DNA from: Roseomonas sp. CECT 9278
Lineage (GTDB): Bacteria > Pseudomonadota > Alphaproteobacteria > Acetobacterales > Acetobacteraceae
Assembly (NCBI RefSeq): GCF_918698155.1
Contig: NZ_CAKKLX010000007.1
Span: forward strand, 62,001-126,000
Direction: 5' to 3'
DNA length: 64,000 nucleotides
Shown here in pieces: positions 1-64,000 of this stretch. The notes under the pieces are model-generated. The model made no database searches and had not been told where the DNA came from. It saw only the letters and a list, made by a program, of their open reading frames with translations. The position numbers were made by a program, and so were the translations under genes. Each line of letters opens with the position of its first letter. Positions within the stretch are counted from its first letter, which is position 1.

Positions 1-69
1 AAGGATGGCCGCCGCTGCGAGCACGAAGAGCCGGTTGCGCAGGCTCGTGGAGACGAGGAAGTTAAACAT
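1..69 (-). CDS. RND metal efflux permease, N-terminal fragment (cut by window edge)
   Basis: Only the first 23 codons are in the window. Reading down from the ATG at 69 they give MFNFLVSTSLRNRLFVLAAA, the typical amino end of CusA/CzcA heavy-metal RND permeases: a short cytoplasmic start, then the first membrane helix. It lies 12 nt beyond the stop of the adaptor gene, so the operon order is outer-membrane factor, adaptor, pump. The permease would be the proton-driven inner-membrane part of a tripartite pump. Substrate cannot be read from this fragment; the copper genes next door suggest Cu(I)/Ag(I). Confidence 0.75.
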   Translation of the reverse strand, partial: MFNFLVSTSLRNRLFVLAAAAIL

Positions 70-81
70 CCGATGCGGCCC

Positions 82-1797
82 TCAGCGGATCTGCGCGATG
101 AGGCTGGCCGCTTCAGTGACGACACGCTTTCCCGAGTCGAGACCGGCAAGGACGAGCACGTTGCGTCCATCCAGCGGCTGCACGCGCACCGGGCGCGGCA
201 CGAAGCGCTCGGCCGTCGTCATCTCAAAGACGATGGGCGGACCCTCCGCGCTGCGGATCACGGCTTCGCCGGGAAGCACGATCCCAGCTGCCCGCCGATT
301 CGTCTGCACCGTGACGGTCACCGGCGTTCCCACCGACAGGCCGGGCGAAGCGTTCACGATTCGGAACTGCAGGGGAACCGCCTGTTGGCGCAAGGCGAGG
401 CCGCGACCGATGAACGCAAGGTCCAGGGTGAGTCCCGCCGAGGTCGTCGCCCTGGCGCCAGCGATGTCGGCAACCATCCCGCCATCATAGGCTACGGCCT
501 CGACCCACAGCCGGGTCGGCTCGACGATTTCAAAGAGCGGTTCGCGCGCATCGACGATCTGACCGCCGAGGGCGGCCGCGACGCTGATGAAGCCGGACGC
601 GGTGGCCTGGACGGCGAGCCTGCCATTGAGGCCCTCGGCCACCGCTGCCCGACGCGCGCGCAGCCCGTCCAGTTCCGCGCGTGCTTCGGCGATCTCGCGT
701 GTGGAGACGCTGCCCGCCAGGCCCGCAAGACGCTGGGTCCGTTGCTGGGCGATGCCGATCTGAGAATCGAGTTCGGCAAGGGTCGCCTGCACCCCGCTGC
801 GCTCCTGCGCCCCGAGCACCGGAACCACATAGGCCAGGGTTTGCCCGCGCTCGACACGGCTGCCGAGGGCGGGAAATCCACCCTCCGGCGATTCCACCCG
901 GCCGGCCTGGGGCGCCTGAACGCGCCCGGACGCATTCGGATCGGCGATCACCTGGCCAACCAGTTGTAGTGACACTGGTGCGTCGGCGCGATCGACGATC
1001 GTCGCGCGTACGCCGAGCAGTCGCTGCGTCGGCTTCGGGACGAAGACGCTGCCGTCCGGCTGGCGGCGCGGCTGGTCCAACGGCTGCGCCAGGACCGGCA
1101 GTGCCACGAGTGCCAGGACTAGAGCCATCGGGGCAGCTGCTGCCCGCGCCGGCACGCCACCGGCAGCGGCCTTGTGTGGCGTTTCCAAGGCCGGTTCGAC
1201 GCGGGGCTTGAGCGGGACGGTGTCCGCCGCCACCAGCGGCGGGAGGTTGCGCGGTGCTGCGACCCTGCCAACGAGAACGCCCAGGAGAAGCAGCGCGAGG
1301 CCCGCAGCCCAAACCACAGGCTCCACAGCGGCGCGAATCGCTGTTTCGCGCCAGCCCGGCGCTGCCGCGGCCGCGGTCGCAACGGCGGGGACCTCGATCT
1401 CGAGCGGCAGCAGATCCACATCGGACCCTGCGGTGATGGTGAAGATCAGGCTGCGCGGACCCGCCTGCCCGAGCAGGGGGTGGGACACGACATAGGTCGC
1501 CTCCGCACTGCGGGTGACCTGGACGAGTTGCCCGTCGAGCGTGGCGCTGATCTCGGCATTGTCGATCGGCTCAGCGGACGAGTATCGGTCCAGGTAGAGC
1601 CACAGGCGCGCATCCGGACCGAGGACGCCGACGAGATCGAAGATGTCGGAATGCGCGATCGCACGCGGAGCGGCGTTGGCGGGCGGAGGTGGCTCGTCTC
1701 CGTGACCGGGATGGGCAAGCGCAGGCGGCGCCGCGACCAGCAGTGCGAGGGCGGCAGTGGCAACCAGGCGGCGGAACAGATACGTGGCACGCTTCAT
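82..1797 (-). CDS. RND efflux periplasmic adaptor (CusB/CzcB family), long form
   Basis: Membrane-fusion subunit of a heavy-metal tripartite pump, 571 aa. Residues 1-28 are a signal peptide followed by a His-rich HPGHGDE motif. Residues about 30-150 form an extra periplasmic domain. A membrane helix follows near 165-185, then a second signal-like hydrophobic stretch (about 225-245, ending LPVLAQP). The adaptor core (barrel-sandwich hybrid, alpha-hairpin rich in Arg/Glu/Ala, beta-barrel) fills about 250-571. Typical CusB is near 400 aa, so the first 240 residues look like a fused accessory membrane protein. It overlaps the upstream outer-membrane factor gene by 4 nt (ATGA), so the two are translationally coupled. 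Metal specificity is inferred from context. Confidence 0.85.
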   Translation of the reverse strand: MKRATYLFRRLVATAALALLVAAPPALAHPGHGDEPPPPANAAPRAIAHSDIFDLVGVLGPDARLWLYLDRYSSAEPIDNAEISATLDGQLVQVTRSAEATYVVSHPLLGQAGPRSLIFTITAGSDVDLLPLEIEVPAVATAAAAAPGWRETAIRAAVEPVVWAAGLALLLLGVLVGRVAAPRNLPPLVAADTVPLKPRVEPALETPHKAAAGGVPARAAAAPMALVLALVALPVLAQPLDQPRRQPDGSVFVPKPTQRLLGVRATIVDRADAPVSLQLVGQVIADPNASGRVQAPQAGRVESPEGGFPALGSRVERGQTLAYVVPVLGAQERSGVQATLAELDSQIGIAQQRTQRLAGLAGSVSTREIAEARAELDGLRARRAAVAEGLNGRLAVQATASGFISVAAALGGQIVDAREPLFEIVEPTRLWVEAVAYDGGMVADIAGARATTSAGLTLDLAFIGRGLALRQQAVPLQFRIVNASPGLSVGTPVTVTVQTNRRAAGIVLPGEAVIRSAEGPPIVFEMTTAERFVPRPVRVQPLDGRNVLVLAGLDSGKRVVTEAASLIAQIR

Positions 1798-2984
1798 GGT
1801 TCGACCCCGATCGCTTGATTGTAGCGTGATATGGCTTGGCGCACCGCCACCTGCATCCGCCGACGATCGGCATCGGCGCCGGCAAGGCTGGTCCGCAGCC
1901 GTAGCGTCTCCGCGAGGGTTGTCTGGCCGTCACGGAACGCGCGCTCTCCCAGGCTCGCGGCTTCCGCGAGCGCCGCATGGCGCTGATCGGCCAGGCGGGC
2001 GGCGGCCCGCGCATCCGCGAGGGCTGCGCGGGCCCGATCCCGTTCCGCGGCAACGAGGCGATCGACCGCACCGGCTTCTGCGGTTGCGGTGGTGAGTTCA
2101 CCCTGCGCGGTCGCGCGTCGTTCCGCATTGCGCGGCGGATGAGCGAACGGTATCCGCACGCGCACGCCGAACCGGGTGTCCCATCCGGAATCACGGTCGT
2201 CGCGCTCCTGCCGCATGAACGCCCCTATCTCCGGGCTTTCGCGATCTTCGACCTCGGCAATTCGAATGCCGGCGCGGGCGACGTCGAGCCCGAGCCGTGC
2301 GGCGACGATGCGGGGATGCTCGGCAGGCGCGGCAGCGTCGCGCAACACTTCCTGGGATCCAGGCGCGGGATCACGTCCGGTCAGCGCGCGAAACGCGATC
2401 CGTGCCTCGCGGACAGCGGCCTCGGCTTCGCGCAATGCGCCCTCGCTTTCCCTGGCATCTGCGGTCGCGAGCAGTTCCTCCGCCCGAGAGACCTGGCCGG
2501 CCCGAGCCTGGCGCGTGACGTCGCGCGTCAGCGCCGCGGTGCTCGCCGTTCGCGTTCGTGCCGCGGCCAGGGCGGCCTCCGCGGCCGCCCAGGTCCAGTA
2601 CGCATCACGAACCTCAGCGGCGATGGCCAGACGGCGGGCCGCAATCTGCGCCGCAAGACGTTGGCCTTCAGCATCGGCGAGACCACGCTGCGCGCGGGAC
2701 TGGCCCGGCAACCACACCGGGACGCCTACTTCCAGTTCGGCTTCACGGAAGCCACGGTTCTGGGTGAAACGATCGGTGGTGTAGCCGAGTCCAACATTGG
2801 GGGCGCCTGGGGTCAGCGCATTGGCGCCGCGCAGTCGCGCATCGATCGCTGCACGCTGCGCCTCGAGTGTCCGCAGTTCTGGGTTCAGTGCGGCCGCAGC
2901 CTCGAAAGCGTCGCGCAACGGACTGGCGTGCGCCGTGGCGATACCGCCCGCAAGCACGGCAGCCAAGATTAACCGGATCAGCAC
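1794..2984 (-). CDS. TolC-family outer-membrane efflux factor (CusC/CzcC-like)
   Basis: Outer-membrane channel of the metal RND pump, 396 aa. It has a signal peptide (about residues 1-20), two long Ala/Arg/Glu-rich coiled-coil repeats typical of OEP domains, and no Cys lipobox. The start codon is GTG at 2984; no better ATG lies upstream in frame. It is the first gene of the minus-strand pump operon, and its stop overlaps the adaptor start. It is transcribed away from the copper chaperone/ATPase genes, leaving a 340-bp divergent intergenic region with the CueR-type operator. Family is clear; the metal is inferred. Confidence 0.85.
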   Translation of the reverse strand: MLIRLILAAVLAGGIATAHASPLRDAFEAAAALNPELRTLEAQRAAIDARLRGANALTPGAPNVGLGYTTDRFTQNRGFREAELEVGVPVWLPGQSRAQRGLADAEGQRLAAQIAARRLAIAAEVRDAYWTWAAAEAALAAARTRTASTAALTRDVTRQARAGQVSRAEELLATADARESEGALREAEAAVREARIAFRALTGRDPAPGSQEVLRDAAAPAEHPRIVAARLGLDVARAGIRIAEVEDRESPEIGAFMRQERDDRDSGWDTRFGVRVRIPFAHPPRNAERRATAQGELTTATAEAGAVDRLVAAERDRARAALADARAAARLADQRHAALAEAASLGERAFRDGQTTLAETLRLRTSLAGADADRRRMQVAVRQAISRYNQAIGVEP

Positions 2985-3324
2985 TGAATCCCCTTCCGCG
3001 TCGCCCCTGTGCGGATGGGTATGACGACCCCACGCGAACGGGTCTTTTCCCGATCATGACAAAGTATTGCAAAACGGGAGGCTCGCTGGTGCGCCGGGCT
3101 CAGGCGCTAGAGTCGGGCAGGCAACGCCGCGGTCAGTCGTCATCGCCTTGCACAGCAGACTCCGTGCCGCAGATCGAAGAGACGAACGCAGTGCGGCGCA
3201 TCATGATGACGTCTACCGACGCCCAGCTGGGCCAGGCGTTATCATGGTTGAGATTCCGCTTGACCCTCCCAACGTGGGAGGGATGACGAATGCGTCTCCA
3301 GCGATTGCTGAACAGGAGACACAC
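2985..3324. promoter_or_regulatory. Divergent intergenic region between pump and copper chaperone operons
   Basis: This 340-bp region separates the minus-strand pump operon from the plus-strand copZ-copA-cueR operon and must hold both promoters. The right part carries a CueR-like operator (3264-3282). No promoter for the pump operon was recognised on the minus strand. No convincing coding sequence was seen. Confidence 0.5.
3260..3291 (+). promoter_or_regulatory. MerR/CueR-type promoter-operator
   Basis: TTGACC at 3260-3265 serves as a -35. It overlaps a perfect dyad, CCCTCCC (3264-3270), AACGT, GGGAGGG (3276-3282), placed where a MerR-family activator sits between -35 and a weak -10 after a stretched spacer of about 19 bp (region 3285-3291). 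This matches the general CueR box design of opposed CCTTCC-like half sites. The chaperone start codon is 34 bp further on. It would let the cueR-like product encoded at the end of the operon activate the chaperone and ATPase when Cu(I) is present. Confidence 0.7.
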
Positions 3325-3525
3325 ATGCGGCGCTTCGACATTCCCGCCATGACCTGCGGCCACTGCGTGAAGACGATCACGCAGGCCGTGCAATCGGTCG
3401 ACGCGGCGGCGCAGGTCCAGGCGGACCTCGCCACGCACAGCATCGGCGTGACCAGCGGTGCGAGCGTGGCGAGCCTCTCGGCCGCCATAGCCGCTGCCGG
3501 CTACGCGAACTCCGTAAAGGCCTGA
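3325..3525 (+). CDS. copZ: CopZ-like copper chaperone (HMA domain)
   Basis: A 66-aa single heavy-metal-associated domain that would carry Cu(I) in the cytoplasm and hand it to the CopA ATPase 16 bp downstream. The metal motif is MTCGHC, residues 9-14 (M-x-C-x-x-C). The start ATG at 3325 has AGGAG about 8 nt upstream. It is the first gene downstream of the CueR-type operator and in the same direction as copA and the merR gene, so the three probably form one copper-inducible operon. Confidence 0.88.
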
Positions 3526-3541
3526 GGCAGGAGCACGCACG

Positions 3542-6082
3542 ATGGCCCCCGACACCAACATCAAGGAGTGGACGCCCGCGCTCGCGGCCTCCATCTCCGC
3601 TTCGCCGGACGCCACGCTCTCGGTCCCGATCGAGGGTATGACCTGCGCGTCCTGCGTGCGACGCGTCGAGCGGGCCATCGTCGCCGTGCCCGGCGTGGCC
3701 TCAGCCACCGTGAACCTCGCGACCGAGCGGGCCGAAATCCGCTTCGACGGCACGCCGGACCTGCCGGCGGTGCTCGGCGCCGTCAGCCAGGCCGGCTACG
3801 GCGTCGGCACCGAGGCGACCGACCTCGCCATCGAGGGCATGACCTGCGCCTCCTGCGTCGGCCGCGTCGAGCGCGCGCTGAAGGCCCTGCCGGGCGTCAC
3901 GGAGGCCACGGTGAACCTCGCGACCAACCGCGCCCGCGTGACGCACCTGCCCGCCGTCGGCGTCGCGGCGCTGATCGCGGCGGTGCAGGCCGCAGGCTAC
4001 GGTGCCGAGCGCATCGGCGCGGAGGCCCCCGCCGACCGCGGCGACCGCGAGCGTGCCGCTCGCGCGGCCGAGATTCGCGGCCTGGCGCGCAGCCTCGGCC
4101 TCGCTGCGCTGCTCACCCTGCCGCTGGTGGTTCTGGAGATGGGCGCGCACCTGTCCATGGCGCTGCACCACGCCATCCGCGACAGCATTGGCTTCGCGCT
4201 GAGCTGGAAGATCCAGTTCGTGCTGGCCGCGCTGGTGATGTTCGTCCCCGGCCTGCGCTTCCAGACCAAGGGCTGGCGTGCGCTGCTGCGCGGCGCGCCG
4301 GACATGAACTCCCTGGTCGCGATCGGCACGGGCGCGGCCTTCGCCTATTCGACTGTGGCGACCTTCGCACCCGCCCTGCTGCCGGAGGGCGCGCGCCATG
4401 TCTTCTTCGAGGCGGCGGCAGTCATCGTCACCCTGATCCTGCTCGGCCGCTGGCTGGAGGCGCGGAGCAAGGGCCGCACCTCGGAAGCCATCCGGCGACT
4501 GATGGGCCTGCAGCCACCCACCGCGCGCGTGCTGCGCGACGGGGCGGAGCAGGAGATCCCGGCGGCACAACTGATCGCCGGCGACATCGTGATGGTGCGG
4601 CCGGGCGAGCGCATCCCCGCCGATGGCGAGGTGACCGAGGGTGCCTCCTTCGTCGATGAGGCGATGATCACCGGCGAGCCCGTGCCGGTGGGGAAGACCC
4701 CCGGCGCGCGGGTGACGGGCGGCACCGTGAACGGCACCGGCGCCTTCCGCTTCCGCGCGACCGCCGTGGGCGGGGAGACGGTACTCTCGCAGATCGTTCG
4801 CATGGTCGAGCAGGCGCAGGGATCGAAGCTGCCGATCCAGGCGCTAGTGGACCAGGTGACGATGTGGTTCGTCCCCGCGGTGCTCGCCATCGCGGCGCTG
4901 ACCTTCGGCGTGTGGCTGGTGTTCGGCCCCGATCCGGCGCTGGCTTTCGCATTGGTGAACGCGGTCGCGGTGCTGATCATCGCCTGCCCCTGTGCGATGG
5001 GCCTGGCGACGCCGACCTCGATCATGGTCGGCACCGGTCGCGCGGCGGAGCTCGGCGTGCTGTTCCGCAAGGGCGAGGCGCTGCAGACGCTGCGGAATGT
5101 CGAGGTCGTCGCCCTCGACAAGACCGGCACGCTGACGGAAGGCCGGCCGAGCCTGACTGACCTCTCGGTCGTAGGGGGCGAGGATGAGGCGGCGATCCTG
5201 GCGCTGGTCGCCGCGGTCGAGGCGCAGTCCGAGCATCCGATTGCCCAGGCAATCGTCACCGCCGCCAAGGCGCGCGGCTTGGTCCTGCCCGACGCCACTG
5301 GCTTCGAGGCCGTGCCCGGCTACGGCGCCACGGCGCTGGTGGACGGGCGACAGGTCGGGGTCGGCGCCGACCGCTACATGGCGCGGCTGGGCATAGACGT
5401 CGCGCCCTTCGCCATCACGGCCGCCGCGCTCGCGGACCAGGGGCGCACGCCGCTCTACGCCGCGGTGGACGGGCGGCTCGTCGCGGCACTTGCGGTCGCC
5501 GACCCGGTCAAGCCGGGGACGCCGGCGGCACTCGCCGCGCTGCGGGCGCAGGGGCTGCACATCGCCATGGTGACCGGCGACAACCGGCGCACGGCAGAAG
5601 CAATCGCCCGCGGCCTCGGCATCGATGAGGTGGTCGCCGAGGTGCTGCCGGACGGCAAGGTTGCCGCCGTGCAGGGCTTGCGTGAGGGCGGGCGGAAGGT
5701 CGCCTTCGTCGGTGACGGCATCAACGACGCGCCGGCGCTCGCCGCCGCTGATGTCGGCCTCGCGGTCGGCACCGGCACGGACATCGCCATCGAGAGCGCC
5801 GACGTGGTTCTGATGTCGGGCGACCTCGGCGCTGTGGCGACGGCCTTCGCGATCAGCCGGGCCACCATGGCGAATATCCGGCAGAACCTGTTCTGGGCCT
5901 TCGCCTACAACGTTGCGCTGATCCCGGTCGCCGCGGGCATACTCTGGCCCTTCGGCGGCACGCTGCTCTCGCCCATGCTGGCAGCGGGGGCGATGGGGCT
6001 CAGCAGCGTCTTCGTGCTGGCGAATGCACTCCGGCTGCGGCGGTTCCAAGCCGCCGCAGCCACCGCGCGGGAGGGTGTGTGA
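3542..6082 (+). CDS. copA: Cu(I)-translocating P1B-type ATPase CopA
   Basis: Exports Cu(I) from cytoplasm to periplasm at the expense of ATP; 846 aa. There are two N-terminal HMA domains with MTCASC at residues 33-38 and 100-105, eight expected membrane helices, the transport motif CPC at 482-484, the phosphorylation motif DKTGT at 526-530, TGE in the actuator domain (ITGEPVP), and GDGIND at about 724-729. All key residues are present and the length is normal for two-HMA CopA. The stop codon overlaps the start of the cueR-like gene (TGATG), indicating coupling. Periplasmic copper would then be removed by the RND pump encoded to the left. Confidence 0.95.
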
Positions 6083-6558
6083 TGAACATCGGCGATGCCG
6101 CGAGAGCTTCTGGCGTCTCGGTGAAGATGATCCGCCACTACGAGGCGATCGGCCTGCTGCCGGCGGCGACCCGGACGGAAAGTGGCTACCGCGTCTACCG
6201 GCCCGAGGATGTGCACGCGCTGAGGTTCGTCCGAAATGCTCGCGACCTTGGCTTCCCGCTCGCGGACATCGAGGAGCTGCTTGGCCTGTGGCGAGACAGG
6301 GAGCGAAGCAGTGCGGATGTGAAACGTCTTGCCCTTGGCCATCTCGCGACGATCGAACAGAAAGTCAGGACGTTGCAGGCAGTCGGTGAGACTCTGCGAC
6401 ACCTTGCGAAAGCCTGCCACGGAGATGGCCGGCCCGAGTGCCCGATCCTGCAGGGTCTTTCCGAACGCGAGTCGCCAGCGGCGCCCTCTGCGACGCGCGC
6501 CCCACGGTCCGGAGGAGGACTGCGACACAGCGGAATCAGCGCCGAACCGCGCGGGTGA
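6082..6558 (+). CDS. cueR: CueR-like MerR-family copper-responsive regulator
   Basis: 158 aa. The N-terminal winged HTH (about residues 1-70, with the family signature IRHYEAIGLL) binds the operator dyad; a dimerisation helix follows (about 75-110). The C-terminal metal loop has Cys112 and Cys120 (CHGDGRPEC), the two-Cys spacing of Cu(I)/Ag(I)/Au(I) sensors. A Ser/Arg/Gly-rich tail of about 30 residues extends beyond the usual CueR end. The start is ATG 6082 overlapping the copA stop. The likely target is the dyad at 3264-3282, giving positive feedback on its own operon. Confidence 0.88.
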   Translation: MNIGDAARASGVSVKMIRHYEAIGLLPAATRTESGYRVYRPEDVHALRFVRNARDLGFPLADIEELLGLWRDRERSSADVKRLALGHLATIEQKVRTLQAVGETLRHLAKACHGDGRPECPILQGLSERESPAAPSATRAPRSGGGLRHSGISAEPRG

Positions 6559-6816
6559 ATGTGTTGGCGATGCTCTTTACGGGTCTGCAATCGAGGGCTG
6601 GGTTTCCACGCTGGAGCCGAGGACCGCAAGCAACGGGCCGAGAACAGATGGTCTCGGGCACGGTTATTTCATCTCGTTTGTGATTGCACACGGACAACTG
6701 AGTTCGGCATGCTCCCGTTATTGTAGAAGAGAGGGCCGGTCCTGCGCGCCTGGAGCGCGCTCCAAGGCCCGTGCGCGACCGGGATCGGGGTCGGCCGGCA
6801 TTGGAGGCTGGACCAA
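6559..6816. other. Intergenic region without a recognised gene
   Basis: About 258 bp between cueR-like and lysR-like genes. It is less GC-rich in its middle (about 6660-6730) and contains a 12-bp palindrome GGAGCGCGCTCC in the 6750-6765 area, a possible operator for the downstream LysR gene. It marks the junction between copper cargo and ICE transfer backbone. Nothing coding is supported. Confidence 0.4.
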
Positions 6817-7764
6817 GTGCCACGATGGCTACAGCGGCCGAAACAAGGCGAACCACTCCGGGGCGAAATCGACCTGCGTGGAATGTCTCTGGCAATTTTG
6901 GTCGCACGCACCGGGAGCATCCGTTTGGCGGCACGCGAGGCGGGCCGAACCGTTTCGGCCGTCAGCCGCAGTATTCGGGCGCTTGAGGACGGGCTTGGGG
7001 TATCGCGCTTCGAGCGGCGTCCGTCGGGCATGAAGCTGACGGCCGCCGGCGACGAGTTCCTTGTTGAGGCGACACGCGTGCTCGGCGGCCTGCAATCTGC
7101 CGTGTTGCGGGCACGGGAGGCTGGATCGGCCGCGACGGGCCGATTGGTCATCGGCACATATTTCTCGGCCTCGATGGGACGGTTCCGAGAGGCGCTGATG
7201 CGGTTCGTCGAGCAGAACCAGGGCGTCGAGATCTGGCTTCGCGAGGGAAACCGCGATGAGCTCCTGTTGACCCTGCGCCGCGGCGAGGTGGATCTCGCCC
7301 TGCTGCTGGGGCCAATGGATGAGTCGGCGTTGGACTGCCTGGCGCTTTGGCAAGAAGCCGGCATGGTTGCCTTGCCAGAGCGCCATCCCCTCGCCGACGC
7401 CGGCTTCGTTCGATGGCGGGACTTGGTGGACGAGACATTCATCGTCACGTCGCGTGGTTCCGGACCAGAGGCCCGCATCACGGTCCAAGGACTGCTACCG
7501 CCTGGGACGACAGTTCGCTTCGCAGCGCACGATGTCAGTCGGGAGGGCATGTTCAATTTGGTCGGCGCGGGTTTTGGCGTCGCCGTGCTCGCTGAATCCG
7601 CGTCAGGCGCGTCCTATCCGGGCGTCGTGTTCCGGCCCGTTGGCGACCAGACCGGTCCGACGATGGTGGAGGCTGCGGCGTACTGGGACCCGAAGCGCGA
7701 CAACCCCGCCCTGCGAAAGTTCCTGGCGCAGCTGCGTGCCAGTCAGGGATCGCGCGCTGGCTGA
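6817..7764 (+). CDS. LysR-family transcriptional regulator
   Basis: 315 aa. An N-terminal winged HTH (about residues 20-80, LAAREAG, then VSAVSRSIRALEDGLG and FERRPSG) precedes a LysR substrate-binding domain (about 105-300). The start is taken as GTG 6817; an internal ATG at 6883 would remove part of the first helix. The 3' end overlaps the convergent DUF2274 gene by 22 bp. LysR genes next to trbI/DUF2274 occur in related alphaproteobacterial ICEs, so it probably belongs to the backbone rather than the copper cargo. The effector molecule is unknown. Confidence 0.8.
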   Translation: MPRWLQRPKQGEPLRGEIDLRGMSLAILVARTGSIRLAAREAGRTVSAVSRSIRALEDGLGVSRFERRPSGMKLTAAGDEFLVEATRVLGGLQSAVLRAREAGSAATGRLVIGTYFSASMGRFREALMRFVEQNQGVEIWLREGNRDELLLTLRRGEVDLALLLGPMDESALDCLALWQEAGMVALPERHPLADAGFVRWRDLVDETFIVTSRGSGPEARITVQGLLPPGTTVRFAAHDVSREGMFNLVGAGFGVAVLAESASGASYPGVVFRPVGDQTGPTMVEAAAYWDPKRDNPALRKFLAQLRASQGSRAG

Positions 7765-8000
7765 GCCTGCGGCCCGCGCGATCGAGGCGTGGGCCGGCGT
7801 GCCGGGCGGAAGCCCCGGTCGCTCGCGAGGAACCGCGCCAGCATCGGCGCGACGAGCTTTGTCGGCTCGACCTGCTGCCCCGTCTCGCGCGAGAGCGCTT
7901 CCGCGTAGGCGACGAGGTCGCGGTGCAGTTCGGCAGGCAGCTCCACGGTGAGCTTCACCGGACGGTCGTCGAGGATCGGGCCGAGCTTCAGCTTCGGCAT
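7743..8000 (-). CDS. DUF2274 protein, trb operon terminal gene
   Basis: An 85-aa protein, the last gene of the trb operon, 3 nt after trbI. DUF2274 proteins regularly follow trbI in Trb-type ICEs. The sequence (KLTVELPAELHRDLVAYAEAL) resembles a ribbon-helix-helix DNA-binding fold, so a regulatory role in transfer is plausible but unproven. The Arg/Pro-rich tail overlaps the end of the convergent lysR gene. Confidence 0.75.
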   Translation of the reverse strand: MPKLKLGPILDDRPVKLTVELPAELHRDLVAYAEALSRETGQQVEPTKLVAPMLARFLASDRGFRPARRPTPRSRGPQAQPARDP

Positions 8001-8003
8001 GGG

Positions 8004-9164
8004 TCAGCCTCCGTACGGCTCGAGCACGAGGTCGCGGTGGACGATGACGCGAACCGGAAATCCGGGGCGCACGGTCAGCGTCGGCGGGACAGAGAGCTGC
8101 CGGCGGACGATCTCCTCGCCGGCGCGGCCGACGGTGTCCTGGCCGCTCTCGCGAATGGCGCGGGCGATGTCGCTTTCGTCGTCGCGGCCGAGTTCCAGGC
8201 CGAGGTTCAGCAGGGTCGCCAACCCGGCGGCGAGGAAGAGGCGCCCCCAGTGGTAGTCCACGCCGTCCTCGAGCCCCGCGTAGCCTGCCTCGTCGGCGCC
8301 CGGCATGCGCTCCAGCACGACGGAGCGCCCGTTGGGCAGGATGAGCCGGTTCCAGACCAGCAGGATGCGCTGCTGTCCGAAGCTGATGCGGCTGTCGTAG
8401 GCGCCGATCAGGCGCGCGCCCTGCGGGATGAGCAGGTGCCTACCCGTCGGGCTGTCGAAGACGTTGGCCGTGACCTGGGCGGTGATCTGCCCGGGCAGGT
8501 CGGAGCGGAGGCCGGTCAGCAGCGCAGCGGGAATGACGCTGCCGGCCTGGATGACGAAAGGGCTGGCCGGCGACTGTATCCGATCCGGTGAGGTAGTACG
8601 GCGGTCCGCAGGCCCGCCCAGAAAGGCAAGCCGTCGGTCGGTAGCGTCGGGCCCCACGGGTATGGCGCCGAGGTCTGCTGCTTGCGGCGCGGCCGGCGCA
8701 CCGGAGCGCGGCTCGCCCCGCGCCTCGACCTGCACGAAGAGCCGGCTCGTGCGCGCCGCCTCGATCTCCTGAAGGCGCCGCTGTTCGGCCGGATCGGCGC
8801 TCGTGGGCGCGGCCGGCGGCACGACCGGCTGGCCGCGCTCCTGTGCGCGCATGATCGGCCGGCCAAGATCGCCCGGCAGCGGCGGGCCCAGCTGCGGGAT
8901 CCCGGCATAGTCGCGGGGCAGGCCGGAAAGGCCGTCGGCCTGCGGATTGCGGTCGGTGCTGTAGATTTCGCGCGGCCCCTCGCCGCCGCTGCGGCCCTGG
9001 AGGGCCACGATCAGCGCCGCCCCGATGCCGAGCCCAGCCGCAACGCCGAGCCCGATCAGCACCCGCCGGGAGAGCCGCACCACGCGCGGCGGATCGGGGC
9101 GCAGGCGGAGCGCCGCGGCGATGTCGCGCTCGCTCCCGCCCCGTTCCGGCGCCGCCCCGCTCAT
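8004..9164 (-). CDS. trbI: TrbI, VirB10-like T4SS core protein
   Basis: 386 aa. A cytoplasmic Arg-rich N-terminus, one membrane helix (about residues 35-55), a Pro-rich periplasmic linker (about 70-190), and a conserved C-terminal TrbI/VirB10 beta-barrel domain (about 200-380; FVIQAGSVIPAALLTGLRSD, then LIPQGARLIGAYDS). It spans the envelope and links the ATPases to the outer-membrane core complex with TrbG and TrbH/TrbF-type subunits. The start overlaps the trbG stop by 4 nt. Intact. Confidence 0.92.
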   Translation of the reverse strand: MSGAAPERGGSERDIAAALRLRPDPPRVVRLSRRVLIGLGVAAGLGIGAALIVALQGRSGGEGPREIYSTDRNPQADGLSGLPRDYAGIPQLGPPLPGDLGRPIMRAQERGQPVVPPAAPTSADPAEQRRLQEIEAARTSRLFVQVEARGEPRSGAPAAPQAADLGAIPVGPDATDRRLAFLGGPADRRTTSPDRIQSPASPFVIQAGSVIPAALLTGLRSDLPGQITAQVTANVFDSPTGRHLLIPQGARLIGAYDSRISFGQQRILLVWNRLILPNGRSVVLERMPGADEAGYAGLEDGVDYHWGRLFLAAGLATLLNLGLELGRDDESDIARAIRESGQDTVGRAGEEIVRRQLSVPPTLTVRPGFPVRVIVHRDLVLEPYGG

Positions 9165-10120
9165 CGCGCCCGGCCATCGGTGCGCACAATGCGCACGCGC
9201 TGCTGCCGGTCGCCGAGGCGCAGCTCGGCTGCGGCGAAGAGCCGGTCGACGATCATGAAGTTCTGCCGGACGCGGTAGTTGACGAGCTGCCCCTCGCCCT
9301 CCGGCCCGATGACGAAGAGCGGCGGCATCTCGCCCTGGCCGATGCCGCGCGGGAATTCGATGAAGACCTGCCGCCCGTCGTCGAAGGCGCGCAGCGGCCG
9401 CCAGGCCGGGCTGTCGCCCTCGATGTCGTAGCGGAAGCGCAGCCGCGCGAGGTCGAGTCCCTGCTCGACGGGTGCGGCGGCGTTCTGCCGGCGCAGCGCG
9501 ATCAGCGCGTCCTGCGGATACTGCCAGGAGACGGAGGCCATGTAGGTGCGCTCGGTCGAGCGCAGCTCCAGCAGGTAGGTGCGGCGGTCGGTGTTGATGA
9601 TGAGGTTGGTGGTGAGGTCGGGGCGCGTCGGCTTGACGATGATGTGCACGCGGCGTGTCGGGCCGGTGCCGCTCTCGGTGTCGCCGATGATCCAGCGCAC
9701 CGTGTCGCCGGCGGCGACGGGGCCGTTGCCGACCAGCGTCTCGCCCTCCTGCAGCATGATGGCGGTGACCTGTCCGGGCGCGGTGTAGACCTGATAGAGC
9801 GCGCCGGGCGTGAAGGGGTAGACCTGCACCGCGTTGATGAAACCCGCGCGCACGGGCTGCACGCGCGCGGCGGCGTTGGCCTGGTTGACCCGCACGGTGG
9901 GATCCGGCGCCTCGGGCGTACGGCGCGCGGGCGGGAGCCGCTGAAGCTGGCCCAGCAGCGGCAGGGGCGTCGGCACCTCGACGATCTCGACGGGCCGCGG
10001 CGGCTCGGGGATCTGCGTCGCCTGGATCGGCTCGTCGTCGTAGCTGATCTCCGGCGGGCGGAAGGCGCAGGCGCCGAGGCCGAGCAGGACGAGCGCCAGG
10101 GTGGGATGTGCGTGCCTCAC
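9161..10120 (-). CDS. trbG: TrbG, VirB9-like T4SS lipoprotein with IS-altered start
   Basis: 319 aa from GTG at 10120. A signal sequence ends in a lipobox (LGLGAC, Cys about residue 16), and the VirB9/TrbG/CagX domain occupies the C-terminal two thirds. It belongs to the outer-membrane core complex. The IS110 element begins at this start codon: comparing the two flanks shows the uninterrupted order would read the trbF end, then ATGA overlap, then trbG. Insertion changed the trbG start from ATG to GTG and removed coupling to trbF. The upstream in-frame extension lies inside the IS and is not real trbG. Confidence 0.88.
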   Translation of the reverse strand: MRHAHPTLALVLLGLGACAFRPPEISYDDEPIQATQIPEPPRPVEIVEVPTPLPLLGQLQRLPPARRTPEAPDPTVRVNQANAAARVQPVRAGFINAVQVYPFTPGALYQVYTAPGQVTAIMLQEGETLVGNGPVAAGDTVRWIIGDTESGTGPTRRVHIIVKPTRPDLTTNLIINTDRRTYLLELRSTERTYMASVSWQYPQDALIALRRQNAAAPVEQGLDLARLRFRYDIEGDSPAWRPLRAFDDGRQVFIEFPRGIGQGEMPPLFVIGPEGEGQLVNYRVRQNFMIVDRLFAAAELRLGDRQQRVRIVRTDGRAR

Positions 10121-10377
10121 TGGTGCACCGTTGAAGTGTCGGGTGCGGCGCCGCGTCGCGGCGTAGTGTCCGGCGGCCCGAGTGCCCGTCGTGACGGCCT
10201 GCGTCCCTCGCCGCTGGACGGCCATGATGAGACCAGCCGCACGGCGGGTGCCGGGAGACCGCGACGGACCACAGGGTGATGCGCCAGAGCCGGCCAGCCA
10301 GAGCGCCGATCAGTGAGGGTTCCGCACGATCTCCCAGCCCGGGCGAGACTACCCCAACCCGAGGAGGTCAGCCCATG
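10120..10377 (+). ncRNA. Candidate IS110 bridge RNA (seekRNA) region
   Basis: A non-coding 258 bp between the left IS end and the transposase start, with strong inverted repeats (for example GGTGCGGCGCCGCGTCGCGG around 10141-10160). IS110 elements of the non-IS1111 type encode a structured guide RNA in exactly this upstream non-coding end, with loops pairing to target and donor DNA. The position and length fit; the loops were not resolved by eye. Confidence 0.5.
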
Positions 10378-11580
10378 CCATTCCACGCCGGTCTCGACTG
10401 GGGTGCCGAGAGCCACAGCGTCTGCGTCATCGACACCGCGGGCAGCGTCGTCGCCCGCATCACCGCCAGGCACGACGCTGCGGGCCTTTCCGAACTCCTC
10501 GCGGCCTTGCGCCAGATCGCCCCGCCCGCCGCGCTGCCGATCGCCATCGAGCGCCCTTCCGGGCTGGTCGTCGATGCCCTCGTCGCGGCCGGCCACCCGG
10601 TGGTCCCGATCCACCCCAACATCGCCAAGGCCTGCCGGCCCCGCTACCGCGCCGCCGGCGGCAAGTCCGATCCCTCCGACGCCTACATGCTCGCCGACAT
10701 CCTGCGCACCGATGGGCACCGCTTCCGCCCCCTCGCGCCCCTCTCGGACGACATCCGCGCACTGCGTGCCCTGGTGCGCGGGCGCGACGACCTCGTCGCA
10801 ACACGCATCGCTCTCGCCAACCAACTCCGCAGCACGCTCGAAGGCTTCTGGCCCGGTGCCGCCGTCATCTTCGCCGACGTCGCAAGCCCCATCGCGCTCG
10901 CCTTCATCCGCCGCTACCCGTCGCCAGCCAGCGCCGCTCGCCTCGGCACCAAGCGTCTGGCCGGCTTCCTTGCCGCCCATAGCTATTCCGGCCGGCGCAG
11001 CCCGGACGAACTGCTCGCCCGCCTCCGCGCCGCTCCTCAGGGCTTCGCGGGCGATACCGAAGCCGAGGCCAAGGGCGAACTGGTCCGCTCCCTCGCCGCC
11101 ACCCTCGAAGCCATCGTCACCGAAATCACCCGCCTCTCCGCCCGCATCGAGCACGACATCGCGCAACTGCCCGACGGGCAGATCGTCATGTCCTTCCCGC
11201 GTGCAGGCCGCATCTGCGCCGCCCAGATCCTCGCCGAGCTCGGCAATGTTCGCGATCGCTTCCCCACGGAGGAGCAACTCGCTGCGGAGGCCGGCGTCTG
11301 TCCCGTCACGCACGCCTCCGGCAAGTCCCGCGGCGTCGTTTTCCGATGGGCCTGCAACAAGCACTTGCGCAGCGCCATCACCACCTTCGCGGACAACTCC
11401 CGCCGCGCCTCCACATGGGCCGCCAACATCTACCGACAGGCCCGTGACCGCGGATGCAAGCATCCCCACGCCACGCGCATCCTCGCCCGCGCATGGGTCC
11501 GAATCCTTTGGCGCGCCTGGCAGGACAACACCCTCTACGACCCAGCGCGCCACACCGCCGCCGCAAAACTCGCCGCCTGA
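10378..11580 (+). CDS. IS110-family transposase (DEDD recombinase)
   Basis: 400 aa. The N-terminal RuvC-like DEDD domain starts GLDWGAESH (Asp8), with later acidic positions at IAIERPSG and KSDPSDAYMLAD (D-x-x-D). The C-terminal transposase-20 domain contains GKSRG near residue 320, the region of the catalytic Ser of IS110 enzymes. The start ATG 10378 follows AGGAGG closely. Full length and apparently intact, so the element may still be active. Confidence 0.9.
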   Translation, partial: PFHAGLDWGAESHSVCVIDTAGSVVARITARHDAAGLSELLAALRQIAPPAALPIAIERPSGLVVDALVAAGHPVVPIHPNIAKACRPRYRAAGGKSDPSDAYMLADILRTDGHRFRPLAPLSDDIRALRALVRGRDDLVATRIALANQLRSTLEGFWPGAAVIFADVASPIALAFIRRYPSPASAARLGTKRLAGFLAAHSYSGRRSPDELLARLRAAPQGFAGDTEAEAKGELVRSLAATLEAIVTEITRLSARIEHDIAQLPDGQIVMSFPRAGRICAAQILAELGNVRDRFPTEEQLAAEAGVCPVTHASGKSRGVVFRWACNKHLRSAITTFADNSRRASTWAANIYRQARDRGCKHPHATRILARAWVRILWRAWQDNTLYDPARHTAAAKLAA

Positions 11581-11606
11581 CAAACCAACGCTGGACACAG
11601 GGTGTC

Positions 11607-12290
11607 TCATTGCCCGAGCTCCCGCGACCAGTTGATGGCGTGGACGAAGATGCCGAGGGGGTTCTTGCGCAGTCGTTCGGCGTCGCGCGCCGGCTGGACC
11701 ACGATGGTCAGGATCGCGCTCCAGCGCTCGGTGCGCGCGAGCTGGCCGTTCTCGTAGGTCCGCTCGATCCACGCGACGCGGAAGCTGTCGTCGGAGGCGC
11801 GGATGACGCTGGAGACTTCGACGGCGACCTGCTGGCGGCCGACGCGGCCGAAGGGATCGCTGGCGCGCGCGAAGTCGTTGAGCGCCAGCGCGCCGCGATC
11901 CGTCGCGAAGTCATAGGCACGCAGCCAGTTCTGGCGGACGATGATCGGGTCGGCGGCGATCCCGCGCACCTGCTCGATGAAGCGCGCGAGGTGCCAAGCG
12001 ATCTGCGGGTCGGTCGGGCGGAAGTTGGCAATGGCGGGTGCGACCGCCTGCGCCTCGCCGAGTCGATCCACCTGCACGACCCAGGGCACGATGGTGCCGC
12101 GGGCGGATTGCCAGACCAGGGCGGCAGCGAGGCCTGCGATCAGGAAAAGCTCGCCCAGCGCCATCAGCCGCCAGTTGCGCGCCTGGACGCGGGCGGAGCC
12201 GATGCGCTCGTCCCAGGCCTGGGCGGCGCGCTGGTAGGGCGTCTCGGGTTCGGGCGTGCGGCCGTAGCGGACGGAGGGACGGCGGAACAT
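11607..12290 (-). CDS. trbF: TrbF, VirB8-like T4SS assembly protein
   Basis: 227 aa: short cytoplasmic N-terminus, one membrane helix (about residues 42-62), and a periplasmic VirB8-like domain. A bitopic inner-membrane subunit that nucleates the transfer channel. ATG 12290 overlaps the trbL stop (ATGA). The stop lies at the right edge of the IS110 insertion and remains the native TGA, so the protein is intact. Confidence 0.9.
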   Translation of the reverse strand: MFRRPSVRYGRTPEPETPYQRAAQAWDERIGSARVQARNWRLMALGELFLIAGLAAALVWQSARGTIVPWVVQVDRLGEAQAVAPAIANFRPTDPQIAWHLARFIEQVRGIAADPIIVRQNWLRAYDFATDRGALALNDFARASDPFGRVGRQQVAVEVSSVIRASDDSFRVAWIERTYENGQLARTERWSAILTIVVQPARDAERLRKNPLGIFVHAINWSRELGQ

Positions 12291-13552
12291 CAGCGATCCT
12301 CCGAGAGGCGGATGGAGGAGCCGGCGCCGCCGCCATCGCCGGAGCGGATGGCGTGGCCGAGGGTGGTGACGCCGTGGCTCAGCGCCTGCCCGCGCCGCAT
12401 GCGCCGGGCCCAGGCAGGCGCGCCGGACGACGCTGACGAATCAGCCGGCGCCGAGGCGCCGCCACTGACGGCCGCGCTGCCGGCGGCGTGGCTGGCACGG
12501 AGGCTGCCCGCAGCGCTGCGCAGCGGGCTCATGGCGGCCGAGCCCGCGGCCATCGCCACGCCGGACGTACCCCCGCTGCGATAGGCGGTGCTCGTGGCGC
12601 CAAGCGCATAGGCGGAGCCTCGCGCGCCGGCGCTGATGGCGGACCCTGCCGCGCCGACCGCAGCGGCCCCGGTGCGCACGGCAGCCGCGCCCGCGACCAT
12701 GGCGCCGCCTGCCGCCAGGCCGGTGCCGACTGCCGCGCCCGCGCCAAGCTGCGGCCCGCCGGAGATCAGCCCGTTGGCGATGCCCGGCCCGAAGATCCCG
12801 AGCGCCAGCAGCGCCAGCGCCGCCAGCACGATGGACATCGCCTCGTCGATGGTCGGCTGGTTCGCGCCGAAGCCCGCGGTGAACTGCGCGAAGAGCGTCG
12901 AGCCGATGCCGACGATGACGGCCAGCACCAGCACCTTCACGCCGGAGGAGACGACGTTGCCGAGCACGCGCTCGGCGAGGAACGCGGTCTTGCCGAACAG
13001 CCCGAAGGGCACGAGCACGAAGCCCGCCAGCGTCGTCAGCTTGAACTCGATCAGCGTGACGAAGAGCTGGATCGCCAGGATGAAGAAGGACAGCAGCACA
13101 ACCGCCCAGGCGAACATCAGGATCGCGATCTGGACGAAGTTCGTGAAGAACGAGATGTAGCCCATGAGGCCGGAGACGGCCTGGAGCAGCGGCCGCCCCG
13201 CATCGAGCCCGACCTGCGCGACCCGGCCCGGCTGCAGCAGCTGCTGCGCCGTGATGGTCGAGCCCGACGCGACCAGCCCGAGGCCGGCAAAGCTGTCGAA
13301 GATGACCTGGGCGAGGAAGTTCCAGTTGCCGATGATCCAGGCGAAGACGCCCACGAAGAGGGTCTTCTTGATCAGGCGCGCGATGATGTCGTCGTCGGCA
13401 CCCCAGGCCCAGAAGAGCGCGGCGAGGGTGATGTCGATGACGATGAGCGTGGCGGCGAGGAAGGCTACCTCGCCGCCGAGCAGCCCGAAGCCGCTGTCGA
13501 TGTAGCGGGTGAAGACGTCGAGGAAGCGGTCGATGACGCCGGTGCCGTTCAT
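12290..13552 (-). CDS. trbL: TrbL, VirB6-like polytopic channel protein
   Basis: 420 aa. Several hydrophobic helices (about residues 25-50, 65-85, 140-165, 170-195, 200-225, 235-260) form the inner-membrane VirB6/TrbL core; the C-terminal 150 residues are Gly/Ala/Ser-rich with low complexity, common for TrbL. Start ATG 13552. Only 44 bp separate it from trbJ, so the small trbK entry-exclusion gene usual here is absent. Confidence 0.9.
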   Translation of the reverse strand: MNGTGVIDRFLDVFTRYIDSGFGLLGGEVAFLAATLIVIDITLAALFWAWGADDDIIARLIKKTLFVGVFAWIIGNWNFLAQVIFDSFAGLGLVASGSTITAQQLLQPGRVAQVGLDAGRPLLQAVSGLMGYISFFTNFVQIAILMFAWAVVLLSFFILAIQLFVTLIEFKLTTLAGFVLVPFGLFGKTAFLAERVLGNVVSSGVKVLVLAVIVGIGSTLFAQFTAGFGANQPTIDEAMSIVLAALALLALGIFGPGIANGLISGGPQLGAGAAVGTGLAAGGAMVAGAAAVRTGAAAVGAAGSAISAGARGSAYALGATSTAYRSGGTSGVAMAAGSAAMSPLRSAAGSLRASHAAGSAAVSGGASAPADSSASSGAPAWARRMRRGQALSHGVTTLGHAIRSGDGGGAGSSIRLSEDR

Positions 13553-13596
13553 GGCACGTCCCGGGGTGTGCGAGGATGCGGCGCCACGACCATGGC

Positions 13597-14346
13597 TCAG
13601 CGGCCATGGAACATCTGCGCCGAGCCCGGCTGGTAGCCGGCGCCCGGGGCGAGGAAGCGTTCCAGCTGCTCGCGCGCCTGCTCCTCGCCGCTGGCGACGC
13701 GCGCGGCCTCGAGCGCCTGCGCGCGGCCCTGGGCTGCGAGAAGGGCGGTGAGGTCGGCGATCTGCTGCGACTGGAGGGCGAGCAGCTGATTGCCTGCCTG
13801 CGCCGCCTGAAGCGCGCCTGTCGCGCCCTGGCTCTGGCCGATCAGGGCCTCGATCTCGGCGCGGGTGCCGGTGAGGTTGCCGACCACGGTCGCCTGCGTC
13901 ATCAGCGCGTCCTGGAAGCCGGCGACGGAGGTCTGCCAGCGCTCGCGCGCATTGGCGAACATCTGCTGGCTGGAGCCGAGCGAGGCGGCGCTGCCGTAGC
14001 CCTGGGTGAAGGCGCGCTCGATGTCGGTGACCTCGTAGGCGAGGCGCTGGGCGCGGGCGATCAGCTGCTGCGTGCGCGTGAAGGACTGCTGCAGCCGCAT
14101 CAGCGAGGAGTAGGGCAGGCTCGCGAGGTTGCGCGCTTGGTTGATCAGCATCTGCGCCTCGTTCTGAAGCGAGGCGATCTGGTTGTTGATCTGGTCGAGC
14201 GCGCGGGCGGCGGAGAGGATGTTCTGCGCGTAGTTCCAGGGGTCGAACACCGTCCACTGCGCCTGGGCGGGCGTGACCGGGATGGGGAGCGGCAGGCCGA
14301 GGAGGGCGGCGCCGAGCAGCGCGGCGCGGAGCGGGCGGCGGATCAT
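13597..14346 (-). CDS. trbJ: TrbJ, VirB5-like pilus-associated protein
   Basis: 249 aa with signal peptide (cleavage after about residue 30, TPAQAQ), then long amphipathic helices with many Gln and Ala. A secreted minor pilus component probably involved in adhesion. ATG 14346 overlaps the trbE stop (TGATG); a GTG one codon upstream (14349) is an alternative start. Confidence 0.9.
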   Translation of the reverse strand: MIRRPLRAALLGAALLGLPLPIPVTPAQAQWTVFDPWNYAQNILSAARALDQINNQIASLQNEAQMLINQARNLASLPYSSLMRLQQSFTRTQQLIARAQRLAYEVTDIERAFTQGYGSAASLGSSQQMFANARERWQTSVAGFQDALMTQATVVGNLTGTRAEIEALIGQSQGATGALQAAQAGNQLLALQSQQIADLTALLAAQGRAQALEAARVASGEEQAREQLERFLAPGAGYQPGSAQMFHGR

Positions 14347-16781
14347 CACGGGGTGTTCTCCGAGGGGTCGGGCAGGAGCTCGGCGGCCCAGTCGAGGCCG
14401 CGGCGCAGCAGCCAGGCCCGCGCGAAGCCGGCGCGGCCATGGGCGGCGAGGGTTTCGGCGATGGCGGCCTGGTCGGTCTTAGAGGACGCCGCACAGAAGG
14501 CGAGCGCGACCTCCGACAGCCCCAGCTCGAAGAGCCGGTTGCCGCGGCGGGACTGGCAGTAGTAGTCGCGCTTGGGCGTGGCGCGGGCGAGGATCTCTAT
14601 CTGCCGGTCATTCAGCCCGAAGCGGGCGTACATCGCCGCGATCTGCGGCTCGAGCGCGCGCTCGTTCGGCAGGAAGACGCGCGTCGGGCAGCTCTCGATG
14701 ATCGCGGGCGCGATGGCGGAGCCATCCACGTCCGCCAGCGACTGCGTCGCGAAGACCACCGAAGCGTTCTTCTTGCGGAGCGTCTTGAGCCACTCGCGCA
14801 GCTGCGCGCCGAAGGTGGCGTCGTCCAGCGCGAGCCAGCCCTCGTCGACGATGATCAGCGTCGGCCGGCCGTCGAGGCGCCGCCCGATGGCGTGGAAGAG
14901 ATAGGCCAGCACGGCTGGCGCGGCGGCGGTGCCGATCAGCCCCTCGGTCTCGAAGGCCTGCACCTCGGCCTCGCCCAGCCGCTCCGCCTCGGCGTCCAGC
15001 AGCCGTCCCCAGGGGCCGGCCAGGGTGTAGGGCTCAAGCGCGCGCTTGAGCGCCTGGGACTGCAGCAGCACGGCAAGGCCGGTCAGGGTGCGCTCGTGGA
15101 TGGGTGCGGAGGCGAGGCTGGTCAGCGCGGACCAGAGATGGTCCTTTACGGCAGGATCGATCGCCACGCCCTCGCGTGCGAGCAGGCCGGCGATCCACTC
15201 CGCCGCCCAGGCGCGCCCCTCCGGCGCATCGATCCGCGCCAGTGGTTGCAGCGCCACCGGCTCGGCCATGTCGCCGGCCAGCGCGCCGCCGAGGTCGTGC
15301 CAGTCCCCACCCATGGCGATCGCGGCAGCCCGGATCGAGCCGCCGAAGTCGAAGGCGAAGACCTGCGCACCCGCGTAGCGGCGGAACTGGAGCGCCATCA
15401 GCGCCAGCAGCACCGACTTGCCGGCGCCGGTCGGGCCGATCACCAGCGTGTGCCCGACATCCCCCACATGCAGCGAGAAGCGGAACGGCGTCGCGCCCTC
15501 CGTCCGCGCATGGAACAGCGGCGGGCCGCCGAGATGCTCGTTCCGCTCCGGCCCGGCCCAAACCGCCGAGATCGGCACGATGTGCGCGAGGTTCAGCGTC
15601 GAGATCGGCGGCTGCCGCACATTGGCGTAGAGATGCCCCGGAAGGCTGCCGAGCCAGGCCTCGACGGCGTTGACCCCCTCGCGGATGACGGTGAAGTCGC
15701 GGGACTGGATGACCTTCTCGACAAGGCGGAGCTTGTCGTCGGCGGCGCGGGCTTCCTCGTCCCAGACCGTCACGGTCGCCGTGACGTAGGCCCAGCCGGC
15801 GATGTCCTGCCCGAGCTCCTGCAGCGCCTCGTCGGCGTCAGCGGCCTTGTTGGCGGCGTCGCTGTCGAGCAGGACGCTCTGCTCGTTGGTCATCACCTCC
15901 TTTAGGATCGCCCCGATCGACTTGCGCTTGGCGAACCACTGCCGGCGGATGCGCGTCAGCAATTTCTGCGCATCGGTGCGGTCGAGGCAGATGGCGCGGG
16001 TGCACCAGCGGTACTCGAAGGCGAGCGCGTTCAGCTCGTCGAGGATTCCAGGGAAGGTGGCGCTCGGAAAGCCGATGATGGTGAGCACGCGCAGCTGGGC
16101 GTCGCCGAGGCGCGGCGCCAAGCCGCACACCAGGGGCTGGTCGGCGAGCAGCGCGTCGAGATGCATTGGCGTCTCGGGCACGCGGACCAGGTGGCGGCGG
16201 GTCGAGACCGTCGAATGCAGGAAGGTCAGCGTCTCGGCGTCATCGAGCCAGCGCGCCTCCGGCACGAAGGCCTCGATCTGGTCGAGCACGCGGTCGGTGC
16301 GGTCGATGAAGTTTCTGAGCGCCTCGTGGCCGGTGGCAGCGTCGACGCCCTCGGTGCCCTCGTAGAGAAACCCCTCGGCGCGGGTGGCGTCGTCGGCCGG
16401 CGGCAGCCAGGCGAAGGTCAAGACGTAGACGCTCTCGAAATGCGCGCCGGCCTCTTCGAACTGGGCGCGCCGCTCGGCGTCGACCAGAGCCGAGACCGGA
16501 TCGGGGAAGGTGCTGGCAGGGTAGCCGCGGGCCGGCACGCGCTGCGCCTCCGCGAAGACTGCCCAGCCTGAGCCGAGGCGCCGCAGCGCGCCGTTCAGCC
16601 GCGCGGCGGTGGCGGCGAGCTCGGCGGGCGTGGCGCTGTCCAGGTCCGGGCCGCGAAAGCGGGCGCTGCGCTGGAAGGAGCCGTCCTTGTTCAGCACCAC
16701 GCCTGGCGCCACCAGGGCGGCCCAGGGGAGGAAGTCCGCGAGGGTCTGGGGCTTCCGGCGGTATTCGGCGAGGTTCAGCAT
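14346..16781 (-). CDS. trbE: TrbE, VirB4-like conjugation ATPase
   Basis: 811 aa, the largest T4SS energy protein. The N-terminal CagE/TrbE/VirB domain (about residues 1-420) leads to a RecA-like ATPase with Walker A GPTGAGKS (Lys455) and Walker B LIIVDEGW, followed by the FATQSL sensor region. Start ATG 16781 opens MLNLAEYRRKPQTLADFLPW as in family members; 7 nt separate it from trbD. Intact. Confidence 0.94.
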   Translation of the reverse strand: MLNLAEYRRKPQTLADFLPWAALVAPGVVLNKDGSFQRSARFRGPDLDSATPAELAATAARLNGALRRLGSGWAVFAEAQRVPARGYPASTFPDPVSALVDAERRAQFEEAGAHFESVYVLTFAWLPPADDATRAEGFLYEGTEGVDAATGHEALRNFIDRTDRVLDQIEAFVPEARWLDDAETLTFLHSTVSTRRHLVRVPETPMHLDALLADQPLVCGLAPRLGDAQLRVLTIIGFPSATFPGILDELNALAFEYRWCTRAICLDRTDAQKLLTRIRRQWFAKRKSIGAILKEVMTNEQSVLLDSDAANKAADADEALQELGQDIAGWAYVTATVTVWDEEARAADDKLRLVEKVIQSRDFTVIREGVNAVEAWLGSLPGHLYANVRQPPISTLNLAHIVPISAVWAGPERNEHLGGPPLFHARTEGATPFRFSLHVGDVGHTLVIGPTGAGKSVLLALMALQFRRYAGAQVFAFDFGGSIRAAAIAMGGDWHDLGGALAGDMAEPVALQPLARIDAPEGRAWAAEWIAGLLAREGVAIDPAVKDHLWSALTSLASAPIHERTLTGLAVLLQSQALKRALEPYTLAGPWGRLLDAEAERLGEAEVQAFETEGLIGTAAAPAVLAYLFHAIGRRLDGRPTLIIVDEGWLALDDATFGAQLREWLKTLRKKNASVVFATQSLADVDGSAIAPAIIESCPTRVFLPNERALEPQIAAMYARFGLNDRQIEILARATPKRDYYCQSRRGNRLFELGLSEVALAFCAASSKTDQAAIAETLAAHGRAGFARAWLLRRGLDWAAELLPDPSENTP

Positions 16782-16788
16782 CGTGCCC

Positions 16789-17061
16789 TCACGCGCGTAG
16801 CCAAGCCGGGTAGCGCAGGTGCCGGCGCACCACCTCGACGAACTGGGCATCCCGCCGCGCGGCCCAGACGGCGGCGAGGTGGCCGACCAGCCAGATCAGC
16901 ACGCCCGCGACCCAGAGCCGCAGCCCGAGCCCGATCGCCGCGGCGAGCGTGCCGTTGGCGATGGCGACCGCCCGCGGCGCGCCGGCGAGCAGGATCGGCT
17001 CGATCAGCGCGCGGTGCACCGGCGCCGAGAAGCCCGGAACCGGGTCGGCCGGCGCGGCCAT
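16789..17061 (-). CDS. trbD: TrbD, VirB3-like membrane protein
   Basis: 90 aa with two adjacent hydrophobic stretches (about residues 30-65), the VirB3/TrbD pattern. Inner-membrane partner of the TrbE ATPase. ATG 17061 overlaps the trbC stop by 4 nt. Confidence 0.9.
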   Translation of the reverse strand: MAAPADPVPGFSAPVHRALIEPILLAGAPRAVAIANGTLAAAIGLGLRLWVAGVLIWLVGHLAAVWAARRDAQFVEVVRRHLRYPAWLRA

Positions 17062-17381
17062 CAGATCAGCACCCCGCCGCCGAACTGGAAGAAGGACAGG
17101 AAGAAGCTCGACGCCGCGAAGGCGATCGAGATCCCGAAGACGATCTGCACCAGCCGTCGGAAGCCGCCCGAGGTGTCCCCGAAGGCCAGCGTCAGGCCCG
17201 TGACGATGATGATGATCACCGCGATGATCTTGGCGACCGGCCCCTCGATGGATTCCAGCACCTGCTGCAGCGGCTGCTCCCAGGGCATGTTGGAGCCGGC
17301 GGCGCGGGCGGGCGCCGTGAGCGCGATGCACAGCGCGAAGGTGGCCGCGCCGGCGAGGCGCGTGCGCAGCGTGGGCGTCAT
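17061..17381 (-). CDS. trbC: TrbC, VirB2-like prepilin
   Basis: 106 aa: signal sequence (about residues 1-27, ending APARA), then two hydrophobic helices (about 48-67 and 82-103). Major pilin precursor; in RP4 this type is matured by the TraF peptidase, whose homologue is at 29593-30123. Start overlaps the trbB stop by 4 nt. Confidence 0.9.
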   Translation of the reverse strand: MTPTLRTRLAGAATFALCIALTAPARAAGSNMPWEQPLQQVLESIEGPVAKIIAVIIIIVTGLTLAFGDTSGGFRRLVQIVFGISIAFAASSFFLSFFQFGGGVLI

Positions 17382-18346
17382 AGGGTGTCTCCTGTGGGGG
17401 TGAGGTCGTAGTCGCCGGTCGTGGTCAGGCCGCGGACCTGGGCGAGCTCGGCAAGGCGGCGGTCTGCACCGCGGCCGGCGAGCACGGCGATGACGTCGAC
17501 CGTTTCAGCGATCAGGGCGCGCGGGACGGTGACGACAGCTTCCTGGATCAGCTGCTCGAGGCGGCGCAGCGCGCCGAGGGCGGAGCCGGCGTGGATGGTG
17601 CCGATGCCGCCGGGATGGCCGGTGCCCCAGGCCTTGAGCAGGTCGAGCGCCTCGGCGCCGCGCACCTCGCCGATGGGGATACGGTCGGGGCGCAGGCGCA
17701 GCGCGCGGCGGACGAGCTCCGACAGCGAGACGACGCCGTCCTTGGTGCGCAGCGCAACCAGGTTCGGGGCGCGGCACTGGAGCTCGCGCGTGTCCTCGAT
17801 CAGCACGACGCGACCGCCCTCGCGCGCAACCTCGGCGAGCAGGGCGTTGGTCAGCGTGGTCTTGCCGGTGGAGGTGCCGCCGGCCACCAGGATGTTGCGG
17901 CGTTCGGCAACGGCGATGCGCAGGGAGGCGGCCTGCCCGGCGGTCATGATGCCCGCAGCGACGTAGTGCTCCAGCGTGAACACGGCGACGGCGGGCTTGC
18001 GGATCGCGAAGGCCGGGGCCGCGACGACAGGCGGCAGCAGACCCTCGAACCGCTCACCGGTCTCGGGCAACTCTGCCGATACGCAGGGGCGGTCCGCATG
18101 CACCTCGGCGCCGACGTGGTGAGCGACGAGGCGGATGATGCGCTCGCCGTCAGCGAAGGATAGACAGCGGCCGGTATCGGCGAGGCCTTCCGCGAGACGG
18201 TCGATCCAGAGACGGCCGTCGGGGTTCAGCATCACCTCGACGACGGCTGGGTCCTCGAGCCACGCTGCGATGCCCGGGCCGAAGGCAGTGCGGAGCATCC
18301 GCGCGCCACGTGCGGTCGTCTCGGCCTTGAGTGGATGCAGCGACAT
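17378..18346 (-). CDS. trbB: TrbB, VirB11-like secretion ATPase
   Basis: 322 aa hexameric ATPase of the conjugation machine. N-terminal domain (about residues 1-130), then RecA-like core with Walker [10 protein letters not shown] (Lys162), Asp box [10 protein letters not shown], Walker B-like region and His box [14 protein letters not shown]. First gene of the trb operon; a nested hairpin precedes the ATG at 18346. Confidence 0.94.
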
Positions 18347-18349
18347 GCG

Positions 18350-18395
18350 GTCCCCGTTGTGGTGCCGCGGCGAGGACGCCGCAGCGAGCGGGGAC
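18350..18395 (-). promoter_or_regulatory. Nested hairpin covering the trbB ribosome-binding region
   Basis: Outer arms GTCCCCG (18350-18356) and CGGGGAC (18389-18395) are perfect complements; an inner stem GCGGCG (18367-18372) and CGCCGC (18377-18382) closes on AGGA. In the trbB mRNA the 3' outer arm reads CGGGGAC and ends 3 nt before the start codon region, so it includes the only Shine-Dalgarno-like G run. Folding would hide that site. No U tract follows, so it is not a classic terminator. Confidence 0.55.
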
Positions 18396-18528
18396 GATTA
18401 GAGAGCGGCTGTTCGGGGCGGGTTCAACAACACAGAGGTTTCGTAGTGGGACGGCGCGGAAAGACAGGCGTCGTGGTGGGGCTGATCCCGGCCGAAGCAC
18501 ACGCCGTGGTCTTAAGCGCGTTTCGGTT

Positions 18529-20043
18529 TCAATCGATGACGAAAGAGGGTTGATACGTCTTCGTACCTTGTCGGTCGAAGTCGAACTCGTAGATGATGGC
18601 CGGGCCTACCGCCTGGTGGTGCTGGCCGAGGAAGAACAGCAGCGCGTTGGGGCAGGCGGCAAAGATGTGCGCGAGGCGGTCCGGATTGTTGCCCCGCGTC
18701 GCACGCACCTCACGGGCGATCAGGTCGGCGATGGCAGCGGCATGCGCGCCGCCCGCCACGGCCTGGCCGGACGGGCCCGTCGGAGGTCGAAAGTTCAGCA
18801 TTGCTCCCCAGTCAAGCCCCGCCCCCTGCGCAAATCGCAGCATCTCCGGGGCGACATCATGGGTCAGGCCGACGCCGACGAGGATGCCGGCCCCCGGACC
18901 ACAGCTGTCCGCGTCCACCTCCAACGAAGGCCCGCTCTTGCCGTCGTCGGCGCGCCATACGCGCGAGCCACCAGCTCTTCCCTTCTGCACCAGTTCCACG
19001 TCAACGCCGGACTTCACGTGGAGCACGGCGCCCGCGATAAACGCGATGGAGGCGTGCGCGTCGAGAATGAGGCGCAGCCGGGGTGAGCGGCGCACCGCGT
19101 CGCGCAGGAACTCCTCGACGCGAGGGCGGATGTTGCGCTGCCAGTCCTGTCCTTCCTGGAGGTAGCGCTGGCGGAAAAGATCGGTGAGCAAAAGCGTATT
19201 GTCGGGGGCTGCGCCGGAGACATCGGCTGCGGGGCCGAGGAAAGTGCGGATCGCTACCGGCAGGAAAGCATCCGCGACAGGTGCGGGCGCTACGATCAGG
19301 CGCTCCTCGCCACAGATGCGATCGAGCGAGGCCCGCGTGAGCCCATTCAATCCACGCGCCGTAAGCTGCCGGATGAGCTCATCGTAGCGGAAATCCGATG
19401 CTTCGGCGCTGCACGTCGCAAGCCCGACGGAGCGGGCGCGCTCGTTCACGGCATCCCGCATTTGTTCAAGAGAAGGTTGGCTGTGCAGGATACGAAAGCC
19501 TTCCAGCATCCCTCGCAGTGCGTCATCCGAATCAAGCGCGAGGTGCTCCCGCCACAGCGTACGGACTCTGCCCATCCGGCTCCGCTTGCCAGTGCCGTCG
19601 AAGAGCCGGTCCAGAAGCAGCGTGTGGTCATTCTGGGAGATCAAATCCCAAAGTGCATCCTCCCTCTCGATGCCCGACACTGTGATGAGGGAGAATCGTG
19701 AGCCGGCGGGGGCGTTACATCGCGCCGCGCGGAGTCGCTGCAGCAGCGAGACACGCTCCGCGCCGATGAAGCCTGGGTCCACAAGGTCAGCGGAGCCGAA
19801 CGGCTTGCCGGCAGCGACATGCCACTTAACCTGCTGGTAGTCCGCCGGGACGCGCGTGGGGCCCGAGCCTGGGATGGGGGGATCATAGCGCACGACCACG
19901 TCGTCGAAGGCCCGCGGCGCGGCGGCCTCGAATGTTACCTCCGTGACGCAAGATTCCCGCGCGCGCAGGTTCAGCGCGTTCAGCCAGAACACTCGAGCCT
20001 GGTAGTTGTTCCCCTGCCAGGGTGCGACGACCGCATTTGCCAT
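18529..20043 (-). CDS. cap4: CBASS effector Cap4: DUF4297-type nuclease plus SAVED domain
   Basis: 504 aa, last gene of the CBASS operon. The N-terminal nuclease domain (about residues 1-200) has the PD-(D/E)xK pattern: Glu39, FDD (47-48) and QVK (71-73). The C-terminal SAVED domain (about 310-504) has an LILDAHASIAFIAGAVLH segment and the ending CPNALLFFLGQHHQAVGP typical of SAVED. Family members degrade double-stranded DNA after SAVED binds a cyclic oligonucleotide made by the CD-NTase, killing or arresting the infected cell. Fifty nt separate it from the CD-NTase gene. Domain identity is by recognition, not by search. Confidence 0.85.
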   Translation of the reverse strand: MANAVVAPWQGNNYQARVFWLNALNLRARESCVTEVTFEAAAPRAFDDVVVRYDPPIPGSGPTRVPADYQQVKWHVAAGKPFGSADLVDPGFIGAERVSLLQRLRAARCNAPAGSRFSLITVSGIEREDALWDLISQNDHTLLLDRLFDGTGKRSRMGRVRTLWREHLALDSDDALRGMLEGFRILHSQPSLEQMRDAVNERARSVGLATCSAEASDFRYDELIRQLTARGLNGLTRASLDRICGEERLIVAPAPVADAFLPVAIRTFLGPAADVSGAAPDNTLLLTDLFRQRYLQEGQDWQRNIRPRVEEFLRDAVRRSPRLRLILDAHASIAFIAGAVLHVKSGVDVELVQKGRAGGSRVWRADDGKSGPSLEVDADSCGPGAGILVGVGLTHDVAPEMLRFAQGAGLDWGAMLNFRPPTGPSGQAVAGGAHAAAIADLIAREVRATRGNNPDRLAHIFAACPNALLFFLGQHHQAVGPAIIYEFDFDRQGTKTYQPSFVID

Positions 20044-20093
20044 TGTGGGCTTTCCTCAGCGCCGCCCTAAGGCCGCAACATGGGCAGGTACCG

Positions 20094-20993
20094 TCATGAC
20101 AGCGGGAACTTTGGACCGAACAGGGCGCGCCAAGCCCTGAGCGCATCGCCGTTGCGGTTCTGGCGGGCGAGATGGATCGCGAGCGATGCCTCGCGGTTGG
20201 CAGCAAGGAGTAGAGACCGGGCGCGCTGCTTCTCCGCGGCAGCCATGCTGTCGCTTACCGGCGGGCCGAGGCCGGCAGGGTCAGGCCAGATGTCGAAGAT
20301 CCGGTCGGAAAGCGTGGCGAAAAGCGCCTGGATCTCCCGGTCGAACTGCCCGCACCAGCCGCCATGCAGGCACTCCAACGCCATGACCTCGATCAGGAAA
20401 GACGGCTTGATGGGCTTCTCGCCGTGCCTCGCGTTGTTGTTCCAGTACTTCATCATCCGGACCAGGCCCTTCCACTCGCCGTCGTATGCCTGATGAGCCA
20501 CGGTGGCCTTGTCCGCGTGCACCTTCGGATTGGTCTTGATCCACCTGCCGGTCACGGCGTCAGGAATTTCGTAGTCTGCGCCAGCCGCAAAGGCCGGAAC
20601 TGCATCCACGCTGACGACGCGGTAGTCGGTGTTATCGTCCGCGTCGGCCACGACGCCGAAATCGATGTTGACGGAGCGGGACTGCTTCCGGAGCGCCTTA
20701 GCCGCGTACTTCTCAAGCAGGCGCGCGTGGAAGTCGTCGACCACCACGGACGGAGCTTTCTCCCGGTACGTCCGCTCTGACGATCCCAGGACGAAGAAGA
20801 TGTCGATGTCCTTGAGCGGCTTGGTCTTCGTCCAACGTCGGTAGGATCCCGTGAGGAAGTCGCTATCGACAGCGAACTTGGTCCGCAGGAAATCCCGCAC
20901 CTCGTTGTGGCGAGCCGCCGCATTGGCCTGTTCGCGGTCGTTCAGCTCAAGGCGGCTCTTGAATTTCCGGAACGCCTCGTCGACGGTCAGCAT
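20094..20993 (-). CDS. CBASS CD-NTase (cGAS/DncV-like cyclic oligonucleotide synthase)
   Basis: 299 aa. The nucleotidyltransferase signature is complete: GS at 49-50 ([10 protein letters not shown]), metal ligands D62 and D64 (KDIDIF), and third acid D111 (VNIDFG). A helical C-terminal domain follows. It would make a cyclic oligonucleotide on phage infection. Neighbouring HORMA and TRIP13 genes define type III CBASS, where HORMA binding activates the enzyme; these are usually clade C or D CD-NTases making cyclic trinucleotides, but product and clade cannot be assigned by eye. ATG 20993 overlaps the HORMA stop. Confidence 0.87.
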
Positions 20994-21499
20994 CAGAGCC
21001 TCCTCCAGTACGCCGCGCTGGCCCCGAGCCCGTGGTGCTCGATGGTCCCGCCGAGTGATTGCCGGACCATGCCGGCGGTGGACCGGAGGGTTGTGTCCGA
21101 CCAGCCGTCCACGGCCTCGGCTCCAGGGCTGTTCTGCACCACGATGCGGTAGTCGGCGTCGCCCGGCCAGAGGCCGGCCTTGCGCACCGCCAGCCTTATC
21201 TGGTCGGTGTCTACCCAGAAGTGGCCGTCGCCGCCGGTCCATCCGTAGACGACGTCGATGTCCCAACGTCCTAGCGGAGTACTGCTGCCTGGCCTGAACA
21301 CTTCAAGGACGATACGCTCGAGGTGCTCAGAGGCGATCCAGCACCGCAGCCCGCGTGAGAGCACCTGCCAGTCGTCGGTGAGTTTCGCCGGATCGAGCCC
21401 GCTGAGGACAATGATATCCTTCAGGCTCTTGAGCATGTTCTCGGCGACGTAGGTCACCGAGTTTGTGCGAGAATAGGCGGAGACGACGACAGCGCTCAT
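20993..21499 (-). CDS. cap7: CBASS HORMA-domain protein (Cap7-type, bacHORMA_1-like)
   Basis: 168 aa, single HORMA domain. It shows the start of bacterial family 1 proteins ([17 protein letters not shown], Leu-rich helix), the WDIDVVYGW strand and the C-terminal safety-belt region ([19 protein letters not shown]). In type III CBASS the HORMA protein senses a phage-derived or partner peptide, closes, and binds and switches on the CD-NTase. It overlaps genes on both sides by 4 nt. Confidence 0.82.
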
Positions 21500-21981
21500 C
21501 GGCCGAGGAAGCCCTTCATGTCGAGCGTGAGAGGGATGGCGACCGATGCAGTCGCAGTGCCGGCCCGCTCGTCGGCGGCGGGGGACGAGCCCGGACCCCG
21601 CGCAGTCACGCGGGCACTGTGCCGCGCCAGGGCGCGCTGCACCCAGGCGAGGTCGTCCTGCCCACAGGGAAGGGACACCCGCCAGTCACCCTTCAGCGGG
21701 TCGTAGCCAAGGGGTCCCTCGTTCGCATCGGAACCGTCGATGGCGTCGTCGTCGAACAGGCAATAGATCCGGGTGCGCGGGCCTTCGCAGGTGACGACGA
21801 TCGGTTCGTCGCGCGCGGCCTGGTCGGAGATGATGCTCGCCGCAGTGCCGCTGACAGCGAGGAGCTCGCGGCGTGCCTCCCCGACGGCGCCTTGCGTGAG
21901 CAGGTCGACGATCGCGGCCCAAGTACCGTGGGCATCGCGGTGCGGTGTCGCGCGGAAGATCCGGCGAATGACGGTCGTCAT
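21496..21981 (-). CDS. Second CBASS HORMA-like protein (Cap8/HORMA2-type)
   Basis: 161 aa. Operon position (between TRIP13 and the first HORMA gene) and length fit the two-HORMA subclass of type III CBASS, in which one HORMA protein carries a closure peptide for the other. The N-terminus (VIRRIFRATPHRDAHGTWAA) and a strand IVVTCEGPRTRIYCLFDDDA are noticeable; the C-terminal 40 residues look flexible. Recognition as HORMA is weaker than for the neighbour. Overlaps both neighbours by 4 nt. Confidence 0.65.
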   Translation of the reverse strand: MTTVIRRIFRATPHRDAHGTWAAIVDLLTQGAVGEARRELLAVSGTAASIISDQAARDEPIVVTCEGPRTRIYCLFDDDAIDGSDANEGPLGYDPLKGDWRVSLPCGQDDLAWVQRALARHSARVTARGPGSSPAADERAGTATASVAIPLTLDMKGFLGR

Positions 21982-22895
21982 GCCTTTCCTCCAGCGGCCA
22001 GACGGGCCTTCCTGGCCGCCTCGGCGGCACCGTGGATGTCGGCGAGGGTCACCTTGCCCGGGTCCATTGCTGTTTCCGGGCTGCTGGCCAGCGCATTGCC
22101 CACGGCCTTGCGGATGGCGCGGCCGTCGAGGCCAACGCATGCGGCGACGGCCGCGTCAAATCCCTCGGCGCCTACGAGCCTGCCGATCGTCGGGTAGGTT
22201 TGGCCGAGGCCCAGCACGCAGTCACCAAGGATGCGTCGGCAGCCCTCGATGTCCGGCAGTGGGACTTCAATCACGAGGTCGCAGCGCGAGGTGAAGGCCT
22301 CGTCCAACGCCTGAGGGAAGTTGCTTGTCGCGACGAACAAAAGGTTCGGATTGCTCTCGGCCAGCAAGTCGAGCTGGACAAGCACGGCATCGGTTGCGCG
22401 GTGCACGTCGATCGGATTCGCGTCCATGCTGAGCCGAGACCGATCGACCGCAAGGGTTTCGACCTCGTCCAGCAGAACCACTGTCGGCGCGCTGCCCGCC
22501 ACAGACCTGAGTGCTTCTGAGAAAAGGTCGGACACGGCACGCTGGGTCTTGCCGAGGGCCGAATTGGCGAGCTGGTGGGGGTCGACTTCGACTAGCCTGA
22601 AGCCATTGCTCTTGAACGATCTGGCGACACGGTCGGCGAGTCCAAGGGCGAGCGAGGTCTTGCCGGTCCCTGGGGGGCCGACGAGCAGGATCACGCCGTG
22701 CAGCGGCAGGACCGTGCGGGGCACCTGCGCTCGGAGGGTGAAATTCAGGACGGCCTGGGACAGCAGCTGTTCCTTCTGCCCAGCGCCCACGTGGATCGAA
22801 TCCCACAGGAGGGCGAGCTGCGGGTCGGGAAGCGCCCGAATGCGATGGATCCCCTTAGGGAGGCCGTCACGAAGATTGGTCGTCGAGTCGAGCAT
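21978..22895 (-). CDS. cap6: TRIP13/Pch2-like AAA+ ATPase (Cap6)
   Basis: 305 aa, first gene of the CBASS operon. Walker A GPPGTGKT (73-80), Walker B VVLLDEVE (Asp143-Glu144), sensor 1 FVATSNFP, arginine finger region SRCD and sensor 2 LDGRAIRK are all present. In type III CBASS this ATPase opens HORMA proteins and resets or limits the alarm. The ATG at 22895 faces a 222-bp divergent region shared with capH. Confidence 0.88.
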   Translation of the reverse strand: MLDSTTNLRDGLPKGIHRIRALPDPQLALLWDSIHVGAGQKEQLLSQAVLNFTLRAQVPRTVLPLHGVILLVGPPGTGKTSLALGLADRVARSFKSNGFRLVEVDPHQLANSALGKTQRAVSDLFSEALRSVAGSAPTVVLLDEVETLAVDRSRLSMDANPIDVHRATDAVLVQLDLLAESNPNLLFVATSNFPQALDEAFTSRCDLVIEVPLPDIEGCRRILGDCVLGLGQTYPTIGRLVGAEGFDAAVAACVGLDGRAIRKAVGNALASSPETAMDPGKVTLADIHGAAEAARKARLAAGGKA

Positions 22896-23117
22896 GCACC
22901 TCTTCCCCTACGGCACCGGACCAACCCCTGCTCCGCTCTCGGGACAGCCAAGCCGACGCTCAGCCTCCATAGATGCGCCAATCCCGCCGATGGGCTTGAC
23001 GCCGGAATCGTGAACTGATTCGATGCGTTTCACGTGTTAAGCACTTCGTAGCCAAAGAGTGTCTCGTATGTCAAACACTTCGTTCTGCGCGAGACGGAGT
23101 GCGTGGGAGGAGGTCAG
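22896..23117. promoter_or_regulatory. Divergent control region between CBASS operon and capH-capP
   Basis: 222 bp holding both promoters. A direct repeat with 10 of 11 bases equal, AAGCACTTCGT (23039-23049) and AAACACTTCGT (23073-23083), lies 34 bp apart and close to capH; the first copy overlaps a near-palindrome GTGTTAAGCAC (23034-23044). These are candidate CapH operators. A strong Shine-Dalgarno (GGAGGAGG) ends 7 nt or so before the capH ATG at 23118. Confidence 0.5.
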
Positions 23118-23462
23118 ATGGACCACGCCGGCTTCGGATTGAGGCTCGCCGCCAAGCGAGGCGCGATCGGCGTGCGGGCCGCTGCGCGAGATGCTGGTGT
23201 CAGCCCGGCGACGCTGTCCCGCATCGAAAACGGCCACGTGCCCGACATTGAGACCTTCGAAAGGCTTTGCCGCTGGATGGGGGCCGATCCTGCGGAATTC
23301 CTCGACGGGCCGGCGCAGGAGGCCGTGGGCACAGTCCAGTTCAAGAAGCTGGACGCGGTCTCTCCAGCGACGGCGGCGGCCCTCGGCGAGCTCGTCATGG
23401 CTGTGTTCGAGATGGTTCGGTCCGAGGCGCAAGAAGGTGGAGCAGCTGGGGAGGCCGCGTGA
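23118..23462 (+). CDS. capH: CapH-like XRE-family repressor of CBASS
   Basis: 114 aa. An XRE-type HTH fills about residues 5-62 (VRAAARDAGVSPATLSRIENG) and a helical C-terminal segment follows. It is encoded divergently from the CBASS operon and overlaps a metallopeptidase gene, the CapH-CapP arrangement in which CapH represses CBASS until CapP cleaves it after DNA damage. The start ATG 23118 is chosen because of its strong GGAGG; an upstream GTG (23103) would hide it. Confidence 0.8.
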   Translation: MDHAGFGLRLAAKRGAIGVRAAARDAGVSPATLSRIENGHVPDIETFERLCRWMGADPAEFLDGPAQEAVGTVQFKKLDAVSPATAAALGELVMAVFEMVRSEAQEGGAAGEAA

Positions 23463-24031
23463 CCACCTTCCGGCGCGGCTTCAAGTCCTGGTGCGAGACG
23501 ACGGCCCTCCAGTTTCGGACGGCGTTAGGCCTGAAGGCACCTGACCCTCTCCCGGCAGAGCGGCTCGCCGCGCATATCGGGCTGCGGGTCGTCGATATCG
23601 GGCTGATCCCCGGTCTTCGCGCGGAAGCACTTCAGCAGCTTACCGTCGCCGACCCAACCAGTTGGTCGGCGGTGATGCTGACCCTGGGAGACAGCAAGGT
23701 CGTCGTTGTTAATCCCTCCCACTCGGACGGTCGTCAGTCGAACGACCTGATGCACGAATGCGCGCACGTGGTGCTGAACCATGCACCCTCCAAAGCGCTC
23801 CGCGCAGCGACGGGTGCGCTCATGCTCAGCGCCTACGACAAGCGGCAGGAGGCAGAAGCCGACTGGCTCGCTGCGGCTCTTCTGCTACCTCGTGCTGCAC
23901 TGCTCAGGATCGTGCAGAGCGGCGTTTCATCCGAAGAAGCTGCATGCCAGTATCGAACCAGTCAGGTTCTGCTGCGTATGCGCTTGAACCAGACTGGCGT
24001 GAATCTGCAGATGCGCCGTCGGGTGGCGTGA
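23459..24031 (+). CDS. capP: CapP-like ImmA/IrrE-family metallopeptidase
   Basis: 190 aa from GTG 23459 (GTGA overlap with capH). Zinc motif HECAH at 99-103 (LMHECAHVVLNH) and the third ligand region RQEAEADWLAAALLLP match ImmA/IrrE. By analogy with CapP it senses DNA damage, cuts the CapH repressor and releases CBASS expression. It converges on the copG-like gene, with 84 bp between them and no clear terminator. Confidence 0.8.
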   Translation: MTTFRRGFKSWCETTALQFRTALGLKAPDPLPAERLAAHIGLRVVDIGLIPGLRAEALQQLTVADPTSWSAVMLTLGDSKVVVVNPSHSDGRQSNDLMHECAHVVLNHAPSKALRAATGALMLSAYDKRQEAEADWLAAALLLPRAALLRIVQSGVSSEEAACQYRTSQVLLRMRLNQTGVNLQMRRRVA

Positions 24032-24115
24032 ACCAGGCCTGATCGCTCGCGCGGGCTCATTTCTTCCGCTGTTTGCTCTCCGGCATGCATGGCGTGGGTG
24101 TCGTGAGGGTGCTGG

Positions 24116-24565
24116 TCACGCGGGAGGCTTTTCTTCGGACGCGACTTCGTCGATGGCACGAGATGCTGATACATCAGTCGTTATCTCATCGGCGAGCATG
24201 CGGCCTTTCGCAAGCCGTCGAGCAAGAGCCTCGACGAATGCGTCGTAGCGCTCCTTTCCCTTCACCTGGGCGGCGGCCTGCATCGCGTTAGGTAGCGGCG
24301 GCGTCGCAGTTATCCAGAACCGGACGAATAGGGCTATTGCCTCGTTGCCAATGGTGACATGGCGCTCCAGCCGCTCGCTGGCGCGCGACAGGCGATCGAG
24401 CCGGCGTGCCAGGGCCGCCTCCAGCCGGTCGGGACCATCCGCCGAGAGGTAGCTCTCGAGTGCAGCCTCGACCACAACGGACTGACTCACACGCTTGCGT
24501 GCCGCGTATTCTGCGAGGCGGCGCGTCAGATCTGGGGCCAGCCGAAAGGTCACCTTGGTGCGCAT
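24116..24565 (-). CDS. Ribbon-helix-helix (CopG-like) protein upstream of traG
   Basis: 149 aa. The N-terminal 50 residues have the RHH pattern (KVTFRLAPDLTRRLAEYAARKRV, split here between residues 4 and 26), followed by a helical region. In this ICE type a CopG-like gene lies between traG and trbB; here CBASS separates it from trbB. It is 6 nt after traG and in the same direction. It may regulate the transfer genes or act as a relaxosome accessory; unproven. Confidence 0.75.
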   Translation of the reverse strand: MRTKVTFRLAPDLTRRLAEYAARKRVSQSVVVEAALESYLSADGPDRLEAALARRLDRLSRASERLERHVTIGNEAIALFVRFWITATPPLPNAMQAAAQVKGKERYDAFVEALARRLAKGRMLADEITTDVSASRAIDEVASEEKPPA

Positions 24566-24571
24566 TGTGGA

Positions 24572-26548
24572 TCAGAGGGCAATGCCGTCATTGGGGTCGA
24601 GCGCGGCTTGGCGAGCAACGCGACGCGCACGCGCGGCAAGGGCACGGGTGCGCGCGGTGTCGTCGTCCTGTTCGTCCTCCGCGAAGACGAACTCCCTCTC
24701 GAGCGGCGGTCCTGGCTCGGGCGCGATCTGCTCGTGCTCAGGCAGGGTCGGCTCCCGGCGGATGCCACCGTCGGCATCATCGCCCGCGCCGTTGGCTGAT
24801 GGTGCTGTCTCACGCGCTACAGGCTTCAGCACGCTCCAGTCATCAGGACGCGGCGCGCACGGCGCAGCCACCGCGGGATCCGGCGGCATCACCACGCGTG
24901 CACGAAGCTGCCGGTCCTCGTAGTAACGCGCCTTCCGCGCGCGGATCGGCGGGCAGCCCGACACCAGGACAATCTCGTCAGTGGGCGGCAGCTGCATCAC
25001 CTCGCCGGGCGTCAGCAGCGGCCGCGCCGTCTCCTGGCGGCTGACCATCAGATGTCCGAGCCAGGGCGATAGGCGGTGCCCTGCGTAGTTCCGGCTGTCG
25101 CGGATCTCGGTCGCCGTGCCGAGCGCATCGGAGACGCGCTTGGCCGTGCGCTCGTCATTCGTCGCGAAGGCGACGCGGACATGGCAGTTGTCGAGGATCG
25201 CGTTGTTCGGCCCGTACGCGCGCTCGATCTGGTTCAGCGACTGCGCGATCAGGAAGGACCGGATGCCGTAGCCCGCCATGAAGGCGAGCTGGCTCTCGAA
25301 GAAGTCGAGCCGTCCGAGGGCAGGAAACTCGTCAAGCATCAGGAGCAGCCGATGCCGTCGCCGTTCGTTCTCCAGCGCCTCGGTCAGGCGGCGGCCGATC
25401 TGGTTCAGCACGAGCCGCACCAGCGGCTTCGTGCGCACGATGTCGGAGGGTGGGACGACGAGGTAGAGCGTGACCGGCTCGCGCGCCTCGACCAGATCGG
25501 CGATCCGCCAGTCGCAGCGGCGCGTGACCTGCGCGACGACGGGATCGCGATAGAGACCGAGAAAGCTCATCGCGGTCGAGAGCACGCCGGATCGCTCATT
25601 GTCCGACTTGTTGAGCAGCTCGCGCGCCGCGGAGGCGACGACAGGGTGCGGTCGATCCCCGAGATGCGGCGTCGTCATCATGGCGGCCAGCGTCCGCTCG
25701 ATCGGACGGCGCGGATCGGAGAGGAAGCCCGCGACGCCGGCGAGGGTCTTGTCCTGCTCGGCGTAGAGGACGTGAAGGATGGCGCCCACCAGCAGGGAGT
25801 GGCTCGTCTTCTCCCAGTGGCTCCGTCGCTCCAACGCGCCTTCAGGATCGACCAGGATGTCGGCGATGTTCTGCACGTCGCGGACCTCGCTGTCGCCGCG
25901 GCGGACCTCGAGCAGCGGATTGTAGGCGGCGCTCGCCGGATTGGTGGGGTCGAACAGCAGCACCCGGCCAAAGCGCGCCCGCCAACCGGCGGTGAGGTGC
26001 CAGTTCTCGCCCTTGATGTCGTGGACGATCGCCGAGCCCGGCCAGGTCAGCAGCGTCGGCACGACGAGGCCCACGCCCTTGCCGGAGCGCGTCGGCGCGA
26101 AGCACAGCACGTGCTCCGGCCCGTCATGGCGGAGGTAGCGCTGGGCGAACCAGCCGAGCACGACCCCATCGGGGGCGAGCAAGCCGGTGTCCCGCACCTC
26201 ACGCTCTGTCGCCCAGCGGGCCGAGCCGTAGGTGGTCACGTCCCGCGCCTCGCGGGCGCGCCAGACCGACATGCCGATGGCGATGCCGATCGCCGCGAAG
26301 CCCCCGGCCGCGGCGATGACGGCGCCCTCGTAGAAGACCCGCGGCGCGTAGGCGTCGTACCAGTACCACCACAGGAAGAAGGCCGGCGGCGGGTAGACCG
26401 GCACGCCGGCCCAGACGTCCATCGGCTGGCCGAGCTGCGCCTGGTAGCCGAGGCGCCAGGCGACCCACTGCGTCGCGCCCCAGACCGCGGCAAGCACGAT
26501 CAGGAAGACAACCAGGACCTGGCCCCAGAGGATCTTCGTCGCGGTCAT
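24572..26548 (-). CDS. traG: TraG, VirD4-like type IV coupling protein
   Basis: 658 aa from ATG 26548. Two N-terminal membrane helices (about residues 8-30 and 70-95), then an ATPase with Walker A-like TRSGKGVG and Walker B LLLMLDEFPALGR. It delivers the relaxase-DNA complex to the Trb channel. The C-terminal 80 residues are acidic and Arg-rich. An in-frame extension upstream of 26548 has no family features and is ignored; 155 bp separate it from the relaxase gene. Confidence 0.93.
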   Translation of the reverse strand: MTATKILWGQVLVVFLIVLAAVWGATQWVAWRLGYQAQLGQPMDVWAGVPVYPPPAFFLWWYWYDAYAPRVFYEGAVIAAAGGFAAIGIAIGMSVWRAREARDVTTYGSARWATEREVRDTGLLAPDGVVLGWFAQRYLRHDGPEHVLCFAPTRSGKGVGLVVPTLLTWPGSAIVHDIKGENWHLTAGWRARFGRVLLFDPTNPASAAYNPLLEVRRGDSEVRDVQNIADILVDPEGALERRSHWEKTSHSLLVGAILHVLYAEQDKTLAGVAGFLSDPRRPIERTLAAMMTTPHLGDRPHPVVASAARELLNKSDNERSGVLSTAMSFLGLYRDPVVAQVTRRCDWRIADLVEAREPVTLYLVVPPSDIVRTKPLVRLVLNQIGRRLTEALENERRRHRLLLMLDEFPALGRLDFFESQLAFMAGYGIRSFLIAQSLNQIERAYGPNNAILDNCHVRVAFATNDERTAKRVSDALGTATEIRDSRNYAGHRLSPWLGHLMVSRQETARPLLTPGEVMQLPPTDEIVLVSGCPPIRARKARYYEDRQLRARVVMPPDPAVAAPCAPRPDDWSVLKPVARETAPSANGAGDDADGGIRREPTLPEHEQIAPEPGPPLEREFVFAEDEQDDDTARTRALAARARRVARQAALDPNDGIAL

Positions 26549-26703
26549 GGCTGGGTGGCGTGGGCAGCAACCATGCGGCGAGACGTGCGCGATTGACGCG
26601 GTGACGTTCAAGCAGCCAGAGGTCGGCATCGTGCCGGCGGCGGGCGCATCGCGCGAAACGGCGGGGGACTCCTTCCGGGCCGATGCGACGGCACGGCATC
26701 CGG

Positions 26704-28461
26704 TCAGAGGCTGACGCCTCGCTTGCGCGCGGGCGTGAGCTCGAGACCGCCGCCGGGCGCAATGCTCCCTGCCACGGCCAGTCCCCGCTGCCGCTCCATC
26801 GCCGGCTTCCACGGCACCAGCTGGAAGCCGAGCCCGTCGTCGATCATCGCGAAGCGCCCCGAGGCCAGGTCGAGCCGACGGGCGAACACTCCGAAGACGC
26901 TGTCCCCCTCCCGCGCCGGCCGCCATGCCTTCCCCGTCTCGGCCGCTACCCGCGCCGCGACCGCCTCCACCTCGCGCTGGCGCAGCGTGTTGAGCAGGTC
27001 GCGCGCAAAGATCACGCGCTGACCCTGCCGGCGCGCAAGACCGGCTGCGACGAGATGCTCGGTCCGCTGGGCGAGCGCGCCCTCGACCTCCGCGCCGAAG
27101 CCCTGCCCGGCCAGCGGCAGCCCCTCGCGGTCGAGCAGACGGCGGTCCATCCAGGTCGCGCCATTGGCGGTAATCTGCGCCTCGACCGGCAGGTCCGACC
27201 GCACGGCGATGGCACTGCGCTCGCGCCCGCCGGCATCCTGGTAGCGGCGGACCTCGACGACCGCCCCCGGATGCCCGTCGCCGGTCGCTTCGATGTCCGC
27301 GAAGCGGAGGTGGTGCACGCGGCCGTCGATCCCGTCGATGACGGCGTAGCCGCTGCCCTTGAGCTCGTCGGCGATGCCGCGCTCGACGAGGCGGCCTATG
27401 ATCGGCTCGGGCCGGTCGCCATGGATGGCGAAGTCGCCGGCCGCGCGGTCGGCGCCAAGCTCCTGCATGGCGCGATGCATCGACTTGATGATGTCGCTGC
27501 GGGTGCCAAGGTCGCGCAGCGTCTCCTCCATGCCGGGCCTGAGCGTCCAGACTGCGGGGCCGTGGCGTTCGGCAAGGCCGAACCGCTCCAGCGTCTGCGC
27601 CCGTCCGATCATCAGCCGACGGAGTTCCGGATCGGTACCGTCCGCGCCGGCCGGGCGCAGGTCCAGGATGCCGCCACCCTCATCGGCAGCGGCGCGCAGG
27701 GCACGATCGAGACCGGTCCAGCGCTCGGCACCGACCTCGGCCTCGAGCGCAGTGCGGATCTCCTTCTCGGTCCGCGGCCCGAGTTCCAGTTCGACGAGCG
27801 CCTCGGCGCGACCGCGGAAGCCGCGCGAGATGTAGTCGCGCGAGATCACCAGGTCACCGCCATCCTCGGCCCGCCCGCGCACCAGGACGTGGACGTGGGG
27901 GTTGTCGGTGTTCCAGTGATCGACCGCAACCCAGTCGAGGCGGCTGCCCAGATCCTGCTCGGCCTGGCGCATCAGGTCGCGTGTCCAGGCCTTTAGGTCC
28001 TCAAGCGCTGGCGCGTCCTCCGGGCTGACGATGAAGCGGAAGTGGTGGCGGTCATCGGTGCAGCGCTCCGCGAAGCTTCGGCCCTCCGCATTGTCGGAGC
28101 CCGCGTCGAAGAGCCGCGCCTTGGCGCCATCACGGGTCACCCCGTCGCGCTGGAGGTAGCCGATGTGGGTGGCGAGCGACGCGGACCGAAAGCGCGTGCC
28201 CTGATGGCGCACGACGCGCGCCTTGATCACGACGCGTCGCGAGGGTGAGCGGAGCGCGGCCTGTGCCGCGGCGGCCCGACCCCGCCCGAAGTGCGAGCGG
28301 CCCGCCCCCCTTGCGCCGCGGCCGAAGCCGTGTCCGGTGTGGCCGGCCTTGCGGACGGCGCGCATGACCTGGCCCACGAAGCTTCGCGCGCGGCGGGTCG
28401 GCGCATGCGTGTCGCCGACGCGGCCGGGGCGGACATGCAGGTCGTCGTCGCGGGTCGTCAT
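26704..28461 (-). CDS. DUF3363 relaxase (RlxS/VirD2-like)
   Basis: 585 aa. A basic, Gly/Arg-rich N-terminus (1-70), a relaxase domain with HIGYLQRDGV and the metal motif DHWNTDNPHVHVLV (His-x-His), then the DUF3363 region that defines this relaxase group. It nicks oriT, stays attached to the strand and is pumped out through TraG/Trb. The ICEMlSymR7A relaxase RlxS is of this family. Upstream 316 bp carry a likely oriT. Confidence 0.9.
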   Translation of the reverse strand: MTTRDDDLHVRPGRVGDTHAPTRRARSFVGQVMRAVRKAGHTGHGFGRGARGAGRSHFGRGRAAAAQAALRSPSRRVVIKARVVRHQGTRFRSASLATHIGYLQRDGVTRDGAKARLFDAGSDNAEGRSFAERCTDDRHHFRFIVSPEDAPALEDLKAWTRDLMRQAEQDLGSRLDWVAVDHWNTDNPHVHVLVRGRAEDGGDLVISRDYISRGFRGRAEALVELELGPRTEKEIRTALEAEVGAERWTGLDRALRAAADEGGGILDLRPAGADGTDPELRRLMIGRAQTLERFGLAERHGPAVWTLRPGMEETLRDLGTRSDIIKSMHRAMQELGADRAAGDFAIHGDRPEPIIGRLVERGIADELKGSGYAVIDGIDGRVHHLRFADIEATGDGHPGAVVEVRRYQDAGGRERSAIAVRSDLPVEAQITANGATWMDRRLLDREGLPLAGQGFGAEVEGALAQRTEHLVAAGLARRQGQRVIFARDLLNTLRQREVEAVAARVAAETGKAWRPAREGDSVFGVFARRLDLASGRFAMIDDGLGFQLVPWKPAMERQRGLAVAGSIAPGGGLELTPARKRGVSL

Positions 28462-28777
28462 GGCCGCCGATGCGCCGTTGCGCAGCGGCGGCTGGCGCTG
28501 AGGTCTTTGAATTGCCTTGGCGTTCGGGAGGAAGCGCCAGCCACCACTTCTGCACGAGGCATGAATTCCCGTGCTGGATCAGGCACATACGACCATCCGC
28601 CAGCCCTGCTTTTATCTGGCAATCTGCGGTCGGGGTTCCTGGGACCTCCCCCTCCATTGCGTTCGTGGTCGGCACGGGAGTAGCCGGCAGCACGACAGAA
28701 GCACCCGAAGGTGCGCGCTGGTGCGACAGCGGAGAGATTGCAGGGTCGCGCGATGCCCTGCGTCCCAGCGCCATCGC
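28462..28777. other. Candidate origin of transfer (oriT) region
   Basis: A 316-bp non-coding gap directly upstream of the relaxase gene. It contains a perfect 10-bp inverted repeat, GGCTGGCGCT (28490-28499) and AGCGCCAGCC (28533-28542), 33 nt apart, the usual relaxase-binding layout, with an A/T-richer spacer. The nick site itself was not identified. Confidence 0.55.
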
Positions 28778-29596
28778 TCATGGTGCACCGCCGGCCGTGC
28801 GACGAATGGCGAAGACGGAACGGCGATCGCCGGCAGGACCGTCGCCATCGTGTGCGCCGGCCGCTCGATCTCTGCCAACGAACGGCTGCGCAACTGGTGC
28901 AGCGGCTGCGATCGTCGCACCGCCAACCGGCACGAAGATCGACCGCGTCGGTGCCATATCGTGACCGCCACGCTGCACGAAGATTGCCTCAGCGCTACGC
29001 TCAGCACCCACCGCAAGCTGGCCAGGCGCGACAATGCCGCCGTCACCGGGGAGCAGCGGCGCGAGGGTTGCGACGTAAACCCGCGTCTCCGCCGGCAGCG
29101 GCTGCCCCGTCGACAGATGCGCCTCAACCCGACGTGGCCCCGCGTTGTAGGCCGCCAGCATCAGCGGCACCGATCCGAACCGGTCTAGCATCTCGCGCAG
29201 ATACGCCGTACCCGCCAGGATGTTGTCCTGCGGCGCGAAGGGATCTGCGCCGAGGCTGTGCTGGGCGCGAAGGCCCGCCCAGGTCGCCGGCATCACCTGC
29301 ATCAGCCCCATGGCGCCGCGGTGCGACACGGCGTGCCGATCTCCGGCGCTCTCCGCGCGCATCACCGCCCTGATCCAGGCTTCCGGAATGCCGAAACGCT
29401 GCGATGCGGCAGCGATCTCGGCAGCATGGATCGTCTGCGCCGCCACCCCGGACAGCGGAAGGCTGACCAGCAGCAGCACGGCTGCGATGCAGGGCCACGA
29501 CCGGGACGGGAGGGAGGAAGCGCATTGCGCGGCGCCGCCTCCCTGGTTATCGCGCATCATCAATGCGCCTGCGTTGATGGTGGTCGTCAGGCTCAT
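28778..29596 (-). CDS. Conjugation lytic transglycosylase (VirB1-like, SLT domain)
   Basis: 272 aa. Signal sequence (about residues 33-54, after a long N-terminal lead), SLT domain with catalytic Glu82 (RAVMRAESAGDRHAVS), then GAMGLMQVMPATW and AYNAGP motifs. It opens peptidoglycan for the T4SS. The last 90 residues are Ala/Gly-rich without a known domain. ATG 29596 overlaps the traF stop; ATGs at 29560 or 29557 would place the signal peptide at the start and are plausible. Confidence 0.88.
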   Translation of the reverse strand: MSLTTTINAGALMMRDNQGGGAAQCASSLPSRSWPCIAAVLLLVSLPLSGVAAQTIHAAEIAAASQRFGIPEAWIRAVMRAESAGDRHAVSHRGAMGLMQVMPATWAGLRAQHSLGADPFAPQDNILAGTAYLREMLDRFGSVPLMLAAYNAGPRRVEAHLSTGQPLPAETRVYVATLAPLLPGDGGIVAPGQLAVGAERSAEAIFVQRGGHDMAPTRSIFVPVGGATIAAAAPVAQPFVGRDRAAGAHDGDGPAGDRRSVFAIRRTAGGAP

Positions 29597-30123
29597 GGTC
29601 TGCGCTCCGTGATCCAGACCGGACGCAGCCGGGCGACGATGTTCGTGCGCGGGAGAGGCCCGAAGTAGCGGCCGTCGAGGCTATCCGGCTCAGCGGGGTT
29701 GAGGAGGAACACCTCGCCGGATTCCAGCCTGTGGCAGCCGTGCCAGGTCGGCAGCACTCGGCCCAGGCGGTCAGCCATGCGGCGGTGTGCCACCGTCTCG
29801 CCGTCGACCGTGATCGCGGTGCCCTCTGCGCACACCACTTGCGGCGGCAGGGCGGCGACGTGCTTCAGCAGCGGCACGCCGCGCGCGACGTAGCCGCGCT
29901 CAGCGAGGAACGCCGCGAGCGTCTCCGGCGGGCGGACGAGGACGAGGTCGCCCAGCGCAATGCTGTCGGCATGTGCCGTGACGTAGAGGCCGAGCGGCAC
30001 GCTCGCCGACGCGTTCCAGATGATGCGCGGCCGCCACCCCGCGACCACAGGAATGGCGATCAGCCCAAGCCCGGCGAGCATGACCACGACGGGCGCCGCG
30101 CGCCGTTTCCGCCGCGCCGTCAC
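29593..30123 (-). CDS. traF: TraF-type S26 signal peptidase
   Basis: 176 aa from GTG 30123 (GTGA overlap with DUF2840). One N-terminal membrane helix, catalytic Ser in NASASVPLGLY and catalytic Lys in VPLLKHVAALPPQ. In Trb-type systems TraF matures and cyclises the TrbC pilin, and trbC is present at 17061-17381. Confidence 0.9.
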   Translation of the reverse strand: MTARRKRRAAPVVVMLAGLGLIAIPVVAGWRPRIIWNASASVPLGLYVTAHADSIALGDLVLVRPPETLAAFLAERGYVARGVPLLKHVAALPPQVVCAEGTAITVDGETVAHRRMADRLGRVLPTWHGCHRLESGEVFLLNPAEPDSLDGRYFGPLPRTNIVARLRPVWITERRP

Positions 30124-30584
30124 GCGTCGATCCTCCGCCGCATCAGCCAGGCGCGGTGGCGCTCGCGCGTGTAGGCGCGGGGCTGGTCGCCGGCAGCGAG
30201 GCGGTTCATCACGTGCCGCCAGTGGTCTGGACAGGCTTCCTCGGCTGCGACGCCCGCGCGTTCGACCGCGTCGATCGCGCGCAGCACCTCGTTGACCTTC
30301 GGCCAGTTGGACATTCGCAGCAGGATTTCCGCCCCCGGCTCCACAAAGCCGATCGTGCTGAATGCCTCGCCCGGGCCGACCGCGCGCAGGATGTCGATGC
30401 GGCTGACCACGGTGCCGTAGCCGTTGGATGCCCACCGCACGAAGGCGAACACCTCGCCCGCCGCGAAGGCGACGACGCGGCGCCGGCGGTCGAGGATCGT
30501 CTCCTCGGCGATCTGCCCGAAGCGGATCCAGCGCTCGATGCGCCCCTCGAGCCACAGCAACTCGACGCGGGTCAGCGGCGTCAT
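30120..30584 (-). CDS. DUF2840 protein, ICE backbone
   Basis: 154 aa, a conserved companion of repA and traF in alphaproteobacterial ICEs. The sequence has a WIRFG strand and a GEVFAFVRWASNGYGTVVSR core; no catalytic motif recognised. It overlaps repA and traF by 4 nt on each side. In related ICEs a parA gene often lies between repA and this gene; here none does. Confidence 0.8.
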   Translation of the reverse strand: MTPLTRVELLWLEGRIERWIRFGQIAEETILDRRRRVVAFAAGEVFAFVRWASNGYGTVVSRIDILRAVGPGEAFSTIGFVEPGAEILLRMSNWPKVNEVLRAIDAVERAGVAAEEACPDHWRHVMNRLAAGDQPRAYTRERHRAWLMRRRIDA

Positions 30585-31651
30585 GGCACCGCCCCCCGCT
30601 CCCCGTCCCGGTCGTGTTTTCCACCGACCGCGCTGGGCCTACCATCATTAGAATTAGACTCAATTAGAGTCTTTACGGGCCAGAATTCCGCTTGCGCTGC
30701 AACGGTTTGCGGGTGGTTCGTGCGCCTGATCTGCCGTGCCGGCTGCGCCTGATCTGCCGTGTCCCGTGCGCCTGATGTGCCGTGCGGTTCCACAGGGCTG
30801 CACAAGTTATCCACAACGCCGGGGAGGCGACCGCTCGGCATGATGTGGAGCACTTCGCCGCCCGCGACATCGCGACGGATGGCAAGGCGATAGCCGGGCA
30901 GGCTCTGGCGCGCGACGAGCCGGCGCAGGTCGAGCGCGAAGTCGGCGAAGCGCGCGAGGCTGCCGGACTTGGCGTGCAGGTGCCGGAACTCGAACGCCCA
31001 GCCGGAGGGCTGATGGCCCGCGTGCTTGCGCGCGACGCGGTAGAGCCAGCGCTCAATCCCGCCCGATAGGCGGAAGTAGGCCGGATCGATGGTCAGCAGC
31101 AGCTGTCGGTCGAGGACGCCGCGGTAGAACCAGTCCGGCAGCACGAACTCCATGCCGTCGGCGCGGCCGGAGGCGGTGATCCGCTCCTCCCATTCGTTAA
31201 TCCAGGAGAATTGCTGGCGCCGCCAGTGCGCGCCGTGGCGGATCGTGGTGCGGATGACGGTCGACTGGAGCCTGGCGAGCGCCGCCTTCAACAGCAGGTA
31301 CTGATGCTGCCCGGTGCCGCGCCCGATGGCGGTCAGCAGCTGGTGTGGCGCGAACCGCATGAAGCGGGAGGCGGCGAGGCCTCGATCAGCGGCCTCGACG
31401 ATCTGCGAGCCGGCCCAGATCAGCACGTCGGCGTCCCAGATGGTGGCCATGCCATGCTCGGGGACGGCATGGACCTGCACCTCGATGTCGCCGGCGCGGT
31501 AGAGGATCGGCGCAACGCGGCGGCCCTTCGCCAGCGAGAAGAACGGCCGCTCCATCAGGTCGCGCTGGTCGCGACGTGGTGGGCCGTCGTCCGGTAGGGC
31601 GTCGAAGGGACTGAGGCGCAGTCGTTCGCTGGGCGAGGTATCGCGGCGCAT
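30581..31651 (-). CDS. repA: RepA-like replication initiator (RPA family)
   Basis: 356 aa, replication initiator protein A family (PF10134): LSPFDALPDD start region, DADVLIWAGSQI, and a central winged-helix area. On ICEs such proteins may replicate the excised circle. The start is ATG 31651; ATG 31687 would overlap the upstream rdfS-like gene, and neither has a strong ribosome-binding site. The C-terminal 70 residues are polar and variable. Confidence 0.85.
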   Translation of the reverse strand: MRRDTSPSERLRLSPFDALPDDGPPRRDQRDLMERPFFSLAKGRRVAPILYRAGDIEVQVHAVPEHGMATIWDADVLIWAGSQIVEAADRGLAASRFMRFAPHQLLTAIGRGTGQHQYLLLKAALARLQSTVIRTTIRHGAHWRRQQFSWINEWEERITASGRADGMEFVLPDWFYRGVLDRQLLLTIDPAYFRLSGGIERWLYRVARKHAGHQPSGWAFEFRHLHAKSGSLARFADFALDLRRLVARQSLPGYRLAIRRDVAGGEVLHIMPSGRLPGVVDNLCSPVEPHGTSGARDTADQAQPARQIRRTNHPQTVAAQAEFWPVKTLIESNSNDGRPSAVGGKHDRDGERGAVP

Positions 31652-31664
31652 CGGCGGCGAGCAC

Positions 31665-31949
31665 TCAGCGGCGTGCCGCGCCGGCATAGGCCGGCGAGAT
31701 GGCCGCGTGACGCTTGGCGGGTAGCACTGTCTCGCCGGTGTCGTCGCTGGTCGATGCCTTGGTGCCGCGGTTCACCCAGGCCTGGAGGTCTGTCACCGCG
31801 TAGACGACGCGCCCGCCGAGCTTCGAGTAGCGCGGGCCCGTACCGTAGGTGCGGTGCTTCTCGAGGGTACGGCCGGACAAGCCGAGAAAGCGGGCGGCCT
31901 CCGGCGTGCGGAGATAACGCGGCGGCAGGCCGGCATTCGGGTCGGGCAT
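31665..31949 (-). CDS. RdfS/AlpA-like HTH protein, likely excisionase
   Basis: 94 aa with an excisionase-type winged HTH (TPEAARFLGLSGRTLEKHRT, then GGRVVYAVTDLQAWV). Start ATG 31949 preceded by GGAGG. It leads the operon repA, DUF2840, traF, transglycosylase, relaxase. In ICEMlSymR7A the recombination directionality factor RdfS has the same fold and likewise leads a traF-rlxS operon under control of FseA; an fseA-like gene is immediately upstream here. Function as RDF is inference. Confidence 0.75.
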   Translation of the reverse strand: MPDPNAGLPPRYLRTPEAARFLGLSGRTLEKHRTYGTGPRYSKLGGRVVYAVTDLQAWVNRGTKASTSDDTGETVLPAKRHAAISPAYAGAARR

Positions 31950-32077
31950 CGGGAGCCTCCGGTGACGCTGTCGGATGCCGCGCATGGGGCGCGGCGGTCG
32001 CATCGGAGGCTGGAGAAGCGTGGTCGCCGCGTGGGAGTCCGAAGACCGCGGCGGCGAAACCGGACCCCGCGCGGAGG

Positions 32078-32834
32078 TCAGAGGCGGGCGCTGGCTCCGG
32101 CGGTCAGCAGGTCGCGGTAGCCGCCATCTCGGAGTGCGCGAGCAGCCGAAAGGAGGCGCAGGGTGCGGCTGCGCAGATCGTGGCTCTTCCAGGCGGCGCT
32201 ACGGGGAACGCGGGCCGCTCCGAACAGGCCGACCGCGAGGTCGCGGATGCTCGCGCCGTCGGCATCGCCATCGAGTGCGCGCAGGCGATTGACCAGGACC
32301 CGTCGGCGGTTGCGCGAAAAAGCGTGATCGCGCGCGGGTCGGCCCCGGAGCGCAGTCCAGAATTGCAGCGCAGCAGCCAGGCGCTTTGGCGTGAGGGCGT
32401 CGAGCGGCACCAGGACGCCTAGCGGCGCGTCGGGCGGCGGGTCGCCGATCAACCAGACCGGCAGCGGCGGCGTCCCTACGGTTCCGTGCAGCCCGTCACT
32501 CCCCAGCTGCGGTGAATTCAAGGGCGGCAGGACAGCCGGCAAGGGAGGCGAGAAGGACGGCGGCAAGGCCGACAGCGCAACGGTGGCGGTAGAGATGGTC
32601 GGCGCCCAGATGACCCTTGCGCTGCCCGCGTCCAGCGCCGGGTCGGCCGCGAAATCGCAACCCCCAGCGCTCGGCGACGGCGCTGGCCGCGTCGTCGGGC
32701 CGCCGGTCGTCGAGCTGTTCCCAGTCGCGCACATAGCGCGGGTTGCGCCGGAGGAATTCCCAGGCGAGATCGCGCGCCGAGGCGTTCTCCAGATCGGCAT
32801 AGGCGGCCGCCGACCGCCAGTCTCGCGACGGCAT
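32078..32834 (-). CDS. FseA-like excision activator in two frames (DUF6499 + DUF2285, +1 shift)
   Basis: From ATG 32834 frame one encodes a DUF6499 start (MPSRDWRSAAAYADLENASA, WEFLRRNPRYVRDW). Frame two, one nucleotide ahead, encodes the DUF2285 part (FAADPALDAGSARVIWAP to RDGGYRDLL) ending at 32078. Moving +1 at TTT-C (32654-32651) gives WGLRFAADPAL, the normal family junction, and a 251-aa product. In ICEMlSymR7A exactly this pair is joined by programmed +1 frameshifting into FseA, the activator of rdfS. A true mutation or an error in the run of five C at 32661-32665 would also give a shift of this sense. Confidence 0.75.
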
Positions 32835-32956
32835 GGCAAGGCTCCGACACAGCGCGGAGCACACGCTCCGCGCGCAGCACGCCGAGACATGCGACCATTC
32901 CGTGTGTTGTCCAGGCGCGCGCCAGGCAAACCGTGTTGCCGTGGGCGCAACGCCGG

Positions 32957-33223
32957 TCAGTTTGTCGAGCCCTGCCGCAGCAGGTCGCGATAACCGGCCT
33001 CGGTCATCCATCGGGCGCGGGCCAAGTGGCTGTCGTGGATGCGCTTGGCGCGGTCAGGGTCGCGCGCCGGGTCCAGGCCAAGAACGAGGCGGCTTGCCTC
33101 GCGCCAATCGGCCTGATCGGCGGCGGCATCAAGCAGACGGAGATAGATCACCTTGTGGGCGAGATCGTACTCGGTGACGGTCGGCTCGTCTGGCGGCCTG
33201 TCGAGGATCTTCCTGCTGCCCAT
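32957..33223 (-). CDS. QseM-like DUF2285 antiactivator
   Basis: 88 aa, a stand-alone DUF2285 domain (EYDLAHKVIYLRLLDAAADQ, ending MTEAGYRDLLRQ). The start ATG 33223 has AGGAG 7 nt upstream. In ICEMlSymR7A the small DUF2285 protein QseM blocks FseA; here it is next to the FseA-like gene and divergent from an XRE gene, as qseM is from qseC. Assigned by family and position. Confidence 0.75.
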   Translation of the reverse strand: MGSRKILDRPPDEPTVTEYDLAHKVIYLRLLDAAADQADWREASRLVLGLDPARDPDRAKRIHDSHLARARWMTEAGYRDLLRQGSTN

Positions 33224-33330
33224 GCAAGCTCCTCTCAGCATCGACGACTCGGTGCACCCACCTCATCAGCGTCGTCCACTGGTGCGCGATGCGCCATCCC
33301 CCAAGCGCTTTTGAGGGGTCGCAGTCGATA

Positions 33331-33359
33331 CATACTATAGGTGATAAACTCGAAGTATG
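33331..33359. promoter_or_regulatory. Palindromic operator between qseM-like and qseC-like genes
   Basis: Perfect arms CATACT (33331-33336) and AGTATG (33354-33359) surround an A/T-rich core including ATAGGTGATAAACT, in the 157-bp divergent gap. Suitable as an operator for the XRE repressor, which in ICEMlSymR7A controls both qseM and its own gene. Confidence 0.6.
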
Positions 33360-33380
33360 TAGCGCGACGACCGTGCCGGC

Positions 33381-33656
33381 ATGGACATGCGCCGGCTGGT
33401 GGGGAGGAACGTGCGGCGGATCAGGCTCGAGAAGGGCCTGACGCAGGAGGCGTTCGCCGAAACCTCGGGCTTCAGCCAGCAATATCTGAGCAGCCTGGAA
33501 CGCGGCCGCCGTAACCCGACGATCGTCACGCTCTTCGAACTGGCGTCCGCGCTCGGGGTGAGCCACGTCGCGCTTGTCGCGCCGGACGGCGAGAGCGATG
33601 CCGCCGCTCCGCTTCGCCGTGGCGGTCGCTCCGGCACCGCGGGCAAGCCGCGGTAG
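33381..33656 (+). CDS. QseC-like XRE-family regulator
   Basis: 91 aa, nearly all a Cro/C1-type HTH (VRRIRLEKGLTQEAFAETSG, SQQYLSSLERGRRNP) plus a short Gly/Arg tail. Divergent from the QseM-like gene with a palindrome between. Expected role: a repressor setting the on/off state of ICE excision. ATG 33381 is used; ATG 33387 is possible. Confidence 0.8.
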   Translation: MDMRRLVGRNVRRIRLEKGLTQEAFAETSGFSQQYLSSLERGRRNPTIVTLFELASALGVSHVALVAPDGESDAAAPLRRGGRSGTAGKPR

Positions 33657-33708
33657 ATGCCCACAACCCCTCAATCCCGAGGCGGGGTACACCGAAGCCC
33701 GCTCTTCC

Positions 33709-33737
33709 TTGACGCATTGGCGTTTCACAGATAGCTT
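33709..33737 (+). promoter_or_regulatory. Sigma-70-like promoter of the 33768-36055 operon
   Basis: TTGACG (33709-33714), 17-bp spacer, TAGCTT (33732-33737). Transcription would begin near 33744, which argues against a GTG start at 33741 and for GTG 33768 of the next gene. Confidence 0.55.
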
Positions 33738-33767
33738 CTCGTGAAACTCAGATGCGCGAGGTGCGCT

Positions 33768-35129
33768 GTGGCCGCCCAGATCCTCCCCTTCCCGAAGCCG
33801 TCCCCGGCCCCTTCGTCGCCGATCGCAACCTATCTCTGGGTCGGCGAGGCCCATCGGAAGCTCGCGGATCTTCATGGAGCAGGGCACTTGCCCGCCCGCC
33901 GCCTCGTCGTTGAAGCCTCCCGCCTGCGCCACCAGCAAGAGCTTATCGCGGCAGTCCGCGACGCCGGCGGCGAGATCGTCCTGGACACCGAAGCGGCAGA
34001 GCTCGCCAGCGTCGGGCGGCACTCCGGGCGGGTTCGCACCGCACCATGGGCCTTGCCCGAAGGTGCCGGGCCGCTCGGCCCCGATCATTTCCGGGCCGAC
34101 GCAAAGTCCGACGTCATCGGCCAGATCGCGCGCCTGGCGGTCTCATCAGGCGTCACCGCTGTCCTGTCGCCGGCGCATCACCTGGGCGATCCGGCATTCC
34201 GCGATTGGTTCTCGGTGGATCGCGACGCCTGCCTCGCGTTGCGGAGAGCACTCGACCGCGAGGGGGGCCAGGGCATCGCGATCGACTATCCGCTGATCGT
34301 TCCGAACGCGGTGCTGAACCAGCCGAATCAGCGCGGCATGCTGGTCGCGACGCTGGCCGCGCTTCCCATCGACTACGTCTGGCTCCGCGTCGCGGGTTTG
34401 GGCGCCGATGCCGGTCCCCTGCAATTGAGCCGCTACCTCTCGGCCGCGGCGGGACTGCACAACCTCGGCAAGCCCGTGATCGCCGATCAACTGGGCGGGC
34501 TGCCAGGCCAGGCGGCCCTAGCGTTCGGCGGGGTCTCCGGCATTGCGCAGGGCATTGGCGAGCGCGAGCGCTTCGACACGGGCGACTGGCACAAGCCAGC
34601 CAAACCGCGTCCCGACGACGCGAAGTTCGGCCGCGCGGTGCGGCTCTCGATACCCGGCCTCAACCGCACGCTGACGCGCAGCGAGCTCGACGTTCCCGCA
34701 AGCGCGAAGAATGGCCGCCGCATCTGCGGATGCGCTGATCGCGCGTGCTGCAAGCACGGGTACGACAGCATGGTCGCCGATCCGCGGGGGCATGCGGCGC
34801 GGCAGTTCTTCAGCAGCATCGCGAAGCTGGAGGCCGTGCCGGACCTGCGACGCGAGACGTATTTTCTCAGCCACGACGGGCCCATGGCGAAAGCCGACAG
34901 GACGGCGCGCGAGATCAAGGCACTGCGCCCGGACGCTGCCGAAGCGGCGCGCCACAACATCGATCCGGAAGCCTTGATGAAGCGGCTCGCGGACCATAGC
35001 CGGACGACCGAGAAGATTCGCACGACCCTCGAGACCATCCACGAGACCCGTGGCAACGACGTGCCCCGCGCACGCGTGGCCGCGCTTCGGAGTGGAGGAG
35101 CACCCAAGTCCGCAAAGGGGCAGCCGTGA
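33768..35129 (+). CDS. Unrecognised 453-aa protein coupled to Xre-RES, with C-terminal Cys/His cluster
   Basis: No family recognised. Start GTG 33768 follows GAGGTG; a GTG at 33741 lies at the predicted transcription start. Residues about 10-290 alternate helices and strands like a TIM barrel (VVEASRLRHQQELIAAVRDA, GVTAVLSPAHHLGD, GIAIDYPLIVPNAVL, LGKPVIADQLGG). At about residue 320 lies CGCADRACCKHG (C-x-C-x4-C-C-x-H), a possible zinc site reminiscent in layout of tRNA-guanine transglycosylase; that comparison is speculative. The C-terminus is helical and charged. Its stop overlaps the Xre gene (GTGA), so the three genes are one operon. Confidence 0.7.
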   Translation: MAAQILPFPKPSPAPSSPIATYLWVGEAHRKLADLHGAGHLPARRLVVEASRLRHQQELIAAVRDAGGEIVLDTEAAELASVGRHSGRVRTAPWALPEGAGPLGPDHFRADAKSDVIGQIARLAVSSGVTAVLSPAHHLGDPAFRDWFSVDRDACLALRRALDREGGQGIAIDYPLIVPNAVLNQPNQRGMLVATLAALPIDYVWLRVAGLGADAGPLQLSRYLSAAAGLHNLGKPVIADQLGGLPGQAALAFGGVSGIAQGIGERERFDTGDWHKPAKPRPDDAKFGRAVRLSIPGLNRTLTRSELDVPASAKNGRRICGCADRACCKHGYDSMVADPRGHAARQFFSSIAKLEAVPDLRRETYFLSHDGPMAKADRTAREIKALRPDAAEAARHNIDPEALMKRLADHSRTTEKIRTTLETIHETRGNDVPRARVAALRSGGAPKSAKGQP

Positions 35130-35473
35130 GCGGCAAATCGGGCGCAATGCCCCGCTACATCGACGATCTGAACGAGTTCGGCGGCCTGTCAGGCACGGAC
35201 ATCGCCAACATCGCCGACGTCTCCAAGGCGACGGTCTCGCGCTGGAAGTCCGGCACGGTCAAGCCGCAGCCGGACACGCAGCTGGTGCTGTCGGACCTGC
35301 ACTTCATCGTCCAGCGGCTGACCGAGTACTACAGCGCGGATGAAATCCGCACCTGGCTCTATGCGCGTCATCCGCAGCTTGATGGCCAGCGGGCCATCGA
35401 CCTGATCAACCAGAACCGGTCCGAGGAGATCCTGCGTATCCTCGATCGGCTGGACTCGGACGTGTATCTCTGA
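35126..35473 (+). CDS. Xre/MbcA/ParS-family antitoxin
   Basis: 115 aa from GTG 35126. HTH (LSGTDIANIADVSKATVSRW) followed by the MbcA/ParS toxin-binding C-terminal segment (PQLDGQRAIDLINQNRSEEI). It would neutralise the RES toxin 3 nt downstream and repress the operon. Overlap with the upstream unknown gene ties expression of all three. Confidence 0.85.
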   Translation: MSGKSGAMPRYIDDLNEFGGLSGTDIANIADVSKATVSRWKSGTVKPQPDTQLVLSDLHFIVQRLTEYYSADEIRTWLYARHPQLDGQRAIDLINQNRSEEILRILDRLDSDVYL

Positions 35474-35476
35474 GGC

Positions 35477-36055
35477 ATGGCCGCGGCCCGCTCCCCCCGC
35501 GACAACCACCTGCTCGACGCCGTCGAGGCGCTGCCGCGGGAGGCCTGGAGCGGCCCGGTATGGCGCGTCGTGCGCGAAGGGCGCGACCCGACGCAGGGCA
35601 GCGCGGTGGGCGGCCGTTGGGATGATCGCAGCTTTGAGGTTCTCTACACCTCGACGCATGAGGATGGCGCGCGGGCCGAAATGTTCTTCCATCTCAGCCG
35701 CGGCCAGCCGGTGATGCCGTCCCAGGTGCGCTACGGCCTGCACGAGCTTCGCGTCACGCTCGACGCCTGCGTGCGCATCGCCTCGCTGGAGGTGCTCGCG
35801 AGCCTGGGCCTCAAGACGAACGCGTTCGGCCAGTTGTCCTACAGCGAACGGCAGCTCGAATATCCGCGCACGCAGGAGATCGCCGAGGCCGCGCATTTCC
35901 ACGGCCGCGACGGCCTGTTCGTGCCGAGCGCGCGCTCCGCCTATCCCAACCTGGTGGTGTTCTGCGGCGTTGCCGGACCGGAGGCGGTCGAGGTCGTGCG
36001 CGACCACGGCATCGTCGACTGGACGGCCTGGCGCAACGCGCAGCGCAACGGCTGA
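35477..36055 (+). CDS. RES-domain toxin
   Basis: 192 aa. The RES pattern is visible: Arg in VWRVVREG, GGRWDDRSFEVLYTS, Glu in EDGARAEMFFHL, and a later Ser (FVPSARSAYPN). RES toxins are ADP-ribosyltransferase-like and destroy NAD+ or modify host proteins, halting growth. It ends 19 bp before the convergent restriction enzyme gene. Confidence 0.85.
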   Translation: MAAARSPRDNHLLDAVEALPREAWSGPVWRVVREGRDPTQGSAVGGRWDDRSFEVLYTSTHEDGARAEMFFHLSRGQPVMPSQVRYGLHELRVTLDACVRIASLEVLASLGLKTNAFGQLSYSERQLEYPRTQEIAEAAHFHGRDGLFVPSARSAYPNLVVFCGVAGPEAVEVVRDHGIVDWTAWRNAQRNG

Positions 36056-36074
36056 GCGGCGCGCCGCCGGCGCG

Positions 36075-39000
36075 TCAGGGATCGCTCCCGCCCAAAAGAT
36101 CGCCCTGCGCCGCCACGCGTCGGCGGCCGCGCCGTGCGGCGGGCGCCTTCGTCGTGTCCGCCGCAACCGCGGCATGGAGCGCCGAGGCCGGCAGCGTGGG
36201 GCCGTTGCAGATGCGCTCCAGCAGGTCGGCCTGCGCGGCCTCCAGCGCGACGAGGCCGCCGAGCACGTTCAGCACGTTGAGCAGTTCGGCCGTGTATTCC
36301 GGCAGCCAACCGGGCGGCTGAATGTCGCCGAGCGGCGAGGGCTTGCGGCGGTCGCCGATGATCGGGCGCGAGCGGTCACGGCCGCGGTAGCTGAACCACT
36401 GCGTCAGCACCTGCTTGCCGGAGACTTCGTAGTCCCAGACTGCAGGCGAGACATTGTCCACATGGCCCTGGCCGACATGCAGCCGGCGCGTGGCTGCGTC
36501 GTGGCGGATCGTGTCGGGCATCGCAGCGGGGTCGGTCGGGATGGCGCCGTCTTCCGGGATGGTCGGGCGTTCGGCGGCGGGCAGGCGTGGCGCGCCGGCG
36601 GGACGGCCGTCGGACGCATCGACGAAGCGCTCGCCGAAACTGTGCAGCCAGATGACGCGGCGGCCGAGGCGTGCGGCCTCGGTGAACAGCCCGGAGTCGG
36701 TGGTGAGCGGGATTCGCAGGCCGGGCTGTACGAGGTCGGTCACGAAGCGGGTGACGTAGGCCGGGTGCGCGGCCACGGCTGCGATGTAGGCGAGGATGTC
36801 CGGCGCGGAGATGGGCGCGCCGAGCGCCGAGGAAAGCGCGGCAAGCACTGCGGCAGGGATGTTTGGCGTCGCCGCGGCGCTGTCGGCCCACAACGGAAAG
36901 GCGCGACCACCGAACGAGCCCTTGTAGTGGTGAAGGTCCGGAATGAGCGCGGAGAAGGTTACTGCCGGTCCGCCAGTCGGCGAGTGCTGCATCAGCGCAG
37001 TGAGGTAGACCTGCTTCTCCGAATGCATGCGCCAAATGGTCGGGTTCGGTTGGTTTAATAAGCGTGCGTCAGGAATGACCCATTGGCGATCGAAGGACCG
37101 GAAGCCGTAGTGGGCCGGCGCGACGACCGCGCCCTTATCCTTCGCTACGGGCAGTATGCGATGGGCGTGGCCTGCCAGGCCCTCCTCCACAGCCTTGCCT
37201 GAGTGCTTGTCGCCGAGCTGCTCGTTGCGGATGTGCGGGTGAAACAGCACTTCCTTCCGCTCCGAATCGCGCTCGGCAATCAGGCGCTTCCAGCGCTCTT
37301 CCAATGACCACCGATCTGGCGCGATCACCCAGGTGCGCCCTGGCATGACGCCTGAGCCATCGTAGGCGAATAGCGCATCGAGCGCCGGATAGGTCGCCCA
37401 TCCGCCCGTCGCGGCAGGCAGGAAGGCCGCGCGCTCCGCCTCCGGACAATCGATCCAGCCCTCGCCGTCGAGTGTCAGCTTCGCCAAGGCCTCGAATTTC
37501 TGCTCCCGCCGCCCGATCGGCAACGCGCAATACCGCACGCGGGCAGGTTTGCTCACATCCGTCTTGCCCGTGCGCGCCAACAGCACGATGCACACGGGCT
37601 GTTGCACGCCCTGGAAAATGCGCGAGGCGACGGCCGGCTGATGCCCCTCCGGCGAACAATCCACCACCCAAATCTCATCCGCCGTGCGACGCAGATCGGC
37701 GCGCATCGCCTGGAAACCCGGCCCGTTGAGAAACCCAGCCACGGTGATGAAGCACACGATACCGCGCCGGTCCGCCCGCGCCTGCGGCGCGGCGGCCGCA
37801 TCGCCGAACACCTTCCACGTCGCCCAGCGCCAGAAATAGATATAGAGGTTGCGCAGATGCTTCGAATGCGCACCAACGCCCCATTCCGGCGGCGGCATCC
37901 AACGCGCAAGCGGCGCGGCCCCCTTCGCATTCAAGCTGCCGGACTCGACCCATCCGCCGCGACCCTTCGCCTTTTCCTTGTAGGGCGGATTGCCGATGAC
38001 GACGGTGATCGGCTCGGCGCGTTTCACCTTGTTCGCCTCGCGTCGGGACTCAGCGAGCGGCTTCAGGATCTGCGGGATGTATTCCTCATCAGCATAGGGA
38101 TTGCCAAGCGTGTCGGTGACATAGAGGCGCAGATGCACGTCCGACGGCACCGTGCCCTTTATTTTGAGCAGGTCGGCGACCTCTGCCAGCAGGCGCAGCT
38201 GCGCTACGGCGAAGGGGCCGAACTGCAATTCGAAGCCGATGATGCGCTTCAGCGCGGCGCGGATGACGCCCGGCACGCTGCCGGCGCCGTCTGCGCGCGC
38301 AGTCTCCGCGATGCGTCGCAGGACGCCCAGCAGGTAGGTGCCGGTGCCGGCGGCCGGGTCCGCCAGCGTGACCTCGTTGGAGGCGAGCCCCTCCGGCTGT
38401 CCGAAGCGCGCCGGGTCCCGCAGCACATCATCCACCAGGCGCACCATCGCGGTGACCACCTCGGGCGGCGTGTAGTAGGAGCCGGTGAGCTTGCGCAGGT
38501 CGTTGTCGTAGGCCTCCAGGAAGTGCTCGTAGAAATACAGCCAGGCCTCGGAGTCGCCCTTGCCGATGGCCGCCCAATCCACAGCATCGAGCACGCGTGT
38601 GAGGGTGCCGAGCGAAGTCTTCAGCGCTTCCTGCCCATCGACATCGTCGGTCAGCACGCGGAAGGCGCCGCCGATCACCGTGTTGGTCTTGGCCAGCGCC
38701 TTCGCGACGCGGTCCAGGCCATCAGCGAGCACGATGCCCTGCGCGCGCGCCATCAGGAGGCCGAAGGTGACGGCCTGCGCGTAGCCGTCGGCGAAGTCTT
38801 CGTCACTGGCTTCGGGGAACAGCAGCCGGCGCCAGTCTTCGGCAAGGCCGCTCAGCGCCGGGACCTTCTGGTCGAGTTGTTCGGTGACCTCGTCGCGCAG
38901 CAGGCGGCACAGGCCGGCGCTGAGTGCTGCGAGCGCGCGCGCATTGGTGGGCGGGATCGGCTCCCAGCGCAGGAAGTCGCCGAACAGGCGGGTCAGCGCG

Positions 39001-39461
39001 TCGGGCGCGGTGAGCGCGGCACCGGCGGATTCCACGTCGCCGGACAGCCGCACGATCTCGCCCTGGAGGGCGCCGTCACGCCACAGCGAGAAGGCATTGC
39101 CGTCCGTGTAGATGAGGTTCGGCAGGGATTTGAGCTTGGTCCACTGGTCGCGGTCGTGCTCGTCCTTGAAGCGGCGCGGGTCGGCGCCCTTGCCGGGTGC
39201 CTTGACCTCGATGAAGCCGACGAGGGCGTTGCGGGCGCGGACGGCGTAGTCCGGTCGGGTCTTCAGGGAGGACAGCGTGGTTTCGCCGATCGCGACCACA
39301 TCGCCGGCCTTGAGCAGCAGGATGGCGGCGAGGTCGGCGATCAGCGTCTCGAGCGGCGCGCGGAGCTGGTCCTCCGGTGCGCCGACCGCTGCCTTGCCGG
39401 AGAGCTTTGCCTTGAGCGAGGCGCCGAAGCGCGACACCGCGGCGGAGAGAGAATCAGCCAT
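36075..39461 (-). CDS. Type ISP-like restriction-methylation enzyme (single chain, no helicase)
   Basis: 1128 aa from ATG 39461. The N-terminal PD-(D/E)xK nuclease (about residues 20-150) has RPDYAV and FIEVKAPG. The central N6-adenine methyltransferase has motif I LADPAAGTGTYLLG and motif IV VIGNPPYKEK. The C-terminal third matches type ISP specificity regions (VIWLHSFGERFVDA). No DEAD-box helicase is present between nuclease and methylase, unlike full LlaGI-type ISP enzymes, so it acts more like a type IIG protein. It would mark ICE DNA and cut unmodified incoming DNA. No separate S or R gene is nearby. Confidence 0.82.
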   Translation of the reverse strand: MADSLSAAVSRFGASLKAKLSGKAAVGAPEDQLRAPLETLIADLAAILLLKAGDVVAIGETTLSSLKTRPDYAVRARNALVGFIEVKAPGKGADPRRFKDEHDRDQWTKLKSLPNLIYTDGNAFSLWRDGALQGEIVRLSGDVESAGAALTAPDALTRLFGDFLRWEPIPPTNARALAALSAGLCRLLRDEVTEQLDQKVPALSGLAEDWRRLLFPEASDEDFADGYAQAVTFGLLMARAQGIVLADGLDRVAKALAKTNTVIGGAFRVLTDDVDGQEALKTSLGTLTRVLDAVDWAAIGKGDSEAWLYFYEHFLEAYDNDLRKLTGSYYTPPEVVTAMVRLVDDVLRDPARFGQPEGLASNEVTLADPAAGTGTYLLGVLRRIAETARADGAGSVPGVIRAALKRIIGFELQFGPFAVAQLRLLAEVADLLKIKGTVPSDVHLRLYVTDTLGNPYADEEYIPQILKPLAESRREANKVKRAEPITVVIGNPPYKEKAKGRGGWVESGSLNAKGAAPLARWMPPPEWGVGAHSKHLRNLYIYFWRWATWKVFGDAAAAPQARADRRGIVCFITVAGFLNGPGFQAMRADLRRTADEIWVVDCSPEGHQPAVASRIFQGVQQPVCIVLLARTGKTDVSKPARVRYCALPIGRREQKFEALAKLTLDGEGWIDCPEAERAAFLPAATGGWATYPALDALFAYDGSGVMPGRTWVIAPDRWSLEERWKRLIAERDSERKEVLFHPHIRNEQLGDKHSGKAVEEGLAGHAHRILPVAKDKGAVVAPAHYGFRSFDRQWVIPDARLLNQPNPTIWRMHSEKQVYLTALMQHSPTGGPAVTFSALIPDLHHYKGSFGGRAFPLWADSAAATPNIPAAVLAALSSALGAPISAPDILAYIAAVAAHPAYVTRFVTDLVQPGLRIPLTTDSGLFTEAARLGRRVIWLHSFGERFVDASDGRPAGAPRLPAAERPTIPEDGAIPTDPAAMPDTIRHDAATRRLHVGQGHVDNVSPAVWDYEVSGKQVLTQWFSYRGRDRSRPIIGDRRKPSPLGDIQPPGWLPEYTAELLNVLNVLGGLVALEAAQADLLERICNGPTLPASALHAAVAADTTKAPAARRGRRRVAAQGDLLGGSDP

Positions 39462-39596
39462 GGGTCGGTGCGAATCCGCTTCGGTGATCGTGTTCAACCA
39501 AAGGTTACAAAGCCGATCGCTGCGACGCCAGTCCACCTTGCCGGTGACGCGTTGAGGCTGGCGCCCCGCCCATCCAGGCGGGGCGCCGTTGGCCGT

Positions 39597-39914
39597 TCAC
39601 TCCCTGCTGCGGTTGCCGTTCGGGCGGGACCAGATCAGCTCGAACTCGCCGCCCTCCATCTCAAAGAGGTTCGCCAGGATCGGCGCCGGCAGGGAGGGGT
39701 CGTCGAGCTTGACCGAGAGGTAGTCGCGGCCCTCGTTCGAGGTCTTCTTCCACGCTGCCCCGATCTCGGCCCGGCCGGCGAAGATGCGGAAGTCGGGGGC
39801 CTTGTCGCTGCTCTTCTCGGCCGGCCGGACCTGGACCTTGGCGTCGAGGGTGAGGGTGGAGACCGTGCCGGTGAAGCCGTCGCCGGTGCGGGTGAAGGTG
39901 CCGATGGTTGCCAT
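39597..39914 (-). CDS. DUF736 protein, ICE backbone
   Basis: 105 aa, DUF736 family ([42 protein letters not shown] split across residues 70-92). Small beta-rich protein universal in this ICE class; role unknown, possibly DNA metabolism. Its leader contains the first copy of a repeated structured element (39936-40121). Confidence 0.85.
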
Positions 39915-40413
39915 GACTGTCTCCTGTCTGTCGATCGGGCCGCGCCCATCGCGGCCTCGATGGCGATCGTCCGGCCGGGGGCGGGCGCCGACGCACTCCG
40001 CAGGAGCCGCAGCGCAGCGGAGGACGGGGCTGGGAGACTTTCTTGCCTCGCGAGGAATGGCCCACCCGGGGTCCCCGCGCGGCTTGCCGCGTGGGGTGGG
40101 TAGCCAGGGGAAGAAAGTCGCACCGGCGCCGTTGCGGCCGAGGCGCCCGAGGCGTCAGCCGTCCCTCGGCCAGATCAGGCCATCCGAGGCAGCGTGGCAG
40201 CGCGACACCGGACGGACCGGGGAGACAGCAGGCGACGGTCGCCTTGCCCGGCACAAGCGCGATGGACCAGTCATCGCGGTCACGGCGCCCATGGCGTGCA
40301 CAAGGGAGGATCCGGCCGGAACGGGGGAGGCGAGATGCTGGACAGGTGACCCATCATCCCGACTCGGTGGGGCGTGGCGTGGATGTTCCCGCCGAGCGCC
40401 ACCCTGCTTCGGT
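39915..40413. other. Non-coding stretch with structured leader repeat, copy A
   Basis: 499 bp without a supported gene. The part nearest DUF736 (39936-40121) is repeated upstream of the DUF2493 gene. The rest (40122-40413) shows nothing recognisable. Confidence 0.5.
39936..40121 (-). repeat. Leader repeat copy A (pairs with 42008-42175)
   Basis: Shared blocks with copy B: a hairpin GGCCGCG (39938-39944) / CGCGGCC (39950-39956) with loop CCCAT; the block CCGCAGCGCAGCGGAGGAC; CTTTCTTG followed by the palindrome CTCGCGAG; and GGGGAAGAAAGT. In copy A, GACTTTCTT (40036-40044) and AAGAAAGTC (40111-40119) are perfect complements. Both copies lie directly upstream of minus-strand genes, so they look like a conserved 5' leader. 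Confidence 0.65.
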
Positions 40414-40953
40414 TCAGCCGCGCGATCCCGATGACGGCGCGGGCAGGCGTGCCGCGGAAGGGGATGGCAGGCGAGGCTGATCAGGTCCCGCGCCTTCGGC
40501 GAACTCTGCGTCTGGACGGCCAGCGGTGGCCTGCCTCGGCTGGGCGCCGGCGCCCGCAAACGCAGCCAGCTGCACGGCAGCGCAGACACCCACCACGAGG
40601 CCACCGATCGCCGCGAACACGTGCCGCCAGACTTCCGACGGCACGAGCAGCGCCGAGATACCGAGCACCGCGTGGTAACCGGCCACGGCGGCCGGTGCCG
40701 CGAACAGCAGCGCGATGACGGCCCGCAGGGCGAGCGAGCGGACGAACGCGAAGAGCAGCTGCGCGGCGAACAGCGCGATCACGCCCGCGACGATACCGAC
40801 CAGCACGGCGCCGACGACGCCCGCGCCCGTCTCGAACGCCCACATGCCGACCGTCAGTCCGACGAAGAACGGCACGGCGTAGATGGCGAGCGTGAACAGC
40901 AGCACGAGCATCGTGCCGAGGCCGAACAGGCTGACGATGACACCGAGCGTCAT
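40414..40953 (-). CDS. Small multi-pass membrane protein of unknown function
   Basis: 179 aa. Hydrophobic segments at about residues 3-25, 27-50, 50-70, 75-97 and 105-130 suggest four or five helices; the last 45 residues are polar and Pro/Ala-rich. No family recognised. It sits between the two leader-repeat genes DUF736 and DUF2493, and similar membrane genes occur there in related ICEs. Confidence 0.65.
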   Translation of the reverse strand: MTLGVIVSLFGLGTMLVLLFTLAIYAVPFFVGLTVGMWAFETGAGVVGAVLVGIVAGVIALFAAQLLFAFVRSLALRAVIALLFAAPAAVAGYHAVLGISALLVPSEVWRHVFAAIGGLVVGVCAAVQLAAFAGAGAQPRQATAGRPDAEFAEGAGPDQPRLPSPSAARLPAPSSGSRG

Positions 40954-41055
40954 GCGACCCTCCCCGGTCGAGGCGCGATGATGCGCCGCGATTTTAGCGG
41001 ATCGCCGGCGCGCAGCGGTTCGCCTTTGCGTGAGCGCATCGTCGTGCGGGCGGCG

Positions 41056-41988
41056 CTAGCCGCCGCCCCCGCGGAAGTCGAAGAGCGGGATGCCGAGGCG
41101 CTTCGCCTTGTCGGCCAGGTTGTCGGTGACGCCCGAGCCGGGGAAGACGATGACGCCGATCGGCAGCGTCTCGAGCAGTGCATCGTTGCGCTTGAAGGGC
41201 GCGGCCTTGGCGTGGCGGTGCCACTCCGGCTTGAAGACGATCTGCGGCACCTTGCGCTGGTCGGCCCAGCAGGCGGCGATGCGCTCGGCGCCCCTCGGCG
41301 TGCCGCCATGCAGCAGCACCATGTCCGGGTGCTTCGCGTGCACGCGGTCGAGCGCGGCCCAGATGCGCAGGTGATCGATGCATTCGACCCCGCCGGCGAA
41401 GGCGATGCGTACGCCCGCGGGCAGCAGAGGCTCGGTCTCGGCGCGGCGCCTCGCGGCCAGGAAGTCGCGGCTGTCGATCATCGCAGCGGTCATCGTGCGG
41501 CGGCTGACCATCGAACCCGCGCGCGGGCGCCAGGCGGAGCCGGTGTGATGCTCGAAGTGCTCGGCGGCGGCGTCGCGGAGAAACTCGAAGGCGTTGCGGC
41601 GCTCGATGAGCGTGAGGCCCTGGGCGAGGAGGCGTTCGAGCCCGACGGAGCGGACCTCGGAGCCGTCCTGCTCGCGCTGGGAGCGCTGCTGCGCGGCCTC
41701 GTTGGTGTCGAGCTCGCGACCAATGCGGTCGATGCCGCGATGGAAGAGGTTGACCAGCGACCAGAGCAGGTCGGGCAGGTCGGGCTCGAGGCGCGTCTCG
41801 CCGAGGCTTGCGACGAATGCGTCGAAGATGTCGGCGACGGCGCCGGAGAGGCGATCGGGATCGGGCAGCGGCCGAGGGTCGGGCTCGTCGGCGAAGGGGC
41901 GGTAGCCGTGGAGCTGGAGCTCGTCGAGCAGGTGCGCGGTGGCGGAGGCGGCGCGGGTGGGTTCGGCGTCGTCGAAGCGGTCGGTCAT
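41056..41988 (-). CDS. DUF2493 (SLOG-like) protein, ICE backbone
   Basis: 310 aa. The N-terminal half is helical; the C-terminal DUF2493 domain (about residues 190-305) has AFAGGVECIDHLRIW, LLHGGTPRGAERIAA and VIVFPGSGVTDNLADKAK, a nucleotide-binding SLOG-type Rossmann layout. It may sense or process a nucleotide. ATG 41988; the leader contains repeat copy B. Confidence 0.8.
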   Translation of the reverse strand: MTDRFDDAEPTRAASATAHLLDELQLHGYRPFADEPDPRPLPDPDRLSGAVADIFDAFVASLGETRLEPDLPDLLWSLVNLFHRGIDRIGRELDTNEAAQQRSQREQDGSEVRSVGLERLLAQGLTLIERRNAFEFLRDAAAEHFEHHTGSAWRPRAGSMVSRRTMTAAMIDSRDFLAARRRAETEPLLPAGVRIAFAGGVECIDHLRIWAALDRVHAKHPDMVLLHGGTPRGAERIAACWADQRKVPQIVFKPEWHRHAKAAPFKRNDALLETLPIGVIVFPGSGVTDNLADKAKRLGIPLFDFRGGGG

Positions 41989-42311
41989 GGCCGGGTCCTC
42001 GCTGTCACGGGCCGCGCCCATCGCGGCCTTCGTGGCGATCACCCGGCCGGGGACGGGACGGACCTGCACCCGCAGGCGAAGCCGGAGGGCCGCAGCGCAG
42101 CGGAGGACGCCGGCGCGCGGCTTTCTTGTCTCGCGAGGAAGCGGCACGTCAGGGCCGCGGGGAAGAAAGTTGCGCGACGGCGTTGCGGGGAGGGACCGGC
42201 TCCGGCCCGATCGCGCACACGAAGGTCTTGGGCGCTGTGGCCAGCAAGGAGAATTGACCGACTTGCCGAATGCTCCTCCGCCTGCCTAGCCGTTGAATGA
42301 CTTGCTCACGC
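41989..42311. other. Non-coding stretch with leader repeat copy B
   Basis: 323 bp between DUF2493 and the ABC-3C ATPase gene. It holds repeat copy B (42008-42175). Nothing else recognised in the remaining 136 bp. Confidence 0.5.
42008..42175 (-). repeat. Leader repeat copy B (pairs with 39936-40121)
   Basis: Hairpin GGCCGCG (42010-42016) / CGCGGCC (42022-42028) with the same CCCAT loop as copy A; CTTTCTT (42121-42127) and AAGAAAG (42163-42169) are complementary across a CTCGCGAG palindrome. The order and sense are the same as copy A, and the stem directly precedes the DUF2493 start. Confidence 0.65.
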
Positions 42312-44246
42312 CTAACGAACCCAGGTTAGCGGTACGAGCTTGATGCCGTCCCGCCAGCGCTCGACGGTCGCGTCCCGGAACCAGTCGTCGAGCACCTCGA
42401 AATGGTCCATGACAATGACCTGCATCGTGGGCGCGAGCTCCCGAGCGTAGTCCCAAAGCAGCCTGAACAGCCGCGCGACCGCGATCTGATCCTCGTCGTC
42501 CTGCCCCCCGACCTGTCCCACGTCCCGCTCGGGGGGATAGTGGGCCTGAGAAGGCTGGTCGAGAATCAGGAACGCCGGCACCGGCCTCCTGCGGAGGCGG
42601 AGGAGGCGGTGTAGGGCGAGGTGGAGCGCCACGTGGTAACCGACCCAATTCTCCCCGCTTCCCATCTGACCCAGCGGCAGCGGCCCTTCCGGGGACTCTG
42701 CAACGACCGTGAGATTTCTGCGGTCGAACCTGAGCGGGTGGTCGGAGTGTTCAAGGTCCAAGTGGCGGGCGTACTCCGCCAGGTAGCTCGCGATAAGGGA
42801 CAGCGAACCGGCGAGGCGCTCTTCCGTGACCTCCGGGTCCACGAGCCGCTGCAATTCGGACACCTGCGCCCTGCACCTGGTCACGTCCTCCCTCAGCTGC
42901 GAGCCGACCGACACGGTCCGGGCGTTCTCCAGGAAGTAGGCGATCCTGCCCGCGACACGGGCTCCCTCGGCGAGGCGATCCTGCTGGACCCGCAGCCGCT
43001 CGTTCTCCGCGATCCTGCCGGCAATGCGGGCCTGCGCTTCCCTGATCTCGCGCTCCTTGGTGGACCTGCGAGTCTCGAGGTCGGCGAGGCGCGTCTGGAG
43101 GCGGGGGCTGTCCCGCCTCACCGACGCGAGTTGGCGCTCGACGACCGTCAGGGACCGCCTGATCTCCTCGACGGATGGCACGGCGACGGTCAGCCGGCTC
43201 GCGCATAGGGGACAGCTACCGTGGTCGGCGTCGGTTGCGCCCACCAAGCCTATCGAGACCAGCCGGGCCTCGTGCTCCTTGGCTTCGGTTTCGAAGCCCG
43301 CGGCCTCCTTCGAGAACCGCTTCACCTCGTCGATCTCCTCGCGGATGCCGTCCATTTCGACGCGTAGCCGTCGCCGGTTTTCCTCCAGTTCCGCGAGGTC
43401 GGTCCCGCTCTCTTCGAACTCGGCGAGGGTTGCAGAGCGAGGCGCGGAAGCGACCTCCAGCAACTGGCGGACGGCAGTGGGATCGGCGGGGGTCTCCCCG
43501 AATTCAATCAAGCCTGCCCGGCGCGCCTCGCCCAGGAGCCGATCTGCAGCGCCCGACGACTCACCCGCTGCGGCCTCCGCATCCGCCAGGTCACGTTCCA
43601 GCCGGCGCAACCTCGTCCGTGCGTCGGCCAAGCGGCGCTGGTTGAGATAGTGGTCCTCATCGACTGCCCCGACGAAGTAGGGCAGCACGTCCTTGATGTG
43701 CTGCGGGATGTACTGGTCGCCCTGCCTATGGAACAGCAGGCGGCGGTTCGCGATCTCGTCCTGCGCCTGCAGGCAGAAGAAGATCGCTTGGCCCGAGGTG
43801 GCGGCCAGCGGCTGGCGAGTTGCCCCGGGCTCCGGCACCTGCAGGTTCTCCGGGATGCCTAGGAGGATGGACAGTTGGAGGCGAAGGCCGTCAGCAGTGA
43901 TGTTCTTAGTGAACCCGTCGTCTCGCTCAGGGAGGTCCTCCGCGTTCCGCTCGAAGTGGATATCGTCGCTCGTTGCCGCCGCCGGTCCGGGGTTGCGGCG
44001 TGCGACGAGAATGCCCTCGCCGTCGCGGTCGAAGAGGACAGCAAACCAGGATACCGACCGCCGGATTTCCCCCTGGGCTACGGTGCACTCGCTCCGCCCC
44101 CAGCAGTAATCGACGATGTCCAGAAGCGCTGACTTGCCCGTCTTCGACCCGCCCGCGACGATGTTGAGCCTCCCCAACGCAAACCGCACGTCGCGCCGCT
44201 CGCCGTCTAGAGAGTAGATCGCGATGGCACGAATCTGCATCGTCAT
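42312..44246 (-). CDS. ABC-3C system ATPase (DUF3732, Rad50-like)
   Basis: 644 aa. Walker A GGSKTGKSALL near residue 35, a long coiled coil (about 190-480) interrupted by a CPLC zinc-hook-like motif (SCPLCASR), an ABC signature-like LGQMGSGENWVGYH, and Walker B FLILDQPSQAHYP. This is the SMC/Rad50-like ATPase of ABC three-component systems, which respond to DNA or nucleoprotein states and control an effector. It overlaps the middle-component gene by 4 nt. Confidence 0.82.
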   Translation of the reverse strand: MTMQIRAIAIYSLDGERRDVRFALGRLNIVAGGSKTGKSALLDIVDYCWGRSECTVAQGEIRRSVSWFAVLFDRDGEGILVARRNPGPAAATSDDIHFERNAEDLPERDDGFTKNITADGLRLQLSILLGIPENLQVPEPGATRQPLAATSGQAIFFCLQAQDEIANRRLLFHRQGDQYIPQHIKDVLPYFVGAVDEDHYLNQRRLADARTRLRRLERDLADAEAAAGESSGAADRLLGEARRAGLIEFGETPADPTAVRQLLEVASAPRSATLAEFEESGTDLAELEENRRRLRVEMDGIREEIDEVKRFSKEAAGFETEAKEHEARLVSIGLVGATDADHGSCPLCASRLTVAVPSVEEIRRSLTVVERQLASVRRDSPRLQTRLADLETRRSTKEREIREAQARIAGRIAENERLRVQQDRLAEGARVAGRIAYFLENARTVSVGSQLREDVTRCRAQVSELQRLVDPEVTEERLAGSLSLIASYLAEYARHLDLEHSDHPLRFDRRNLTVVAESPEGPLPLGQMGSGENWVGYHVALHLALHRLLRLRRRPVPAFLILDQPSQAHYPPERDVGQVGGQDDEDQIAVARLFRLLWDYARELAPTMQVIVMDHFEVLDDWFRDATVERWRDGIKLVPLTWVR

Positions 44247-44767
44247 GGTGTCGTCCCAAGGCCCTGCATGATTGCGGCGGGGTCGGCTTGCGCCCCGAAC
44301 CAACGGCCGACCAGATCCGCCGCGCGGCGAATGTGGGTGGTCTCGTCCGTCGTTTTGGACGGCGACACGCCGAGGCGTAGCGGACGAGGTCCCGGGACGA
44401 TGCCGTCGCCGTCGAGCGTCACTGCGCCCAACTGCGCCAGAAAAAGCAGCGCCTCGCGCGTTACTGGCCTGAGCCGGAGGATGCGGTCTGGGAGGTCCAC
44501 AAGGCGGGGCGCGTTTATCGCGGTCCAAGTTCCGAAAGTCGCGTTCGCCCGCTTCGGCAGCAGGGCCCGTATGGCCGGGGGAAGGACAAGTGGCGGGACG
44601 AGGAACGCAAGGGGAAGCGGCAACGGACGCTCTCCCGACCGTCGGTAGCCTGTGACGACACGCGCCACGGTCTCCCCGACGAAGGCCGGGTTGAGGAGGG
44701 CTGCTTGCTCGCCTGGGCGCTCGCGCCAGGGGCGCTCCCAAGCGCTCCTCGACGCAGAATCAGGCAT
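44243..44767 (-). CDS. ABC-3C middle component
   Basis: 174 aa from ATG 44767. It starts with NPAFVGETVARVVTGY and has LPLPLAFLVPPLVLPPAIRA, the pattern of the small helical/winged middle components linking ATPase and effector. It overlaps both neighbours (8 nt and 4 nt). Family placement rests mainly on operon context and this N-terminal pattern. Confidence 0.75.
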   Translation of the reverse strand: MPDSASRSAWERPWRERPGEQAALLNPAFVGETVARVVTGYRRSGERPLPLPLAFLVPPLVLPPAIRALLPKRANATFGTWTAINAPRLVDLPDRILRLRPVTREALLFLAQLGAVTLDGDGIVPGPRPLRLGVSPSKTTDETTHIRRAADLVGRWFGAQADPAAIMQGLGTTP

Positions 44768-45968
44768 CGTCGTCCTTGAACATGGTTCGGAAGTCGCGGT
44801 GCCATCCCACCCGGAGATGGTCTGCGAGCATGTGGTAGGAGCCTACGCACACGAACCGCGCGTCCGTCCCGCGGAAGGGGAAGCGCGCCTCGCTTTCCAC
44901 CCATCGGTAAATCGCTGCCCCGGCGGCCTGGAGCGTCGCTGCCTCGCAGGTGGGGTCTGCGTGATCGTCGCACATCGCCTCGAACCGTGCCTCCCACTCC
45001 TCCGTCAAGGTCGCCTCGAACAATGCAACCTCGTCGTCTAGGGTGAGGTGGTCGCGCAGCCACTGGGACCGCTGAGCGAACGCGCGATAGTAGTCACGCT
45101 TCGCATTCGTGATCCTCTGTCGCCCGATCCCCACGCCCTGCAACTGACGGACGAACCTGAAGGCTTCGTACCCCGCCGCCTCCTCGTCCGACGGTACTGC
45201 ATCGGCGAAGGATATTGGGAGTGCGTCTCGCCGGAACCACTCCCTGACCTCTTCCAGCTTCGTCTCCAGGTCTGCAATCGCGATGCGCCCCGGAGGCTGC
45301 GACATCAAGGCCCGGCACACGCGCGGCCACCACCAGCCCTCCAAGAGTTCGCGGGCCGCGGACGCCTTGCCGCGAGGCACAGCGAGTTGGAGTTGCCTGT
45401 CGAGGACCCCCTCAAGGTCGCCCAGGGTCGGCTGATGGTCCAGTACCTCGACCGAGGTGAGGAGCGAGGCACGCATTTCAGGAGTCAGGGAGAGAAACGC
45501 CTCGAAAGCGGGTGCAAGGTCGCGGCTACGGGAGGTGCCAGCCACCTCGGTGAGCAGGCGAAGCGCCTCGTCCGGGTTGCGCCGCTGGGCTGAGAGCAGG
45601 CCGGAGGTGGGGCGCAGGCAGGATGCTGCCGACCCGGCGGGTGCTGTCCCGGTCGTAATGAGCACGAGCCGACAGCGTGTAGGTAACGACGGGTCTTCGG
45701 CTACCTGAGATGCCCAGACCCGTATGGTCTTCCACAAATCGCTGCTTGCGTCCGTCAAGCTCGCAGTCCGACTCAGGTGATGCTTGGTCTGCAGGAGCTC
45801 AATAGGGCTCCCCTCTCGTTCGAAAGCCACATCGTCCAGAAGCTCGATAGATATCTCAACGCCTGTACTTGCGTTGACGTGGGGCAAGGCAAGGGCGAGA
45901 CCAAGGCGCGCTTGGTAAAGGTATCCGGCTGCCGAAGCAGCCGCGCTGAACTGCCCTGGCGAATCCAA
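44760..45968 (-). CDS. ABC-3C effector: nuclease-like N-terminus plus ABC-3C C-terminal domain
   Basis: 402 aa from TTG 45968 (AAGGA upstream); no ATG fits. The N-terminal domain has GYLYQARLGLALAL, IELLDDVAFE (Glu42, Asp45-46) and LLQTKHH (Gln60, Lys62), a PD-(D/E)xK layout like DUF4297 nucleases. The C-terminal half has the ABC-3C effector pattern with RITNAKRDYYRAFAQRSQW and many acidic/aromatic residues. It would cut nucleic acid when released by the ATPase complex. First gene of the operon. Confidence 0.75.
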   Translation of the reverse strand: MDSPGQFSAAASAAGYLYQARLGLALALPHVNASTGVEISIELLDDVAFEREGSPIELLQTKHHLSRTASLTDASSDLWKTIRVWASQVAEDPSLPTRCRLVLITTGTAPAGSAASCLRPTSGLLSAQRRNPDEALRLLTEVAGTSRSRDLAPAFEAFLSLTPEMRASLLTSVEVLDHQPTLGDLEGVLDRQLQLAVPRGKASAARELLEGWWWPRVCRALMSQPPGRIAIADLETKLEEVREWFRRDALPISFADAVPSDEEAAGYEAFRFVRQLQGVGIGRQRITNAKRDYYRAFAQRSQWLRDHLTLDDEVALFEATLTEEWEARFEAMCDDHADPTCEAATLQAAGAAIYRWVESEARFPFRGTDARFVCVGSYHMLADHLRVGWHRDFRTMFKDDDA

Positions 45969-46174
45969 GCACGATTCCTTTCGCTTATAGGATCACCATG
46001 GATGCCCCGGTTTGCAAGGCTTCGTGGCCCACTGCAGTGGCTGGAGTGGCCGGTAATGAGTCCGGCCTGATGAGCTGCTAGCCGGCAGAGTTCTACCGGC
46101 CGCTTTCGGGAGAGCGCAAAGAACTCGTGACCGACCGATCTGGGCGCAGCGCGGAGGCGGATGCAGGCGCCGCG
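45969..46174. other. Intergenic region
   Basis: 206 bp between the Toprim gene end and the ABC-3C operon. It should hold the ABC-3C promoter; no clear hexamers were seen. Confidence 0.3.
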
Positions 46175-47224
46175 CTAACCGCCCAGCCCGACATCAGCCG
46201 GCTGCGGCAACAGCAGGCAGGTTGCATCCTCAGGTGCAAGCTGGGCGCGTAGCCACGCAGCCGCCTCGGCAGAGCCCAGTTGGCGGAGATCGTCGTCGAA
46301 GTCGCGGGCGCGTGGGCGAAGCACGAACGGCTCGATGAAATGATAGCCTGCGCGGCCGGCCAGGGACTGCGCAGCATGCATGCCCGCGTCGTCGTTATCC
46401 TGGGAGATGTAGATGCGTTTGAGCCCTGCTTGCAGCACCAGGGCTGTGAGATGGCTTGCCGATAGAGCGGCGATCATCGGCATCTTGGGCAGGACACAGC
46501 GCAGGGCCAGCACGGTCTCAATACCCTCGCCGATAGCGACGACGTCCTGCACGAGGCCGAACCGTACGCCATTGCCGAGCAGCCGCCCCATCGCGCGCCG
46601 AGGCGTCGCGATCGGCGCCTTGCCACTGCCATCGCGGGCGAGCCACGTGCGGTGCACGCCGGTGATCGCGCCGTCGAGATCCGTCACCGCGGCGAGCATC
46701 GCGGGCCACGTCTCGACCGGCGCCTTCTCGTCAGCGCGGTAGTAGCAGCGCGGGTGGAACCGCAGCGCGGGCAGATCGTCCAGGTAGGTGATGCCGCGCG
46801 CGCGCAGGTAGGTCTCGGCCAGCGTCCCCTTGATTGGCTGTCCGGCGTGGAACAGCCGGCGCGCCGCATCCGGCGAGCCGGCGGCGACAGGCGCGCGCGG
46901 CTCGGGCCGCTGGGGAGCGGGCAGGCTCAGGAACCGCCGCCCCTCCTCCAGCACGTCGCGCAGGCTGTCGAGGCCGCATGCCCGGGCGATCAGGTCCAAC
47001 AGGTCGCCATGCTCGCCCGTCGCGGCGTCGGTCCACTTCCCGGCGGCGCCGCGGCCCGCCTCAGGCCCGTGCAGCCGCACGAACAGGCTGCGCCCCGGCG
47101 TATTGGCGACATCGCCCACGGTCCACCAACGGCCCTCGCGCCGGCCGTTGGAGAGGTAGTGGCGGCAGACCGCCTCGGCGTTGCGGGCCAGGCGGCGCGC
47201 GAGCGCGGCGGCATCCTCGCGCAT
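46175..47224 (-). CDS. Toprim-domain primase-like protein
   Basis: 349 aa. The N-terminal half holds DUF7146-like sequence (RSLFVRLHGPEAGRGAAGKW); the C-terminal Toprim domain has AIGEGIET (Glu) and ISQDNDDAGMHAA (Asp-x-Asp). ATG 47224 is preferred over 47236 because GGAGGG lies just upstream. It probably primes replication or single-strand fill-in of ICE DNA after transfer. Confidence 0.82.
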   Translation of the reverse strand: MREDAAALARRLARNAEAVCRHYLSNGRREGRWWTVGDVANTPGRSLFVRLHGPEAGRGAAGKWTDAATGEHGDLLDLIARACGLDSLRDVLEEGRRFLSLPAPQRPEPRAPVAAGSPDAARRLFHAGQPIKGTLAETYLRARGITYLDDLPALRFHPRCYYRADEKAPVETWPAMLAAVTDLDGAITGVHRTWLARDGSGKAPIATPRRAMGRLLGNGVRFGLVQDVVAIGEGIETVLALRCVLPKMPMIAALSASHLTALVLQAGLKRIYISQDNDDAGMHAAQSLAGRAGYHFIEPFVLRPRARDFDDDLRQLGSAEAAAWLRAQLAPEDATCLLLPQPADVGLGG

Positions 47225-47242
47225 CGATCCCTCCATGAAGAT

Positions 47243-47268
47243 GCGGGCCCGCGTTGCGACGGGCCCGC
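47243..47268. terminator. Strong GC hairpin between parB-like and Toprim genes
   Basis: GCGGGCCCG (47243-47251) and CGGGCCCGC (47260-47268) form a 9-bp perfect stem with an 8-nt loop. It lies after the parB-like stop and before the Toprim start, so it may terminate or attenuate transcription; no U tract follows on the minus strand. Confidence 0.45.
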
Positions 47269-47286
47269 GAGGTGCAGGGAGGCCGG

Positions 47287-49407
47287 TTACTCGGCGGCGA
47301 TGGCGGCTGTGGGGATCGCCGCGGCGTCAGTGTCTTCGGCCGGCGGCGCCGAGGCGATGGCCGGTTCGCCGCCGTCGGCCGCCGATTCCGCTTCGCCCTC
47401 CGGCGCCGCCTCGGTCTCCGGCTCCACCGCGGCGAAGACCTGGCCCGGCGTGCGCAGCGGCTCGGGCACCCAACCGGTGCCGGCGAGCAGCTCTTCGGCC
47501 GCCGTCGCCATCTCCGCCTTCTTCAGACCGGCGATGCGCTCCGCCGTCCGCGCGCCGCGCGCCTCCCGCACGGCGGCGAGGATGCGGCCCTTGGTGACGC
47601 GGCCGAGATAGGCCTCCGCTGTCGGGCGCCAGCCGACCGCGGCCATGTCGAGGCTGACCGCCTCGGCGATGCGGTCGGCATGCGCGATCGCCTTGGGCCG
47701 GCGGTTGTAGGCCTCGTGCACGGCGTTGATCGTCAGCCCGACACAGTGCGCAAACAGCGCCTCGCGGCTGTCGGCGTCGAAGCCGGCGAGGACCGGCCAG
47801 AGCTCACCAGGCTCCGTCGGCATCTGCGCTTGCCAGCGCGCGTGGCGGGCCTCGATGGCGCGTGCCGAGGCGGTGTCGGCGAGGCCGGGCGCCTGGGCCG
47901 AGAACAGCGCGCTTTTCGGCTCGATCTCCAGGCAGGAGTCGAGGCCGTAGCGGTAGAACAGTTTTAGGCAGAGGGCGTGCAGCGCCGAAAGATGCGCCAC
48001 CTGCGGATCGGCGGCGAGCGCGTCGCGCAGCGCGAGGGTGCGGTGCGCGGTGAGCTCGGTCAGCAGGCGGTCGGGCAGTGGGCGGATGCCCTCGTCCTCC
48101 TCCGGCGGCTCGGCGGGCGGGATGGCCGTGCCGGTCTCGGGCTCGGCCGTGGTCTCGCCCTCCGGCTCCGGCTCGGCCGGGGGCTGGTCGGTCCCGACCT
48201 GTTCGTCCTCGGGCGCCGCGGCGACCGGCGGCTCGTCCTCCGGCAGGACATAGCCGCGCTCGACGCGCAGCGCGCCCGAGCCATCGATGCTGACGAAGAC
48301 GCCGGCGCGCGCCGTCTCCTCGGGGTCGTAGGCGACGGGCCGGTCCTCGAAGGCGGCCAGCGCCTCCTCGATCTCGGCCAGGCGCCGGTCGGTCTCCTCC
48401 GGCACCTCGTCGGCCTCGGCGCAGTCCTGCTCCAGCCGGTCGAACTCGGCCTGAAGCGCATCCCGTCGCGCCGTCTCCTCCTCGGTGAGCGGCTGCGCCT
48501 CGCCGGCCAGGCGGCGCAGGCCGTAGGTGTGGCCGTAAGGGAAGTCGGGCGCGGCCTCGACCCAGCGCCAGCCCTCGGCGCGGATCGCCTCGGCCTCGCG
48601 CTCAAGCCGCTCGCGCGCGAGGCGGTCGAGCAGCCCGGCATCCTGCCACCAGCCGCCATCGTCCGGCTGGAACAGGTCGCGGAGGATCAGCCCACCCGCC
48701 GCCTCGTAGGCCTCGGCGCCGACGAAGCGCGCCCGCTTGTCGGAGGCACGCACGGCGCCCTCGGTCAGAAGGCGGCGGATCTGGTAGGGCTCCTTGGCGT
48801 AGGAGCGCTGCAGCGCCTCCCACACCTGCTCCTGGCGCTGGTGGTCGGGGCTGACGGTGAAGGCCATCAGCTGCTCGAGCGTCATCCCGTCCTCGGCGTA
48901 GAGGTCGAGGAGGCGCGGCGAGACCGCGGCGAGGCGTAGTCGCTGCCGGACCACGCCGACCGAGACGAAGAAGGCCGCGGCGATCTCCTCCTCCGAGCGG
49001 CCGCGCTCGCGCAGCGCCTGGAAGGCGCGGAACTGGTCGAGCGGGTGCAGCGGGGCGCGCTGCACATTCTCGGCCAGGCTGTCCTCCTCGGCGATGCCCT
49101 CGGTGCGGATGATGCAGGGGATCGGCACGGTGCGGGCGAGGCGCTTCTGCTTCACGAGCAGTTCGAGCGCGCGGAAGCGCCGGCCGCCGGAGGGCACCTC
49201 GAACATGCCGGTCTCGCGACCGTCCTCGTCCAGCACTCGGCGGACGGTGAGGCTCTGCAGCAGGGTGCGCCGGGCGATGTCCTCGGCCAGCTCCTCGACG
49301 GCGATGCCGGCCTTGATGCGGCGGACATTCGCCTGGCTGAGGACGAGGCGGTTGAAGGGGATGTCGCGCGAGGCGGAGAGCGCGACCTTCGGGGCGGGCT
49401 TCGACAT
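47287..49407 (-). CDS. ParB/RepB-like protein, long form
   Basis: 706 aa. An N-terminal ParB domain (about residues 15-130: NVRRIKAGIAVEELAEDIAR, SGGRRFRALELLVK, AEDSLAENVQRAPLHP with one letter omitted before S) is followed by an HTH (GRSEEEIAAAFFVSVGVVRQ) and a long acidic, Pro/Glu-rich extension (about 380-480), then a helical tail. Much longer than chromosomal ParB (about 300 aa), as is usual for this ICE group. Likely DNA-binding for maintenance or regulation; no parA is present nearby. Confidence 0.82.
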   Translation of the reverse strand: MSKPAPKVALSASRDIPFNRLVLSQANVRRIKAGIAVEELAEDIARRTLLQSLTVRRVLDEDGRETGMFEVPSGGRRFRALELLVKQKRLARTVPIPCIIRTEGIAEEDSLAENVQRAPLHPLDQFRAFQALRERGRSEEEIAAAFFVSVGVVRQRLRLAAVSPRLLDLYAEDGMTLEQLMAFTVSPDHQRQEQVWEALQRSYAKEPYQIRRLLTEGAVRASDKRARFVGAEAYEAAGGLILRDLFQPDDGGWWQDAGLLDRLARERLEREAEAIRAEGWRWVEAAPDFPYGHTYGLRRLAGEAQPLTEEETARRDALQAEFDRLEQDCAEADEVPEETDRRLAEIEEALAAFEDRPVAYDPEETARAGVFVSIDGSGALRVERGYVLPEDEPPVAAAPEDEQVGTDQPPAEPEPEGETTAEPETGTAIPPAEPPEEDEGIRPLPDRLLTELTAHRTLALRDALAADPQVAHLSALHALCLKLFYRYGLDSCLEIEPKSALFSAQAPGLADTASARAIEARHARWQAQMPTEPGELWPVLAGFDADSREALFAHCVGLTINAVHEAYNRRPKAIAHADRIAEAVSLDMAAVGWRPTAEAYLGRVTKGRILAAVREARGARTAERIAGLKKAEMATAAEELLAGTGWVPEPLRTPGQVFAAVEPETEAAPEGEAESAADGGEPAIASAPPAEDTDAAAIPTAAIAAE

Positions 49408-49480
49408 GGGGGTTCTCCATGACGGGCCGGCCGGGAGCCTCTCTCCTGACCTTCAACCCGTCACGAAGACCGCCTCGGCC
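49408..49480 (-). repeat. Leader repeat of parB-like gene (pairs with 50866-50950)
   Basis: Immediately upstream of ATG 49407. TGACGGG (49420-49426) and CCCGTCA (49457-49463) are complementary. The shared sequence GGTTCTCCATGACGGGCCGG is also found at the ardC start, including the GGAGAACC ribosome-binding site on the minus strand. Confidence 0.65.
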
Positions 49481-49483
49481 CTC

Positions 49484-49900
49484 TCACTCTCTCCGCGCCG
49501 CCATTACGACGGGAGGCAGGTTCCACACCTCCGCGCCGGCCGCGCGATAGGCATCCGCGATAGCCGCGAGCGGCGCGTAGGAGAAGGCACCCCAAGGCGG
49601 TGCGCTTGCGGGCTCACCGACCGCCACCATTGGGCCGCGTACCGCGAGATCGCAGACGACCTCGAAGGGGAGAGCGCGGCTGTCGATCACCGGCAGGCCA
49701 GCGGCGATGCAGGCCGTCTTGATGGTCTCGTAGTCATGCCCGCTGAGAAATGCGCCGCGGGCGAAGTACAGGGTGAAGCCGCCGCGGCCGATAGCGAGGT
49801 GGCCCCCCTCCGTGGTCAGTGCTTCGCGGATGTAGTGGCCGTAGCGCTCCTCCGCCTCTGGCAGGATGAGCGGGGCAGTGGCGTTGCGCCCGCGGGTCAC
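49484..49900 (-). CDS. Conserved ICE protein of unknown function downstream of ardC
   Basis: 138 aa from GTG 49900, overlapping the ardC stop (GTGA). The sequence has GHYIREALTTEGGHLAIGRG and FLSGHDYETIKTACIAAGLP; no motif recognised. The coupling to ardC suggests a joint function. Confidence 0.65.
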   Translation of the reverse strand: MTRGRNATAPLILPEAEERYGHYIREALTTEGGHLAIGRGGFTLYFARGAFLSGHDYETIKTACIAAGLPVIDSRALPFEVVCDLAVRGPMVAVGEPASAPPWGAFSYAPLAAIADAYRAAGAEVWNLPPVVMAARRE

Positions 49901-50865
49901 GATACCACCTCTGCCGCGTCCGCGTCGGCGTTGACCGCTTCGGTCTCGGGCGCGAAGGCGAGCAGGTAGTCCGCCCCCTTCGATGCCGCGCTCGCCGCGC
50001 GGACGATCGCGCGATTGTCCTCGCGCAGCACTTCCAGCCAGGAGCCGACATAGTCGGCGTGCCGCACCGTCGGCACGATGCCGAGCGCGGCGCACGTGAA
50101 GGCTGCGGTCATCTCGGCGACCAGCTCCTCCTGCGCGTACTTCTTCGAGCCGAAGCTGTTGGCGATCTCGCGGCCGAGGCGAGATGATTGCCCCGTCCAG
50201 TGGCCGAGCTCATGCAGCGCGGTCCGGTGCCAGTCGATCGGCTGGAAATAGGCCTGCGGCGGCGGCACGCGGATGAAGTCGCCTAGCACGTCGTAGTACG
50301 CGCGCTCCCCACCGATGCGAAGGTCGGCGCCGGAGGTAGCGATCAGCGCCTGGACCCGCGGCTCGATGAGCGAGGTATCCGCAGGCGGCGCCGTCGCGGC
50401 GAGCTCGGGCGGCAGGCCGTCGCACTGCTCGACATTGAAGACGGTGAAGCGCTTGAGGAAGTGGATCGCGCGGGCGTCCGTGCCCGTCTCCTGCGCGCGC
50501 TGCCGCTCCTCGCCGGGGATGAAGCGGTCGGCGTAGACGACGGTCGTGCCGCGCTCGCCCTTGCGCACGCTGCCGCCCAACGCGAGCGCCTGGCGAAAGG
50601 TGAGCCAGCTCTGGCCGGCGTAGCCGCGCTCGACGACGGCGCCCCAGAGGATCAGCACGTTAATCCCGGAGTAGCGTCGACTGGTCACGGCGTTCTTCGG
50701 CAGCGCGATTGGTGCGGCGACACCGGAGGTTCCCCAGGGCTGCACCCAGGGCAAGCGCCCGGCCTCGAGCTCGGCGATGATCCTGTCGGTGATCTCGTCG
50801 TAGAGGTTCGCGCGGTCACCCGAGGCTCGGCCGCTCGGGGCCGGCCGTGTCGCGGAGCGGGTCAT
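49897..50865 (-). CDS. ardC: ArdC-like antirestriction protein (ssDNA-binding, metallopeptidase fold)
   Basis: 322 aa. An N-terminal ArdC ssDNA-binding domain (DUF1738; YDEITDRIIAELEAGRLPWV, RYSGINVLILWG) precedes a zincin domain with HELGHW (ALHELGHWTG) and the third ligand segment YAQEELVAEMTAAF. It protects entering single-stranded ICE DNA from host restriction. The start ATG 50865 follows GGAGAACC. Confidence 0.88.
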   Translation of the reverse strand: MTRSATRPAPSGRASGDRANLYDEITDRIIAELEAGRLPWVQPWGTSGVAAPIALPKNAVTSRRYSGINVLILWGAVVERGYAGQSWLTFRQALALGGSVRKGERGTTVVYADRFIPGEERQRAQETGTDARAIHFLKRFTVFNVEQCDGLPPELAATAPPADTSLIEPRVQALIATSGADLRIGGERAYYDVLGDFIRVPPPQAYFQPIDWHRTALHELGHWTGQSSRLGREIANSFGSKKYAQEELVAEMTAAFTCAALGIVPTVRHADYVGSWLEVLREDNRAIVRAASAASKGADYLLAFAPETEAVNADADAAEVVS

Positions 50866-50950
50866 GGTGGTTCTCCATGACGGGCCGGCCTCGAGCCTCT
50901 CTCTCGGCCCCGAAACCCGTCACGGCGATAGCCGCCAAACTCTCACACTC
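50866..50950 (-). repeat. Leader repeat of ardC (pairs with 49408-49480)
   Basis: TGACGGG (50878-50884) and CCCGTCA (50916-50922) complement each other, and the flanks (GGTTCTCCATGACGGGCCGG, then GAGCCTCTCTC, then CTCTCAC) repeat those before the parB-like gene. Confidence 0.65.
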
Positions 50951-51098
50951 TTCGGCGCGGTCAGACGTTTGCGTTGCCAGCGGATCACCATCCGATTTGC
51001 ACGCAGCGACGCGACGCGGCACTACGGCGTTCAATCTCGGCTTTTCTCTGCTCGATAGATGCCGCTGCATGGCGATAGCGATCGTCACGGAGCGGCAC

Positions 51099-51377
51099 AT
51101 GTCCGAGAATCAGCGCAGCTTCCCCGCTCTTCGCCGAACCCTTCGACGGCACGAGCTTCGGGATCTCGTCCCACTATCGGACACGACGATCTACGAGCTG
51201 GAGCAGAGGGGCGAGTTTCCACGACGCTTCCATCTGACGCCGCGTTGCGTGGCTTGGGATTACGCAGAAATCGCAGCATGGCTCGCGGAGCGGCGGCACG
51301 GCACTGACCGTGGCGCATCAATGCGCGCGCCAATACCCGATGTCAGGATGCGGCGGACACGGCCTGTGAAGGCATGA
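51099..51377 (+). CDS. AlpA-like HTH regulator/excisionase next to integrase
   Basis: 92 aa, AlpA fold (LRDLVPLSDTTIYELEQRGE, FPRRFHLTPRCVAWDYAEIA, WLAERR). ATG 51099 has GGAG 6 nt upstream. It converges on the integrase gene, and the 3' ends overlap by 35 bp. AlpA proteins act as excisionases or activators of P4-type integrases. Confidence 0.8.
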   Translation: MSENQRSFPALRRTLRRHELRDLVPLSDTTIYELEQRGEFPRRFHLTPRCVAWDYAEIAAWLAERRHGTDRGASMRAPIPDVRMRRTRPVKA

Positions 51378-51867
51378 CGTCTGTGGGCCCAAGCTGCATC
51401 GCCGGCGGATAGAGCGTGGGCACCCGCTTCTGTCCGCTGCACCATGCGTCGATCATGTCCGCCCACTCCTGGAGCATGTGTCGACGCTGCGGCTCATACT
51501 CCGCCTTGTTGTAGACACCGCGCGATGATCGATTGTCCTCATGGGCAAGGCTTTTCTCGATCCAGTCGCTGTTGAAGCCGAGCTCGTTCAGCAACGTCGC
51601 GCCAGTGCGCCGCAGGTCGTGCACCGTGAAGGCGCCCAACGGCAGCCCGCTGGTCTTCGCACGCCCGACAACCGCGTAGATGACGCGATTGAAGGTCGCA
51701 CGGGACATCGGCTGGTCGGCCTCATAGCGAGAGGGCAACACATAGGGTGAATTGCCAGCGCAGGTTTTCAGCGCGACCATGATGTCGAGTGCCTGTCGCG
51801 CGAGATAGACGTTGTGCGCGCGCGAGCGCTTCATGCGCTCCTTCGGAATAGTCCAGACAGCGTTCTC
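51343..51867 (-). pseudogene. int: Tyrosine integrase, C-terminal part (separated by IS insertion)
   Basis: 174 codons starting ENAVWTIPKERMKRSRAHN, containing the catalytic box HDLRRTGAT and HEDNRSSRGVYNKAEY with the nucleophile Tyr. It joins in frame to the N-terminal part at 53834-54589 once the IS and one target copy are removed, giving a 426-aa P4-type integrase. An ATG at 51834 could start a fragment, but it would lack the first catalytic Arg. Confidence 0.9.
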
Positions 51868-51875
51868 AAAATCTA
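51868..51875. repeat. 8-bp target-site duplication, left copy
   Basis: AAAATCTA, identical to 53834-53841 on the other side of the IS1595-family element. Eight bp is the normal duplication for this family. Confidence 0.92.
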
Positions 51876-51908
51876 GGTGCCTATATACGTGTATGACCTT
51901 GCCGCACC

Positions 51909-52868
51909 TTACGGCTTGGGTAACCCCTTCTTTAGGCGCCGCCCGACCAGCTTCACGTCTTCGGCCGCCGGAAGGCTCTCAGGCATCACGCCGCCAATGT
52001 CCTTGATGGTCTGGCGTACCTTGGCGCCGACTAGGTAATGGGCGCGATTGGCCGCATCTCGCCCCTTGATGCCTTCCCTCCGAAGCTTGTCTTCCGTCTG
52101 CGTCGCGCGAAACAGGTTTGCCGCCAGTTCCGTGCTGCCCATGTGGTCGAGAATGGCCTGCCGAGGCGTCAGGCCCTTTCTGCGCCTGATGCCCGGCACG
52201 TCGAGCCCGCCATATAGGCCCTTGTAGCCCTCCGTTTGAAATATCGCGAAGTCCATGCCCTCGCGCACGCCAGCATTCCGGGCCGCGCTGGCCAAGTTCT
52301 TGTTGTGAACCTTGATCTCGTCCCGAAGGAGGATGCGCCTCTCCTCTTCGGACAATGGGCGGTATTCTTGGGCCTCTTGGTCGGCGATCTCTTGGCGTCG
52401 AGTCTGGATAGCGAAATAGGTCTGCGCGAAGGCAACGGGTCGCTTCTTGCTGTCGCCGTTCTGAGCGATGAGATAGCAGGCGTATCGGCTTAGAACGATG
52501 TCATCGATCTCCCGCTCGGCCCCGCTGCCAATGGCGACCATTCTCCCGACGCCGGCAAAATGGTCGGCGCAGTCGTGTCCTGCCTGCTGACAGGCTTCGC
52601 GTGCCTTGGTGACCACGCCCAGGAAGTTGTCCCATTTGGTGTATCCAAGCAGGGTCTGGATATCGCGGGCGTACCAAAACTCGTTGCCGTCGTCGTCAGT
52701 CTGTCCGGCTGCTTCGAACGCCTCAATCAGCTTCTCGATTGTCTCATCGGACGCCCGAAGGGTTTCAGCTGCCCGAACCTCGGCTGGATTGGTGCGCGCA
52801 AGGCGTTCCAGGGCCTCGCCGAACGCCATGTTGGCGAGCTTGCGGGATCGGTCTGCGTCGTCGCTCAT
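51909..52868 (-). CDS. dinD: DinD-like DNA-damage protein, IS passenger
   Basis: 319 aa. A BRO-N-like start (FWYARDIQTLLGYTKWDNFL) and central YFAIQTRRQEI plus GMDFAIFQTEGYKGLYGGL are typical of DinD. E. coli DinD inhibits RecA strand exchange. Its start overlaps the transposase stop (ATGA), so it is coupled to transposase expression. Intact and full length for the family (about 275-320 aa). Confidence 0.85.
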   Translation of the reverse strand: MSDDADRSRKLANMAFGEALERLARTNPAEVRAAETLRASDETIEKLIEAFEAAGQTDDDGNEFWYARDIQTLLGYTKWDNFLGVVTKAREACQQAGHDCADHFAGVGRMVAIGSGAEREIDDIVLSRYACYLIAQNGDSKKRPVAFAQTYFAIQTRRQEIADQEAQEYRPLSEEERRILLRDEIKVHNKNLASAARNAGVREGMDFAIFQTEGYKGLYGGLDVPGIRRRKGLTPRQAILDHMGSTELAANLFRATQTEDKLRREGIKGRDAANRAHYLVGAKVRQTIKDIGGVMPESLPAAEDVKLVGRRLKKGLPKP

Positions 52869-53782
52869 GCGATCAATGCCTTGTAGGTGAGGCGCCCATC
52901 CGCCCCAGCGATCAGGGCGTCCACCCGAGTCCCTTCGACGGCGGCCCGCCGATTATAGCGCCACGTCGCTTCGTCCACATACCGCGAGAGGTGCTTTGCC
53001 GAGACGAAGTGATGGATGCCCACGATCTGCCGCTTCAGCAGGGACCATGCGCCTTCAATCGTGTTGGTGTGCAGGGTGTAGTGCCGAACATACTCGCCCT
53101 TGGCGTGGTTGACGGTGTGGTGTGTGTAGCGAGCGCCGAGGCCCCGGAAGCCTGTAAACTCATCTGTCATAAGCGTCGCGCCGGGAGCCACGTGGGAAGT
53201 GACGATGCCCTGAACCGTGCTGGCCTTGCGGTCAGGCACAACCATCGCCCGAAGCTCGCCGCCCCGTTCCACCATCCCGAACACCACGGCCTTGCCCTTG
53301 CCGCCCTGAGTGCCTCCGGTGCGCTTGCTGGCGTGCTTGTTCTTCTCCTTGCCGCCGACGAAGGTTTCGTCAGCCTCAACAGGCCCGGAGCCGCCCAAGG
53401 GGCCGTTGAACGACTTGGTTTCAGCAGCGGCCCGCAGCCGGTGCAGCATGAACCAAGCGGTCTTCTGCGTGACGCCGATGTCCCGGGCGAGGGTCGTGCT
53501 GGCGACACCCTTCTTGTGCGTGGTCAGCAGCCAAATCGCCGCCAGCCACTTCCGAAGCGGAACCTTGCTGTCTTCGAAGATCGTGCCGACCTTGATGCTG
53601 AACCGGCTGCCGCACGCGGCGCACTTGTGCGTCTTCTTGTCGGCGAAGGTGTAGACCTTGAGGCCGCCGCAGTGGGGGCAAAAGGCGCCGCCGCGCCACC
53701 GTACGGACGTGAAGTGCGCGATTGCCGCGTCCTCATCCGGGATCGCGTCGAAGAGTTCCAGGAGGGTGCGGAATTCGGCCAT
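52865..53782 (-). CDS. ISXO2-like transposase (IS1595 family)
   Basis: 305 aa. N-terminal zinc ribbon (CPHCGG, then CAACGSRF), HTH region, DDE core with VEADETFVGG (first Asp), TLMTDEFTGFRG (second Asp) and HTNTIEGAWSLLKR (Glu). All expected residues present; probably active. ATG 53782. Confidence 0.92.
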   Translation of the reverse strand: MAEFRTLLELFDAIPDEDAAIAHFTSVRWRGGAFCPHCGGLKVYTFADKKTHKCAACGSRFSIKVGTIFEDSKVPLRKWLAAIWLLTTHKKGVASTTLARDIGVTQKTAWFMLHRLRAAAETKSFNGPLGGSGPVEADETFVGGKEKNKHASKRTGGTQGGKGKAVVFGMVERGGELRAMVVPDRKASTVQGIVTSHVAPGATLMTDEFTGFRGLGARYTHHTVNHAKGEYVRHYTLHTNTIEGAWSLLKRQIVGIHHFVSAKHLSRYVDEATWRYNRRAAVEGTRVDALIAGADGRLTYKALIA

Positions 53783-53833
53783 GCCTCCTTCTAACCGACC
53801 AAGCCGGTTAGGTCAAGCATGTATATAACTACC

Positions 53834-53841
53834 AAAATCTA
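53834..53841. repeat. 8-bp target-site duplication, right copy
   Basis: AAAATCTA, identical to 51868-51875. Confidence 0.92.
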
Positions 53842-54589
53842 CCTCGTCCCAGGTCGCATCGAGCAGCTCGCTCTTGCGCACCATGGTCAGAAGAACGAGG
53901 CGCAGCCCGAGCCGTATGGTCGGCAGAGTCGCGACGTGTTCGATCTGGTCGAACAGAATGCGGACTTCTAACGGCGAAAGCGCACGATCCTTCGGCACGA
54001 AGGTGGCGATTGATGCCGGCCCCACTTCGTCGGCCGGGTTCGCAATCTTCTCGCCATGCAGGATCGCGTGGCCGTAGATCTGCTTGACGATGTCGCGAAC
54101 ATGGATCGCGGTCGCGGGCGCGCCGCGCTCCTTCACTTTGGCGCAGAGCCCGCGCAGGTCGTCGGGCGTGATCTCCGACAGGAGCCGGTTCTTCCACGAC
54201 GGCAGGATATCTCGGTCGAAGATCGCCTTGCGCATGGACCGTGTACTGTCGGCCATGCGTGCGCCCTCGAACCAGCGCGCTCCGGCGGCCGCGATGGTGA
54301 GTGCTTCTGCTGCGCGGCGCTTCGCGCGCTGCTTCTCCTGGGCGGGCGACTGTCCGGCCGAAACAGTCTTCCGAGCAACGAGGCAGCGCTCCCGGGCTTC
54401 GGCAAGCGTCAGTCCGCCAGGTCCGTAGGCGCCGAGGGTCAGCGTTTCGCGGCGCCCGTTCAGCCGATAGTCGTAGCGGAACGAGATCGCTCCTGATGGC
54501 AGGACCGCGACATACATACCGTCACGGTCGGCAACCTTGTACGATTTGTCTTTTGGTTTCAGCCTCTTGATGGCGATATCGGTGAGCAT
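53834..54589 (-). pseudogene. int: Tyrosine integrase, N-terminal part (interrupted by IS)
   Basis: 252 codons from ATG 54589 to the target site: DUF4102 arm-binding domain (MLTDIAIKRLKPKDKSYKVA), core-binding domain, and the first catalytic Arg in LLTMVRKSELLD. After the break at EVDF the frame runs into the IS and stops at 53813. P4-type integrases of this kind use the guaA 3' end as attachment site, and guaA begins 318 bp away. Confidence 0.92.
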
Positions 54590-54906
54590 GGCATCCTCCT
54601 CAGCGACTACGATACGCCCCGCGCCAGGGCCATCCATACCGTCAGAGCCGATACCGTCAAGCCAATTGAAATGATCAATAAAATCCGAGCTTTGTCCGTA
54701 AAAACTGGATCGAGCTTGATGGATCTCCAGGCGGGCAAGCTTCAACACGCCGACACTACCCGCCAGTTGATACCGTCAATGATGCCGTCAGATCAACTCG
54801 CTTGCGCGCGATAGATCGCGAAGCATATCGCAAGGTAATCTCAATAATTTTCGATACTTAGCGCCGTTGGCGCGATAGGTCTCGAACCATGCCGAAACCT
54901 ATCGCA
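54590..54906. promoter_or_regulatory. ICE end: int promoter and attachment region beside guaA
   Basis: 317 bp, more A/T-rich than its surroundings. Four copies of a 10-bp motif (ATACCGTCAA-like) lie at 54636-54645, 54651-54660, 54770-54779 and 54782-54791, in two pairs. An inverted repeat GCGATAGGT (54872-54880) / ACCTATCGC (54897-54905) ends at the guaA stop. A related GCGATA...TATCGC pair lies near 54810-54835. These look like integrase arm and core sites or, for the last repeat, a guaA terminator. Confidence 0.55.
54872..54905. other. Inverted repeat at the guaA/ICE junction (attachment core or terminator)
   Basis: 9-bp perfect arms with a 16-nt spacer, directly after the guaA TGA. It could be the integrase core site at the ICE boundary or a rho-independent-like hairpin for guaA; there is no U tract, favouring the former. 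Confidence 0.45.
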
Positions 54907-56487
54907 TCACTCCCACTCGATCGTCCCCGGCGGCTTGCTCGTGATGTCATAGGTCACGCGGTTCACGCCGCGCACCTCGTTCACGATCCGGTTCGCCACG
55001 CGCCCCAGGAACCCCATGTCGAAGGGGTAGAACTCCGCCGTCATGCCATCGGTGGATGTCACCGCGCGCAGCGCGCAAGCCATGTCATAGGTCCGCCCGT
55101 CACCCATCACGCCCACCGTGCGGACCGGCAGCAGCACCGCGAAGGCCTGCCAGATCGCGTCATACAGCCCGGCCGCGCGGATCTCCTCCAGGTAGATGCT
55201 GTCCACCTTCCGCAGCAGGTCCGCCTTCTCCCGCGTCACCTCGCCGGGGATGCGGATGGCCAGGCCAGGCCCCGGGAAGGGGTGGCGGCCCACGATCTCC
55301 TCCGGGATGCCCAGTTCGCGGCCCAGCGCGCGCACCTCGTCCTTGAACAGGTCGCGCAGCGGTTCGACCAGCTGCATCCGCATGCCCTCGGGCAGCCCGC
55401 CGACATTGTGGTGCGACTTGATCGTCACGCTCGGCCCGCCGGTGGCGGAGACGCTTTCGATCACATCCGGATACAGCGTGCCCTGCGCCAGGAAATCCGC
55501 GCCACCCAGCTTGTTCTGCTCCTCCTCGAAGACCTCGATGAACAGCCGCCCGATGGTCTTGCGCTTCACCTCCGGGTCCGTGACGCCGGAGAGCTGGCCG
55601 AGGAACAGGTCGGACGCGTCGCGATGGATCAGCTTGATGTTGAAGCGGTCGCGGAAGGTCGCCACCACCTGCGCGGATTCATTCGCCCGCATCAGCCCGT
55701 GGTCCACGTAGATGCAGGTGAGCTGGTCGCCGATGGCCTCATGGATCAGCACCGCCGCGACGGAGGAATCGACCCCCCCCGACAGCCCGCAGACCACGCG
55801 CCCGGACCCCACCAGCGCGCGGATGCGCGCCACCGCCTCGGCCCGGAAGCCCGCCATGGTCCAGTCGCCGGTGCAGCCGCACACGCCATGGGTGAAGTTG
55901 CGCAGCAGCGCCGCGCCGTGCGGCGTATGGACGACTTCGGGGTGGAACATCGTGCCGTAGAAGCGGCGCTCGTCATCGGCGATGACCGAGAAGGGCGCGC
56001 CCTCGCTGGAGGCCACCGACCGGAAGCCCGGCGGCAGCGCGGTGATGCGGTCGCCATGCGACATCCACACCTGCTCGCGCGCGCCCTTCGCCCAGACGCC
56101 CTGGGTGATGGCGCATTCGCCGGTCACGTCCACGAAGGCGCGGCCGAATTCGCGGTGGTCGGATCCCTCGACCACGCCGCCGAGTTGCGCGGCCAGCGTC
56201 TGCTGCCCGTAGCAGATGCCCATGACCGGGACGCCCTGCGTGAAGACGGCATCGGGCGCGCGGGGGCTCTCGCCCTCGTTCACGCTGGCCGGGCCGCCGG
56301 ACAGGATGATGCCCTTGGGCGCGAAGGCGCGGATGCGCTCCTCCGGCGCCTTGTTGAACGGCCAGACCTCGCAATAGACGCCGGATTCGCGCAGGCGGCG
56401 CGCGATCAGCTGCGTCACCTGGCTCCCGAAGTCGAGGATCAGGATGTGGTCGTGGCGGGGGGGGGAGGAAGCGGTGGGGTGGGCCAT
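54907..56487 (-). CDS. guaA: GMP synthase (glutamine-hydrolysing)
   Basis: 526 aa. Converts XMP to GMP using glutamine. The class I glutamine amidotransferase domain has catalytic Cys92 (GICYGQQT); the ATP pyrophosphatase domain has the PP-loop SGGVDSS; the C-terminal dimerisation domain ends [13 protein letters not shown] 56487 is used; farther in-frame starts lack conservation. The gene is intact, and its 3' end borders the ICE, a well-known integration site. Confidence 0.97.
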
Positions 56488-56584
56488 GGCGGCGTGAAGC
56501 ATACCGCGGCGCGGCGGGCAAGACGCCGCGACGCAACCATCGCCGCGGCCATGCGCTGGACTCCAGGCATCCTGGAGAACCGCC

Positions 56585-56767
56585 ATGACCACGCTGATCG
56601 TCCTCATTGTCGTGCTGCTGATGTTCGGCGGCGGCGGGTACTATGGCTACCGGTCGGGTCGCTACGGCGGCACCGGCTTCGGCGGCATCCTCGGCCTGCT
56701 GGTGGTGGTGCTGGTGCTCTACCTGGTGTTCGGCGGCGGCTTCGCGGCCGGCCCCGTGATGCGCTGA
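56585..56767 (+). CDS. Small hydrophobic membrane protein (DUF3309-like)
   Basis: 60 aa: two membrane helices (residues 1-16 and 35-50) around a Gly/Tyr-rich loop [15 protein letters not shown]. Divergent from guaA. Resembles the short DUF3309 proteins common in Alphaproteobacteria; function unknown. Confidence 0.65.
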
Positions 56768-56788
56768 CCGCGCGGCCCGGCGGCGGCG

Positions 56789-57346
56789 CTACCTATCCTG
56801 CGCCGGGGCCGTCGCCGCCAGCAGCGCCTCGATCGGGTCCCACACATAGGCGGATTGCTCGACCGCCTGGCCGCCCACGCGGATGCCTTCGCGCGCCGCT
56901 TCGCGCCCGCCCAGATGGCTGTAGAACCACCGCGTCGGGTTGTCGCGCAGCACCCACAGCATGGCCGACCGGCAGCCCATGACGCGCAGATGCGCCCCCA
57001 TGGCGCGCATCAGCCGCCGGCCGGCGCCGCGTTCGCGCCAATCCTCCAGCAGGTACAGCGTCTCGACCTCGCCATCCGCGATGCCGGGCCGGCGCGACCG
57101 CCCGCCCGAGGCGAAGCCGACCACCGCCGACGCGCCCTCCGCCCCGCCGGCGACGGCGACGAACACCGCATGCCCCTCGCGCCGGTCCAGGATGGCGCGC
57201 TGGTAGAAGCCCGCCAGCCGCACCGCGCTCAATGACGCCAGGTAGGCCTCGGGCAGGATGCCGGCATAGCTCGACCGCCACACCTGCGCGTGGATCTCCC
57301 CGATCGCCGGTGCATCGGCGGGCCGCGCGCGGCGGATGCTGATCAC
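56789..57346 (-). CDS. GNAT-family N-acetyltransferase
   Basis: 185 aa from GTG 57346, overlapping the rsmB stop. The GNAT acetyl-CoA motif appears as VETLYLLEDWRERGAGRRLM, followed by WVLRDNPTRWFYSHLGG. Substrate unknown. Last gene of the minus-strand HAD-rsmB-GNAT operon. Confidence 0.85.
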   Translation of the reverse strand: MISIRRARPADAPAIGEIHAQVWRSSYAGILPEAYLASLSAVRLAGFYQRAILDRREGHAVFVAVAGGAEGASAVVGFASGGRSRRPGIADGEVETLYLLEDWRERGAGRRLMRAMGAHLRVMGCRSAMLWVLRDNPTRWFYSHLGGREAAREGIRVGGQAVEQSAYVWDPIEALLAATAPAQDR

Positions 57347-58686
57347 GCCGCGCGCTCCAGCACCGCGCAGAAGAAGCCGTCCGTCCCCTGGGCGCCGGGC
57401 GACAACGACAGGAAGGGCCCCGCGCAGGGCGCGGCGACACCCGGCACCAGCGCCGTCCACAGACCATCGATCGGCACCGGCACGAAGCGACCTTCGCCAC
57501 GCGCCAGGAAGCGTTCCATCTGCTCCTCGTTCTCCTCTGGCAGGAGGGAACAGGTAGCGTAGATCAACCGACCGCCCGGGCGCACCAATTCTGCGGCCCT
57601 GGCGAGAATATCATGTTGCACCGCAACAAGTTCGGCCAGGTCCTCCGGCTGCGTCCGCAGCCGCGCATCAGGGTTGCGCCGCCAGGTGCCGGTGCCGGTG
57701 CAGGGCGCATCGACCAGCACGCGGTCGAAGCTGCCCGCGCGGCGCTTGGCCCAACGGTCCCCGGGCGCCAGCAGGTGGCGTTCCGCATTGTCCACGCCGG
57801 CGCGCTTCAGGCGCTTGGCCGCGCCCTCCAGCCGCGGGGGGGAGGTGTCGCAGGCGGTGATCCGGCCCCGATTGCCCATCGTCGCGGCCATCGCCAGCGT
57901 CTTGCCGGCGGCCCCCGCGCAGTAATCCGCCACGCGCATCCCGGGCCGCGCATCGGCCAGCAGGGCGATCAGCTGGCTGCCCTCGTCCTGCACCTCGACC
58001 AGCCCTTCGCGATAGGCCGCGCTGCCGGTGATCGGGCGGCGCGCCGGCAGGCGCAGCCCCCAGGGCGAAAACCGCGTCGGCGTGCTGCCGATGCCCTCCG
58101 CCGCCAGCAGCGCCGCCGCGCGGCCGCGGTCGCCCTTCAGCAGGTTGGCGCGCAGGTCGACCGGGGCATCGCCTTCCAGCGCGGCCGCCTCGGCCGCCAG
58201 GGCGGCGCCGAAGCGCCGGCGCAAGGCGGGCAGCACCCAATCGGGCAGGTTCAGGCGCGGGCCATCCGGCATGGCCGGGTCAACCAGCGCACGCCCGGCC
58301 AGCGCCGCGGCGGCGCGCCGTTCCCCGGCATCGAGCACCGGCGGGCCGTAATGCGTGCCGTCGAACACCGCCTCCACCGCCTGGCGGGCGCGGCCGTGGT
58401 CGTCGCCCTGCCCGGCCAGGAGCATCTGCGCCAGCAGCAGCAGACGCGGCGTCGATGCCATGCCGATCCGCGCCAGGTGCCACTCCAGCCGCAGCCGCTG
58501 GCGCACCACGCCCCAGGCGTGTTCCGCCACCGCGCGCCGGTCGCCGCCGCCGATGAAGCGCCGCTCGCGGAAGAAATCCGCCGCCACCGCATCCGCCGGG
58601 CGCCGCCGCGCGCCGGGCGCGAAGCAGTGCTCCTCCAGCGTGCCCAGCAGCGCGATCGCTGCCGCCACTCGTGCCGATGGGGTCAC
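57343..58686 (-). CDS. rsmB: RsmB-like 16S rRNA (cytosine-C5) methyltransferase
   Basis: 447 aa. N-terminal NusB-like helical region, then a SAM-dependent RNA m5C methyltransferase with motif I VADYCAGAAGKTLAMAA, motif IV DAPCTGTGTW (catalytic Cys) and motif VI YATCSLLPEENE (second Cys). ATG 58686 overlaps the HAD stop. Confidence 0.9.
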   Translation of the reverse strand: MTPSARVAAAIALLGTLEEHCFAPGARRRPADAVAADFFRERRFIGGGDRRAVAEHAWGVVRQRLRLEWHLARIGMASTPRLLLLAQMLLAGQGDDHGRARQAVEAVFDGTHYGPPVLDAGERRAAAALAGRALVDPAMPDGPRLNLPDWVLPALRRRFGAALAAEAAALEGDAPVDLRANLLKGDRGRAAALLAAEGIGSTPTRFSPWGLRLPARRPITGSAAYREGLVEVQDEGSQLIALLADARPGMRVADYCAGAAGKTLAMAATMGNRGRITACDTSPPRLEGAAKRLKRAGVDNAERHLLAPGDRWAKRRAGSFDRVLVDAPCTGTGTWRRNPDARLRTQPEDLAELVAVQHDILARAAELVRPGGRLIYATCSLLPEENEEQMERFLARGEGRFVPVPIDGLWTALVPGVAAPCAGPFLSLSPGAQGTDGFFCAVLERAA

Positions 58687-59360
58687 GCGACCAGGTCTTG
58701 CAGGCCGGAGAGATCCCGCAGCACCGGCACCCCGGCGGCATCGAGCCCGTATTCGTCCGGCGCCGCGGCCCGCTTCACGCGCACCACGCGCATGTTGAAG
58801 GCATGCGCCGCCTGCGCGTCCCAGGCATTGGCCGACACGAACACCAGGCGGTCCGGCGGGCAGCCATATTGCCGCGTGGCCAGGCGATAGACCCGCGGGT
58901 CGGGCTTGAACACGCCGACCTCCTCGACCGACAGCACCTCGTCGACCAGCGGCGCGATCCCGGCCGCCTCCAGCGCATCCGCCAGCATCCCCGGCGTGCC
59001 GTTGGACAGGATGGCGGTGCCGATGCCCTGTTCGCGCAGCCCCTGCAGCATCGCGGGAACCTCGGGATAGGGCGGCAGGGTGCGATAGGCCTGCATCAGG
59101 TCAACCGCCAGGGCGCGGTCGGCGATGCCATGGCGGGCGAAGACGAAATCGAGCGCATCACGCGTGCACAACCAGAAATCCTCGTGATGGGCGGCGCCGG
59201 TCAGGCTCCGCACCCAGGTGTATTCGAGCTGCTTCGCCCGCCATTCGGCCGACAGCGCCTCCCAGCGCGGGCCAAGCCGCGCGGCCTGCGCGGCCATCGC
59301 GGCATTGATGTCGAGCAGCGTCCCATAGGCATCGAAGATGACCGCTTCCGGCGCGGACAT
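58683..59360 (-). CDS. Haloacid dehalogenase type II (HAD superfamily)
   Basis: 225 aa. Nucleophile Asp10 in VIFDAYGTLLD, motif II LSNGTPGML, Lys in VGVFKPDPRVY and VSANAWDAQAA for metal/acid positions. Family hydrolyses L-2-haloacids; cellular substrate may differ. First of a three-gene operon, 156 bp from guaB. Confidence 0.88.
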   Translation of the reverse strand: MSAPEAVIFDAYGTLLDINAAMAAQAARLGPRWEALSAEWRAKQLEYTWVRSLTGAAHHEDFWLCTRDALDFVFARHGIADRALAVDLMQAYRTLPPYPEVPAMLQGLREQGIGTAILSNGTPGMLADALEAAGIAPLVDEVLSVEEVGVFKPDPRVYRLATRQYGCPPDRLVFVSANAWDAQAAHAFNMRVVRVKRAAAPDEYGLDAAGVPVLRDLSGLQDLVA

Positions 59361-59516
59361 GGCGTGGTTCCCCGGCGTGATCCCGGCCGACCGAAGGGCC
59401 GGCCGGCATGCGCGCAGGGTTGGTGTGGCGGCTGCGCGCGAAAGACTGCGCGGCCAGGATGAACCGGATGCCCGCGCCGCGCCAAGGGTCGTGATCGATC
59501 CCGGCGCGGTGGCGCC

Positions 59517-61172
<1,656 letters not shown>

Positions 61173-61520
61173 TCAGGAAGCACCCACGTCCTCAGGGCGC
61201 CCGGGGTCCTGCATCCAGGCCGGGATGTCACGCTGGGCATGCAGCACCCGCCAGACATCCAGGTGGTCCGCTCCCGCGCGGTAGAACACAAGGTACGGAT
61301 GGCGCCGCAGCGGCCAGGCGCGCAGCCCGTCCAGGCGCAACTCGTCGGCATACCGCGGCGAGCCGGCGGCCGGATGCCGCGCCATCCGCCGGAAAGCCCG
61401 CTCCAGCGCATCGATGAAGGCCAGCGCGACCGAATTGCCGGCCTCTGCGGCATGATAAGCAATCGCCTGGTCGATGTCCTGCCGGGCAGCCTCGCGCAGG
61501 ATGACCGGCTTGTCGGTCAC
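61173..61520 (-). CDS. parE: ParE/RelE-family toxin
   Basis: 115 aa: REAARQDIDQAIAYHAAEAG, ERAFRRMARHPAAGSPR and PYLVFYRAGADHLDVWRVLH are typical of ParE, a gyrase-poisoning toxin family. Start overlaps the antitoxin stop by 4 nt. C-terminus slightly longer than usual. Confidence 0.88.
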   Translation of the reverse strand: MTDKPVILREAARQDIDQAIAYHAAEAGNSVALAFIDALERAFRRMARHPAAGSPRYADELRLDGLRAWPLRRHPYLVFYRAGADHLDVWRVLHAQRDIPAWMQDPGRPEDVGAS

Positions 61521-61756
61521 GCCCGCTTCGGTTGGCGCAGGCCGTCGCGCAGCGCGTCGAAATAGGCGGCATCCGCCGGCGCCGTCGGCGGCGAGGCGGC
61601 GCCATCGAGCAACAGGCCGCGCAGGCGTTCACGATCCTGGTCCTTGCGGATGAGGTCGCGGATGTACTCGCTGCTGGTGCCGTAGCCGCGCGCGGTGACC
61701 TGGTCGTCCACGAAGGCCTTGAGCGCGTCCGGCAGGGAGACGTTCATGGTGGTCAT
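61517..61756 (-). CDS. parD: ParD-family antitoxin
   Basis: 79 aa with an N-terminal ribbon-helix-helix (MNVSLPDALKAFVDDQVTAR) and TSSEYIRDLIRKDQDRERL. ATG 61756; ATG 61747 is the alternative. Pairs with ParE and represses the operon. Confidence 0.88.
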   Translation of the reverse strand: MTTMNVSLPDALKAFVDDQVTARGYGTSSEYIRDLIRKDQDRERLRGLLLDGAASPPTAPADAAYFDALRDGLRQPKRA

Positions 61757-61968
61757 GCGGTCGGACCTAGCGGGCTTGGCAAAATTTGGCAAGGTTTTTT
61801 GGCCTGCGCTGCGGCCTGTCCGCGACGATCCCGTCACGGGGTTCGGCAAGCCGAAACCGCTGAAGGGGCCGCAGGCCGGGTACCATCGGGTCGACCTGAT
61901 GCAGTGCCGGTACCACGACGAGTGAGCAAGACTCGCTTGGCTTTGCCCGATACGCCGGACTCCGCGGG
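61757..61968. other. Intergenic region
   Basis: 212 bp between parD and the first secreted protein; must hold the parDE promoter on the minus strand. No other feature seen. Confidence 0.35.
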
Positions 61969-62814
61969 TCAGCGTCTCTCGGCTTCACCGAGATAGAATC
62001 GTGCGGCCGTTGCGCGAAACAGATCATCGATCTGGCGTATATCTACCTGATTTTCCTTTCTGGTAATGTATCTATATCGAAGAACAACACCAGGAAATAG
62101 AAAATACCCCTCCCTATCTCCCGCTCCATTGCGGTATTCAAATGTACTTGGCCACGAATTTATTCTGATATACGTGGGATCGCCGGGTTGCGAGCGCTGC
62201 TCCTGGTCGGTGAACCAAAAATATCTGATGCCCGGATCTCGTCGATCTACCACGAATCCGCTTGCATCTGCTGCTGCCACGTTGCGAGAGCGGTCCAACA
62301 TGGTGGCGCAGTATCGGCGTCCGCTCTCGAATTCCTGGCTGTTGCAGTGCGTGCGAGCCCTGTCTCTATATACTTCGAGGGCGAACAGTACTTCTGGTCT
62401 CGATACCCGACCCGACGATGCAGGACCGTCGTAGAACCATGACTCGGCCCCAGTTCCCTGAACGAAGATGGACACGGGGCGATCGCTGAACGGCCCGGCC
62501 CACCAGAGCTCCGCCGCAGCACGATCGGCGACCACGTCTGCCAGCGAGGCGGACCGGGCAACTGTCTTCAAAGGCTGGATCGGGTCCCGCCGGTAGCCAT
62601 GCATGAACTGCACTCGCCCCACCGGCATGTCCGGCGGGAACGCAAACCGGTGCCCGTAAATCTCGATCACCACCCGCCCATCCGGCAGGCGTTCCCACGC
62701 CCGCGCCGCCTCGGCCCGCGCCGACCCGGCCGCCAGGCCCACGCCCAGCAGCACGCCCAGCATCAGGACCAACCGCCAGACCAGTCCCCGACCTTGTTGC
62801 GACATCACCTGCAT
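61969..62814 (-). CDS. Secreted protein of unknown function
   Basis: 281 aa with a signal peptide (about residues 1-35, GVGLAAGSARAEAARA). The rest has strands typical of a small beta-rich periplasmic protein and two Cys (THCNSQ, RYCATM) that could pair. No family recognised. Its 3' half (about 61990-62420) is clearly richer in A/T than neighbours, suggesting recent acquisition. Confidence 0.7.
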   Translation of the reverse strand: MQVMSQQGRGLVWRLVLMLGVLLGVGLAAGSARAEAARAWERLPDGRVVIEIYGHRFAFPPDMPVGRVQFMHGYRRDPIQPLKTVARSASLADVVADRAAAELWWAGPFSDRPVSIFVQGTGAESWFYDGPASSGRVSRPEVLFALEVYRDRARTHCNSQEFESGRRYCATMLDRSRNVAAADASGFVVDRRDPGIRYFWFTDQEQRSQPGDPTYIRINSWPSTFEYRNGAGDREGYFLFPGVVLRYRYITRKENQVDIRQIDDLFRATAARFYLGEAERR

Positions 62815-62874
62815 GGCTGTGAAATTTCAGTCGGCGGCATGCTCTACTCCCTGCCAAGACATTGCAGAAGCGCA

Positions 62875-63576
62875 TCACCAATTTGTCGTCCAGGGCTCCA
62901 GTACCCGCGTCACGGCCGCGTCGAGCTTCTCGAACATCCATGCAGTTGCGCCAGAACGGACGACGGTTTCGACCGACACCGAAGGGCCGCTGGGCCACAG
63001 GGGCGGTGTCTGGCTGTGTCGCCGGTAGAGGATTACCTCGGTGAGCAGCACCGTCGCGACCCGGGCCGGCGGAGGCACGATCAGATCCTGGCTGATGTCG
63101 CGAATGTAGAATTGGATCTCGATGCGCAGGGCATTGTCGCGCTCGGCTCGCGGGAGGAGGACGTCGAACGGCAAAGGCACGGGACGGGGTGCCGAGCGTA
63201 TGCTTGACGGTGAACGCGGCACCGAAAGCAAGGTTTGACCCAGCGCCCTGGCGCGTTGGTCGATCACGGACGGGCGAGAGAAATCGCCAGCCAGATCGTT
63301 GCGGATCAATCCATCGGCCCGGGCCTGTGGCGGATCGCCGCTGACGATCTCTGGTCGCAATCCGTGCCAGCCCCGGTCACCGGCATCCTGTACCTGGACC
63401 CGGGCACTGACGCTGATGTGCCGCACGCCATCGAGCCACAGCACAAGGGGTCCGGGCGCCCCCATGATCTGTGCATCGGCTCGACGCGCTGAAAGCGACC
63501 CAACGCCGCCAAAGGCCGCCATCGCGAAGGCGCCCAGCAAGCGGCGTGGGACTGCCAGGCGCTCCGTAACCTTCAT
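62875..63576 (-). CDS. Secreted protein of unknown function, upstream of 61969-62814
   Basis: 233 aa with signal peptide (about residues 1-36, ending SARRADAQ). The mature part is beta-rich (LVLWLDGVRHISVSARVQVQ) and Cys-free. Sixty nt separate it from the next secreted gene in the same direction, so they may be an operon. Unrecognised. Confidence 0.65.
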   Translation of the reverse strand: MKVTERLAVPRRLLGAFAMAAFGGVGSLSARRADAQIMGAPGPLVLWLDGVRHISVSARVQVQDAGDRGWHGLRPEIVSGDPPQARADGLIRNDLAGDFSRPSVIDQRARALGQTLLSVPRSPSSIRSAPRPVPLPFDVLLPRAERDNALRIEIQFYIRDISQDLIVPPPARVATVLLTEVILYRRHSQTPPLWPSGPSVSVETVVRSGATAWMFEKLDAAVTRVLEPWTTNW

Positions 63577-63924
63577 GGCCCGCGCCTACGGGACGCCAGT
63601 GCGTCGCCCCAACGGCGCGCAAGGCACAGCCACGAAGGGCGAAGCAGGAGGATCGACAGCATCCCCGCTCCAGGAAACCTGGGCATCTTGTACACCACAA
63701 CCTCCGCGCGATCGACGCCGGGCTTTTGACATCTTCTTGGCACCGCCCGGCACCAAACCCTGGACTTTCCAGCGCCAATCGTGTTAGGAAAAAAACCTTA
63801 GATCAGTGCCCAACCCGCTCTTTGACCCGACCCCCATCCGCTCCCCCAGGCACCCCGCCCGCTCGGCCCTGGGGAATTTGTCCGAAAGCAACGCGCCTCT
63901 GCGCCCGCCTAAAGTCCTAAAACC
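63577..63924. other. Intergenic region without a recognised gene
   Basis: 348 bp; A-rich run near 63785 and pyrimidine-rich stretches. Nothing supported. Confidence 0.4.
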
Positions 63925-63999
63925 CTAAAGCCCCACCCCCCGGAACCCGACCCCCACCACATACATCTCCGCGCTGTCCTTCCGGCTCGCCGGCGGCTT
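63925..63999 (-). CDS. Possible C-terminal end of an outer-membrane protein (cut by window edge)
   Basis: Twenty-four codons and a TAG at 63925-63927 with very high third-position GC. The end reads SAEMYVVGVGFRGVGL, aromatic and alternating like the last strand of an outer-membrane barrel. Too short for certainty. Confidence 0.35.
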   Translation of the reverse strand, partial: KPPASRKDSAEMYVVGVGFRGVGL

Positions 64000-64000
64000 C

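Follow-up and report, generated by a model that had tools for sequence, protein, structure and literature searches.

A two-HORMA type III CBASS with a Cap4 effector and a divergent HTH/M78 pair as cargo in the transfer region of a Roseomonas conjugative element

Seven genes lie between trbB and copG in the conjugation block of a 64,000-nucleotide stretch of Roseomonas sp. CECT 9278 DNA (contig NZ_CAKKLX010000007.1, positions 62,001 to 126,000; hereafter the window). Do they form an intact CBASS carried as cargo, which messenger would its effector read, and what would switch it on? Type III CBASS, Cap4, NucC and CapH/CapP are all already known; their combination at this locus is what raises the question.

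The operon occupies 22895-18529 on the minus strand in the order TRIP13, HORMA3, HORMA2, CD-NTase, Cap4, with trbB and copG as flanks, and an HTH/M78-peptidase pair diverges from it on the plus strand (23118-24031; Table 1). The frames of all seven genes were open where they had been predicted. Overlaps of 1-4 bases join the first four genes of the operon, and a 50-base gap precedes Cap4. Walker A (GPPGTGKT) and Walker B (VVLLDE) motifs could be read in the TRIP13-like ATPase, and GSY and DID in the CD-NTase, which scored well beyond the NF041117 cut-off of 200 bits. Models for SAVED, bacHORMA_2, AAA and CD-NTase all found their match. HORMA3, whose C-terminal tail is conserved in a tail comparison, had zero Pfam matches at E up to 1 and was recognized by PADLOC and PDB searches. 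The locus thus holds two HORMA proteins with a TRIP13 ATPase (Pfam, PADLOC and PDB matches), as in two-HORMA type III systems, and a CD-NTase adjoining a SAVED effector, as in CBASS.

Table 1. Features of the CBASS cargo and its flanks in the window (positions in the window; strand; supporting matches and remarks).
Feature	Position	Strand	Evidence and remarks
trbB, cargo-site flank	17378..18346	-	similar plasmid DNA annotated trbB; tblastn in relatives
trb leader, conserved, adjoins trbB, downstream of cargo	18351..18469	-	nhmmer E 1.8e-8
Cap4 effector, N-terminal nuclease + SAVED	18529..20043	-	PF18145 1.3e-32; PDLC00737 1.7e-188; PDB 7YIB 415 bits
CD-NTase (CdnD-like)	20094..20993	-	NF041117 317 bits; PDLC00809 6.3e-142; 1-base overlap with HORMA2
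HORMA2 (bacHORMA_2)	20993..21499	-	PF18173 240 bits; PDB 6P8R 200 bits; 4-base overlap with HORMA3
HORMA3-type protein	21496..21981	-	PDLC00881 5e-67; PDB 6P8P 193 bits; 4-base overlap with TRIP13
TRIP13-like AAA ATPase, operon gene 1	21978..22895	-	PADLOC PDLC00915 1.5e-135; Pfam AAA 2.1e-22
Shared divergent promoter region (putative)	22896..23117	.	two 15-nt direct repeats, candidate operators
HTH (XRE-type) regulator	23118..23462	+	HTH_31 1.4e-9; alternative start GTG 23103
Short M78 metallopeptidase, 190 aa, HECAH	23459..24031	+	Peptidase_M78 1.3e-14; CapP/PprI fold (predicted)
copG-like gene, other cargo-site flank	24116..24565	-	48-54% identical to L002-L004 junction gene
traG coupling protein	24572..26548	-	similar plasmid DNA annotated TraG

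The effector carries a PD-(D/E)xK-type nuclease fused to SAVED. It aligned across residues 1-502 with 7YIB (7YIA and 7YIB being, we assume, Enterobacter cloacae Cap4), with DD and QxK conserved; its nuclease motifs read DDVVV and QVK, and the QxK lysine, an alanine in 7YIA, is retained. Together with the PF18145 and PDLC00737 matches, this full-length alignment assigns it to the Cap4 family and not to NucC. The original prediction had described five tightly spaced minus-strand genes, two of them HORMA-like and one TRIP13-like, with a GS/DxD-bearing CD-NTase and a nuclease-SAVED effector, as a complete type III CBASS inside a conjugation block; with open frames and family matches far above chance, this description held in every part.

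The same prediction had placed the operon under CapH/CapP control. The divergent HTH/HEXXH-peptidase pair is indeed there, on the opposite strand beside the operon, but the label fits it in part. The canonical scheme, in which DNA damage generates ssDNA, CapP then cleaves CapH and the CBASS operon is de-repressed, is a possibility, though a doubtful one. It draws on the position of the pair next to operon gene 1 and on the predicted fold of the protease, for which CapP was the best structural match (the fold alignment comprised the window protease and 72 of the 120 homologs listed). The pair of G948, an operon of the same architecture, matched both PADLOC models at full length (capP 3.2e-68, capH 3.1e-32). 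Furthermore, the short proteases of loci L007 and L138, two other operons whose core is close to that of the window, have HTH partners that match capH (8.2e-13 and 1.5e-12), so that a short protease need not imply a different pathway.

Against this scheme, the window protease has 190 residues instead of about 300: it ends where relatives of 294-302 aa continue, and the C-terminal sensor-like domain is absent. The 120 homologs listed for it measure 118-207 aa. In the structural alignments, 7T5T was aligned up to residue 207 of its 278-residue chain, although the last aligned residues of two PprI chains were 263 and 275. PprI deprived of its C-terminal domain keeps basal cleavage and loses ssDNA binding and stimulation. 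The window protease, having no counterpart of the domain that PprI needs for activation by ssDNA, is thus probably not triggered in the canonical way. PADLOC capP matched it weakly (7.5e-9) and capH left its HTH partner unmatched at E up to 1, whereas the full-length pairs of L092, L126 (the G948 locus) and L006, used as positive controls, gave 8.2e-57 to 3.2e-68 for capP and 5.4e-27 to 3.1e-32 for capH. The fold, the presence of an HTH partner and the divergent arrangement agree with a CapH/CapP label; the missing domain does not, and the model matches leave the label weak. Overall, the original interpretation was borne out in part: the two-HORMA CBASS, the Cap4 and the cargo site (see below) stood, and the canonical CapH/CapP label was weak.

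We considered whether the pair might act independently, as a regulator or toxin-antitoxin-like cargo with no control over the CBASS operon. With 563 homologs at 1e-10, the short M78 family is a broad one, and there was only one weak PADLOC capP match, as such a reading would have it. Yet 13 of 17 operons with a closely related core (close-core operons, drawn from plasmid records and genome samples) have an HTH/M78 module of some kind nearby, the protease being short in 4 of the 17. The short protease also accompanies Cap4 or HORMA2 in three further homolog sets (9505: P0003/P0124; 95653: P0002/P0130; 9676: P0242/P0126), a pairing deduced from equal-sized contigs. An independent role is thus unlikely. 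The HTH protein would most likely repress the operon, and its cleavage by the M78 peptidase would de-repress it. Direct repeats at 23035-23049 and 23069-23083, 87% equal, are candidate operators, although a two-copy family can be due to chance; a search of the region from 22896 to 23117 for a sigma-70 consensus found none.

That the CBASS is decayed and non-functional seems very improbable, since its frames and active-site motifs gave no apparent sign of decay and near-identical copies recur, clusters at 96-98% holding 18 Cap4, 15 HORMA2 and 17 protease sequences. That these genes are conjugation backbone serving transfer and not defence, as their location among the transfer genes and a strand shared with trb and tra might suggest, is contradicted by relatives, in which 42 of 64 readable junctions are empty, a further 21, the window not counted, carry different cargo, and tblastn (1e-4) with the window CBASS genes found no match across 80 loci.

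These 80 relatives were those kept from a search based on copG. Among 85 junction loci, the 21 with no trbB in the stretch covered were assigned to neither class; L003, covered by L006, was excluded from the count. Of the 64 readable trbB-copG junctions, the loaded ones (22, window included) carry 0.95-8.6 kb. The cargo is general, not confined to defence, and the trb leader is kept beside trbB in 21 of the 22; the leader model was built from 35 distinct sequences of 40 empty junctions (40 of the 42 were used). More than 9.9 kb lies to the right of copG in 15 of the 21 trbB-less loci, which points to larger cargo or rearrangement; across the trbB-less loci, 83 of 103 ORFs called on that side were scanned. 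Loci without a relaxase (26 of 85) were also assigned to neither class. The listed traG ORF extends to 26926; its start was set at 26548 by comparison with the L004 TraG (658 aa). The junction between trbB and copG serves as a site for cargo, in line with the predicted hotspot within the transfer region, and the genes are not fixed in relatives.

What follows the CD-NTase in the 17 close-core operons is NucC in 15 (14 distinct cases, the L095 and L112 cores being identical) and Cap4 in two, the window and G948. This sample is the basis for calling NucC usual; outside it are G323 (L114), with HORMA2 as the sole core gene found, G784 and G839, below the family cut-off, and L097, L098, L128 and L130, counted as divergent with cores 29-45% identical. 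In a midpoint-rooted Cap4 tree, built from 20 loci together with 14 of the 120 homologs listed, the Cap4s of the window, G948 and G1019 formed one clade (support 94), the type II Cap4s of Enterobacter, Salmonella, Sphingomonas, G891 and G417 another (97), and both clades one group (100). Cap4s from the remaining type III operons examined fell in a separate group (100). This sister relation to Enterobacter-type Cap4, and not to other type III Cap4, indicates that the effector was exchanged. Direct evidence for exchange came from G948 and G1019, whose Cap4s fall together (100) despite a two-HORMA core in the former and a one-HORMA core in the latter. The Nostoc type II Cap4 falls within the other, non-window clade, so that there is no strict correspondence between Cap4 clade and CBASS type.

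These comparisons identify the signalling core as one of the lineage usually driving NucC, with the window effector apparently exchanged for a Cap4 near the EcCap4 clade. The G948 core grouped with Rhizobium NucC operons (83), in a core tree of low backbone support (35-49). Two independent exchanges, in the window and in G948, appear favoured; a single exchange shared by both was not rejected (AU p 0.114). The available literature, the original HORMA, Cap4 and CapH/CapP papers apart, gave no account of this effector exchange or of a sensor-less CapP, which counts weakly.

The reported ligand of NucC is cAAA. A core of NucC lineage with an exchanged effector suggests that the Cap4 reads the NucC messenger. 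Furthermore, no CD-NTase residue is private to the two Cap4-bearing close-core operons, whereas the window shares 0 to 6 with each of 14 others (L112 omitted as a duplicate of L095; two Cap4 operons only), and there is thus no sign of a changed product. A shared cAAA messenger is argued against by the report of EcCap4 with cAAG (PMC10419184). On balance, we lean towards cAAA over cAAG as the messenger that the window Cap4 answers.

In all, the locus is probably a two-HORMA type III CBASS, intact and borne as cargo at a preferred insertion site of a conjugative element, with a NucC-lineage core, an exchanged Cap4 and an HTH/M78 pair that most likely controls the operon. Upon phage infection, the CD-NTase would make a cyclic trinucleotide, being activated by ligand-closed HORMA2 under modulation by HORMA3 and kept off by TRIP13, which would reopen HORMA. 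The SAVED half of Cap4 would bind this messenger, causing Cap4 to oligomerise, and the nuclease half would cut cell and phage DNA, resulting in abortive infection. A further proposal, tentative and rather improbable, is that the core is conserved with effector and trigger both rewired: as it feeds NucC or a near-EcCap4 Cap4, this Cap4 clade would read cAAA, and sensor-less proteases of at least two unrelated short families would replace the ssDNA-gated CapP, freeing the operon to answer a different signal, perhaps the element's own transfer or arrival; the mobile host would then time the defence.

What is new here is a natural experiment in which one core is paired with two effectors of differing reported ligands (cAAA for NucC, cAAG for EcCap4), so that a simple swap assay could resolve the messenger. 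The sensor-less proteases likewise probe whether the C-terminal domain couples M78 regulators to DNA damage, and a common insertion point with the trb leader behind the cargo would let conjugative elements gain defence or other genes with the transfer operon unbroken. If biochemistry bears none of this out, the window system would be ordinary defence cargo.

Compared with CapH/CapP and PprI/DdrO, the window pair is alike in its M78 fold with HEXXH, its HTH partner and its divergent position, and differs in the absent protease C-terminal domain and in an HTH protein outside the capH model. The window CD-NTase, HORMA2 and HORMA3 match at full length the 6P82/6P8R/6P8P set, which we take to be CdnD-HORMA2-HORMA3 of Pseudomonas aeruginosa ATCC 27853, reportedly described by Ye et al. 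in 2020; by sequence search the CD-NTase scored 489 and 487 bits against 6P8U and 6P82, with an identity, estimated by eye, of roughly three quarters. The effector of that system is presumably NucC, unlike the Cap4 of the window. G948 has the seven-gene architecture of the window (identity 69% for TRIP13, 67% for HORMA3, 54% for HORMA2, 74% for the CD-NTase and 56% for Cap4), but encodes a 300-aa CapP with a capH-matching HTH protein in place of the short pair, and none of the window's transfer genes was found in its 15-kb locus. The type II EcCap4-type effectors (Enterobacter, Salmonella and Sphingomonas plasmids, G891, G417) share the full-length nuclease-SAVED arrangement, are 40-45% identical to the window Cap4 and form the neighbouring clade; unlike it, they sit with Cap2, Cap3 and a different CD-NTase in 5 of 5 operons.

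An integrase-domain match lies at 51499-51882 of the window. Tn4371-like ICEs carry traG followed by trb genes, RepA and accessory cargo, according to PMC2789088, and are defined by traG-trbBCDEJLFGI with RepA/ParA and an integrase more than 70% similar to intTn4371. The window shares traG, trb genes, RepA and cargo with these and with alphaproteobacterial trb/traG elements (traG and trbB by similar DNA, RepA by Pfam), a likeness of gene content that makes it a candidate Tn4371-like element. In the window, by contrast with these elements, a copG-like gene lies between traG and trbB.

The interval between trbB and copG holds seven genes, all with open frames. Five lie on the minus strand, in the order TRIP13-like ATPase, HORMA3, HORMA2, CD-NTase and Cap4, with overlaps of 1-4 bases among the first four and 50 bases from CD-NTase to Cap4; an HTH protein and an M78 peptidase are encoded on the plus strand, divergently from the operon across a 222-base region. 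Family searches placed the five operon genes firmly, the regulator pair being the exception. By sequence, the solved relatives were 6P8U/6P82 for the CD-NTase, 6P8R for HORMA2 and 6P8P for HORMA3 (presumably all Pseudomonas aeruginosa ATCC 27853 proteins), and Cap4 matched 7YIB, which we take to be Enterobacter cloacae Cap4, along its full length. Unlike 7YIA, in which the QxK lysine is replaced by alanine, the window Cap4 retains this lysine; the motif is present in 115 of 120 Cap4 homologs among the matches listed. The original prediction of a complete, real type III CBASS with two HORMA proteins and a nuclease-SAVED effector of the Cap4 class was borne out.

The bacHORMA_2 family was searched for in overlapping samples, the first three of which all contain the window's genome. 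It was found in 2 of 150 genomes of the window's family, 4 of 385 in a class sample, 3 of 398 in a phylum sample (the window's own genome being the sole one above the cut-off) and 6 of 297 in another large family; 11 plasmid records had a HORMA2 relative, and all 11 regions were examined. With tblastn, 17 close-core operons were identified, window included, with CD-NTases 67-74% identical to the window's. The next gene after the CD-NTase encodes NucC in 15 of them (including L095 and L112, whose cores are identical) and Cap4 in two, the window and genome G948. In four two-HORMA operons with a divergent core (L097, L098, L128 and L130) the effector is a Cap4 of another kind, sharing 35-38% identity with the window protein (tblastn). 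The HORMA3 tail is KGFLG in 12/17 close-core operons and a similar G-F/L-L/M sequence in the other five; in the divergent operons HORMA3 has another short tail. This conserved tail may serve as a ligand for HORMA or a handle for TRIP13.

Phylogenies point to Cap4 being an effector exchanged onto this core. In the Cap4 tree (midpoint-rooted, ultrafast bootstrap in brackets), the window protein formed a clade with homologs P0002-P0004 (100), joined by those of G948, genome G1019 and others (94). Five type II operons, each of which also encodes relatives of Cap2 and Cap3, contributed Cap4s that formed a clade (97) united with the window clade (100), while the Cap4s of type III operons that are one-HORMA or divergent two-HORMA made up a separate one (100). 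A type II Nostoc Cap4 attached to the latter, so that Cap4 clade does not map strictly onto CBASS type. The clearest sign of an effector moving between cores is G1019, in which a window-type Cap4 (57%) lies behind a one-HORMA core and pairs with the Cap4 of two-HORMA G948 (100). In the core tree, the sister group of G948 was a Rhizobium clade with NucC (83), and the window stood apart on a poorly supported backbone (35-49). Constraining window and G948 together cost 29.8 log units but was not rejected (AU p 0.114), so that two separate exchanges are favoured, a single common one being possible.

NucC responds to cAAA, AbCap4 to 2'3'3'-cAAA and EcCap4 to cAAG, and dsDNA is not needed by CBASS carrying HORMA2 plus HORMA3, according to a review (PMC10419184). 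If NucC and the window Cap4 are both driven by a single core lineage, this Cap4 responds to cAAA or else the product of the CD-NTase has changed. We lean towards the shared cAAA messenger. No CD-NTase residues private to both Cap4-bearing close-core operons were found, a weak comparison of two cases only.

The system had also been proposed to be cargo inside the transfer region, and comparison of related elements agreed with this. Among 85 loci (the best 80 of named genomes from the copG alignment plus L002, L004, L006, L141 and the window), trbB and copG were both visible in 64. The gap was below 500 bases in 42 of these (130-175 bases in 39) and 0.95-8.6 kb in 22, the former being empty junctions and the latter cargo-bearing, which argues against CBASS being fixed backbone. 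Beyond traG, on its opposite side, traG and the relaxase were visible in 59 of the 85 loci, 36 empty and 23 with cargo. A model of the trb leader, built from 35 distinct empty junctions (nhmmer, E up to 1), found it adjoining trbB in 21 of the 22 cargo loci, L078 being the single miss; these are not 22 independent events, L072/L073, L077/L083 and L055/L057 being apparent near-copies. The match was 1.8e-8 in the window, only 0.014 in L077 and L083, and partial and 80 bases off in L082. Retention of the leader beside trbB implies that the insertion point of the cargo lies between the stop codon of copG and this leader, and the lower GC of the cargo (65.5% vs 70.6-71.7% in flanking transfer genes) is as expected for import. 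The leader contains the blocks TTGTTG, TCTAATC and CCCCG/CGGGG and is possibly a trb promoter or hairpin. A weak second copy of its start in L018 (E 0.008) and L016 (E 0.022) is possibly a trace of insertion, so that direct repeats may flank the cargo.

Coordinates of the features discussed
Feature	Locus	Position	Strand	Remark
trbB	window	17378-18346	minus	one flank of seven-gene cargo
trb leader	window	18351-18469		conserved ahead of trbB in relatives (about 130 bases)
HORMA3 C-terminal tail	window	within 21496-21981		conserved after variable linker, irrespective of effector
copG	window	24116-24565	minus	other flank of seven-gene cargo
RepA-type replication initiator	window	30581-31687		
Type ISP restriction-methylation protein	window	36075-39536		
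DUF3732 protein	window	42312-44741		
Integrase-domain match	window	51499-51882		part of domain
Second leader copy	L018	10441-10523		weak, partial; directly after copG
Second leader copy	L016	10440-10478		weak, partial; directly after copG
FitA-like antitoxin, partner, ATPase	L004	1658-3082		Paracoccus element, same trbB-copG junction
Patatin-type CBASS	L006	13250-17439		Indioceanicola profundi plasmid, between traG and relaxase
Two-HORMA NucC CBASS	L141	7802-18303		also L113 (genome G469); related element, between relaxase and traG
Two-HORMA NucC CBASS	L089	1763-11600		Pseudosulfitobacter plasmid, between T4SS ATPase and coupling protein
Short CapP-like protease (173 aa), capH-matching HTH	L007	11428-12326		beside two-HORMA NucC operon
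Short CapP-like protease (173 aa), capH-matching HTH	L138	9964-10835		beside two-HORMA NucC operon

The cargo is mixed: among the sets of 47 and 60 ORFs scanned were defence, toxin-antitoxin, transport, resistance and metabolic families. By eye, the partner of the FitA-like antitoxin resembles a PIN toxin. Two further CBASS lie on the traG-relaxase side of related elements, in the Indioceanicola plasmid and G469; the former comprises a patatin effector, an E2-like protein (a single member among 60, assigned from its position), a CD-NTase and a divergent pair matching capH/capP. The conjugation system around the Pseudosulfitobacter CBASS differs from the window's. The Type ISP and DUF3732 proteins are possibly further cargo of the window's element, which, with a RepA-type initiator and a match to part of an integrase domain, may be an ICE or a plasmid.

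DNA-damage control is the weak point of the original prediction. A long CapP-like protease and an HTH gene accompany six of the 17 close-core operons: L092 and L126, whose proteases cover positions 13-241 and 13-242 of the 242-position capP model and whose HTH proteins match capH along nearly its whole length, and L090, L091, L096 and L139, classed by similarity to L092, the profile scan having covered L092 and L126. HTH-M78 fusions occur in three (L088, L089, L093) and short proteases in four (window, L007, L138, L113/L141); seven queries found no HTH/M78 regulator in L094, L095, L112 or L140. The short proteases other than the window's are 82-95% mutually identical across 173 aa and resemble it only in short local stretches. 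Those of L007 and L138, which have capH-matching partners, match capP no further than positions 152 and 151; they stop where the sensor-like domain would start, and their family is distinct from the window's. The regulator pair of G1019, beside a one-HORMA CBASS with Cap4, shares 71-76% identity with that of Indioceanicola, though the CBASS types differ.

Accessory inserts in Tn4371 elements have long been known; one paper (PMC2789088) places a variable region ahead of traR-traG and, in the passages covered, does not describe the trbB-copG junction that is the window's cargo site. In another study, the two-HORMA type is a recognised CBASS class, and Cap4 and NucC are named among the effectors of CapW-associated CBASS (PMC9122588). 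The window system is thus a variation on a known CBASS type, its interest lying in the effector exchange and the sensor-less protease.
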